From Candidatus Poseidoniaceae archaeon (GTDB taxonomy: Archaea > Thermoplasmatota > Poseidoniia > Poseidoniales > Poseidoniaceae), in contig JASLKC010000006.1 in the NCBI GenBank assembly GCA_030747785.1, positions 1-39,734 on the forward strand: a DNA stretch of 39,734 nt, read 5' to 3'. This document shows, in pieces, positions 1 to 39,734 of this stretch (the stretch's first letter is position 1; each line of letters starts with the position of its first letter). Made by a program: the position numbers and the translations under genes. Below the pieces are notes generated by a model. That model ran no database searches. It worked only from the letters and a program-made list of their open reading frames with translations, and was not told the DNA's origin.

Positions 1-498
1 TTTACCGCTGAAGTCCGCTTCGGTCCAGAACGAGACATCCTATTCGCAAATACTGTCCTCAAGTGGTTTACTGCAGGTGGATTTGACCATTTGATTGTAA
101 TCGATGGAGTTGCGAGAGAGAACCTAGATGACCGGACTGGAACCTTGTACGGTGTATCTTCCTCAAAGGAAGGAAGAGAACGCCTTAGATCGAATGGAAT
201 CGACCCTATCACCCAAGGCGTGGTTACAGGAATTTCAGGCTATCTTATCGCTGAAGGAGATAGGCTTGACCTAGATGTTACAGCAATTCTCGCTGATTGT
301 AATCCCATGTATCCTGATGCCAGGGCAGCAGCACTTGCTATTGAGGCAATCAGTGAATTATACGATATCGATATCCCGCTCTCTTCGCTTTTGGAAGATG
401 CTCGAAGGATTGAAGATAGTGTACGAGAGGTGTTTGAGAACTCTCAAACAATGCTACCTTCACCTTCAGAAACTCAAGACGATCCTTCGGTTAATTGA
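1..498 (+). CDS. PAC2-family protein (proteasome assembly chaperone-like), 5' end missing
   Basis: The reading frame is open from the first base, so the N-terminus lies outside the window; about 165 residues are visible. The visible part has the PAC2-family pattern: a strand leading to IVIDG, then GVVTGISGYLIAEGDRL, then a small-molecule-like loop around ILADCNPMYPDARAA and a C-terminal helical tail. Archaeal PAC2 proteins form homo-oligomers related to eukaryotic proteasome assembly chaperones, but their archaeal role is not well settled. The 3' end overlaps the convergent trm1 gene by 25 bases. Family assignment is by recognition of the motif pattern; substrate or partner cannot be deduced from this fragment. 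Confidence 0.72.
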   Translation, partial: FTAEVRFGPERDILFANTVLKWFTAGGFDHLIVIDGVARENLDDRTGTLYGVSSSKEGRERLRSNGIDPITQGVVTGISGYLIAEGDRLDLDVTAILADCNPMYPDARAAALAIEAISELYDIDIPLSSLLEDARRIEDSVREVFENSQTMLPSPSETQDDPSVN

Positions 499-1772
499 CC
501 AACGAGTTCTAGGACCGTTTCCCAATCTGCATCGGTAGCAAACATTGGCTCTGGCATGTGTGTTCTTGCGGCTCTAAACCCATTACTGTGCAACTTCTCA
601 AGGATCTTTTTCGCCGAAGGTATTTGCCCGATTCCAGCAGCAACCCCCAAACCATCCATTGCAACAAGCAGATGGTCGCCACTCAGGAGTTCAGCAGACT
701 CACTGATGTGCCTCACACTCCTATCGAGCTCTCGATTAGCGTGGTCTTCATCGACTTCACTCCAATAATCAGGAACATCTTCAGTTCTTCCTCCACACAA
801 TTCAATTGCCCTTTCCGTAGTGATTCTACCAGCGATATCCGCATCGAAAAGCGGACCGGTCCACATTGGACCACTGTATTTTCCTTCGGGCGTGTTAGAG
901 AAATGATAGGGGCTACCTCTTATCCTGTATCCTATTGAATCTAGGAGAGAACTCGCTTCTTCCTTTGACCGTTTTAACAATACAGTAACTCGAACATGGT
1001 GTCCGTCAAAGAGGGATAGTATTGGTTGCATTGTACGGTCATGCATTGCAGCAACACGAGCAATAGTAGCCAATAGAATACGCACCGCATCATCGTGCAT
1101 ATAGGAATCAACAATTCCTACACTACCGTATCTTCGTGCAGCACTGGTCTTCGCTGAACCACATAATGCGGCTGTATCAGTGGCGGTGACATCGAGAACT
1201 CCTATTCTAGAAATTGATTGAATAGCAGCATCGAGGAAGGAAACAGGAGAGCCGAAGGGGTCGAGGTCAATCCATTGATGAGGAGATTGAACCATCAGTT
1301 TGCGTGCATCGCCTTCAACCCAGTGAATGCCATCTTCTACAACGCCTTCACAATCTCGTGCAAATCTGCCGGCCTCTATTTCCCAATCATGTCCATCACC
1401 CACAGGATGGGCTTCATGAGAGGCTCTTCCCCATGCTACTGCATTTTCATCCAAATCATTTGCAGTTATTCGCAATCGGTGTTGACCTGGAACTTCACGG
1501 CGCCATCTACGTGGGCGCACGCCAGTAGCGCAAAGCGCATCGAGAATTCTGATTGGTTTGCCTTCAGGTGTAAGCCACCCATGTTCCACAGCATCTGCGA
1601 GAATCATCACTGAACGAGTACGGGCTGGCGCCATTGCAGAGTTAAGAAAACCCTCGCCGGTTTTTTGAGCCGGGCCGCGTGGCATGTGAGAAGGCCTTGG
1701 CTGATGGTCTTGTAAATGGACAGAAGTACGACCTTCTAACCAGATATGACCTGGCCATCCGGAGGGAAGCAT
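474..1772 (-). CDS. trm1: tRNA (guanine(26)-N2)-dimethyltransferase Trm1
   Basis: Trm1 transfers methyl groups from S-adenosylmethionine to N2 of G26 in tRNA. Visible signatures are the N-terminal segment FLNSAMAPARTRSVMIL, the SAM-binding loop ILDALCATGVRPRRW and the catalytic-type motif DLDPFGSPVSFLDAA around residues 170-185, followed by DVTATDTAALCG; this combination is characteristic of the family. Its 432 residues are slightly long for an archaeal Trm1, mainly from a poorly conserved N-terminal extension of about 35 residues. The start at 1772 is supported by GAGGTG five bases upstream. It is the last gene of a minus-strand set after purM, with a 9-base gap, and its 3' end runs 25 bases into the convergent PAC2 gene. 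Confidence 0.93.
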   Translation of the reverse strand: MLPSGWPGHIWLEGRTSVHLQDHQPRPSHMPRGPAQKTGEGFLNSAMAPARTRSVMILADAVEHGWLTPEGKPIRILDALCATGVRPRRWRREVPGQHRLRITANDLDENAVAWGRASHEAHPVGDGHDWEIEAGRFARDCEGVVEDGIHWVEGDARKLMVQSPHQWIDLDPFGSPVSFLDAAIQSISRIGVLDVTATDTAALCGSAKTSAARRYGSVGIVDSYMHDDAVRILLATIARVAAMHDRTMQPILSLFDGHHVRVTVLLKRSKEEASSLLDSIGYRIRGSPYHFSNTPEGKYSGPMWTGPLFDADIAGRITTERAIELCGGRTEDVPDYWSEVDEDHANRELDRSVRHISESAELLSGDHLLVAMDGLGVAAGIGQIPSAKKILEKLHSNGFRAARTHMPEPMFATDADWETVLELVGQLTEGSS

Positions 1773-1781
1773 ATCTTCACC

Positions 1782-2906
1782 TCAATAATGCTCGAATACC
1801 ACTTCAGGTATTGCATGAGTAACTTTGTGCCCACTGTCGACAACTGTACCAATTACAGCACTACCAGGCATTCTTTGTGATAACCACGAGCACACATCAT
1901 CTGCTTGAGCAGCATCTACTGCGATAATCATTCCACAGCCCATATTGAAAGTACGATGCATCTCTCTATCGCTAATATCACCATTATCCTGAAGCCAAGT
2001 GAATTCAGCAGGGATTGGTAGAGGGTCATTGATTTCCCATCCTAAACTATCGTGAAGGCGAAGTAGATTCGACAATCCTCCTCCGGTTACATGACAAATA
2101 GCATGGATAGATTCTCTTGGGCACGGCCCATCTGTGATTAGGTCAACAACTGGATCGCAATAGATGCGAGTCGGGTTGAGAAAAACCTCACCAAGGGTAA
2201 CTGCCCCCTCGTTGAAGCGTTCTATTCTTGCAGCATCAACTTGGAATGGAGCATCGTCTTCAAAGGACACACCACAATGGTTGACAACATTGCGAACTAG
2301 TGAATAACCATTGGAATGAACTCCACTTGAAGGCAGGCCAATTAGAACATCTCCAGCCATCAGATTGGCTCCGGTAATCTCGTCGCCCTTTGCTAACCAT
2401 CCAAGAGCGGTTCCAGAGAGGTCGAGTTCGGTAACGATACCGGGCAAAGATGCGGTCTCACCGCCAGCGAGAGTAACCCTCGCACGAGTACATGCCTCTG
2501 CGAGACTTGCACCGAGAGCTTCGTGAACTACAGGGTCAGGTTTTGGAACCGCAATATAATCGACGAAAGCGATAGGCTCTGCTCCAACACAAAGCAAATC
2601 ATTGACATTCATTGCCATACAATCGATACCGACGCCAGCCCAGTGGCCAAGCATTGTTGCAATCTGTAATTTGCTTCCAACTCCGTCTGTTGCTAAGGCG
2701 AGATAATTGTCACCAAACTCGACTAATCCCCCGAATCCTCCCGGGAGGTCGACTGGTGCGCCAGGAGTACCAGCGGCTCTGACAGAGCGCGATAGGGCGC
2801 CAACCAAAGCGCCTACAGCACGACCCTCAAGATCGATGTCCACGCCGCTACCAGCGTAGTCCAGACCCTCTGCCATACATCGTGCGACTCGCGCACCTCT
2901 CATCAT
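1782..2906 (-). CDS. purM: Phosphoribosylformylglycinamidine cyclo-ligase (AIR synthetase)
   Basis: PurM closes the imidazole ring of FGAM to give AIR with ATP in purine synthesis. The family hallmarks are all present: YAGSGVDID near the N-terminus, the nucleotide-binding loop LATDGVGSKLQIA, MNVNDLLCVGAEPIAFVDY, LAGGETASLPG, LPSSGVHSNGYSLVR, and HVTGGGLSNLLR with FNMGCGM late in the protein. The frame is open to 2936, but an ATG at 2906 forms an ATGA overlap with the stop of the upstream esterase, so I chose it (374 residues). An ATG at 2876 would align best with the compact N-terminus of bacterial PurM and remains possible. No clear Shine-Dalgarno precedes either, suggesting translational coupling. 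Confidence 0.95.
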   Translation of the reverse strand: MMRGARVARCMAEGLDYAGSGVDIDLEGRAVGALVGALSRSVRAAGTPGAPVDLPGGFGGLVEFGDNYLALATDGVGSKLQIATMLGHWAGVGIDCMAMNVNDLLCVGAEPIAFVDYIAVPKPDPVVHEALGASLAEACTRARVTLAGGETASLPGIVTELDLSGTALGWLAKGDEITGANLMAGDVLIGLPSSGVHSNGYSLVRNVVNHCGVSFEDDAPFQVDAARIERFNEGAVTLGEVFLNPTRIYCDPVVDLITDGPCPRESIHAICHVTGGGLSNLLRLHDSLGWEINDPLPIPAEFTWLQDNGDISDREMHRTFNMGCGMIIAVDAAQADDVCSWLSQRMPGSAVIGTVVDSGHKVTHAIPEVVFEHY

Positions 2907-3880
2907 GATACCGATGTTAATACCGAATGTAGCCAAGGCAACGAGAGGTCCAAACGATGGTCAATGCCGCTATGAGTTCCGGGGAATTCTTCCCATTCGT
3001 GAGTAAGTCCAAGTTCATCCATTCGCGCATGCAGTCTTCGCAATCCATATTGGATGTGATATTGGTCTGCATCACCGACGTCAATCCATGTAGGAGGTAA
3101 AGTGCGATGGTCTTCAATCATCGTGAGTGGGTCCCATGCCATCCACTCCGCCCATTTTTCTTCATCTAAGATGCAAGTCTGAGAGTCAACAGGCAAACTA
3201 CCATCTGAATATGATGCCGCCATTGCAAGCATCATCAGGGCATGAAAATCATCACCAGCGAGAGAATTACAATCTCTTACATATTTCAAGAAATCATCCT
3301 CGCCACCTTTGGATTGAATTCTTGTTACCGTACTGGCCATTTCGCCTCCATACAATAACTCAAAACCACAATCTCCAGAATGACAGGCGATTGCATCCCA
3401 GCAGTTATCGAGCATACCACGTACAAGTGCGCCGTATCCTCCACTGGATTTCCCAACCAATCCGAACCCACTAATCTCGTAGCGCTCATTGAGTTCTTTT
3501 CGCAAGTCTTCTTTGAGCCAGGTACCCCAATCTCCCATTATTTGTGAATCGATGAATTGATTCCCTCCAAGGGAAGTAAAGGTATCAGCCATCACCAGTA
3601 TCGCTGGGCCCATTTTTCCTTCTCTTACCAATCGCTCATGTCTTTGGGGCAGAGTCTCAGAAAACGCTCTCCAATTGGCGCGAGCCATTCCTGTACCGGT
3701 AAAGGGTGCGAGATAGATAATACACGGAAGAGGTCCATCTCCTCCAATTGGAATGTGAACTAATACTTCTCTCTCATTCGGGTCACCGAGCGTGTTTGAA
3801 AGATTTTCTGATGTGAAGCAGAATCTCTCCAATTTCCCACGGATCGGCTCGAACGAGTGGGCAGGCATACAACTTGGCAT
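2903..3880 (-). CDS. Alpha/beta-hydrolase esterase (esterase D / S-formylglutathione-hydrolase-like)
   Basis: A serine esterase of the alpha/beta-hydrolase fold. The nucleophile elbow is GKSSGGYG, an oxyanion-type segment is IIYLAPFTGTG, the acid is probably the Asp in WIDVGDADQYH, and the histidine is in FPGTHSGIDHR near the C-terminus. A strand-rich N-terminus (GKLERFCF then REVLVHIP) is typical of the esterase D group. The open frame continues to 4090 but would run into the mcm start, so translation must begin internally. ATG 3880 is preferred because three dyad repeats lie just upstream at 3905-3971; ATG 3934 (GGAGGT 13 bases upstream) and ATG 3868 are alternatives. The substrate is unknown. 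It heads the minus-strand set with purM and trm1. Confidence 0.8.
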   Translation of the reverse strand: MPSCMPAHSFEPIRGKLERFCFTSENLSNTLGDPNEREVLVHIPIGGDGPLPCIIYLAPFTGTGMARANWRAFSETLPQRHERLVREGKMGPAILVMADTFTSLGGNQFIDSQIMGDWGTWLKEDLRKELNERYEISGFGLVGKSSGGYGALVRGMLDNCWDAIACHSGDCGFELLYGGEMASTVTRIQSKGGEDDFLKYVRDCNSLAGDDFHALMMLAMAASYSDGSLPVDSQTCILDEEKWAEWMAWDPLTMIEDHRTLPPTWIDVGDADQYHIQYGLRRLHARMDELGLTHEWEEFPGTHSGIDHRLDLSLPWLHSVLTSVS

Positions 3881-3904
3881 TAGGTACGAGGTCAAGTGCT
3901 TGGT

Positions 3905-3971
3905 GGTCTTCCATTGGAAGACCGAAGTGTTCATGAACGAGTGACAGACCTCCAATGGAGTTCCAATGGAA
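3905..3971. promoter_or_regulatory. Three dyad repeats with core TCCAWTGGA between esterase and mcm
   Basis: Three odd-centred palindromes share the core TCCA-W-TGGA: GGTCTTCCATTGGAAGACC at 3905-3923, CTCCAATGGAG at 3950-3960 and TTCCAATGGAA at 3961-3971. The last two abut with centres 11 bases apart (one helical turn), and the third centre is 41 bases away, close to four turns. This is the layout expected of an operator array, though as RNA the repeats could also fold as hairpins in an esterase leader. The regulator is unknown. Confidence 0.5.
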
Positions 3972-4000
3972 AGGAAGGGGTTACAATTTGCGGGCGGAGT

Positions 4001-4010
4001 GATTATAGGC
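4001..4010. promoter_or_regulatory. Possible TATA box serving esterase and mcm divergently
   Basis: GATTATAGGC reads CTATAAT on the minus strand and TTATAG on the plus strand. With the usual archaeal spacing of about 26 bases, a plus start near 4032 would give mcm a leader of about 19 bases containing GGAGAG, and a minus start near 3980 would place the esterase dyads inside the transcribed leader. This is the most TATA-like element in the interval, but no transcription data support it. Confidence 0.4.
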
Positions 4011-4050
4011 GTTATCGGATGGCTACGGAAGTCTGGTTGGAGAGATTGAG

Positions 4051-6168
4051 ATGATTCAGGAATTCGATCTGCCGGCAAGATGGCGCTCACTTCTAACCGA
4101 GCAATTCAGTGAAGCCATTCACAACCTCCAGATTTCGTGGCCAGATTTACAATCACTTGAGGTCTCCTATCGTATTATCGAAAATTTCGATCCGGATTTT
4201 GCAGTCGACATAGTCGAACACCCCGATTTGAATACCCAAGCTGCGAATCAAGCACTCAGAATGCTCCTTACCGAAATGGGCTCCTCTACGATTGTTGCCT
4301 TCGTTCGAATCGTAGATTTGCCTCCTGACCGTAACAGAGCGGTTCGCCAACTCAGGGCAGACGATATAGGGCACATGATTGCAGTTGATTCGATTGCCAC
4401 AAAGATAAGCGGAGTCAGGCCGAGAATTTACGATGCATCATTCGAATGTGTAGTATGTGGTCACCACCAAATCATCAATCAGCCCAATGAGCAGATATTG
4501 ATTGAACCGGTAGAATGCCCTGCTCTAGATGGAGGATGCGGGGCCAAAAAGCGCGATACACGCTTCATTTTACTTACGAAAGAATCCGTTCTAATTAATT
4601 CGCAATTTATCGAACTCCAAGAATTACCTGAGGCAATACGCGGAGGGGCACAGCCAGAGAGAATTCTATGCATTGCAGAGCACGATTTAGCCGGTAATCT
4701 CAACCCTGGTGACCGTGTAACTGCAAATGGAGTTTTATTTGTTAGAAGTCAACGAAAAGCAGGGAAGGACACTCCGATTTTCGATATTTTCATGCGAATA
4801 CATAGTGTAGAGCGTCAAAATATCCCGCTCGAAGAAATCCAAATTTCCGATGAGGAAGAACGCGCGATTAAGGAACTCGCAGCCAGAGATGATATTTACA
4901 CGGTTTTAGCGGGTTCAATCGCTCCTTCGATCTTTGGAATGACAGCTCAAAAAGAGAGTCTGATGTTGCAATTATTCGGTGGCGTCGCTAGAAGAAACGC
5001 TGACGGGACACGAAATAGAGGAGATATTCACATTCTACTGATGGGAGACCCCGGAGTTGCGAAATCGCAATTATTGTCCTATATGGCTGATATTTCACCT
5101 CGTGGAAGGTTCACCTCGGGACTGTCTGCATCTGCTGCTGGATTAACAGCAGCAGCCGTTCAGGATTCTACGGCAGATGGTCGTTGGACTCTCGAAGCCG
5201 GCGCACTTGCTCTCGCAGATCTCGGATTAGCAGCAATTGACGAATTCGACAAGATGAATCCCAGCGACCGTTCTTCTATGCACGAAGCGATGGAGCAGCA
5301 ACGAATATCTGTTTCAAAGGCTGGAATTAATGCAACTTTGCGTACACGTTGTGCAATCTTAGCTGCCGCCAACCCTAAGGAGGGGCGTTTCCAGCCAATT
5401 TCGGATAGACCTTTCACCCACCAGACTACATTGTCACCACCTTTGTTATCACGATTCGATATCATTTGGTTGTTGACTGATAATGCAAATAAGGACAAGG
5501 ATTCTCTAATTGCAAATCATATTGTCCGTACTCGAATGAAGGGAATAAGTGAACTTCTAATTGAGGAAGGTAGCGCACCAGACCCACGAACAACGCTGGA
5601 TCAAGCCAAAGTGACGCATGAAGATGGCATGGACACAATCAGCCGAAAACTCATTCAAAAGTATGTAGCATTAGCAAAGAGAACAATCCACCCCGAGTTA
5701 TCAGTTGATGCACGTGAAGCTCTTGTGAAGTTTTATGTTGAAACTAGAAGAAAGGATGGTGAACAGTCCGATTCGGTGGCTATTACTGCTCGTGCATTAG
5801 AAGCACTAGCCAGACTTTCAGAAGCATCTGCTCGTGTACGATTATCACAAGAAGCGACGATTGTCGATGCTGAGCGTGCAATTCGCCTCACTGAGCATTG
5901 GAGATATGAATTGATGGGAGATAATTATGATGAAACTACCATCACTTCAGGCAAGAAGGGAACGGTAAGAAACCGTGAACGTGCAATTCTTGATATCGTG
6001 AACCGCCTTCACTTAGAAACTAAAGAAAATGTCTTAGTGACAGATGTATTCAATCAAGCGGAGAGAATGGACATCAAGAGAGAGATTGTTGAGGATATTA
6101 TCGAACAGATGGTGAGAGATGGCCGCCTGCTGAGACCACGTGGCTATGACCATCTCCAGCCCGTATGA
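4051..6168 (+). CDS. mcm: Replicative DNA helicase MCM
   Basis: The hexameric archaeal replicative helicase. The N-terminal half has the OB-fold region with a zinc site made by C133, C136, C156 and C163. The AAA+ core carries Walker A GDPGVAKS at 332-339, the MCM-type Walker B AAIDEFDKM around 395-402, sensor-1 region AAANP, and the arginine-finger motif LSRFDIIW near 467. Residues from about 620 to the end look like the winged-helix tail found in archaeal MCMs. The length of 705 residues is normal and no intein interrupts the Walker region. The ATG at 4051 follows GGAGAG at a plausible distance. It leads a long plus-strand run in which gatE follows after 40 bases. Confidence 0.97.
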   Translation: MIQEFDLPARWRSLLTEQFSEAIHNLQISWPDLQSLEVSYRIIENFDPDFAVDIVEHPDLNTQAANQALRMLLTEMGSSTIVAFVRIVDLPPDRNRAVRQLRADDIGHMIAVDSIATKISGVRPRIYDASFECVVCGHHQIINQPNEQILIEPVECPALDGGCGAKKRDTRFILLTKESVLINSQFIELQELPEAIRGGAQPERILCIAEHDLAGNLNPGDRVTANGVLFVRSQRKAGKDTPIFDIFMRIHSVERQNIPLEEIQISDEEERAIKELAARDDIYTVLAGSIAPSIFGMTAQKESLMLQLFGGVARRNADGTRNRGDIHILLMGDPGVAKSQLLSYMADISPRGRFTSGLSASAAGLTAAAVQDSTADGRWTLEAGALALADLGLAAIDEFDKMNPSDRSSMHEAMEQQRISVSKAGINATLRTRCAILAAANPKEGRFQPISDRPFTHQTTLSPPLLSRFDIIWLLTDNANKDKDSLIANHIVRTRMKGISELLIEEGSAPDPRTTLDQAKVTHEDGMDTISRKLIQKYVALAKRTIHPELSVDAREALVKFYVETRRKDGEQSDSVAITARALEALARLSEASARVRLSQEATIVDAERAIRLTEHWRYELMGDNYDETTITSGKKGTVRNRERAILDIVNRLHLETKENVLVTDVFNQAERMDIKREIVEDIIEQMVRDGRLLRPRGYDHLQPV

Positions 6169-6208
6169 TTCGATGTACTGATGAATGAGGGGCTCACAGG
6201 TGTTTATC

Positions 6209-8200
6209 ATGGAGCCAGAGGGCGATGTCGCAACACCAGCAGCCCTCGACCCCCCCGGTCTTGGATTCATGTGCGGAATCGAAGTTCATCAGCAACTCGC
6301 AACCGGCAAGTTACATTCTCGTCAGCCAGGTGAACTCCACGATATTACCATCGACACTTTGCCCGAAGATTGGCCCCGCTTTACTCGCCGTCTACGCGCT
6401 GCTAGAGGAGAAGGCGGAGCGGTAGATGTAGCCGCCCGGTTTGAAGCGAGACGAAATCGTTCATTCGTATATTGTCAAGCACCAAATGCCGGATTAATCG
6501 AACTCGACGAACAACCACCACTGCCTCACGACCAAGATGCTCTTGACATCTCACTTACGGTGTCTGGAATGATTGGTGCAAAGCCAGTATCACTGCTCCA
6601 AACTATGAGAAAGACAGTGGTAGATGGGTCAAATACCAGCGGGTTTCAGCGAACCACACTTGTTGCAACCGATGGCGTATTAGAGACCGAGGGAGGCCCA
6701 GTTGGCGTCGATGTTCTTTGTCTTGAAGAAGATAGTGCCCGTAAACTCGACAGCGAATTATCTCCAACTGGAGAAATCGTAACCTGGAACCTCGACAGAC
6801 TCGGAGTGCCATTAATCGAAATTGCAACCGCTCCCGATATTACTTCACCCGACCATGCTAAGCAAACTGCAATCGCTCTTGGAAGGGCTTTGAGGGACAC
6901 CCGGCGAGTACGTCGTGGTCTAGGCAGTATTCGTCAAGATCTCAATGTCTCCATAATGGCTGGTGACCGTGTTGAAATCAAAGGATGTCAGGACCTTGCT
7001 TGGATCCCACGAATCATTAGGTTAGAGATGGCGCGCCAACTCCATTTCTATCGCTTAGCAAACCAATTGCGCTCCAAACACAACCTGCCTTTGCTAACGC
7101 CAGATAGGCGAGAATCCTCGGCAAATGTGGAATCCGAAGTGGGCGAGATTCTTCCTCTGAACTTAGTCAATGTAAGTGCAGCATTTGGTACCTGCAATTC
7201 GAAAATGGTCCAAAATGGCCTTGAAGCATCTTCGATAATGCTCGCTTTACCCTTGCCCGGTTTTTCTGGCCTAATAGGCACGAAGAGTCTTGATGCCGAT
7301 GGCGCTCAAATGCCACGATTAGGACGTGAATTAGCTGGAGCAGCCAAACTCGCTGGCGTAGCGGGTATATTCCATTCAGACGAATTACCCGCCTATGGAA
7401 TCGATGCGGAATTCGTGGATGCTACACGTGAGTTGTTATCCGGAGTAGATGCTTTTGTTCTCTGTTTGGCCCCCCAGTGGCAGGCTGAACTCGCCTTAGA
7501 AAGCGTACTAAATCGAGCCCGAATGGCATTCGAGCGTATTCCAAAAGAAGTCCGCAATGTCGTCGTCAAGAAAGGTTCTCCTGAAGACGGTACAACAACT
7601 CCGATGCGCCCGCTACCAGGTGGTGCTAGGATGTACCCTGAAACCGATATTCCACCAAGAGTAATCAACGCTGCTCATTGGAATAACATCGTTTCAAATC
7701 TTCCAATGAGTCGTGCTCAAAGATCTGAGCGTTTGTCAAAATATGAGATTAGCGACGACCAAGCAAACCAATTACTCGCTAGAGAGTTTGATGACCATTT
7801 CATCGCTCATGCAAGTGGACTTCCACAGAAAGCATGGGCGAGTATGCTTCTTGAAAATGAAGGAGATATTGGCTTGATGGCATTAGTACTTGCAGCAAAA
7901 GAAGAAGGCCATGTAGCCCGTGATGGCATTTCTGAATTACTTTCATCTCTAGAGGGTGAAGTACCTTCGATGGCTGAAATCGCTTCTCGAAGTGAATTAT
8001 TAGGACTCAAGCCAGCCGATGCTGGAGATCTAATGGCAATTGTCGAGAAAGTGGTCGCAGAGCGATTGGACTTCGTGAAGGAACGCGGTATGGGTGCAAT
8101 AGGTCCATTGATGGGTGTTGTGATGGGTGAATGCGGCGGTGCTGCTGATGGAAAGCAAGTTAGCGCCCTTCTTCGAGAAGTTATCCAGAGGCATGCATGA
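6209..8200 (+). CDS. gatE: Glu-tRNA(Gln) amidotransferase subunit E
   Basis: GatE with GatD forms the archaeal amidotransferase that converts Glu-tRNA(Gln) to Gln-tRNA(Gln). Visible family motifs are GIEVHQQLATGKLHSRQPGE at the N-terminus, the GatB/E signature region KTVVDGSNTSGFQRTT, SIRQDLNVSI, GARMYPETDIPP, and a C-terminal helical tRNA-binding tail. A segment in the middle (about 320-440) fits the GAD insertion that distinguishes GatE from GatB. The start at 6209 is chosen over ATG 6185 because AGGTG lies six bases upstream, giving 663 residues. The gatD partner is not in the window. The stop overlaps the next start as ATGA. Confidence 0.95.
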   Translation: MEPEGDVATPAALDPPGLGFMCGIEVHQQLATGKLHSRQPGELHDITIDTLPEDWPRFTRRLRAARGEGGAVDVAARFEARRNRSFVYCQAPNAGLIELDEQPPLPHDQDALDISLTVSGMIGAKPVSLLQTMRKTVVDGSNTSGFQRTTLVATDGVLETEGGPVGVDVLCLEEDSARKLDSELSPTGEIVTWNLDRLGVPLIEIATAPDITSPDHAKQTAIALGRALRDTRRVRRGLGSIRQDLNVSIMAGDRVEIKGCQDLAWIPRIIRLEMARQLHFYRLANQLRSKHNLPLLTPDRRESSANVESEVGEILPLNLVNVSAAFGTCNSKMVQNGLEASSIMLALPLPGFSGLIGTKSLDADGAQMPRLGRELAGAAKLAGVAGIFHSDELPAYGIDAEFVDATRELLSGVDAFVLCLAPQWQAELALESVLNRARMAFERIPKEVRNVVVKKGSPEDGTTTPMRPLPGGARMYPETDIPPRVINAAHWNNIVSNLPMSRAQRSERLSKYEISDDQANQLLAREFDDHFIAHASGLPQKAWASMLLENEGDIGLMALVLAAKEEGHVARDGISELLSSLEGEVPSMAEIASRSELLGLKPADAGDLMAIVEKVVAERLDFVKERGMGAIGPLMGVVMGECGGAADGKQVSALLREVIQRHA

Positions 8201-9834
8201 TGCGTCGATTGGCGATACTCGTCTTTCTCCTCCTAATTCCGCTAACATCAGCGGACATCGAAAACGAAAGAACAGAATGGTCGAAAGATCTTGAAAATGG
8301 ATATATTTCAACCGCTCCAATAATCGTCGATGATATGGTCATTGTTCGAACATCAGGGCTCTGGACAGATACTGACCGACCTCATATTCACGCCTTCAAT
8401 ATTTATTCAGGCGAAGAATTGTGGAAGGTACGCAATAACAATTCAACAAATCATGATATGGCCCCCCTCTTGTTTGTAAATGCTGGAACAGGCTCATGTG
8501 GAACTTGGGGAGACATGATTATTGTTGGTTGGACCGATGGGTTGGTTGAAGCACTTTCACCAAGTGATGGAAGTAAAATTTGGGATGCTCATACCGAGGT
8601 AATAACCTGGGGAATTACCGGTGCAATGGCCGTAGATGAAGACCAAGTTGTAGTACCAACCCGCCAAGGACTTTCCACCTATTGCCTCGCCGATGGAGAA
8701 TTAGGCCTCAGAGTTGACCTACCGCAATTAGGTTGGAGAAACGGAGTGACAATTACCGATGCCGGGTATTCTCTCGGAAATGAAGAAGGCATCCTCAATA
8801 CCATTTCAAGAAATGGAGAAGTCACCAATCTAACAATCGGAGATGGCAAGATTCGTCATGCTCCAATCGAATTGGAAAGTGACTTCCTTGTCCATCTTCA
8901 AACAGAAAATGGTTCAGAGATTAGAGTTGGTGATAATCTATTTTCTACAGAGGGTTCATCACCTGCAATTCCTGCTATAATGGGGAATTCGATATTCCTT
9001 GGAACCAGTGCGCATGTAATCGAATTAGAATGCAATCCCTCTTGTGTCGAAAAGGGTAGAACGGAATTCCACACCAATGGCGAAATCGCAATTCAGCATT
9101 TGGATGATGGCAATTATTCGGTGTGGTTTAGCAATAATATCCAAGACGGTGGTTGGGGAATTGGAATTCCGGGAGCAGCAATCGCAATCCACAATGCCGA
9201 AATCAGCACCTATACTACCGCAGCCCCTGCATTCAAAGATGACATAATGATCTTTGGAAATGATGCAGGAACTTTGGCAGTTTCGTTCGATAATTTGCCC
9301 GAACGGCCCGAATCTTCGATAGAGGAAGACCCCGCTTCCGATAATTCAAATCTCGTCCCATTAGCGATTATTGCAGCCTTGGTAATCACTTTCATTGCGG
9401 CAAAGAGAGATGAGGCAGCTCTCAAAATAGGTCTACCCATTCTATTGATTCTTGCAATAATCGTACAACCATATGTGGCAGAACAATGGTCAAACTCAAT
9501 TTCAAATTCGATAGAGCCCGAAGGAGATTGGGATGATGAATGGCCCGATGAATGGAAAACTGGCCAAGTAATCGTGTTTGAGATGCCTGATGGCGAAAGG
9601 ATTGTTGGCGAACTTTCTGGCTATACTACAGTAGAAGAAATCACGATGGCAGCAGCCGAGAGTATTGGACTCAATGTAGAAACTGAAAGATTTGACATTG
9701 GAACTTGGGTTGAATCATTCGATGAAATAGAAGGAAGTGGGTGGGAATTCACAGTTGATGGTGAAAGAAGTATGGTCGGGATGAGTGAAGCAACTCTCAC
9801 AGATACTAGTGTCGTACGCTGGATACCAGCGTGA
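8197..9834 (+). CDS. Exported PQQ-like beta-propeller protein with two membrane helices and a DUF4430-type C-terminal domain
   Basis: The protein starts with a signal peptide (MMRRLAILVFLLLIPLTSA). Residues of about 25-370 form repeated blades of the PQQ/quinoprotein type, such as YSGEELWKV, SPSDGSKIWDA and FGNDAGTLAV. Two hydrophobic helices follow near 385-402 and 411-428, separated by a short charged loop, so the last 100 residues return outside. That tail ends with GSGWEFTVDGE, VGMSEATL and VVRWIPA, a pattern I recognise from DUF4430/transcobalamin-like C-terminal domains. The gene overlaps gatE by four bases and is followed after 31 bases by an ECF-type S component. I infer a surface binding or sensing role in vitamin uptake; no ligand is shown by the sequence. 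Confidence 0.7.
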   Translation: MMRRLAILVFLLLIPLTSADIENERTEWSKDLENGYISTAPIIVDDMVIVRTSGLWTDTDRPHIHAFNIYSGEELWKVRNNNSTNHDMAPLLFVNAGTGSCGTWGDMIIVGWTDGLVEALSPSDGSKIWDAHTEVITWGITGAMAVDEDQVVVPTRQGLSTYCLADGELGLRVDLPQLGWRNGVTITDAGYSLGNEEGILNTISRNGEVTNLTIGDGKIRHAPIELESDFLVHLQTENGSEIRVGDNLFSTEGSSPAIPAIMGNSIFLGTSAHVIELECNPSCVEKGRTEFHTNGEIAIQHLDDGNYSVWFSNNIQDGGWGIGIPGAAIAIHNAEISTYTTAAPAFKDDIMIFGNDAGTLAVSFDNLPERPESSIEEDPASDNSNLVPLAIIAALVITFIAAKRDEAALKIGLPILLILAIIVQPYVAEQWSNSISNSIEPEGDWDDEWPDEWKTGQVIVFEMPDGERIVGELSGYTTVEEITMAAAESIGLNVETERFDIGTWVESFDEIEGSGWEFTVDGERSMVGMSEATLTDTSVVRWIPA

Positions 9835-9865
9835 AGTTCAAGACCGGCCTCTTCCAGTCCAAACC

Positions 9866-10525
9866 ATGGTCCTGGCATCTGGAGTACACGGCCCCGTCCT
9901 TGGCCCTGTCGAGAGTCTTGCAATCGACGCCTTCCTTGTAGGGATAGCATTCTTCCTCTTATGTCGCCCAACAGTATCGCCTAGAAGAGAGATTCTTGTC
10001 TTGACGAGCATCACTATTGCCGCTGCGGCTTCACGTGTTTTGCTTGAACCGATTCCAAATGTTCAGCCCCTTACAGTGATGTGCCTAGTCATGGGAGCAA
10101 CTCTTGGAGCAAGGCGAGGTATTGCCTTTGCAGTGATGGCAACTCTACTTTCTAACATGGTCCTATCCAATGGTTGGTGGACACTATTCCAGGCAAGTGG
10201 ATGGGCAGCAGTTGCCTTCGCGGGGTCACGACTGCCTTTGATTATTGATTCTACAGTACAGATGAAGCAACTGCTTTTTGCTGCAGTCGGGGCCAGTTTA
10301 CTCTTCGACTGGTGGGTCTCACTTTCGATTTGGACCAGCGGAATGAGCATCGGGGAATTCGGACTCTATCTGATGAACGGATTACCCTTCGATGCTTTGC
10401 ACATTCTTGCATCTTTGACAGCCGCTGTCTGGCTCGCACCTTGGCTCTCCAACCTTCTTCACGAGGAGGTTGCATTCGAACATGAGCCAGTAGCTACGGG
10501 TGAAGCAAATGTCGTCACCGGTTGA
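9866..10525 (+). CDS. ECF-transporter S-component-like membrane protein
   Basis: A 219-residue protein with about five or six hydrophobic helices. The segment PNVQPLTVMCLVMGATLGAR, then RGIAFAVMATLLSNMVLSNG and WWTLFQASGWAAVAF, is typical of substrate-binding S components of energy-coupling-factor transporters, where the SN...GWWT...GWA pattern recurs. S components bind a vitamin or cofactor in the membrane and work with an EcfT permease and two ATPases, none of which are in the window. The first in-frame ATG after the preceding stop is 9866, with no clear Shine-Dalgarno. Pairing with the upstream DUF4430-type protein suggests cobalamin or a similar cofactor, by inference only. The 3' end overlaps pth2 by 17 bases. 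Confidence 0.75.
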   Translation: MVLASGVHGPVLGPVESLAIDAFLVGIAFFLLCRPTVSPRREILVLTSITIAAAASRVLLEPIPNVQPLTVMCLVMGATLGARRGIAFAVMATLLSNMVLSNGWWTLFQASGWAAVAFAGSRLPLIIDSTVQMKQLLFAAVGASLLFDWWVSLSIWTSGMSIGEFGLYLMNGLPFDALHILASLTAAVWLAPWLSNLLHEEVAFEHEPVATGEANVVTG

Positions 10526-10880
10526 AGGCCCAACGATGGTTCTGGTATCCAGAGCCGACTTGAAACTCTCAAAGGGGAAACTTGCAGCCCAATGTGCGCA
10601 TGCAGCAGTTGATTGTGCAATGGCGGCCAAGCGCTCAGCCGGACGCTTATATGAGCGATGGAAGGCTGGTGGCGCAAGAAAAATCGTTGTTCAATGCGAT
10701 ACTATTGATGATATGAAGGAGTTATTTGGAAAAGCCCAGAAAGCCAACCTCGTCGTATCGATGATCAAAGACGCAGGCCATACCGAAATCCCTACTGGAA
10801 CTTTGACAGTAATTGCGATTGGTCCGGCTCCACGCAGAAGCGTAGATGCATTGACTGGTGACTTGAAGTTGGTGAAGTGA
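10509..10880 (+). CDS. pth2: Peptidyl-tRNA hydrolase, Pth2 type (copy 1)
   Basis: Pth2 releases stalled peptides from peptidyl-tRNA. This 123-residue protein has the complete family pattern: MVLVSRADLKLSKGKLAAQ, CAHAAV, then KDAGHTEIPTGTLTVIAIGP and a C-terminal TGDLKL. The GKxAAQ helix start and the DAGxTxI loop are the conserved active-site region. The start at 10509 follows GGGTG at a six-base spacing, and the first bases overlap the end of the S-component gene. A second, diverged Pth2 begins on the next base after its stop, so the two form a tandem pair. Copy 1 is the closer to the textbook Pth2 sequence. Confidence 0.94.
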   Translation: MSSPVEGPTMVLVSRADLKLSKGKLAAQCAHAAVDCAMAAKRSAGRLYERWKAGGARKIVVQCDTIDDMKELFGKAQKANLVVSMIKDAGHTEIPTGTLTVIAIGPAPRRSVDALTGDLKLVK

Positions 10881-11285
10881 ATGGGCCTTAGGTCCATATT
10901 TCATCGCCTAACTGCGCCTGCGCCTGAGCATGTTGCGGCTGGCGAATATAGGATGGCAATTATCGTCAATCACGCATTAGGGATGAAGAAGGGAAAGATT
11001 GCAGCACAGGTTGCTCATGGTGCGGTAACAGCAACCATGAGAACTAGTCCGGGATTACTTGATGCCTGGATGAGTAGCGGCCAAGCCAAGGTCTGCCTGA
11101 AAGGAATCGACGACGAACATTTGCTTGAAATGGAATCCAAAGCCAAGCAAGCCGGACTTCATGCAATACACATCAGAGATGCTGGACGCACACAGATTCC
11201 AGCCGGCTCGTTGACGGTCGTAGCGATAGGCCCGGCCCTTAGATCCGAATTGGATAATCTAACAGGGGACCTGAAACTGCTTTGA
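10881..11285 (+). CDS. Peptidyl-tRNA hydrolase, Pth2 type (diverged copy 2)
   Basis: A second Pth2 paralogue of 134 residues with an extra N-terminal stretch of about 23 residues. It keeps MKKGKIAAQVAHGAV, IRDAGRTQIPAGSLTVVAIGP and TGDLKL, so the active-site loops look intact. The first strand differs from copy 1: NHALGM replaces the usual R-D-L-K/G-M pattern. The ATG directly abuts the stop of copy 1 and the stop overlaps the TTG start of the threonine aldolase gene, so all three are probably cotranscribed. The two copies share few stretches outside the motifs, so this is an old duplication or a separate subfamily, not a recent copy. Confidence 0.88.
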   Translation: MGLRSIFHRLTAPAPEHVAAGEYRMAIIVNHALGMKKGKIAAQVAHGAVTATMRTSPGLLDAWMSSGQAKVCLKGIDDEHLLEMESKAKQAGLHAIHIRDAGRTQIPAGSLTVVAIGPALRSELDNLTGDLKLL

Positions 11286-12349
11286 GTGAAACCCGTCCTC
11301 GCAGGTTTATGCGCGAGCATCCATCGGACCGTGTAGATGTCCGAAGTGACACCATTACTCAACCGACTGCGGCTATGCGTGCAGTGATGGAAGCAGCTGT
11401 TGTTGGTGATGATGTCTTGGGTGATGACCCTACGGTAATCGCTTTGCAAAACAAGGTAGCAACACTATTTGGCAAAGAAGCCGCACTATTCGTTGCATCC
11501 GGGACGATGTCCAATGCTGTTGCATTGCGAGCCCACACTGTTCCTGGTGACGAAATTATTTGCGACCGTTCAGCCCATATTTACCGCTATGAGGGCGGCG
11601 GATATGCTGCCCTGTGTGGAGCATCTGTTGCATTGGTCGATGGCGAGAAAGGCATCATGACTCCTGAGCAAGTTCAGAATGCAATTAGGAAGGCAGACGG
11701 TTCACAAAGCCACTATCCCGATGGAAGTCTGGTCTGTGTAGAGAATACGTCAAATCTCGGAGGAGGAGGATGCTACCCACAGGATACTCTCGATGAGATA
11801 GCTGCAGTTGCTCGTGCAAATGATTGCAAGTCCCATATTGATGGTGCACGTATTTTCAATGCTGTAATTGCAACAGGTAACTCTCCTGCTCGTATTTGCA
11901 AAGGCTTTGATTCTGTCTCAATTTGTCTATCCAAGGGATTGGGTGCACCGGTAGGATCGGTATTAGTCGGTTCACAGGAAGTCATTGACCGCGCTCATCG
12001 ATGGCGCAAGATGTTCGGCGGAGGATGGCGTCAAGCAGGAATACTCGCCGCGGCAGGAATCTATGCTCTAGACAATCACGTTGAACGAATCGCTGAGGAC
12101 CACCAACGCGCACGTAGAATCGCCGAGGCAATCGCAGTAATGGATGGCTTTGATGTTGATTTATCAACCGTTCAAACCAACATGGTCTATGTGAATACCG
12201 AAGCGCCAGCAGCAGATGTTGCAGCATCCCTTGCAGAACTTGGGATCGATCTATTCGACATAGCCCCTAATAGTGTTAGAATCGTAGTACATCTCCACAT
12301 TACTGATGAGGATGTTGAACGAATAATTGCAGCCTTTGCAGCTCAATGA
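11282..12349 (+). CDS. ltaE: Low-specificity L-threonine aldolase
   Basis: A PLP-dependent fold-type I enzyme that cleaves threonine or allo-threonine to glycine and acetaldehyde. The N-terminal VDVRSDTITQPTAAMR and GDDVLGDDPTV, the middle ENTSNLGGGG and HIDGARIFNA, and the cofactor-lysine segment SICLSKGLGAPVGSVL are all characteristic; the Schiff-base lysine is about residue 220. MFGGGWRQAGILAAAG follows as in the family. The frame starts at a TTG (11282) that overlaps the previous stop as TTGA; ATG 11309 is an alternative start that would better match the compact bacterial N-terminus. The last seven bases overlap the convergent livF. It ends the plus-strand run begun by mcm. Confidence 0.92.
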   Translation: MSETRPRRFMREHPSDRVDVRSDTITQPTAAMRAVMEAAVVGDDVLGDDPTVIALQNKVATLFGKEAALFVASGTMSNAVALRAHTVPGDEIICDRSAHIYRYEGGGYAALCGASVALVDGEKGIMTPEQVQNAIRKADGSQSHYPDGSLVCVENTSNLGGGGCYPQDTLDEIAAVARANDCKSHIDGARIFNAVIATGNSPARICKGFDSVSICLSKGLGAPVGSVLVGSQEVIDRAHRWRKMFGGGWRQAGILAAAGIYALDNHVERIAEDHQRARRIAEAIAVMDGFDVDLSTVQTNMVYVNTEAPAADVAASLAELGIDLFDIAPNSVRIVVHLHITDEDVERIIAAFAAQ

Positions 12350-13068
12350 TTATACTCTCCGCCGAGGAAGTATTCGCCGATTTCAGGGTCATCTAATACC
12401 TTGCTTGCTTCACTAGTATGAACTACCTTTCCTCCAGCGAAAATGTATGCACGGTCAGAGCGTTTCAATGCAAGTCTAGCGTTTTGTTCAACGAGGAGAA
12501 TTGTAATTCCTTCAGACCTTAAGTTGTCAATGCGTTGAATGATTTGTTGTTGGTAAAGAGGGGATAGAGCAGCAGTGGGCTCATCTAATAATAGGAAACT
12601 TGGCTTTGAAATCAACGCCCGAGAAATCGCAAGCATCTGACGTTCTCCTCCCGATAGAGAAGCGGCTAAATCATTGGTTCTAGAAATCAAATCAGGGAAC
12701 ATTCGAAATGCTTCTTCAACACGAAATTCCAGTACTTCAGCACTTAATTTCAGTCCACCCATCTCGAGGTTTTCAATTACTGATAGACCTGGGAATACAT
12801 TGTCGCGTTGTGGAACATAGGAGATTCCTCGATTAACTAACCGATCAGTTCTCCATCCAGAAACGATTTCGCCATCGTGATTCACCTCACCTTCATGATG
12901 AGTTGCTAGACCAAAAATCGCTTTGATGAAGGTTGACTTTCCACAACCATTAGGGCCGATAATAGTAACAAATTCACCTCTGTTAACATGTAAATCGATG
13001 CCGTGGAGAATTCTTACCGCATCATATCCGGCTTTCAGTCCCTTTACCTCAAGTAATCGCTCACTCAT
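12343..13068 (-). CDS. livF: Branched-chain amino acid ABC transporter ATP-binding protein LivF
   Basis: One of the two ATPases of a HAAT/Liv-type importer. Walker A is GPNGCGKST at 38-46, the Q-loop is YVPQRDNVFPGLSV, the ABC signature LSGGERQ is at about 138-144, and Walker B is FLLLDEPTAAL followed by LVEQNARLAL with the switch region. The RDNVFPGLSV and VEQNAR segments are the usual LivF-specific features. It has a normal length of 241 residues. Its start overlaps the LivG stop as ATGA, indicating coupled translation, and its end overlaps ltaE by seven bases. The substrate (branched-chain amino acids, amides or other polar amino acids) cannot be told from the ATPase. Confidence 0.93.
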   Translation of the reverse strand: MSERLLEVKGLKAGYDAVRILHGIDLHVNRGEFVTIIGPNGCGKSTFIKAIFGLATHHEGEVNHDGEIVSGWRTDRLVNRGISYVPQRDNVFPGLSVIENLEMGGLKLSAEVLEFRVEEAFRMFPDLISRTNDLAASLSGGERQMLAISRALISKPSFLLLDEPTAALSPLYQQQIIQRIDNLRSEGITILLVEQNARLALKRSDRAYIFAGGKVVHTSEASKVLDDPEIGEYFLGGEYNH

Positions 13069-14339
13069 TCTTCCTCGCCTCCTTTTGAAGGGGGATAATC
13101 GAGATACATCACTGCTCCAGCAGCCATGGTCATCATTGCACCGAATGGTAATTCATTCGATGTTGTATCATTGAATAACCACAGTAATATCCCAGAAATT
13201 ATGAGTAGCCCTGACATCAGCAATAGGTTCTCTGCATCATCATCTAAACTGGTTTTTCTCCATGAATTACGCAATAGGGAGTACAGAATTATTGGTTGAC
13301 TTAAGGCGAATAATAACAGGAATACCATATGCAATCCAGCCCAAAGGTCACCCATACTAGCATCGAAAATATGCGCCCCGAAGGTGTCGAGGAAATCCGA
13401 TGAACCTGTCAATAACCCATGAGTGGAAATCCACCCTAGATTTGGAATAAACATCGAGAGTAATAGTAACGCAATACCTGCAATGCCACGATTCATCGAG
13501 AAAGGTCTCTTGTTTCTCATCCGAAGAGTCGGAGTAGATTCAATATCATCCTCTGGAAGAGTATGGTCTTCACCATCTCCTCCCAGATACGCCTTTACGA
13601 CCTCTTCGCTCGCCCTTACTTCATCAGGCGTACCACTCATCAGAACCTTTCCTTCATTCATTACAATGACTCGGTCAACACCTTTTCTTAGGATGAAATT
13701 CATGTTGTGCTCGATTATTAGAATAGTAATTCCAGTTTCATTGACTAATTTTCGTAGGTGCTCGAATATCGAATCAGCCAAGGGTCCTGCAACACCTGCA
13801 ACCGGTTCATCTAGAAGGAGTAAATCTGGTTCACCCATCAATGCCCGTCCAATATCAACTAATTTTGACTGACCACCAGATAATTCCCCAGCCAATAGAT
13901 GAGCAATATGTGTAATCTCAAGGGTTTCTAGTATCTTCCAAGCCTTTGCTAACCGTGCCTTTTCATGTTCAGGTCTTAAAGTGTGAAGAATCGCTGTTAA
14001 TGGGTTGTCGCCCAGTTGGTTACGAGGTGGAATGATTAGGTTTTCAATAACCGTCATTTCCTTCCACAAACGGGTGTGTTGGAAAGTGCGTGTAAGGCCA
14101 AGAGAATGGATTTCATGAGGCGCAAGCCCATCGGTTGAATTTCCGAATACTTCGGCCTCGCCAGATGTTTTTTCAAGCAATCCAGAAATTGTATTGAATG
14201 TGGTTGATTTCCCACATCCATTTGGTCCAATCAGACCTACAAATTCCCCCTTTTTCACTTCAAAATCAATGTCATCAACCGCTTTGATACCGCCGAAATG
14301 CTTGGCGAGTCCAGTGACTTTGAGAGCTAATTCACTCAT
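13065..14339 (-). CDS. livG: ABC transporter ATP-binding protein LivG with C-terminal membrane extension
   Basis: Residues 1-about 255 are a LivG-type ATPase: Walker A GPNGCGKST, the LivG-specific TRTFQHTRLWKEMTVIENL, signature ELSGGQSKLVDIGRAL, Walker B LLLLDEPVAGV and LIIEHNMNFI. A normal LivG ends near 255 residues; this one continues to about 424 with a charged linker and about four hydrophobic segments, GIAGIALLLLSMFIPNL, MVFLLLFALSQPIILYSLL, LLLMSGLLIISGILLWLF and a weaker last one. The frame shows no break, so this looks like a real fusion. Starts cluster at GTG 14348 and ATGs 14345, 14342, 14339; GGGAG upstream favours the last two. It overlaps the permease stop by eight bases. Confidence 0.9.
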   Translation of the reverse strand: MSELALKVTGLAKHFGGIKAVDDIDFEVKKGEFVGLIGPNGCGKSTTFNTISGLLEKTSGEAEVFGNSTDGLAPHEIHSLGLTRTFQHTRLWKEMTVIENLIIPPRNQLGDNPLTAILHTLRPEHEKARLAKAWKILETLEITHIAHLLAGELSGGQSKLVDIGRALMGEPDLLLLDEPVAGVAGPLADSIFEHLRKLVNETGITILIIEHNMNFILRKGVDRVIVMNEGKVLMSGTPDEVRASEEVVKAYLGGDGEDHTLPEDDIESTPTLRMRNKRPFSMNRGIAGIALLLLSMFIPNLGWISTHGLLTGSSDFLDTFGAHIFDASMGDLWAGLHMVFLLLFALSQPIILYSLLRNSWRKTSLDDDAENLLLMSGLLIISGILLWLFNDTTSNELPFGAMMTMAAGAVMYLDYPPSKGGEEE

Positions 14340-17300
14340 CATCATCACTCCCTTCTGAAATAGGCTCAGGTCTGTATGGCACTTCGGGCAACATTCCTTT
14401 TGGAGCGAGATGTAGAGTAATGACGATGATGAAACCGATCATTAATAATTTGACATAGGATAATGTTGCTTTGATTTCACTCTTCACGAAAGACTCGCCA
14501 ATTGCTCGATCACTAGCAAACATGTCGGGAATAAAGTCCCTGATAACCCAATCAAGACTCGAATTTAACCATTCTACGACGAAGTACAAACCATGTTCAG
14601 TATCGTTTTGGGCAGTAGAGAATGCCGTGAATAACATATTCATCAATACGACTAGGAATGCGCCAGCGACCATCCCTTTATTCGATGCCTTTCCACCAAC
14701 GATAAACGCTGCCCAAATTAGGAAAGTAGAGTTAACGGGACTCATGAAGTCTGGAAAAATACCTGCATTTAACCAGGCCCAAAGAGCCCCTCCAAGCGCG
14801 GCAATAACAGCACCGATTGCAAGTGAACCGGCCTTCATTCGAAATACATTATGACCGTGGTGCTGCGTGACTTCTTCATCTTCCCTAATCGCTCGCAGAA
14901 TTCTGCCCCATGGCGCTCTAAGCATCAATGAAAGTACCCCCCAAACGAGTAGTAAACAGAATAATGAAAATAACCCAATAACGATTTGATATGGTGCCTC
15001 TTTGCCCAGATTCAATGCTTCGCCAAACCATTCGGAACCTGTTGAATCCCACCATGGTTCAAACGGAAGTTCGTATCGTGAAATACCGATGGCTGAAGTA
15101 TTGGTTCCCGCTCTGAGCAATGGTTCCGAAGCCAAAGCAATTCGTACGATTTCCCCAAGAGAAATTGTGACAATAGCGAAATAATCCATTCGTAAGTTAG
15201 CGGTTGGATATGCTAAGAGCCATCCAATTACCAGTGCAATTGGGACTACAAGAAGTAGCCCTTGCCACCAGTACCATCCGTAACCTGCACTCATCAGCCC
15301 TACCGTGATTGCACCAATACTTGCAAAGAAAATCACACCGAAGTTAGTCATTCCAGAATATCCAGTATGGAGATTAAGTGAGAATGAGAGGATGGTGAAG
15401 ATTCCAAGTAAGGCAACAAGCCTTGCCATACCCATCCATTTCGAATGATTACTGACTGAAGGAATAGACCAAGCTAAAGATAACATGATGGCGATTAATA
15501 GTACGAAAGTAATCCATGAGCCGGCCGCTTGCTCTCTTCCCCTAGGTATCTTCAAACGCCAAGGTGAATCAACTTTGACAACTCCAAACCATATGATTGG
15601 GCCCGCTAGAAGTAGGCCCCAAAGCCATGACTTAGTAAGTATCATTCCGCTTCCAAGCAATAAGAAGCAAAGGAAGAGAGTGCCCTGTGGTGTAGGTAAA
15701 CTGTCTTCCTTCGAGAAGTTTAATTTTTCATAGGCAGGTGTGATTTTTTCACCCAGAGTAGAATAGGTAGATTTTACTTTAAATTGGAGATTTGTGATTA
15801 CAGGATTAATGCGCGTCATCGCTTGTTGAATTGGAATTAATACTAGGTCCACAACGCCTTCAATTACTCGAATAGGGCGCTTTAGGATCTCTTTGAATCG
15901 ATGAATATCAAATGGTAATTTATCTGAAAGCGGGGGTTTGCCGGAATCAACTCTTGCGCGTAGTCTTTCAATACGCCATTTTTCAGCAGCATCCCCGATT
16001 CCTTTTGGAAGCAACATCAATACTGCGATTAGGAAAAAGTATGGCATAATTTCGTCCATTCCTGATATCGTAGGGCGGTCAAGGGGTCTTCCAAGACCTA
16101 CGAGTACCGGTTGTGAAAGCGAACGAACAAACCCGACAATCAATGCTGCAAAAATAGCCCCTCTTACAGAGCCAATAGTTCCTAGCACAATTACAGCGAA
16201 AGCCGGTAGAAGGATAGTGAGGCCGACTTCAGGGTTCATACGTGTAGTCATTGCGAATAACACGCCACCAAATCCTGAAAGTCCAGCCGAAAGGAATGAG
16301 GAAGTAAAATGGACGCGTTCAATATTGATGCCAGATGCTGCTGCAAGGTCAGGATTGTCAGCAACAGCTCTCATTTTGCGGCCAAGGCGAGTACCGTTCA
16401 TCAGCATCAGCAGTGCAAGGACAGAAGCGAATACGCCGATGATTAGTGCTGCTTTGTACCATGCTAGGCCGAATACTTTCTCTGCCTCTTCATGGAAAGG
16501 AATAGAATCTCTAACACCGAATGTGAATTTGTGAACGACGGTGTCGATTTCCCATTTTGATGTACTCAAACGCCAGTCTTTATCTGGCACAAATAATTCG
16601 GTGGATGAACCATATCTGAGGTATAGGGCCGCACGTAACATCATTGCAACACCAAGTGAAGCAATCATCATCACTTGTGGCGATGCACCCTTGCTCCTGA
16701 ATCTACGCATGACTACTAAATCCATCAGAGCCCCAAGCAAGCCGGTGAGTAAGAATCCAGCAAGGCTAGCCCAAAGAAGCAGATTCCAATTCAATACTTC
16801 GTCCTTAGGTGCATCTACCTGGGGCCAGAAATGATCTGACCACATCATGGATAATGCGATGTATGCACCAAACACAAGGTACTCGGATTGGGCGAAATTC
16901 CCGTATCGTTGAACTTTGTATGTTAATGTTAAACCAGCAGCAATTGCGAGATAGGTCGCACCCCATACAAGACCGGTGAAACCATGGTTAGCAATATTGA
17001 TGGAAATGATCGCCTGTTCTCCCATTCCTAGCATTAATGATTCAATGCAAAGCGCGAATAATCCAATAATCAACAATGGAGAAGAAAGGCGGAAAAATGT
17101 TCCAAACTTTCCATCTATTCCTTTGGAAACAGTATGAATGAGAACCATCCCGGCTCCGAGAAGTTCTGTACATTGAGCCATCCAATACAAGTCATTCAAC
17201 TGAAGGTATTCTCCAGTCATCTGAGGAAGGAATGAGATAAGTCCGAAGTCATGACGAAGGCCAAGCCAACCATCAAAAAGAAGGAGTAGAGAGATGACAA

Positions 17301-17358
17301 TTCTCCGTTGAAAGGAAGAAGAATTTTGAATCCCCTGAAGGATTTCCTTATGGTCCAA
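14332..17358 (-). CDS. Fused LivH-LivM branched-chain amino acid ABC transporter permease
   Basis: A 1008-residue protein joining both permeases that are normally separate. Residues of about 20-115 hold three or four extra hydrophobic helices of unknown role. LivH follows (GLVWGATYLAIAAGLTLTYK, GNFAQSEYLVFGAYIALSM, ADNPDLAAASGIN) and ends with LMLLPKGIGDAAEKW. A linker of about 150 residues contains two more helices, then LivM begins (FSLNLHTGYSGMTNFGVIFF, GRILRAIREDEEVTQHHGHN) and ends with LAPKGMLPEV. The open frame extends to 17397, but AGGAGGAGG stands four bases before a TTG at 17358, so translation almost certainly starts there. It lies 146 bases after the binding-protein gene and overlaps livG. 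Confidence 0.92.
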   Translation of the reverse strand: MDHKEILQGIQNSSSFQRRIVISLLLLFDGWLGLRHDFGLISFLPQMTGEYLQLNDLYWMAQCTELLGAGMVLIHTVSKGIDGKFGTFFRLSSPLLIIGLFALCIESLMLGMGEQAIISINIANHGFTGLVWGATYLAIAAGLTLTYKVQRYGNFAQSEYLVFGAYIALSMMWSDHFWPQVDAPKDEVLNWNLLLWASLAGFLLTGLLGALMDLVVMRRFRSKGASPQVMMIASLGVAMMLRAALYLRYGSSTELFVPDKDWRLSTSKWEIDTVVHKFTFGVRDSIPFHEEAEKVFGLAWYKAALIIGVFASVLALLMLMNGTRLGRKMRAVADNPDLAAASGINIERVHFTSSFLSAGLSGFGGVLFAMTTRMNPEVGLTILLPAFAVIVLGTIGSVRGAIFAALIVGFVRSLSQPVLVGLGRPLDRPTISGMDEIMPYFFLIAVLMLLPKGIGDAAEKWRIERLRARVDSGKPPLSDKLPFDIHRFKEILKRPIRVIEGVVDLVLIPIQQAMTRINPVITNLQFKVKSTYSTLGEKITPAYEKLNFSKEDSLPTPQGTLFLCFLLLGSGMILTKSWLWGLLLAGPIIWFGVVKVDSPWRLKIPRGREQAAGSWITFVLLIAIMLSLAWSIPSVSNHSKWMGMARLVALLGIFTILSFSLNLHTGYSGMTNFGVIFFASIGAITVGLMSAGYGWYWWQGLLLVVPIALVIGWLLAYPTANLRMDYFAIVTISLGEIVRIALASEPLLRAGTNTSAIGISRYELPFEPWWDSTGSEWFGEALNLGKEAPYQIVIGLFSLFCLLLVWGVLSLMLRAPWGRILRAIREDEEVTQHHGHNVFRMKAGSLAIGAVIAALGGALWAWLNAGIFPDFMSPVNSTFLIWAAFIVGGKASNKGMVAGAFLVVLMNMLFTAFSTAQNDTEHGLYFVVEWLNSSLDWVIRDFIPDMFASDRAIGESFVKSEIKATLSYVKLLMIGFIIVITLHLAPKGMLPEVPYRPEPISEGSDDDE

Positions 17359-17432
17359 TTTTCCTCCTCCTATATGCGTCACCCTATTGAATTTCAATCC
17401 TTGGAAAAGCCATTTGAGAAGTGGGAGAGCAC

Positions 17433-17501
17433 CACAGCGGGCCGAAACCCGCTGTGATGCAGCCTCGGTCTTTCGACCGTTATCGACTAGTAACCATTAC
17501 T
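17433..17501 (-). other. Three hairpins in the intergenic region between binding protein and permease
   Basis: Three perfect inverted repeats lie in the 146-base gap: 17433-17456 (9-bp stem CACAGCGGG, 6-base loop), 17466-17479 (5-bp stem CGGTC with GAAA loop when read on the minus strand) and 17489-17501 (5-bp stem AGTAA, 3-base loop). They sit just after the binding-protein stop in the transcribed strand. No T-run follows the strong stem, so a simple intrinsic terminator is unlikely. A 3'-end stabiliser that keeps binding-protein mRNA in excess over permease mRNA is the likeliest role. Confidence 0.6.
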
Positions 17502-17504
17502 GGC

Positions 17505-19916
17505 TTAGTCTCTGCGCATTGCGATTACAGCAGCACCGAGAATTGCGGTGATTGCTAGAATACTGGTGAAGCCGGGCATACCACTGTCTTCAGCATCAAT
17601 AATAACATCTGGCTCATCTACAGGTTCAGACTTCTGAGGTAGAGTAGCATCTAGTGCTCCTCCAACCCAGGTTCCTTCGCATGTGAATACTCCAGCATCA
17701 TCGAAGATACAGACATCATATCCATTTCCTGCAACATCGCCATTTGCATCGAATGCATGCGTACCAGATGCTCCTTCAAACGGACCTTCTTCCATCAGCA
17801 AACCAACTGCCATATTGAGTGGTACACCCATATCCATAACAGATGATATCATGATTGCAGCAACTGTAGCATCGAAGGTTTCAGCGGTGTATATTCCACC
17901 CTCATCTCCTCCAGCTGCAGCGTACATCATTGCGAATCCTGCTGCCATTTCAGCATCTCCGCCACCAGATCGAGGCTTGGTTGCGACCAATCCGTCTAGA
18001 GCAGTGATATCACTGAATTCGCCTCCGAATGCAGAGTCTGCAACACCATCAGCGCCGAATAGGCCAATGTCCAATCCTTGAAGAGCCATCTCTTCAAGAA
18101 TCGCTGCACCATCAGTTGCATAGGACACGAGAACTACCGAATCGCATCCAGCGGATGCGACGCTCTCGACAGTTGCTGCGAAGTCGGTAGCATCCTGGTC
18201 GTATCCGACCATAGTACAAACCTCTCCAGCGAAACTGGAGTTGAAGAAGTCAGCAAGACCGCTTCCGTAGTCGTTGGTCATGTAGATGACTGCTGGACTT
18301 GTGTAAGCAGATGCAGTAACTGCATCGGCAAGAGCACGAGCCTGTAGGTCGTCAGAAGGCACAACGCGGTATAGGAATCCGCCATCATCTGCAGTGGTAA
18401 TTGCAGGTGAGGTAGATGCATAGGAGATCATTGGAACTCCTGCTTCCTTTGCAACAGCAATTGCGCCAAGTGTTGCGCCAGAGCATGCTGCGCCGACGAT
18501 AGCAGTGACGCCAGCATCGATCAAAGATTGTGCAGAGGTTGCTGCAGTTGTACCGTCGCAACCGGAGTCGGCTACAACCAATTCAACATTCATATCATCC
18601 TCTTCATTGAACATACTAACAGCAACTGCTGCAGCGGTTTCGAATCCACTAGAGTAGACCGCAATAGGTCCAGTCTGAGGGGACAATAGTCCAATCTTGA
18701 TATTGGTGACCATGCCAGTATAGGATTTCCCTTCACCCAGGTCCCAGCGGTAATCGCATTCCATATCTCCATCCCAGAATTCACAGATTTCATATCCGCT
18801 TCCGCCAACATCTCCATTTTCATCGAAGGTGTGAGTACCGGATGCGCCATCATATGCTGTACCTACACCAGGTAGTGCAGCGTTGACATCAGCGCCAGCA
18901 GCACTGTCTGCTGCCATGATTGCATTTCCAAGAACCATAACAGCGTCGAAAGTTTCTGCGGTGTAAATGCCGCTAGCATTTCCACCAGCAGTCTCGTATG
19001 CTGCTGCAAAGTCTGCAGAAGCTTGAGAGTCTCCTGCTGCTGCAGGCTTGGTTGCTATCAAATCGTCAGCAGCCGATGGGTCTGAGAACGCATCGAAGAA
19101 AGCAGCGTCTGCGACACCATCTGCTCCGAGAGTCACCATATTTACTCCCTGTAGTGCCATCTCTTCCATGAGAGCGGCACCATCAGTTGCGTAGGATACC
19201 AAAAGAACACCATCACATTCTGAAGCAGATAGGCTTTCGATAGTTGCTGCGAAGTCGGTAGCATCTTGGTCGTAGCCAATCTTTGCACAAAGGTCATCAT
19301 CACCATTGTATGCTGCATCAAAGTTGTCAGCAAGACCACTTCCGTAGTCGTTGGTCATGTAGATTACACCCACGTCCATGGCGTCTGAGTCCATTGCAAC
19401 ATCTGCTAGAGCTAGAGCCTGCAGTGCGTCACTTGGGACAATTCTCCATAGGTATCCAGAATCATCAGCAGTTGTTACTGCTGGAGATGTGGATGCGTAG
19501 GAAACCATTGGCGTGGTTGCTTCCTTTGCAACTGCGATAGCACCAAGAGTCGCTCCAGAGCAAGCTGCTCCAGCGATTCCAGATACTCCAGCATCGATTA
19601 GAGATTGAGCACTGGTTGCGGCTTGAGTACCGTCACAGCCAGAGTCAGCAACAACTAATTCGAATTCCCAGTTATCGGGGTCCATTGCATTCAGTTCATC
19701 GATTGCAACCGCAGCAGCATCCTCAAAGCCGTCAGCGTAAACTGCGATTGGGCCGGTTTGCGGTGATAGCAAACCGATCTTCACACTATTCGCTGCGACA
19801 TTCGATTCAACAGGTTGTGTTGTCAATTCGGTTTCAGACAAAGCGATCTGGCTAAAAGAAGCGAACAGCATCAGCATTGTCATCGTCAGGGTTAGAGTAA
19901 TCTTTCCAAGATTCAT
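17505..19916 (-). CDS. ABC transporter substrate-binding protein with two tandem Leu/Ile/Val-type domains and PGF-CTERM-like anchor
   Basis: An 803-residue surface protein. It begins with a signal peptide (NLGKITLTLTMTMLMLFASF, then SQIALS), followed by two copies of a periplasmic-binding-protein type 1 domain, each opening with KIGLLSPQTGPIAVY and carrying VVADSGCDGT, AACSGATLGAIAVAKEA, MTNDYGSGLAD, GYDQDATDFAAT and VSYATDGAA. The paired cysteines in SGCDG and AACSG could form a disulfide. The C-terminus is acidic linker, then MPGFTSILAITAILGAAVIA and MRRD, the tripartite layout of archaeosortase PGF-CTERM signals. The start at 19916 follows GGAGAG three bases upstream; ATG 19931 is less likely. 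It is the first gene of the importer operon. Confidence 0.92.
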   Translation of the reverse strand: MNLGKITLTLTMTMLMLFASFSQIALSETELTTQPVESNVAANSVKIGLLSPQTGPIAVYADGFEDAAAVAIDELNAMDPDNWEFELVVADSGCDGTQAATSAQSLIDAGVSGIAGAACSGATLGAIAVAKEATTPMVSYASTSPAVTTADDSGYLWRIVPSDALQALALADVAMDSDAMDVGVIYMTNDYGSGLADNFDAAYNGDDDLCAKIGYDQDATDFAATIESLSASECDGVLLVSYATDGAALMEEMALQGVNMVTLGADGVADAAFFDAFSDPSAADDLIATKPAAAGDSQASADFAAAYETAGGNASGIYTAETFDAVMVLGNAIMAADSAAGADVNAALPGVGTAYDGASGTHTFDENGDVGGSGYEICEFWDGDMECDYRWDLGEGKSYTGMVTNIKIGLLSPQTGPIAVYSSGFETAAAVAVSMFNEEDDMNVELVVADSGCDGTTAATSAQSLIDAGVTAIVGAACSGATLGAIAVAKEAGVPMISYASTSPAITTADDGGFLYRVVPSDDLQARALADAVTASAYTSPAVIYMTNDYGSGLADFFNSSFAGEVCTMVGYDQDATDFAATVESVASAGCDSVVLVSYATDGAAILEEMALQGLDIGLFGADGVADSAFGGEFSDITALDGLVATKPRSGGGDAEMAAGFAMMYAAAGGDEGGIYTAETFDATVAAIMISSVMDMGVPLNMAVGLLMEEGPFEGASGTHAFDANGDVAGNGYDVCIFDDAGVFTCEGTWVGGALDATLPQKSEPVDEPDVIIDAEDSGMPGFTSILAITAILGAAVIAMRRD
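17655..18701 (-). repeat. Binding-protein domain repeat, unit 2
   Basis: The second unit opens at IKIGLLSPQTGPIAVY after the short linker SYTGMVTN. It keeps the same conserved blocks as unit 1 and ends with a GxGYDVCIFDD segment that matches GSGYEICEFWD at the end of unit 1. The end coordinate is approximate. Confidence 0.85.
18702..19784 (-). repeat. Binding-protein domain repeat, unit 1
   Basis: The first of two protein-level repeats of about 350-360 codons in the binding protein, opening at VKIGLLSPQTGPIAVY. Blocks of 10-17 residues are identical to unit 2, while many third codon positions differ, so conservation is at the protein level and the duplication is not recent. Confidence 0.85.
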
Positions 19917-19970
19917 AGTCTCTCCAACCATGGGTCATGGGCGCGCTACTTGAACATATCACCGTTTAAC
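19917..19970 (-). promoter_or_regulatory. Promoter and short hairpin leader of the binding-protein gene
   Basis: Read on the minus strand, GTTAAAC (19970-19964) is a TATA-like box. Its centre is 27 bases before 19940, where CCATG-ACC-CATGG (19940-19928) forms a perfect 5-bp hairpin. If transcription starts there, the leader is 24 bases: hairpin, then TTGGAGAGACT, then ATG. The same design occurs at 31658-31712 and 35716-35770. Confidence 0.5.
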
Positions 19971-19988
19971 CCACTCGAAACCTAGTGT

Positions 19989-19996
19989 AAAAAAAA
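19989..19996 (-). terminator. T-run terminator after the thioredoxin-fold gene
   Basis: On the minus strand an uninterrupted run of eight T lies about 15 bases after the stop of the thioredoxin-fold gene and before the binding-protein promoter. Archaeal RNA polymerase commonly terminates at such T-runs without a hairpin. Confidence 0.5.
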
Positions 19997-20011
19997 CACC
20001 GAGGGGAAATA

Positions 20012-20965
20012 TCAATTCCTTTTCACTATTGCCGCTAGGGAAATAGCAAAGATTACTGCGAAAAACCCGAGAGCAGGTAAGCCCTTTTCCGACTCCTCTG
20101 GGCAAGAACAATCCACAGGGTCTCTGCTTGAGCCATCCCAGCACAGGTCTTCAGTACAGATTACAGGTTCGGGCTCATTCACAGGTTCAGGCAGCACGAT
20201 TTCATGGATTAAGTGAAGCTCCAAATCATCACCATCATGTGCATCTGGTATAGTGATGTTAGCGGTGCCACTCAATTGATCACCAAGAGGAATAATATCA
20301 CGAACAATATGAGGATAGTCTCCTTGACCATTACCACCATCCGCAAAGGATGCCATTTGCTCAACGACCCAAATACTAGATGAGATACTTGCGTTTTCAG
20401 GTAGGACTGAAGAGTCGATAATCAAGTTCCATGATACACTTCCATTACTCCAGATGAGGGTAGAACTACCATCTCCTAATTCCAGTGCAACTTCTGCATT
20501 TTCGATGAAATCAGCCTCAAGACTTTCGCCATGAGGTACACTGCCAATTTGGCGTATTGTTCCATTGAAAACAGTCGTTGGAGGGATTCGGTTGGTGTAT
20601 CGTGCGGCCCACCTATCATCTCCGACTTGTGTGCCGAAGGGGTCCTCACTCTCTCCGATGAAACGATGGAAATGATATTGTTCAATTGATACATTATCTT
20701 CGATATTATTCATGGCGTGTTCTACATCAACACAATTCTCACACCAAGTTGCAGTATAATCTTCGACGACGGCTGGAAGCGCCGAAAGCATTGCACTAGC
20801 ATTTCCATTTGAATTTGCCATTACATGAACCCCGCCAAATACGGCTCCGACCGTTTCCAAATGCTCGGCCTCTGCTGCATCTACAGGAGGAATCAGTGCG
20901 ATGAGAAAAATGAAAATCATCGCGATTGCACGATTGCACATATTGGGGCGGACACATAGGTCCAT
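20012..20965 (-). CDS. Exported thioredoxin-fold protein with C-terminal membrane anchor
   Basis: A 317-residue protein with an N-terminal hydrophobic signal (IAMIFIFLIALIPPVDAAEA). A thioredoxin-like domain follows with the redox motif WCENC (Cys75 and Cys78) after VVEDYTAT, and NRIPPTTVFNGT containing the likely cis-proline loop. The second half is a beta-rich domain of unknown type. A Cys-rich acidic linker (CTEDLCWDGSS, CSCPEE) leads to GLPALGFFAVIFAISLAAIV-KRN, a membrane helix with a basic end. It is probably anchored outside the cell and acts on disulfides, possibly including those of the neighbouring binding protein; that link is inference. ATG 20965 is chosen; 21016 and 20941 are alternatives. 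It diverges from the addB-like gene. Confidence 0.78.
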   Translation of the reverse strand: MDLCVRPNMCNRAIAMIFIFLIALIPPVDAAEAEHLETVGAVFGGVHVMANSNGNASAMLSALPAVVEDYTATWCENCVDVEHAMNNIEDNVSIEQYHFHRFIGESEDPFGTQVGDDRWAARYTNRIPPTTVFNGTIRQIGSVPHGESLEADFIENAEVALELGDGSSTLIWSNGSVSWNLIIDSSVLPENASISSSIWVVEQMASFADGGNGQGDYPHIVRDIIPLGDQLSGTANITIPDAHDGDDLELHLIHEIVLPEPVNEPEPVICTEDLCWDGSSRDPVDCSCPEESEKGLPALGFFAVIFAISLAAIVKRN

Positions 20966-20990
20966 TTTGAATAATCCCCACGGATAAGTC

Positions 20991-21013
20991 GCGGTGGGTT
21001 CAAGAACCCCCGC
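20991..21013. promoter_or_regulatory. Palindrome in the divergent region between the thioredoxin-fold and addB-like genes
   Basis: GCGG-T-GGGTT-CAAG-AACCC-CCGC gives nine base pairs with one bulged T. It contains the perfect dyad GGGTTCAAGAACCC at 20996-21009. It could be an operator shared by the two divergent genes or a hairpin in the helicase-nuclease leader. The AT-rich stretch at 20964-20975 may hold the plus-strand TATA box. Confidence 0.45.
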
Positions 21014-21043
21014 CATCGAAGGGAAGCGTTCGGCGGTGAAGAT

Positions 21044-24000
21044 ATGCTTTCGGTTTCAAGCACTTGTGAGACGGGTCTCTCTATGGAGGCCGTTCCTGCA
21101 GGTACGGGGATGCCCGATTGGCTTGTCGAAGGATTGTTGGAAGGCCGCCGGTTGATGGTAATACATCCGACCGAAGAAGCGAGAAAGCAAGCGATAATTT
21201 CTATTCAACACAGGTTGGGCGGAGGTATAGTTGATACAACTCATCATTTGACCATGGAGAGGTTTCTCCACATTCTTCATCTCGATTTGCGACTACCTGC
21301 TCTTTTGGAGGATGATGGTGTACTTTTCGAGATGTGCCATGAGGCGTTGTCAAAGGCAGCAACTGAATTCAGATTACCACTATTACAATCAAATCCTACT
21401 CATCGATGGAGTAGGACTCGTAGCCATAGGCTTCTAAGCTTGCATAGGGCGGTGATTGGCCTATTGCGCCCATGGGATTGGGAGGATGACCCTGGTGCAA
21501 GAGAGTGCGACAAAATTCTCAAAGAACTCGAAGAAAAAACGGGATCTACCCACCCTTCACGTATTTCAAAAGCAGTATTAGATGCGATAAAACAGGCGCA
21601 AAGTGCACCGTTTACCCTTAGTGAAGTGCAGGGTGTTGTAATCCTCGACCACGCGCCGGGCATGTCAGAAGTAGACCTAGCAATTCTCTTAGAAACCTCT
21701 AGACTCAAAGCCGTGCATCAATTGGTTAATCCAGGGTCACATCGGCTTGGATTTCATGGTGAATATATCGAGGATATTCACCCTATCAGGGCGAATGAAG
21801 AATTGCCGGAATGGATCCCAACGCACGAAGTTTGGGCTCCTTCACTAATCGATTGGTCAATGAGAGAAGACCGTACTATTCATCACATCTTAGTCGAACG
21901 TAATAGCCATGTTCCAGACGCTGTTGCAAACCTTCTACGAAGTTGTTCTGAAGATGTCTTAGTAGTTCATGGCGATTCAAAGAATTTGAAATCTCGATTA
22001 AGCACGCATCTCAATGATCTAGGCATTGAAATCCGTCCTGAATCAACCCCAGTATCTTCTACTCCTGGTGTTGCAAGAATCATTTCATTATTGGAGGTTT
22101 CAAGAGGAGAAGAGGCGTGGTCACTTGAATCACTACGTGATATTGTAGACCAAGTAGGACTACCTTTACTCTGGCCAATACTTTCGATGGAACATCCTAC
22201 AGAAATTGATTGGACTCCAAGAGTTCATCCAGAAGTTATGGCAGAGGTTGCTCGCGGATTCCATCTACTAGGGGGAAGGGGTTCCTTGAGAAGATGGCTC
22301 GGAACACTTGGAGAAGCGAGCCCGCGGCCAGGTATCAATCCTGAGCGAAGAGCAAGAGAACTCGAAGAATGCCAGTGGTGGCTCGCCAGTTTAGCACGAT
22401 GGATGTCACCTGTATTGCCCGAAGAGGACAGGGTGGTAATACAGGACCAAATCGTTGGTTGTTCAAGTGGGGAAAACCTACCTCTTCCCGATGTGCCAAG
22501 CGATGTTATGGCATGGTATGACTCCTTGATGGAGCAAATCGATTGGGAGACATTGGCCTCTCGTGATATGATTGCCACAACTACAATTCCTGGAATTCAA
22601 TTACTAACAGAGGCGATACAAACTCACCTTAGCCGGACCAACGTGGAGTTAGAAGCGGATGAATTCCTTGAGATTATCAGTTCCTTAGCTGATGGAGCAA
22701 GAATACCAGCTCGTAGAGGAGGCGACCAAGGCCTGAGAATTCTCAGCCCTGAAAACGCACTAGGAGTTAATGCAGAAGTTCTAATTCTGTGCGGAATAGA
22801 CTCTGAAAGTTGGTCGATGAAGACCCCTTCAGTACCATGGTTGGATGAAGCCGATAGAATGAAATTGGGAATTATTCGCCCTGACGAACCTCTTCGTCGA
22901 GGAAGACATCATCTCAGGCATTTACTCAATTCTGCATCTACAGTAGTCATCATAGATTCTACAATGGAAGACGGAAGAGAATTTTCAGCCCCACTGGATG
23001 AATGGTTTTCGACATTGACGCGCCAAGGTTTGACCGATGGCCTCGAAACTCCTCCACCATTCCTTGAGGCAACATCATGGCATCCAGATACACGAGATAG
23101 GGCATGGGTTTGGCAAACAACAGGATTTGGAAATCGCCTAGTCCATCGAATCACATCGATGAATGATACAGGTGATAATTTCCGAACACACCGCAGTGGT
23201 GATTTGAGTCGAGATTATCGTCAAAGAGCGGGCCTTGCAACCCTTGAGGGCCGAACTCCATCTGGAGAAATACTAGACATTTCCAACTTGAATCCAGCCG
23301 GAGAGCGTGAATTACTTGAAGATCAATATTCACGTCGTGCAACAGGCGATGATATCCCCTCAGGAGATGTATTTCCATATGCAGAATCAGAATTTCTCAT
23401 GCGAGGAAATTCACTAAAGTTACTACCGAATAATACTCGTAAAGCCGAAGGCCGAAACGCCCCACAATGGCCGCATCTTGGGTTCATGGGCGAAAAGTAT
23501 CTCAGTTTGGGAATAGACCCTCGCCCAATCACACCTCCTCATATTGGAGCCAGTGGAATCGATGGACGTACCGGCCGTGGAGAAAACACTCTTCCGATGC
23601 CTGAGGCCTGGTCACAGGGCAGAATCCAGGCTTGGCTAGAGTGCCCACGTCGAGCTTGGTTCGATCGGCACCTCTATGCCGGTAGTAAGGAAATGATGCG
23701 CGAGGACTTAGACGGACGTTCACGTGGAGATTTAATCCACCAAGTTGAACAGGCTTTGCTTGAAGCCCATGGCTTAGAAAATGAAGTGATTTCAGAGAAT
23801 GGAATACCATTGCATCTTGGGCCAATTGCTGAAATTGAAGATGCGTGGAATACCGTATTAGAAACTCTCGCAATCGAAGCAACTTGGATGAGACGCGGAG
23901 ATGGAATTGCAGCACATCGATGCCGAGACCTCATTGGAGTTCCGCCTGCAATCTGGCTTGCTTGGTTAGAGGACAGAGATATTCTCCCGGTACAAGGCCG

Positions 24001-24730
24001 TCTTGGACGAATGCTAAATGCAGATAGGGAATTAGTCGATGCTGCACCAATCGCAGTAGAGTGGTCTGTTGGCGGTGGACCACGTGACTCGATTGAAATC
24101 GACATCCCACCTGCTCCAGAGTCGCCCGATGAACCAACAGGATCTTTCCGACTTCGCGGTCGAATCGACCGTGTTGACGAAGTCTTAGTTGACGACCAGT
24201 ATCTCGACCCCACTGCTGATACGATTGTACCATTAGATTCAGATTTCAACTCTGATTTCAAAGTAAAACGCTTCGTAATAATTCGCGATATTAAATCAGT
24301 TGAAGGCTCAGGTGATGATGGTAAACCAACAAGGCACCTCCAAGGCTTGTTCGAAGGGGTCCAATTGGCCCTCTATGCACGTGCTTGGGAAATTGCAAAT
24401 CCTGGCGACAGGGTCGTTGGGGTTGGAGTGACGCAGGTTGGAAGTAGTACAGCGCACTATCTCGAAACCGATCCAGATTTCGCAGAGATGTTGAGTGATT
24501 TGGAACTCGGCGAAAGAAGCACCGTTACTCACGCACAATATCGCCGTCCCGGCGAATCAGCAACACCTGCATCAAACCCATTCCGTGCATGGATGCGACA
24601 GCGTCTTTCAACATCTTTACGTGCAATTACAGGTGCTGAAGAAGGGCGAATACACCCTGAGCCATCATCGAAATGCAGTTTTTGCCCAATCAGTGAATCT
24701 TGTCCTAGTGCAGAAGGAGGTTCTTTCTGA
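21044..24730 (+). CDS. addB: AddB-like helicase/nuclease subunit with Fe-S PD-(D/E)XK nuclease
   Basis: A 1228-residue protein resembling AddB of the AddAB end-resection complex. The C-terminal third is a RecB-family nuclease: first cluster cysteine C867 (LECPRRAWFDRHL), RSRGDLIHQVEQALLEAHG, catalytic GRIDRVDEV near 1040 and RDIKS (D1082, K1084), QLALYARAWEI, and final cysteines C1211, C1214 and C1220. The CX2CX5C spacing is what I recall for AddB iron-sulfur clusters. The N-terminal part is helicase-like but has no Walker A (GRRLMVIHPTEEARK stands where it would be), so this subunit probably does not use ATP. The ATG at 21044 follows GGCGGTG. Its stop and the next start overlap as TGATG, so both subunits are likely made together. 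Confidence 0.8.
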   Translation: MLSVSSTCETGLSMEAVPAGTGMPDWLVEGLLEGRRLMVIHPTEEARKQAIISIQHRLGGGIVDTTHHLTMERFLHILHLDLRLPALLEDDGVLFEMCHEALSKAATEFRLPLLQSNPTHRWSRTRSHRLLSLHRAVIGLLRPWDWEDDPGARECDKILKELEEKTGSTHPSRISKAVLDAIKQAQSAPFTLSEVQGVVILDHAPGMSEVDLAILLETSRLKAVHQLVNPGSHRLGFHGEYIEDIHPIRANEELPEWIPTHEVWAPSLIDWSMREDRTIHHILVERNSHVPDAVANLLRSCSEDVLVVHGDSKNLKSRLSTHLNDLGIEIRPESTPVSSTPGVARIISLLEVSRGEEAWSLESLRDIVDQVGLPLLWPILSMEHPTEIDWTPRVHPEVMAEVARGFHLLGGRGSLRRWLGTLGEASPRPGINPERRARELEECQWWLASLARWMSPVLPEEDRVVIQDQIVGCSSGENLPLPDVPSDVMAWYDSLMEQIDWETLASRDMIATTTIPGIQLLTEAIQTHLSRTNVELEADEFLEIISSLADGARIPARRGGDQGLRILSPENALGVNAEVLILCGIDSESWSMKTPSVPWLDEADRMKLGIIRPDEPLRRGRHHLRHLLNSASTVVIIDSTMEDGREFSAPLDEWFSTLTRQGLTDGLETPPPFLEATSWHPDTRDRAWVWQTTGFGNRLVHRITSMNDTGDNFRTHRSGDLSRDYRQRAGLATLEGRTPSGEILDISNLNPAGERELLEDQYSRRATGDDIPSGDVFPYAESEFLMRGNSLKLLPNNTRKAEGRNAPQWPHLGFMGEKYLSLGIDPRPITPPHIGASGIDGRTGRGENTLPMPEAWSQGRIQAWLECPRRAWFDRHLYAGSKEMMREDLDGRSRGDLIHQVEQALLEAHGLENEVISENGIPLHLGPIAEIEDAWNTVLETLAIEATWMRRGDGIAAHRCRDLIGVPPAIWLAWLEDRDILPVQGRLGRMLNADRELVDAAPIAVEWSVGGGPRDSIEIDIPPAPESPDEPTGSFRLRGRIDRVDEVLVDDQYLDPTADTIVPLDSDFNSDFKVKRFVIIRDIKSVEGSGDDGKPTRHLQGLFEGVQLALYARAWEIANPGDRVVGVGVTQVGSSTAHYLETDPDFAEMLSDLELGERSTVTHAQYRRPGESATPASNPFRAWMRQRLSTSLRAITGAEEGRIHPEPSSKCSFCPISESCPSAEGGSF

Positions 24731-27700
24731 TGATACGTTTGAATCGCTCGCAAACTTTGGGTTTGGATCTCGACCGCCATACCGCATTAGATGCTGGTGC
24801 TGGAACTGGGAAAACCACTGTGATGTCTTTGCGATATGTACAGCATTTATTGAGTTCTATTCAGAGAGCGACAAGAGTGTTACCTGCATCTCCAAGAACG
24901 CCATTACAGGGAATGGGGGCGATTCGTTGCCCAGCGCGTGAAAGAACTTCTTTGAAAGATTGGCAAGGCCTGCTGCCATCTGAAACCGTGGCAATTACCT
25001 TCACGAGGAAGGCTGCTGCTGAATTGAAAGGCAAGATTCGCGGTCTAATTTCCAATCTTAGAGCCCAGCCTCCAGTCTCCGGTGACGAAGATGGAATTCA
25101 CGACCCACGACTTTCAGACCAAGGAGATGTCGAGATGTTGTTATCATTAATCGATGACGCACCAATTTCAACGATCGATGCATTCCTATCTTCGATTACT
25201 GGGCCTTGGATTGGCTTGGTTAGCGAAGACCCCGCCGGTGAGCAGATGGAGGAAGAAGGCTCTATTCTTCTACGTGAAGAAGCGATTCGAACCGCATGGA
25301 GATTACAACGAGGAATGGATGGAATCGAAGCCGGAATGAGCGGTGATATCGAAGCATTCCTTGAGGCTAGAGACCGCTTAGCAGTACGATTAGGCGGACA
25401 GAGGAGCTCATCAGTAGTTGTTAGAGGCATGCTCAAACGTTCTCTATTTGTTGAGGAGGCACAACGTCGTCTTAGGCGCAGAGCAGAGGGTCGAGAAGTT
25501 ACAGTAGAGATTTTAGAGGAATTATTCACCGAGCCGGTAGAAGGAATTCTTGATGAGTTCTTCCCAGTATTCCATCAGGCTGTTCGAGCATGGGTAGATA
25601 CTTGGTTGGATGGAGGGGCGTCATTCGTTACATTGGGAGATGTACCCGAAGGTGTTACGCGCTATCGCTGGATAGAGCACCTTTGCTCTCTCCCTATGCC
25701 CGATAGTGAAATCATGCAATTGCAATGGGTTTGGCATGTCACTCATGCTATGTGCACTCCTACTAATGCAATCAAACAAGATTGCAAGGCTTTGACACGA
25801 GCTCGTCCCCCTAAGTCGAAGGGTTGGCCTTCTGGCGTGGCGACAAAGGGCGCAAATACCACTCTTTCAAATGATGTTAAGAATCTAATTTGCGCAAATG
25901 CTGAGGCTGCAGCTGAAGAGATTAGAGCATTGCTAGTTAGTAGCGAGGGTTTGTTGGTTCGCCGTCTTGGAAGAGCTTCGAATTTACTTTGTCCAGCATT
26001 GCCCGACCCAACTCCCGTACCCGACTCAATTGCTCATCCACCCCGAATTGGTATCGAAATTCCACAGTTGCCAAATCCCGCTGGGGCACGTTTAGAGAGT
26101 GAATTAGAACTCGAAGTAATGCGAGATCTATTCACCGTACATAATGGAGTTAGAGAGATATTATCGCGCCTCAAGACGCAGGACGGAGTACGTGACCACG
26201 ATGACATACATCGATTGGCAGAGGATTTGTTACTTGCGCGTTGTCCTAGCGTTTGCAGACGCTGGTATCCTACTTCAGTAATTGATGCACTAGATTCGAT
26301 GAATAGCGACCCTTGGTTAGATGACCATTTACATCGCGCAATAATAGCAGCCCAAGGCGAAGAGGAAGTTCTGCAGGACCTCGGTCGCCGAATTGAGATT
26401 CTAAGAGATATGAGGAGAAGATTCCGGGCTTTCATCATCGACGAATATCAAGATACTAATCCCCAGCATTTCCGACTTCTCGCAAGATTGTGGGGGCGAC
26501 GAAAACTCGAGGAGAGCGAGCTTGCAGCACCTGCAGGTGAATGGGATCCAACTATCTGTATTGTTGGTGATATGAAACAGTCGATATATCGGTTTAGACA
26601 AGCCGAAGTTACTGTGATGAGAACCGCGGTCGAATCTATTCGACGAATGAATGTTGAAGAGGGCATGATGGAACATCGATGTGCTGACTTACGCCGACCA
26701 GATGCTGCACGTGACCCAAGACCGATTCCTGGGAGTGGCGGCACAGGGTCGACTTTTACCACAGCCACTCTATTGGCCAGTGAAGATTCACAACGGGAAG
26801 AGTGGATTTCATTCAGTCTTGATGACGATGGCTCCACTCTATCCCCCGAGGCAATCGCTCGTAGAAGCGAGGGCCATATTGAGATGAGGACCAATTACCG
26901 AACCCTTCCACGTTTGATGCGAACGATGAATGGAATATTCAGTGATACTTTCGATTCCCGTCACCACCTCTTACCCGGGCCATGGCATGCAAATTCACAG
27001 GATTTGGAGCCCGGCAGAGAAGGGACTAGAACAGCGGCATTGGAATGGATTTTGCCTACGAGAGTTGGCTCTGAACCAAGGCCAATGGACCCTGAAGTAG
27101 CGATTGACCCGTTCTTACATGTGGGTTCAAGCGATAGGGACCTTGGTGCAGATATGTTGGCAAAGCGCCTATCCGCATTACTTGAAGGAGGCACTGCAAG
27201 AGTATGGTCGGCCGAAGATTCTCATTGGAGGAATGTCGATGAGGAGGCAGGACTAGTTCGCCCAGAAGACATCATGATCTTAGTTTCTTCAAGGGCAAGA
27301 ATTCCAGCATTAATACAAGCATTAGATGCACATGGTGTACCAGCGATGGCCGACCGTCAAGGAACTCTGCTCACACGACCAGCGATTCAACCTTTGATGG
27401 CATTACTCGACCTCTTTTGTAATCCAAATGACAAAAACGCAGCCCTCGATGTCGCTAGGTCATCCATTGTGGGAATGGATGATGGACAAATCAGTTTGAT
27501 GTTAAGGGAAGGAGATGGCAACTGGCTAAGCGAAATGGCACAAAGAGTGGAGTCAGTCCGCTTGACAAAGTTGTTGAATCGAATGGAGAGTCAGGTAGTG
27601 AATGGCGATATCGTTTCAGCGTTGACAACTGCGATTGATCACTCAGACCTACTCTATGCATATCCAAGAGAAAGCGACCGCCAAGACATCGAAAATTGGA

Positions 27701-29595
27701 TGGCTTTACGATTGCGAATCGCAGGCCAAGTCGGCGATGATTCCGCTTCGATTTTATCTCGATTAAAGAGACTGAAAGCCCTTGGTGCTGAAGGCCCTTC
27801 GAGTGCTTGTGAGACTGTCGGGGGAGCGGTTAAAATTATGACAATACACTCTGCTAAAGGACTCGAATCACCAGTCGTTGTACTCTTTGATTTGTTCGCT
27901 ACGGGTTCAAGAGATGCACAGTTTTCTTCGCGAGACAATGTTCTGGTAACCACTGATATTATCGCTGGAAGAATACAACCTTGGCCAAATTCAGTAAAGC
28001 CGAATAGCGGTTTGTGGGAACTCGCTCATCTGATGGATGATGGTCAACAAAGAGCTGAGCGAAGACGCCAATTCTATGTTGCACTTACCAGAGCTGAAAG
28101 CCGCTTGATTCTCGTTGGTACCCCCAGCCGAGGTGCTACATCAGCAAGTGACGGTAGTATCTCAGTCCAGAGAGGAGAAGGTAGGCAGAATATGGGTCAA
28201 ATGTTCCTCGATGGTTTGGCCGCGATGTCATTGGAGGCTGGAACAGAGGATTCATGTTGGTCACAAGGAGGACTCGACCAGTCTGGAGCAGTTCTCAGCC
28301 TTGACCCAGGTGCACTATTACTCGATGCAGGAATTGGCGAAGAAGGTGTGGCTGGAATTACGATTTTCCACCATCCCGATTGCTTTAGTACCCAAATTAG
28401 AACATCTCCTCTAAATCGATGGCGTCAGCGATTAGAATTAACGGAATTAGCGACTTCAGCCACACCACAGACCGCACAGCGTACCCTCACTCATTCGATT
28501 TCACTAACATCTCACAGTCTTGACACAGCGAACTCCTGTCGCCGCCGACATTGGTTGAGCACACGTCTTAATTGGAATTCTGAGCGCTTTGATTTGGTAA
28601 GGGAGTCCAGGGGGACAGATTACTGGCCGAGCGCTACAGAATTCGGCAGTTTATTCCACCGATTACTCGAAATTGGCCTTCCCAACCCCGGTTCTGATTC
28701 AAGCGTCGGACTGGATACTACGTGGTGCGGCACTCAACCAGATCTTTTGATGGATGACAATACGATGGGAGAAGTACTCGCCCAATCTAGCATCATCGAT
28801 GAAGAAGCATTAGAGAGAGTAAAATTACGATTATTACATCTTGCTAAATTGACTCGTAATGGCGCCTTAGGTCGATTGACCCGAGGCGAGGAATTCGATG
28901 GAATGACAGTCGAAGGTTTGAGAACCGAATTACCATTCCACATCATTCATTCAACCAATGCAGGACCTATTTCACGTGGCATATGGAGTCCCGATGGAAT
29001 CCTAGAGCGAGCAATCGTTGAGACCGTCGAGACGATTTTCGATGGTAGAGCCGATTTGGTATTGGCGCTAAGGGATAATGAGGGCAAAGGATGGTTACAG
29101 GTTGTCGATGCAAAAACCAGTGGATGTCTTAACGGATTTAACCCAGTAAGTCCGCTTGAAGGAACAGAGCTTCAACTCGTTGGAGAGGAGAGTTCTCCTC
29201 ATCCTACAACCCCGGCAGAAGAAGAAATTCTGTACAAACACCGATTGCAACTCGCTCTGTATTGTCTTGCCCTTGAGATGGGCGAGTCGACCAAACCAAG
29301 CGACCAAAGACGAGAGATTCTGCCGCCTGCGATATTGGTGGGCGCAAGTGGTCGAATGATTCGTTTAACCGATACAGAATTCGATGCGGCCAAAACCCAA
29401 CTCCTAGAATTACTAGATTGGATGGGTCGAACTTCTGCTGAAGGCGAGGGGGCAACTCCACCTTCTCGTTTGCCTATGGCCGAATCTGAGCCATGTAGAA
29501 GTTGTCCATTCAATGCTGGACACATCAAATTGTGCGGTCCTGAAGGGACCCCACTCGGCCCAGCATCGCAAGAGTCCCAGGAAATTCACCCTTAG
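24730..29595 (+). CDS. addA: AddA-like UvrD/RecB-family helicase-nuclease with Fe-S signature
   Basis: A 1621-residue superfamily 1A helicase fused to a RecB-family nuclease. Helicase motifs are Walker A GAGTGKTT at 23-30, motif Ia AITFTRKAAAELKGKI, Walker B FIIDEYQDTNPQ near 567, motif III VGDMKQSIYRFRQAE, motif IV region EMRTNYRTLPRLM, motif V VKIMTIHSAKGLE near 1035 and motif VI RRQFYVALTRAESRL near 1113. Nuclease residues are GRADLV (D1442) and VVDAKT (D1460, K1462), then LQLALYCLALEM. Four cysteines, C1270, C1589, C1592 and C1602, look like an iron-sulfur staple, which AddA normally lacks. It is longer than typical AddA (about 1230). The 3' end overlaps the convergent methyltransferase by 71 bases. 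Confidence 0.87.
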   Translation: MIRLNRSQTLGLDLDRHTALDAGAGTGKTTVMSLRYVQHLLSSIQRATRVLPASPRTPLQGMGAIRCPARERTSLKDWQGLLPSETVAITFTRKAAAELKGKIRGLISNLRAQPPVSGDEDGIHDPRLSDQGDVEMLLSLIDDAPISTIDAFLSSITGPWIGLVSEDPAGEQMEEEGSILLREEAIRTAWRLQRGMDGIEAGMSGDIEAFLEARDRLAVRLGGQRSSSVVVRGMLKRSLFVEEAQRRLRRRAEGREVTVEILEELFTEPVEGILDEFFPVFHQAVRAWVDTWLDGGASFVTLGDVPEGVTRYRWIEHLCSLPMPDSEIMQLQWVWHVTHAMCTPTNAIKQDCKALTRARPPKSKGWPSGVATKGANTTLSNDVKNLICANAEAAAEEIRALLVSSEGLLVRRLGRASNLLCPALPDPTPVPDSIAHPPRIGIEIPQLPNPAGARLESELELEVMRDLFTVHNGVREILSRLKTQDGVRDHDDIHRLAEDLLLARCPSVCRRWYPTSVIDALDSMNSDPWLDDHLHRAIIAAQGEEEVLQDLGRRIEILRDMRRRFRAFIIDEYQDTNPQHFRLLARLWGRRKLEESELAAPAGEWDPTICIVGDMKQSIYRFRQAEVTVMRTAVESIRRMNVEEGMMEHRCADLRRPDAARDPRPIPGSGGTGSTFTTATLLASEDSQREEWISFSLDDDGSTLSPEAIARRSEGHIEMRTNYRTLPRLMRTMNGIFSDTFDSRHHLLPGPWHANSQDLEPGREGTRTAALEWILPTRVGSEPRPMDPEVAIDPFLHVGSSDRDLGADMLAKRLSALLEGGTARVWSAEDSHWRNVDEEAGLVRPEDIMILVSSRARIPALIQALDAHGVPAMADRQGTLLTRPAIQPLMALLDLFCNPNDKNAALDVARSSIVGMDDGQISLMLREGDGNWLSEMAQRVESVRLTKLLNRMESQVVNGDIVSALTTAIDHSDLLYAYPRESDRQDIENWMALRLRIAGQVGDDSASILSRLKRLKALGAEGPSSACETVGGAVKIMTIHSAKGLESPVVVLFDLFATGSRDAQFSSRDNVLVTTDIIAGRIQPWPNSVKPNSGLWELAHLMDDGQQRAERRRQFYVALTRAESRLILVGTPSRGATSASDGSISVQRGEGRQNMGQMFLDGLAAMSLEAGTEDSCWSQGGLDQSGAVLSLDPGALLLDAGIGEEGVAGITIFHHPDCFSTQIRTSPLNRWRQRLELTELATSATPQTAQRTLTHSISLTSHSLDTANSCRRRHWLSTRLNWNSERFDLVRESRGTDYWPSATEFGSLFHRLLEIGLPNPGSDSSVGLDTTWCGTQPDLLMDDNTMGEVLAQSSIIDEEALERVKLRLLHLAKLTRNGALGRLTRGEEFDGMTVEGLRTELPFHIIHSTNAGPISRGIWSPDGILERAIVETVETIFDGRADLVLALRDNEGKGWLQVVDAKTSGCLNGFNPVSPLEGTELQLVGEESSPHPTTPAEEEILYKHRLQLALYCLALEMGESTKPSDQRREILPPAILVGASGRMIRLTDTEFDAAKTQLLELLDWMGRTSAEGEGATPPSRLPMAESEPCRSCPFNAGHIKLCGPEGTPLGPASQESQEIHP

Positions 29596-30154
29596 GGGCC
29601 GCTTGCCATATTTTGACTTCAGTAAATCCAGCATCTACCATGGCCTCTTGCCATTGAGATTTTGAAAGAGTAGTCATGTGAACGCCTACATGTTCAGGCC
29701 AACCTAGACTGTCCTTATTTTCACGATAATGATCGACCCCAGCAACGAGTAATCCACCCTCTGTTAACCATTCATCATGGATTGTTTTGAGCATAGAGGC
29801 AGGGTTGTGGAGATAGTAGAGAAATTCCATCGAATGAACCAAATCAAATTTTCTCGCTGGTGACCAATCGGGTAACATAGCGTGAGTATAGGTGCTATTA
29901 TCATCGATTGAATTAGCTTTAGCAATCATCTCAATCGCTCCATCAACACCTTCTGTATGCCCCGCTCCCATTTCCTTGAGTAATCGGACTACCCAGCCAT
30001 TACCACATCCGAGGTCGATTGCACTAAACCCGTTTTCAAGCATTGGAATAACCTCGTCAAGCATCTCGGAAACCGAGGGAGCATGACCTATTTCCATGCC
30101 GCTATCCTTGCCCTTAAGCGCCCATTCGGAGAAGACCTCAGTCGCATGACGCAT
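29525..30154 (-). CDS. Class I SAM-dependent methyltransferase
   Basis: A 209-residue Rossmann-fold methyltransferase. Motif I is AIDLGCGNGWVVRLL, the acidic ribose-binding residue is in TEGVDGAIEMI, motif II region is FDLVHSMEFLYYL, and motif III-like LTEGGLLVAGV precedes a C-terminal strand-rich end (DAGFTEVKIW). The substrate is not apparent; LVHSMEFLYYLHNP is common in small-molecule methyltransferases. ATG 30154 is chosen because a TATA-like element centred 26 bases upstream would give a leaderless message; TTG 30184 extends the frame. The last 71 bases overlap the end of the addA-like gene on the other strand, so the two proteins' C-termini are encoded by the same DNA. Confidence 0.85.
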   Translation of the reverse strand: MRHATEVFSEWALKGKDSGMEIGHAPSVSEMLDEVIPMLENGFSAIDLGCGNGWVVRLLKEMGAGHTEGVDGAIEMIAKANSIDDNSTYTHAMLPDWSPARKFDLVHSMEFLYYLHNPASMLKTIHDEWLTEGGLLVAGVDHYRENKDSLGWPEHVGVHMTTLSKSQWQEAMVDAGFTEVKIWQAAPKGEFPGTLAMLGRVGSLQDRTI

Positions 30155-30174
30155 ATCACTACGCTTCTCCGTCT

Positions 30175-30186
30175 GGTCTATCAACC
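30175..30186. promoter_or_regulatory. Shared bidirectional TATA-like element for two divergent, probably leaderless genes
   Basis: GGTCTATCAACC sits with its centre (30180.5) 25.5 bases from the plus-strand ATG at 30206 and 26.5 bases from the minus-strand ATG at 30154. Archaeal TATA boxes lie about 26 bases before the transcription start, so both messages would begin at their start codons. Neither start has a good Shine-Dalgarno at normal spacing, which fits. Confidence 0.45.
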
Positions 30187-30205
30187 ATGTCGACTACGGG
30201 GCTCC

Positions 30206-31624
30206 ATGGCAGTCGACGCAGATAGCCTATCGAGCCATGTCGAAGACAAATGGGAGTCCGACATAGTTGACTCACTTTCGGAATATATCCGTATCCCTGC
30301 ACTTTCTCCTGCCTTCGACCCAGATTGGGAAGCGAATGGGCATATTGAGGCTGCAGTAGAGCACATCGCCTCATGGTGCGCTGCTCAGGATATCGAAGGA
30401 TTAGTCGTCGAGATTAATCGCCTTCCGGGATTAACTCCACTGATTTACATGGAAGTTCCAGGTCAAATCGATGAGAATGTTCTACTCTACCAGCATTTGG
30501 ACAAGCAACCCGAGTTTGTAGGGTGGCACGAAGGCCTCGGACCATGGGAACCTGTAAGGCGAGGCGACAAATTGTATGGCCGAGGAGGAGCCGATGATGG
30601 ATATGGTGCATATGCATCCCTTACAGCAATCAAAGGTCTTCAATTACAAGGAATACCTCATGCAAATTTGAAATTAATCGTTGAAGCATCTGAAGAATCA
30701 GGTTCACCAGACTTACCTGCTCATCTCGATAGCCTAGCCGACAGAATTGGAACTCCTTCGCTCGTAGTTTGTCTCGACAGCGGCGCAGGAGATTGGGACC
30801 ACCTCTGGCTAACCACTTCACTACGTGGGGTAATTGTGGGCACTCTCGACGTTGCAGTATCCAGCGCAGGAGTACATTCTGGTGATGCAGGTGGCATCAT
30901 CCCCTCATCGTTTAGAATCGCAAGGAACCTCCTCGACAGAATTTCAGATTCTGAAACAGGATTGATCACTCTCCCAGAGTTATGGGTTGAGATCCCAGAG
31001 GAGAGAGTCGAGCAAGCATCGAAGGCCGCACTTATTCTTGGAGATGAAGTTCATTCACAGTTCCCATTCTTAGAGGGCGTTTCCCCCAATAATGACGACC
31101 TTACGGAACTCATTCTCAACCGTACTTGGAGGCCGGCTTTAGAAATCGTTGGAATGGATGGAGTTCCTACTTGTGCAATGGGAGGAAATGTTCTGAGAAC
31201 CAATACTACACTCAAGCTTTCAATTCGTATTCCCGCTGGAGTAGATTGCAATATAGCAAGCGATTTAATCGAACAAACTCTAACTCGTAATCCCCCTCAA
31301 GGTGCACATGTGAAATTCAATTTAGAACATCCTGCAGATGGTTTCCATGCCAATCCATTGTCAGAGTGGATTTCCTCTGCACTCGATGATGCTTCAAATG
31401 CACACTTTGGAGCGCCTGTCCAGTACATGGGCGAAGGCGGAACAATTCCATTCATGCCAATGTTGCAAGATCAATTCCCCTCATCCGAGTTCATGATAAC
31501 CGGAATTCTCGGGCCAGAATCGAATGCCCACGGCCCTAATGAGTTCACTCACATACCTTGTGCAAAGGCGATTACTTGCTGTGTTGCACAGGTACTTGCT
31601 GCCCATGGTGAACATCATGGGTGA
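30206..31624 (+). CDS. M20-family metallopeptidase (dipeptidase-like)
   Basis: A 472-residue zinc peptidase of the M20 family. Metal and catalytic motifs are all present: LLYQHLDKQPEF (first His and Asp), GRGGADDGYGAYASL (bridging Asp), EASEESGSPDL (general-base Glu and metal Glu), VCLDSGAGDWDHL (metal Asp) and the late His in ESNAHGPNEFTHI. The central lid domain is recognisable at VDVAVSSAGVHSGDAGG with the His typical of the dimerisation-domain active-site contribution. The order fits carnosinase-like dipeptidases, probably cytoplasmic as no signal peptide is seen. The frame is open from 30083, but ATG 30206 is the sensible start. A hairpin begins directly after the stop. Confidence 0.92.
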   Translation: MAVDADSLSSHVEDKWESDIVDSLSEYIRIPALSPAFDPDWEANGHIEAAVEHIASWCAAQDIEGLVVEINRLPGLTPLIYMEVPGQIDENVLLYQHLDKQPEFVGWHEGLGPWEPVRRGDKLYGRGGADDGYGAYASLTAIKGLQLQGIPHANLKLIVEASEESGSPDLPAHLDSLADRIGTPSLVVCLDSGAGDWDHLWLTTSLRGVIVGTLDVAVSSAGVHSGDAGGIIPSSFRIARNLLDRISDSETGLITLPELWVEIPEERVEQASKAALILGDEVHSQFPFLEGVSPNNDDLTELILNRTWRPALEIVGMDGVPTCAMGGNVLRTNTTLKLSIRIPAGVDCNIASDLIEQTLTRNPPQGAHVKFNLEHPADGFHANPLSEWISSALDDASNAHFGAPVQYMGEGGTIPFMPMLQDQFPSSEFMITGILGPESNAHGPNEFTHIPCAKAITCCVAQVLAAHGEHHG

Positions 31625-31639
31625 ACCACCTTCGGTGGT
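31625..31639 (+). other. Hairpin immediately after the M20 peptidase stop
   Basis: ACCACC-TTC-GGTGGT is a perfect 6-bp stem starting at the base after the stop codon. No T-run follows, so it may protect the 3' end of the peptidase message or mark a processing site, not terminate on its own. Confidence 0.45.
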
Positions 31640-31657
31640 GTACCCCTCACCATCGGC

Positions 31658-31712
31658 TTGATATGTGGGACAGAGGTGGGTAGTTGTGAAGGCGTAGCCT
31701 TCGGTGAGTAAG
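31658..31712 (+). promoter_or_regulatory. Promoter and short hairpin leader of the coiled-coil gene
   Basis: TTGATATG (31658-31665) is TATA-like, with its centre 26.5 bases before GAAGGC-GTA-GCCTTC (31688-31702), a perfect 6-bp hairpin. GGTG (31703-31706) follows directly as the ribosome-binding site and the ATG is at 31713. A start at 31688 would give a 25-base leader. Confidence 0.5.
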
Positions 31713-32594
31713 ATGTCCGAGAACGGTACCATCACGCCAGAAACCCAGATTAAGGACCTCACAGAGCGACTTGAGTCGGAAACAGAGCGTCTTCTCAAGC
31801 TCTATGCTGCATATGAGCAGCAAGAGAAAGAACTCCTCGACACCAAGGCTGAGGTAGAAGTTCTTGAGAAGGAAATCGTCGACCGAGAAATCGAGAAAGA
31901 AGGTCTTCAAGCCCTTCTTGCTGAGAAAGATGCTCGAATGAGAGATATCGAACTCAAGGCTAGCAAGACCGGAAAGCAGGTCGAGCACCTTGAACCTGAA
32001 CTCCAGAAGATGGAAGAAAAGTTTGCACGTGAGAAAGATCGACTCGGCAAGGTTTTCTCAATCGCAGAAGAACTCGATAACGACTTGCGACTCGCAGTGG
32101 TTGAACTTCAGTCCCGTGACGGGTGGTATATGGAACACATGTCACTCTTTGAGGATCTCAATAAGGCAATCAAGTTGCGTTATGAGATGATTGAAAAGGC
32201 AGTCGAAGCAGAGCGTGAATCCCAGCACATGAACCGTGCAATCACCGACCGTATGGATGAATTAGTCGAAGCAAGAGCTGCTGAGATGACCCTCGAAGAG
32301 GCTTCAGAAATCGATGCTACTGAATCCGCTTCTGTTGCCGAGGCAACCGAAGAGGCTGGCGATGATGGCGATGAGGAGGATGACGAGTGGAAGTGGTCCG
32401 AAAGCGTACTCGAAGGAGTCATGAGTAAGAACGGAATCACCGACCGAGACGCCTTTATCGAATTTGCAAAATTATACGATATGGATGGCAACCGCTACCT
32501 CAAGGGAAGTGAACTTGGAGCAGCAGCGGCCGAATTTATCGCACAAAATCAATCCGAGGAATCATCTGCAGAAGATACTTCGGAAGACCAGTGA
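31713..32594 (+). CDS. Coiled-coil protein with C-terminal EF-hand-like loop
   Basis: I do not recognise a named family. The 293-residue protein has a long heptad-rich coiled coil over residues of about 10-105 (ERLESETERLLKLYAAYEQQ onward), a second helical part to about 195, then a very acidic low-complexity linker (AGDDGDEEDDEWKW) and a small helical domain. The loop DMDGNRYLKGSE fits a canonical EF-hand calcium loop with D, D, N, Y, K and E at positions 1, 3, 5, 7, 9 and 12. It has no signal peptide or membrane helix, so it is likely cytoplasmic and perhaps a scaffold. ATG 31713 follows GGTG; GTG 31704 is an unlikely longer start. The next gene begins nine bases after its stop. Confidence 0.75.
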   Translation: MSENGTITPETQIKDLTERLESETERLLKLYAAYEQQEKELLDTKAEVEVLEKEIVDREIEKEGLQALLAEKDARMRDIELKASKTGKQVEHLEPELQKMEEKFAREKDRLGKVFSIAEELDNDLRLAVVELQSRDGWYMEHMSLFEDLNKAIKLRYEMIEKAVEAERESQHMNRAITDRMDELVEARAAEMTLEEASEIDATESASVAEATEEAGDDGDEEDDEWKWSESVLEGVMSKNGITDRDAFIEFAKLYDMDGNRYLKGSELGAAAAEFIAQNQSEESSAEDTSEDQ

Positions 32595-32603
32595 GGTGAG
32601 AAC

Positions 32604-33449
32604 TTGAGTCTATTAGCCCGAGGTGGGCTACTGCCCGTTTTGACACCAACTCTGATGGGTATTGGTTTCATCACGGTAGGAAGTTTAGTCAATCCACTTG
32701 GGGGAATCGCTCCAGGACTTGGAATACTTATGCTGCTCATTGCAGTATTTTTCGCCAATTTTTGGCGAGACCCAGACCGACCTATTCCTCGTGATGAAGG
32801 CGTAATAGTTTCACCAGCCGATGGCCATGTGATGTTCGCACGCAGAGAGCGCGCCACAGGCCGCAGACCTTCTAAGGCCGAAATGGCTGAGGCTGAAGAG
32901 GATGAATTCACAGGAACATGGCACCCCGAAGCATGCAAAGAGATTCTGTCCTTTGAAACCGAACAACGCTTTGAAGCAGTTCCCGAAGGTGAAGAATCCA
33001 AAGACGATGTTTGGCGAATTGCTGTATTCATGTCTCCAATGGATGTCCATGTTAACCGCTCTCCAATCGCTGGAGAAATTATCAGGATGGAACACCGTAC
33101 TGGCAAGGGAAGGCGTAGAGGCCCATTCTTGGCCGCTTACCGTAAGGAGAGCGAATTCAACGAGCGAGTTCGCTCATTATTCAAGCGAGCAGATGGATTG
33201 ATTATCGAAGTCATGCAAATCTCGGGAGCATTAGCCAGAACAATCATCCCTTGGGTTTCAGAGGGAGCCACGATGAGGAGAGGGGAGCGCTTCGGCATGA
33301 TTCGGCTCGGTAGCCGAGTCGATGTGCGAGTTCCTGCAGCGCAATTCGAAGTCAGCGTTATTTCTGCAGAGGACGGCGACTCCAACCATCCAAAGGGTGA
33401 ATTTGTCAAGGCGGGATCGACAATTCTGTACAGAGAGGTGAAAGAATGA
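32604..33449 (+). CDS. asd: Archaetidylserine decarboxylase (phosphatidylserine decarboxylase family)
   Basis: A pyruvoyl-dependent decarboxylase that converts archaetidylserine to archaetidylethanolamine in archaeal lipid synthesis. Two N-terminal membrane helices (about 8-55) end in FWRDPDRPIPRDEGVIVSPADGHV, the family's opening signature. VFMSPMDVHVNRSPIAGEI holds the conserved histidine, and RLGSRVDV near residue 235 is the self-cleavage motif whose Ser becomes the pyruvoyl group. A charged insertion of about 45 residues after the PADGHV motif (EMAEAEEDEFTGTWHPE) is unusual. Translation starts at a TTG preceded by GAGGTG five bases upstream. It follows the coiled-coil gene by nine bases and overlaps the next gene as ATGA, so these three are probably one unit. 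Confidence 0.9.
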   Translation: MSLLARGGLLPVLTPTLMGIGFITVGSLVNPLGGIAPGLGILMLLIAVFFANFWRDPDRPIPRDEGVIVSPADGHVMFARRERATGRRPSKAEMAEAEEDEFTGTWHPEACKEILSFETEQRFEAVPEGEESKDDVWRIAVFMSPMDVHVNRSPIAGEIIRMEHRTGKGRRRGPFLAAYRKESEFNERVRSLFKRADGLIIEVMQISGALARTIIPWVSEGATMRRGERFGMIRLGSRVDVRVPAAQFEVSVISAEDGDSNHPKGEFVKAGSTILYREVKE

Positions 33450-34498
33450 GAAAAGAAGTATTACCAATATTTTTGACCATCATATTCATTTTACCTTATG
33501 GTTACTATTTTGCTGGAAACCAAGTCTATGCGATTGTAGCAGATACCAATCACGACTGCTGGGGAAATTTTGACCAGAATACGCCAGAAGAATTTGCTCC
33601 ACTTCGACATGAAGTTCCACTTTCCAATGCGACTTATCAAGAGAATATTACGACTAATATCATGGACGGTCTTTCCCAATATTGGTGGCCGAGTCACGAA
33701 TCAGCAATTATTGAGGTCGAAGGTTTAGCCCTCTCAGCATGGTATTACAAACAGCCTGAGCCGAATGAATCGATGCCTTGGGTTATTTTCGTTCATGGAA
33801 TTAGAGGATGCAAAGCAGGTGGTTCAATTCTTCTACCAGCAGGGATGTTAATCGATGCTGGATACAATGTAATTGCATTTGATATGCGAGACCATGGCGA
33901 GTCCGATGTCGAAGATGGCTTTGTATCGGCGGGACAGAAAGAGTGGCGAGATGTAGTCGCTGTTCATGATTGGCTAATAGAAAACCAAAGTGCCGAAGAA
34001 GGGCAAATCGGATTATTTGGTACTTCGATGGGAGCGGGAACCGCAGCCATTACTTTCGCCCAGGACTCTCGAATTCAAGTTGCATGGCTTGACTCTCCAT
34101 TCTCTGATATGGGTAAAATAATCGAAGAGGAACTCGAATTCCAAGGTCTTCCAACCTTCCTTGGTGGGGCAGGAATATTTGCGGGTAAAATTCAGACAGG
34201 CGAAGATCTCACAGCCCTTTCGCCATTAGACGCCGCTACTGAAATCGGCGACCGTCACATGTACGTAGTTCACGGGACCTTTGACGGTAGAGTGAAGGTT
34301 CACCATGGACAGAGTATGTGTGATGAAGCCTTAGAGCACGGCGTCGAAGGAAATGTTGAGTGTTGGATAAAGGATTCAAGAATTATCTACAATGTCGAAG
34401 GTGAGAATGAGACCGATGAGCACGTCACCCTGATGTTAACCGATACCGACGAGTACGAACAGCGTCTAATCGCCTTTTTCGACAAATCATTTGCTTGA
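33446..34498 (+). CDS. Membrane-anchored alpha/beta hydrolase
   Basis: A 350-residue hydrolase with an N-terminal hydrophobic helix (VLPIFLTIIFILPYGYYFAG) acting as an uncleaved signal or anchor. The oxyanion motif is FVHGIRGCKAGG, the nucleophile elbow GLFGTSMGAG (Ser about 197), the acid probably the Asp in VVHGTFDGRV and the base His in ETDEHVTLM near 328. FDMRDHGESD is the usual strand-loop before the nucleophile. The family includes lipases, acyltransferases and peptidases; nothing in the sequence fixes the substrate. It overlaps the lipid decarboxylase gene by four bases (ATGA), hinting at a role in envelope or lipid metabolism, by context only. Confidence 0.85.
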   Translation: MRKEVLPIFLTIIFILPYGYYFAGNQVYAIVADTNHDCWGNFDQNTPEEFAPLRHEVPLSNATYQENITTNIMDGLSQYWWPSHESAIIEVEGLALSAWYYKQPEPNESMPWVIFVHGIRGCKAGGSILLPAGMLIDAGYNVIAFDMRDHGESDVEDGFVSAGQKEWRDVVAVHDWLIENQSAEEGQIGLFGTSMGAGTAAITFAQDSRIQVAWLDSPFSDMGKIIEEELEFQGLPTFLGGAGIFAGKIQTGEDLTALSPLDAATEIGDRHMYVVHGTFDGRVKVHHGQSMCDEALEHGVEGNVECWIKDSRIIYNVEGENETDEHVTLMLTDTDEYEQRLIAFFDKSFA

Positions 34499-34504
34499 GC
34501 GAGG

Positions 34505-34534
34505 ATTAAACACGCGAGGCCAGACGCGAGGCCA
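34505..34534 (+). promoter_or_regulatory. TATA-like box and tandem 11-mer before a probably leaderless radical SAM gene
   Basis: ATTAAAC at 34505-34511 is centred 26 bases before the ATG at 34534, the spacing of a leaderless archaeal gene. Between them ACGCGAGGCCA is repeated exactly (34512-34522 and 34524-34534), the second copy ending in the A of the start codon. The only GAGG close to the ATG is two bases away, too near to act as a normal ribosome-binding site. Confidence 0.4.
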
Positions 34535-35697
34535 TGGCGGATGGTCTTACCATGGTCGGCACGGCGGATAAACGCCCTGCTAAAATCCATGATTTAGTCA
34601 AGGCGCCAGCTAATACTCCTTGGGCGATTGAGAAACAACAATCCTGGGATGCAAAGGACCCCGCTACAGTTTACTATACCCCAGAGACATTGGCAGATGG
34701 TACTCCCACAACCGCTCTTACGGTAATCTTGCGAACCAAAGGTTGCCACTGGTGGTGGAGTAGCGGTTGTACATTCTGTGGTTATTTCAACGATACTAGA
34801 GACGATGTCACTAGTGCAGACCTCCATTCACAATGGGAGAAATCCTTAGCACGATTTGATGATTTTGAAACTATGGGCATGGTCAAAGTCTACACTTCGG
34901 GAAGTTTGCTTGAGGACCGAGAAATCCCGGTTGATTTTCAGGAGCGTGTTTTACGCGACTGCCATGAAATGGGCAAAGAACTCGTCGTAGAAAGTCGTAC
35001 TGAACAACTCACTGTTGAGAAACTTGAGTGGGCAACATCGATCAATCCAAAATTTTCGGTTGCTATCGGTCTCGAAGCTTATGACGATGAGGTATTGCGA
35101 TTCCATGTTAACAAAGGCTTCAGTATCAAGAGTTGGGATAGAGCAGTAGCCAACCTGCGCCAATTCAACTTGCGTGTCAAGACCTATCTGATGTTCAAAC
35201 CACCATTCATGAGTGAGGGCGACGCTCTTACCCATGGAGCAAAGTGGATCAGAGATGTTGCTGAGAGAAGTGATGAAATCAGTGTGAACCCGATGAATAT
35301 CCAAAGGGGCACAGTCATCGATCGCCTATTCAGGGCAGATGAATATCGCCCTCCTTGGCTTTGGTCATTGATTCAATTAATCCATGATGTTCATTCATTT
35401 ATCCATCCGACCAATAGTGGAAATGGTGCAGCGGACCAAGTATGCCGCCTCATCATTCATCCAACTGCTGGAGGCAAGGTTCGAGGCGCACATAATTGCG
35501 GCGCTTGTGATAGTGAAGTTGTAGCAGCAATCGAGCGCTATTCAGTTAGCGGAGACATTCATGAATTGGACGGATTGGAGTGTTCTTGCCAGAAGATTTG
35601 GAAGAAGGAAATCCAACTCGATGGCAGCGTACCAGTGCCCCTTGGAGTAGGTAAGTCACGACGCGGAGATGCGCTCAGTCATCTTCGCTCACCCTGA
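34534..35697 (+). CDS. raSEA: Archaeosine-biosynthesis-type radical SAM protein (RaSEA family)
   Basis: A 387-residue radical SAM enzyme. The [4Fe-4S] cysteines are C71, C79 and C82 (CX7CX2C, in TKGCHWWWSSGCTFCGYFND), and a TIM-barrel half follows: KVYTSGSLLEDREIP, LVVESRTEQLTVEKL, SVAIGLEAYDDEVL, KTYLMFKPPFMSEGDAL and SVNPMNIQRGTVIDRLF. This matches the RaSEA/TIGR01210 group, which with ArcS completes archaeosine (G+) at tRNA position 15 from a lysine-modified preQ0 intermediate. The C-terminal HNCGACDSEVV and LDGLECSCQKIW add further cysteines. Length is normal. The arcS partner is not in the window. The assignment rests on remembered motifs, not a search. Confidence 0.83.
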   Translation: MADGLTMVGTADKRPAKIHDLVKAPANTPWAIEKQQSWDAKDPATVYYTPETLADGTPTTALTVILRTKGCHWWWSSGCTFCGYFNDTRDDVTSADLHSQWEKSLARFDDFETMGMVKVYTSGSLLEDREIPVDFQERVLRDCHEMGKELVVESRTEQLTVEKLEWATSINPKFSVAIGLEAYDDEVLRFHVNKGFSIKSWDRAVANLRQFNLRVKTYLMFKPPFMSEGDALTHGAKWIRDVAERSDEISVNPMNIQRGTVIDRLFRADEYRPPWLWSLIQLIHDVHSFIHPTNSGNGAADQVCRLIIHPTAGGKVRGAHNCGACDSEVVAAIERYSVSGDIHELDGLECSCQKIWKKEIQLDGSVPVPLGVGKSRRGDALSHLRSP

Positions 35698-35707
35698 CCC
35701 TTTCAGT

Positions 35708-35770
35708 GGTCAATGTTTATGACCGCGTTTCAGGTGGACGGACTGACCCCTACGGGGTCAAGGTGATATC
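35708..35770 (+). promoter_or_regulatory. Promoter, upstream dyad and short hairpin leader of the two-helix membrane protein gene
   Basis: TTTAT (35716-35720) lies inside a dyad GGTCA-7 bases-TGACC (35708-35724). Its centre is 26 bases before TGACCCC-TAC-GGGGTCA (35744-35760), a perfect 7-bp hairpin, followed by AGGTGATATC and the ATG at 35771. The leader would be 27 bases. The dyad over the TATA box could be a repressor site. Confidence 0.5.
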
Positions 35771-36043
35771 ATGTCGAATAATACAATCTTACCTGACGTA
35801 ACAGAAGGCGTTGCAGAACCTGCTTCTTCGCGAATCATTATTGTGATTCTGTGTGTAGGCTTAGTAGGCCTACTTGCAATGTTTAGTAACATCTTCGGAT
35901 GGGACTCACTTCCACTAATTTCAGAAATCATTCCTTTGATGGGCAACCTCGGTGGCTCTGGAATCTGGTACTATCTAATCGGCATCCTCGTCGGCTGTGG
36001 AATGCTTGTGGCTAACATGATTGGAGGAGTCCTTTCGGACTAA
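35771..36043 (+). CDS. Small two-helix membrane protein of unknown function
   Basis: A 90-residue protein that I do not recognise. It has a short polar N-terminus and two hydrophobic helices, IIIVILCVGLVGLLAMF at about 23-39 and WYYLIGILVGCGMLVANMIG at about 66-85, joined by an apolar loop with a conserved-looking GWDSLPLISEI. A GGTG ribosome-binding site sits five bases before the ATG, just after a hairpin. Only 13 bases separate it from the next gene, a large 13-helix membrane protein, whose GGAGGTG begins right after this stop. It is probably a small subunit of a complex with that protein, by context only. Confidence 0.75.
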   Translation: MSNNTILPDVTEGVAEPASSRIIIVILCVGLVGLLAMFSNIFGWDSLPLISEIIPLMGNLGGSGIWYYLIGILVGCGMLVANMIGGVLSD

Positions 36044-36056
36044 GGAGGTGTGATGC

Positions 36057-38213
36057 ATGGATACAGTATCAGTAACCGTCCTTCTACTCGTCCTCTATCT
36101 TGGAGGAATTTCCAACTACACTCAGAAAGGCCTGGGTACAATGGGAGCACCTTTTCAGCAATTGGGAATGTTCCTACTGAACAAGGCACCTGCAGGCGTT
36201 GTCGACCTCTTCAACGATGAAGATGGTCGTGGTTCTCGCACTTGGATGCAGTTCGGAATAATCTGGCTAGTAATCGCTGGAGTTCTCGGATTCCTCCGTG
36301 CTTGGCACGTTTATGACCCGGCAGCTCTCGACTCTCTATCCAATATTGGATGGGCTTGGGACGACGGCTCCTCAATGGATAGTGCAATTGCGTCTACACT
36401 CAAAACCGCTCTACTCTACATCCTCGTTGGAGGCGGATTAGTAGCACACTCTCGTGCATGTGGTGGCAGACTCGCTAGCGAGTCCAATGCTTCGATGGTA
36501 GCAATGCTCCTCACCACTGTACCGCTGGTCTTCCTGCTAATTGACTTCCTTACATCCTTAGTTGGTATCGATGCTTCAATGGTCTTCACGGTCCTTGGAA
36601 TTGTAGTAAAGGTTGCACTCTGGTCGATGATGCTAGTCAACATCTTCATCACCTCGTCCAATCGAGAAGGGCCGGTCAGCGTTCCAAGTTGGTTCTTGCT
36701 CCTTGGCCTTTCCACCTATGTTTTCGGAACCATTGGCTCCTCTCTCGGAGAAGCACTGGGCTGGACTCAGACCACTTGGATCTGCGATGTCCTAGTCGAT
36801 GGCTGGGCTCCTCTAGCACTGATGTTCGCTGTAGGATACCATGTACTATCTTCGGTTACCAAAGGCCCAATCTGGTCTGGAAGCCTTACGAAAGCGAGCA
36901 TGTTCTTGCTCTTCTTGACCATCCCTCCATTCTTGCTAATGCCAACCGATAGCGATGGAACCCTCTTGAGGAATCTCGCTGCTATTCTGGTAACTTTGGG
37001 AATGCTTCCAGTTCTTGCAGGTGCAATCAACATGATTGCAACCATGCGCAATGATACCTCAGCAGTCGTGAAGAGCCCTGGTGCTCTTGCAGTTGCAGCA
37101 GCAGCCTTCCTCCTTCCTCTATACGTGATTCTGTCCTTCTTCTTTGGACTCAATGTGATGGTAGGAGATGGTAGCATGAGTACTCTTGCTAGCCACATGG
37201 ATTCTTCGTACCTCTACACAATCGGCGGATTATTCGCTCTTGGTGCATTATTCCATTCCTACCCACTTGCTGCTTCTCGTGACCTTGCAGGAAATAGCTC
37301 GAACTGGGCTGTTTGGCTCGTTATTATCGGCGGTGTATCCTACACCGCAATCGGAATCATGGCTGGATGGGTTAGCGATGTTACCGTTGGACTAGAAGAT
37401 ACAGATGGCGTAATAGACGCTGCAGCACAACTCAACTTGATCGGTGCAGTCGCATTCTATGCAATTACCATTGGATTCATCATTGCAGCAAATACCGTTG
37501 TTCGCACATTGTTAGTAGGCACTCCTCGTGCCGCAGCAGCAGGTGGTTCCAGCGATATCTCGACCTATGGTTTGGTCGAAGGCTCAACCAGTATTCGTGA
37601 ACTACTTGGCCGTGGAGTCGGACTCGACACCACTCTTGTAATTGGAGAATCAGAAGATGAGAGCGAAGGTGGATACACCGTTATCGACGTCTCTTCTGAA
37701 CTCCACAATGATTCCGTCGATGAGTTCCCGGTAAAGTTCGATGCAGACCTTGTAGCACTAACCGAGTGGCTATGCTCACGTGGTACTACCACAGCACAAT
37801 TCTTCGCATGGGCAGATGTTGATGTTAGTGGCGAAATCGACCACTATGAATTCTCAAACGCACTACGCATCGCTGACATCGCAGACCTACCTCCGTGGGA
37901 CCTCGGCAAGTTGGTCGATGTCATGGATATCAACGGTGATGGACGTCTAAACCTTCCAGAGTTAGACATCGCTCTACTCAACATCCGTAACACCCTCGGA
38001 ATCGAATTCAAGGCGAATGAAGCACCAGAGGCTCCAGCAGCACCAGAAGCAACAGAAGCAACAGATGATGATGACTCCGAAGAAGTGGACAAGCCATCAG
38101 ACGCCGCACTAGGCAAGATGAAGAAAGCAGAACTCGTTGAACTCGCTGAGTCCATGGGCCTCGATGCAAAGGGAACCAAAGCGGTCCTCGTCGAGCGAAT
38201 TTCCAAGGCGTGA
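36057..38213 (+). CDS. Polytopic membrane protein resembling heme-copper oxidase subunit I without metal ligands, with C-terminal EF-hands and SAP motif
   Basis: A 718-residue protein with about 13 hydrophobic helices over residues 3-490. The stretch CDVLVDGWAPLALMFAVGYH, then VLSSVTKGPIWSGSLTKASM, and the later LYTIGGLFALGALFHSYPLA resemble the helix pattern of cbb3/NorB-type oxidase subunit I, but the His-His and helix X histidines are missing; only H84, H131, H262, H380 and H400 occur in the membrane part, in unrelated positions. The soluble tail has two EF-hand loops (DVDVSGEIDHYE 587-598; DINGDGRLNLPE 624-635), an acidic Ala/Glu linker and MKKAELVELAESMGLDAKG-type SAP residues at the end. 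GGAGGTG precedes the ATG. Membrane, EF-hand and SAP parts are clear; oxidase ancestry is a guess. Confidence 0.7.
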   Translation: MDTVSVTVLLLVLYLGGISNYTQKGLGTMGAPFQQLGMFLLNKAPAGVVDLFNDEDGRGSRTWMQFGIIWLVIAGVLGFLRAWHVYDPAALDSLSNIGWAWDDGSSMDSAIASTLKTALLYILVGGGLVAHSRACGGRLASESNASMVAMLLTTVPLVFLLIDFLTSLVGIDASMVFTVLGIVVKVALWSMMLVNIFITSSNREGPVSVPSWFLLLGLSTYVFGTIGSSLGEALGWTQTTWICDVLVDGWAPLALMFAVGYHVLSSVTKGPIWSGSLTKASMFLLFLTIPPFLLMPTDSDGTLLRNLAAILVTLGMLPVLAGAINMIATMRNDTSAVVKSPGALAVAAAAFLLPLYVILSFFFGLNVMVGDGSMSTLASHMDSSYLYTIGGLFALGALFHSYPLAASRDLAGNSSNWAVWLVIIGGVSYTAIGIMAGWVSDVTVGLEDTDGVIDAAAQLNLIGAVAFYAITIGFIIAANTVVRTLLVGTPRAAAAGGSSDISTYGLVEGSTSIRELLGRGVGLDTTLVIGESEDESEGGYTVIDVSSELHNDSVDEFPVKFDADLVALTEWLCSRGTTTAQFFAWADVDVSGEIDHYEFSNALRIADIADLPPWDLGKLVDVMDINGDGRLNLPELDIALLNIRNTLGIEFKANEAPEAPAAPEATEATDDDDSEEVDKPSDAALGKMKKAELVELAESMGLDAKGTKAVLVERISKA

Positions 38214-38219
38214 TGATGG

Positions 38220-39494
38220 ATGCGCATAGGTTTGGTCGGCAAGCCGAATGTCGGCAAATCGACCTTCTATTCAGCAGCAACTCTCGCTAAAGTCGATATT
38301 GCAAATTATCCGTTCTGTACGATAGATCCCAACGTTGGAGTCGCTTTCCTCGCCGCACCACAACCATGCCCCTGTAAGGACCTCAGAGAACGCTTTGAGG
38401 CCGATGGACGTATGGAGCCAGTCAGTGATGATGATGCTCGCAAGGGCAGCATCTGCGAGCCACGCACAGGTTCGTGCATTGGCCACGTCCGTCTTGTGCC
38501 AACTTTCCTTGTCGATGTGGCAGGATTGGTTCCAGGTGCAAGTGAAGGCAGAGGTAGAGGCAATGCATTCCTTAGCGACCTAGCGAATTGCGATGCTCTA
38601 ATCCAAGTTGTAGATGCAGCTGGATTGACCGATATTGAAGGCAATCCCATTGCCGCAGTAGATGATGTAGAATCCTCACTCAAACAAGAAGTAGAATTCC
38701 TAACCGATGAATTAGATGCCTGGATTGGCGGTCTACTTCGAGATGGTTGGAGCCGTGGTGCGCGCAGAGTCCAAGCCGAAGGTGACAAGGGATTCACCTC
38801 ATTCTTACATGAGCGATTTACCGGCTTAGGTGCTACACTTGGCCATGTATTAGGCGCAATAGATGCATTCCGTAATCAATGGGGAGATGTCGATACACCT
38901 TGGATGTGGGAAGAGATGCGCATAGATTCTCTCGCCTTGCATCTAAGGAGCCAATTATTCCCAATCCATATTGCAGCAAATAAGGCCGACTCAGCCAAAG
39001 GCACTCCTTGGAGCGCCATTTCCTCCAATGGAATGGTCGTGCCAACAATGGCTGACTTCGAGTTAGCCCTACGCAGGGCTGCACAAGGAGATATGATCGA
39101 CTACAGTCCAGGTTCAGATAGTTTCGAAGTTGCCGAAGGAGCAAATCTCAACCCTGCTCAAGAAAACGCCCTCAACGCGATGAAAGACAAGCTTTCAGCA
39201 TCAGGAGGCACCGGTGTCGCAACTCTCCTCAGTGAAGTCCTATTCAATGCACTCGCGCACGTAGTAGTCTACCCAGTAGCCGATGAAGGTTCATGGAAAG
39301 ATAACGATGGCAAAATCCTCCCCGATGCCTTCGTAGTTCCAAATGGCATCGAGGCCAAGGCTCTAGCCTACAAGGTTCACAGTGATCTCGGTGATTGCTT
39401 CATTCGTGCAGTTGATGCAAGGACAAGGAGAATTGTTGGGGCGGAGCACGAATGCAAGGATAATGATGTCATCAAAATCCATGCAAAATCCTAA
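38220..39494 (+). CDS. ychF: YchF/Ola1-family GTPase with TGS domain
   Basis: An Obg-related translation-associated NTPase of 424 residues. The P-loop GLVGKPNVGKST starts at residue 4, followed by NYPFCTIDPNVGVAF, the G3 motif VDVAGLVPGASEGRGRGNAF and the G4 motif NKAD; the C-terminal domain (VVYPVADE onward to IKIHAKS) is a TGS domain. A Cys-containing insertion (CPCKDLRERF, CEPRTGSCIGH) after the switch I region is typical of archaeal members. YchF proteins bind ribosomes and often prefer ATP. The ATG at 38220 lies seven bases after the preceding stop, without a strong ribosome-binding site. It is separate in function from its neighbours. Confidence 0.93.
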   Translation: MRIGLVGKPNVGKSTFYSAATLAKVDIANYPFCTIDPNVGVAFLAAPQPCPCKDLRERFEADGRMEPVSDDDARKGSICEPRTGSCIGHVRLVPTFLVDVAGLVPGASEGRGRGNAFLSDLANCDALIQVVDAAGLTDIEGNPIAAVDDVESSLKQEVEFLTDELDAWIGGLLRDGWSRGARRVQAEGDKGFTSFLHERFTGLGATLGHVLGAIDAFRNQWGDVDTPWMWEEMRIDSLALHLRSQLFPIHIAANKADSAKGTPWSAISSNGMVVPTMADFELALRRAAQGDMIDYSPGSDSFEVAEGANLNPAQENALNAMKDKLSASGGTGVATLLSEVLFNALAHVVVYPVADEGSWKDNDGKILPDAFVVPNGIEAKALAYKVHSDLGDCFIRAVDARTRRIVGAEHECKDNDVIKIHAKS

Positions 39495-39520
39495 CTCTAA
39501 TGCTTATTGAATTAGCAGCA

Positions 39521-39734
39521 TCATTTGCCAGTAGGGAATATTGTATTGAGGTCAATATTTCTGATTTTTTCGACTCTGTCTCCCCAATCATCTCTTTCAC
39601 ACAGTGGTCTTAACCATCTTTCACACCACATTTCGACTATTTCGTTTACTGCAGGAAGGGGTGCAACAGGCTTGAACTTGGTATCGATTCCAAGTAGGAA
39701 ACGAACTGAATTTCGGTCCAATAATCCAATGTGA
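39521..39734 (-). CDS. C-terminal part of an unrecognised protein, truncated by the window edge
   Basis: The minus-strand frame is open to the window edge, giving at least 71 codons, and ends at TGA-type stop 39521. The visible tail is tryptophan- and charge-rich (EIVEMWCERWLRPLCERDD, then RVEKIRNIDLNTIF). I do not recognise a family. The frame has protein-like composition and faces the convergent ychF gene at 26 bases, which fits a real gene, but a chance frame cannot be excluded from this fragment. Confidence 0.5.
   Translation of the reverse strand, partial: HIGLLDRNSVRFLLGIDTKFKPVAPLPAVNEIVEMWCERWLRPLCERDDWGDRVEKIRNIDLNTIFPTGK

Follow-up and report, generated by a model that had tools for sequence, protein, structure and literature searches.

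The window, i.e., the whole stretch of 39,734 nucleotides analysed here, belongs to a Poseidoniales genome of 1.83 Mb that is 86% complete. On its plus strand lie two overlapping genes, addB and addA, whose open reading frames map exactly to the coordinates at which a first-pass annotation had placed a helicase-nuclease and an AddB-like nuclease partner, and this description agreed with open reading frames, motifs and profiles. The features of the locus are the following.

20012..21016, minus strand: secreted Trx-like gene (WCENC), divergent neighbour, synteny marker (in 19/20 representatives)
21044..24730, plus strand: addB, AddB-type subunit, 1228 aa (ORF call, Pfam, profile, fold)
21044..23608, plus strand: AddB helicase-like region, residues 1-855 (alignment, fold match; boundary approximate)
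23609..24727, plus strand: AddB PD-(D/E)XK nuclease domain, residues 856-1228 (Pfam, alignment, conservation)
24715..24720, plus strand: AGGAGG, Shine-Dalgarno-like site for addA, within the 3' end of addB (sequence)
24728..24732, plus strand: TGATG stop/start overlap of addB and addA (seen in sequence)
24730..29595, plus strand: addA, AddA-type SF1 helicase-nuclease, 1621 aa (Pfam, NCBIfam, profile, fold)
24793..24816, plus strand: AddA motif I (Walker A) AGAGTGKT, residues 22-29 (G25, G27, K28 and T29 in 59/59)
26440..26460, plus strand: AddA motif II DEYQDTN, residues 571-577 (alignment and conservation count)
26563..26601, plus strand: AddA motif III VGDMKQSIYRFRQ, residues 612-624 (alignment and conservation count)
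28063..28095, plus strand: AddA motif VI RRQFYVALTRA, residues 1112-1122 (alignment and conservation count)
28513..29535, plus strand: AddA nuclease domain, residues 1262-1602 (Pfam, alignment, conservation)
31704..32594, plus strand: downstream gene without Pfam match, synteny marker (in 19/20 representatives)

At the junction, one base is shared between the addB stop codon TGA (24728-24730) and the addA start codon ATG (24730-24732), with AGGAGG nine bases ahead of this start, and the TGATG overlap likely couples the translation of the two genes. The Trx-like gene and the gene at 31704..32594 are synteny markers and stand outside the AddAB machine. The neighbours in the window resemble housekeeping genes (phosphatidylserine decarboxylase, radical SAM, Obg-like GTPase); no known defence gene was found among them, and those scanned held no further helicase that could stand for the RecD of RecBCD. 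The GC content of the pair (0.475-0.490) falls inside the range of the window (0.437-0.507).

Conservation was counted over the window proteins and the open reading frames kept from 80 named-genome loci, i.e., 58 AddA and 54 AddB after removal of those that contained X, ran off an end or fell below the length cuts, the AddA start in these loci being taken from an alignment with the AddA of the window. The 23 AddA motif positions counted, which belong to the SF1A (UvrD-like) motor and to the C-terminal RecB-type nuclease, were identical in 59/59 sequences (window plus 58 full-length relatives), with the H, D, D, K, Q and Y of the nuclease (H1310, D1442, D1460-x-K1462, Q1507 and Y1511) invariant. 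In AddB, the nuclease residues H899, D1042, K1084, Q1107 and Y1111 were identical in 55/55 sequences (window and relatives), while the position of D1082, in D1082-x-K1084, was D in 52 and E in 3 of the 55. Motif conservation of both proteins among relatives hence exceeds chance. Four cysteines accompany the AddB nuclease, C867 (55/55) and C1211, C1214 and C1220 (53/55), which by motif makes it a putative Fe-S nuclease; no Walker A was visible by eye in AddB in a 19-row alignment.

The AddA nuclease of the window also holds a full four-cysteine set (C1270, C1589, C1592 and C1602), three of which occurred in 58/59 and C1602 in 51/59 of these closer sequences. Among 19 representatives the tail motif was complete in 11 (6/9 in family f1, 5/10 in family f2; such f-numbers are family labels in the sampled Thermoplasmatota genomes, 39 being the highest label seen) and incomplete in 8; on these alignments, the AddA four-cysteine motif is frequent in Poseidoniales, not universal. 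The full motif was absent from the Paenibacillus AddA, E. coli RecB, haloarchaeal AddA and f11, f17, f30 and f37 AddA compared, the first cysteine alone being present in f30_a and f17_c, and was also found in f32, in a Deinococcus plasmid protein and in UvrD-Cas4 fusions; the plasmid protein of Picosynechococcus compared shows a CxxC..C in its tail. Besides, alignment of 11 Poseidoniales rows with 22 others delimited ~370 lineage-specific AddA residues in 18 stretches, each filled in >70% of the order's 11 rows and <25% of the 22 others. The distinct AddA class suggested in the first-pass annotation for this 1621-residue subunit is in line with its length, these residues and the frequent four-cysteine nuclease.

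Against Pfam, AddA matched UvrD-helicase (1.7e-27), UvrD_C (1e-18) and PDDEXK_1 (1.9e-9), and AddB matched PDDEXK_1 (2.3e-15). In NCBIfam, whose AddA and AddB models take their names from Gram-positive and alphaproteobacterial subgroups, both proteins stayed below the curated cut-offs: AddA matched recB (8e-38) slightly ahead of addA_Gpos (9.2e-37), with 126.4 bits where 707.65 are required, and AddB matched addB_alphas at 1.1e-3, with 17.1 bits where 486.5 are required. Searched as single sequences against the PDB, AddA was nearly level between AddA (5.3e-12) and UvrD1 (8.2e-12), and AddB gave no match at E <= 1. With a profile of 20 rows, all from Poseidoniales, the best match of AddA was AddA 3u44_A (8.8e-41), followed by AdnB (2.7e-25); with a profile of 24 archaeal rows (10 from Poseidoniales and 14 from other Thermoplasmatota families), the best match of AddB was AddB 3u44_B (1.1e-31, residues 63-1135), followed by AdnA (7.4e-14). 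In Foldseek searches, the AddB model (residues 29-1228, mean pLDDT 82.5) ranked five AddB chains at the top (6.7e-20 to 1e-17), then AdnA (5.8e-14) and RecC (5.4e-10), and the AddA model (residues 1-1195, the nuclease being left out, mean pLDDT 85.8) ranked four AddA chains at the top (8.6e-30 to 2.2e-24), then RecB (2.3e-23), so that the lead of the lowest AddA chain over RecB is small. The best fold matches are moderate, with a TM of 0.54 for AddB and 0.51 for AddA, i.e., about 0.5, at an rmsd of 9-13. By sequence and predicted fold, the gene pair belongs to the AddAB family. This is in line with the AddAB-like operon that had been proposed for this archaeal genome, the profiles ranking AddA and AddB ahead of AdnAB rather than placing the two proteins in unrelated families.

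AddA was found in 140/145 Poseidoniales genomes and AddB in 137/145, each in 21/21 genera sampled; among the high-quality genomes (n = 33) the counts were 32 and 31. In the 80 named-genome loci, AddB lies directly upstream in 53 of the 58 that hold a full AddA, and 43 of these 53 adjacent pairs overlap by 1 to 10 bases. The distances of AddA and AddB, compared on 45 shared pairs, correlated at 0.98, which fits joint vertical descent. Synteny was followed in 20 representatives (10 per family) and the 80 named loci, seven of the representatives recurring among the latter, a match meaning presence in a stretch whose flanks are often short, not strict adjacency. On this basis the Trx-like gene and the 31704-32594 gene were common to both families, each in 19/20 representatives, as expected if other Marine Group II genomes keep the pair at the same locus, a check that the first-pass annotation had proposed. 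A methyltransferase neighbour was present in 8/10 f1 and 0/10 f2 representatives, and an M20 peptidase neighbour in 0/10 f1 and 10/10 f2. The near-universal occurrence of AddA and AddB, together with neighbours shared by both families, makes AddAB a core gene pair of Poseidoniales and not a recently imported bacterial operon. The best 80 of 305 named-genome relatives, a set dominated by Poseidoniales in which possible donors are not revealed, bore the titles Poseidoniales, Poseidoniaceae, Poseidonia, Euryarchaeota and uncultured euryarchaeote, and included the closed MG-II chromosome CM001443.1; a single one titled Flavobacteriales is probably a mislabelled bin. The Marine Group II lineage assigned at first pass is consistent with these titles.

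An AddA tree was built by a quick method from 11 Poseidoniales rows, 13 other Thermoplasmatota AddA, 3 UvrD-Cas4, 2 haloarchaeal and 7 bacterial rows; of 20 fetched loci, L075 (truncated), L077 (frame split), L085 and L086 were kept out. In this tree, which has long branches and uneven composition, a branch with an SH-aLRT of 100 and a long stem (1.58) separates the 11 Poseidoniales rows from all others; within the order, two f1 rows (g9 and g10) join the f2 rows. The three UvrD-Cas4 rows cluster by themselves. The deep placement of AddA has a support of 48, with only seven bacterial rows in the tree, and a single archaeal AddA clade without the divergent f17 rows, the one grouping covered, was not rejected by the AU test (p-AU 0.187).

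The genes usually associated with archaeal end processing were then considered in the order. NurA was found in 0/145 Poseidoniales genomes by a family-model search that was positive in 7/14 controls, and SbcD in 0/60, with controls positive in 13/14 and 8 of these over the cut-off. RadA, instead, exceeded the cut-off in 60/60 genomes, which indicates sufficient completeness of the genomes to detect a gene of this kind. The Rad50 zinc-hook model PF04423 was uninformative (2/145 genomes, both below the cut-off, and just 3/14 controls); therefore, our own Mre11 and Rad50 profiles were used, built from three sequences each, so that divergent versions could be missed. The Mre11 profile matched 0/27 Poseidoniales genomes versus 88/99 other genomes in the same search. 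The Rad50 profile matched 25/27 Poseidoniales genomes at 5.9e-4 to 1.2e-7, two being without match; judged by E-value, these matches are read as SMC-level, given that SMC-like ORFs of great length score 1e-9 to 1e-20 in other genomes. The HerA central domain gave weak matches in 19/27 Poseidoniales genomes (best 1.9e-12) and none in 8, those listed being mostly partial and in ORFs of ~700-900 aa; most genomes outside the order and outside the AddAB families reach 1e-20 or better. Beyond these weak matches, profile searches of these incomplete genomes found neither HerA-NurA nor Mre11-Rad50 beside AddAB in Poseidoniales, a feature that had escaped the first-pass annotation.

Over the phylum, NurA was found in 57/243 genomes (controls positive in 6/14) and AddB in 100/243, i.e., 62/64 in Poseidoniales and 38 outside, under a strict rule chosen after the table had been seen (E <= 1e-15 and match start before profile position 650). 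No genome of the 243 held both, where 23.5 are expected if independent (Fisher 3e-16), and none outside Poseidoniales, where 12.1 are expected (7e-8). As the genomes are related, the family figure alone is near independent: with a family scored for either gene if any sampled member has it, 9 of 39 families had AddB, 18 NurA, 12 neither and none both (p 0.0016). At a loose threshold (E <= 0.001), 14 NurA genomes also matched AddB, weakly (E >= 1.2e-13) except for G210, which reached 9.2e-17 in the nuclease part alone; match positions were available for G154 and G210 only. In family f16, NurA was undetected and the HerA domain was present, which suggests that the NurA model may miss members.

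In the 126-genome search, the AddAB families f11, f17, f19 and f30 had members matching Mre11, and several members of AddAB families outside the order matched the HerA domain; AddAB is hence not always the replacement of these genes. Eleven genomes outside the order were Mre11-negative (two f28, two f17, two f11, one f32, two f3, one f16 and one f34), seven of them from AddAB families, and the f28 and f32 genomes matched the HerA domain though Mre11-negative. As judged from these profile matches, loss of all four genes (Mre11, Rad50, HerA and NurA) appears clearest in Poseidoniales. The AddA matches of f27, f5 and f24 were rejected as AddAB, the one locus inspected per family holding a UvrD-Cas4 type fusion; none of the three loci had AddB beside the fusion, the neighbours being two DNA methylases and one gene without Pfam or NCBIfam match.

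AddAB enzymes load on DNA ends, carry strand-specific nucleases, scan for Chi and provide a 3' tail for the recombinase. By analogy, we infer a resection function for the Poseidoniales pair, and consider it probable (roughly 0.78) that an AddAB heterodimer is the DNA-end resection enzyme of the order, feeding RadA and replacing Mre11-Rad50 and HerA-NurA. AddA and AddB would form an AddAB-family heterodimer that, following AddAB enzymology, would load on a double-strand end; the AddA motor would pull the DNA through the complex, the AddA nuclease would cut the 3'-ended strand and the AddB nuclease the 5'-ended strand, and AddB would scan for a regulatory Chi-like signal. The product would be a 3' tail handed to the archaeal RadA, AddAB standing in for the undetected Mre11-Rad50 and HerA-NurA.

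Three other readings were weighed against this proposal. The pair could serve mainly against viruses, by degrading linear DNA that enters the cell, with repair left to another machinery. Indeed, RecBCD-type enzymes degrade foreign DNA too, and the AddA helicase is hit by the GajB models of PADLOC (1.5e-20), but through the common UvrD motor; the UvrD-Cas4 fusions of relatives adjoin DNA methylases and are placed in restriction loci in passages of PMC5704561. However, AddAB is near-universal in the order, with shared flanks and housekeeping-like neighbours devoid of known defence genes, and no other end-resection machine was found there, so that a mainly antiviral function is unlikely; the phage-defence role entertained at first pass received no positive support here. 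A separate helicase-nuclease class, nearer to AdnAB or UvrD-Cas4 than to AddAB proper, would account for the AddA-nuclease cysteines of many members, which are absent from most other AddA compared and present in UvrD-Cas4, and for the long AddA stem with its poorly supported deep placement. It is nevertheless improbable: AddA and AddB lead the fold and profile rankings, AddB shows no visible Walker A whereas each AdnAB subunit carries a helicase motor, and the UvrD-Cas4 rows group apart, without AddB beside them.

A recent horizontal acquisition of a bacterial operon, which the first-pass annotation had raised in the form of an acquired bacterial system, could be invoked from the description of AddAB from bacteria in parts of PMC12977600 and PMC6452273, and from the AddA tree of the order, which partly departs from the families where g9 and g10 join f2. 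Yet the pair is core to the order, being present in all genera sampled with common flanking genes, its AddA rows group together with full SH-aLRT support, plasmid matches are just ~22-29% identical (among the matches listed, 40 of 66), and the GC content is that of the window; a recent transfer is thus extremely improbable. Against these alternatives, resection by AddAB is retained as the preferred reading. A wider version of it, to which we give somewhat less than even odds, is that AddAB has long existed within archaea as an alternative to HerA-NurA, none of the Thermoplasmatota families sampled carrying both AddAB (strict rule) and NurA, and that Poseidoniales also lost Mre11-Rad50 and came to depend on a single large AddAB variant that feeds RadA and in which, in many members, both nucleases would hold Fe-S clusters.

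The standard archaeal end-processing model is set out in passages of PMC12977600 and PMC7690668, the latter a review that in these passages terms Mre11/Rad50 universally conserved, and all four genes of the mre11 operon are essential in Sulfolobus islandicus according to part of PMC4351679. In excerpts of PMC7776575, HerA and NurA are absent from H. volcanii, contrary to the positive PF09376 result in our H. volcanii control, and an excerpt of PMC7599335 infers nurA loss toward haloarchaea. The apparent mutual exclusion of AddAB and NurA in Thermoplasmatota parallels the rarity of joint RecBCD and AddAB in bacteria, both being found in only 16 genomes of one bacterial survey (PMC6452273). In the open-licence literature, no report was found that links Poseidoniales to AddAB, or Marine Group II either to archaeal AddA or to Mre11 and Rad50, and passages of AddAB literature on archaea and haloarchaea yielded no archaeal AddAB report. 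The AddAB-type operon is real and well conserved, its AddA makes it a variant, and what surprises is the near-universality of the pair in an order without detected standard resection genes. If the proposal is true, a machine of bacterial type can initiate recombination in an abundant planktonic order of archaea, it becomes testable how AddAB is coupled to a recombinase of the Rad51 type, and one may ask whether archaea use a Chi-like signal.

Among known systems, the best profile and fold match of each subunit is AddAB of PDB entries 3u44, 4cei and 4cej, which we take to be that of Bacillus subtilis. As in the latter, the motor is in AddA, AddB is helicase-like and has four cysteines, and both subunits bear a PD-(D/E)XK nuclease; in Paenibacillus, addB likewise lies directly upstream of addA. 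Unlike the B. subtilis enzyme, the Poseidoniales AddA has 1621 instead of 1232 aa, including its lineage-specific residues, many members have a four-cysteine AddA nuclease, and AddB shows no visible Walker A. In RecBCD, RecC is without an intact nuclease and RecD is a third subunit, whereas the nuclease residues of the Poseidoniales AddB are intact. Mycobacterial AdnAB likewise has two nuclease-bearing SF1-type subunits and ranks below AddAB in profile and fold.

Comparable pairs exist in other archaea, and the locus is therefore not unique among them, a point that the first-pass annotation had overstated. Families f11, f17, f30, f32 and f37 of Thermoplasmatota have tandem addB-addA too, with a shorter AddA (969-1335 aa); their genomes passing the AddB rule had no NurA match, and Mre11 is matched in most f11, f17 and f30 genomes searched, but neither in the f32 genome nor in the two of f28. 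On the haloarchaeal plasmids NZ_CP070334 and NC_014298, an AddB-like gene is followed by an AddA-like gene with an 8-base overlap, the AddA (1212-1253 aa) being without the tail cysteine motif and 24-25% identical over 35-40% of the query; such PD-(D/E)XK and UvrD pairs are annotated just generically, and further haloarchaeal plasmid AddA-like genes were found. The UvrD-Cas4 fusions, described in mesophilic archaea in passages of PMC5704561, combine an SF1A motor with a four-cysteine nuclease as the Poseidoniales AddA does, but have 923-924 aa, their own tree group and no AddB, and 2/3 loci adjoin a DNA methylase. HerA-NurA and Mre11-Rad50 would share the proposed function, i.e., the supply of 3' tails for RadA, with unrelated proteins and, unlike Bacillus AddAB, which works with RecA, the Poseidoniales AddAB would pair with RadA.

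The genes flanking the addB-addA pair and those further out in the window were as follows.

12343-19931, minus strand: genes of an ABC transporter for branched-chain amino acids (Pfam matches)
20012-21016, minus strand: secreted, WCENC-containing Trx-like protein (without match in Pfam)
29525-30184, minus strand: methyltransferase ORF (ORF call)
31704-32594, plus strand: protein without match in the Pfam scan
32604-33449, plus strand: phosphatidylserine decarboxylase (PF02666, 3e-34)
36057-38213, plus strand: 718 aa protein with a SAP domain and weak EF-hand matches (domain scan)

Counting a gene as shared when it was present in a related stretch, without requiring strict adjacency, the 31704-32594 protein was found in 86 of the 100 related stretches and the Trx-like gene in 74. 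The methyltransferase ORF, whose 3' end overlaps that of addA tail to tail by about 70 bases, had homologs in 73/100, and none was found in the ten representatives of f2, one of the two Poseidoniales families sampled. Besides, this archaeal window encodes a phosphatidylserine decarboxylase.

The upstream transporter comprises a binding protein of 808 aa with two Peripla_BP_6 stretches and a PGF-CTERM, a 427 aa ATPase and a 1021 aa permease, which may be a fusion given its two BPD_transp_2 stretches. Because the binding protein was present in only one of the 100 stretches (locus L114), although, of the 54 named loci that gave a complete AddB, 39 extend at least 3.5 kb upstream, it looks like a local addition.

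Searches for AddA, AddB, NurA, the HerA domain and Mre11 gave no match in two genomes of the same class, G212 and G222 (family f3; 90% and 92% complete, respectively). The NurA model PF09376 was positive in one of the control genomes, Haloferax volcanii, which conflicts with the statement in a review that NurA is absent from this species (PMC7776575).

Among the best 80 of 305 relatives in named genomes, one record titled Flavobacteriales bacterium (L117) encodes an AddA 62% identical to that of the window and is probably a mislabelled bin. Tandem AddB-AddA-like pairs also occur on two haloarchaeal plasmids (L192 and L194), where they are annotated only generically, as nuclease and UvrD-helicase proteins.
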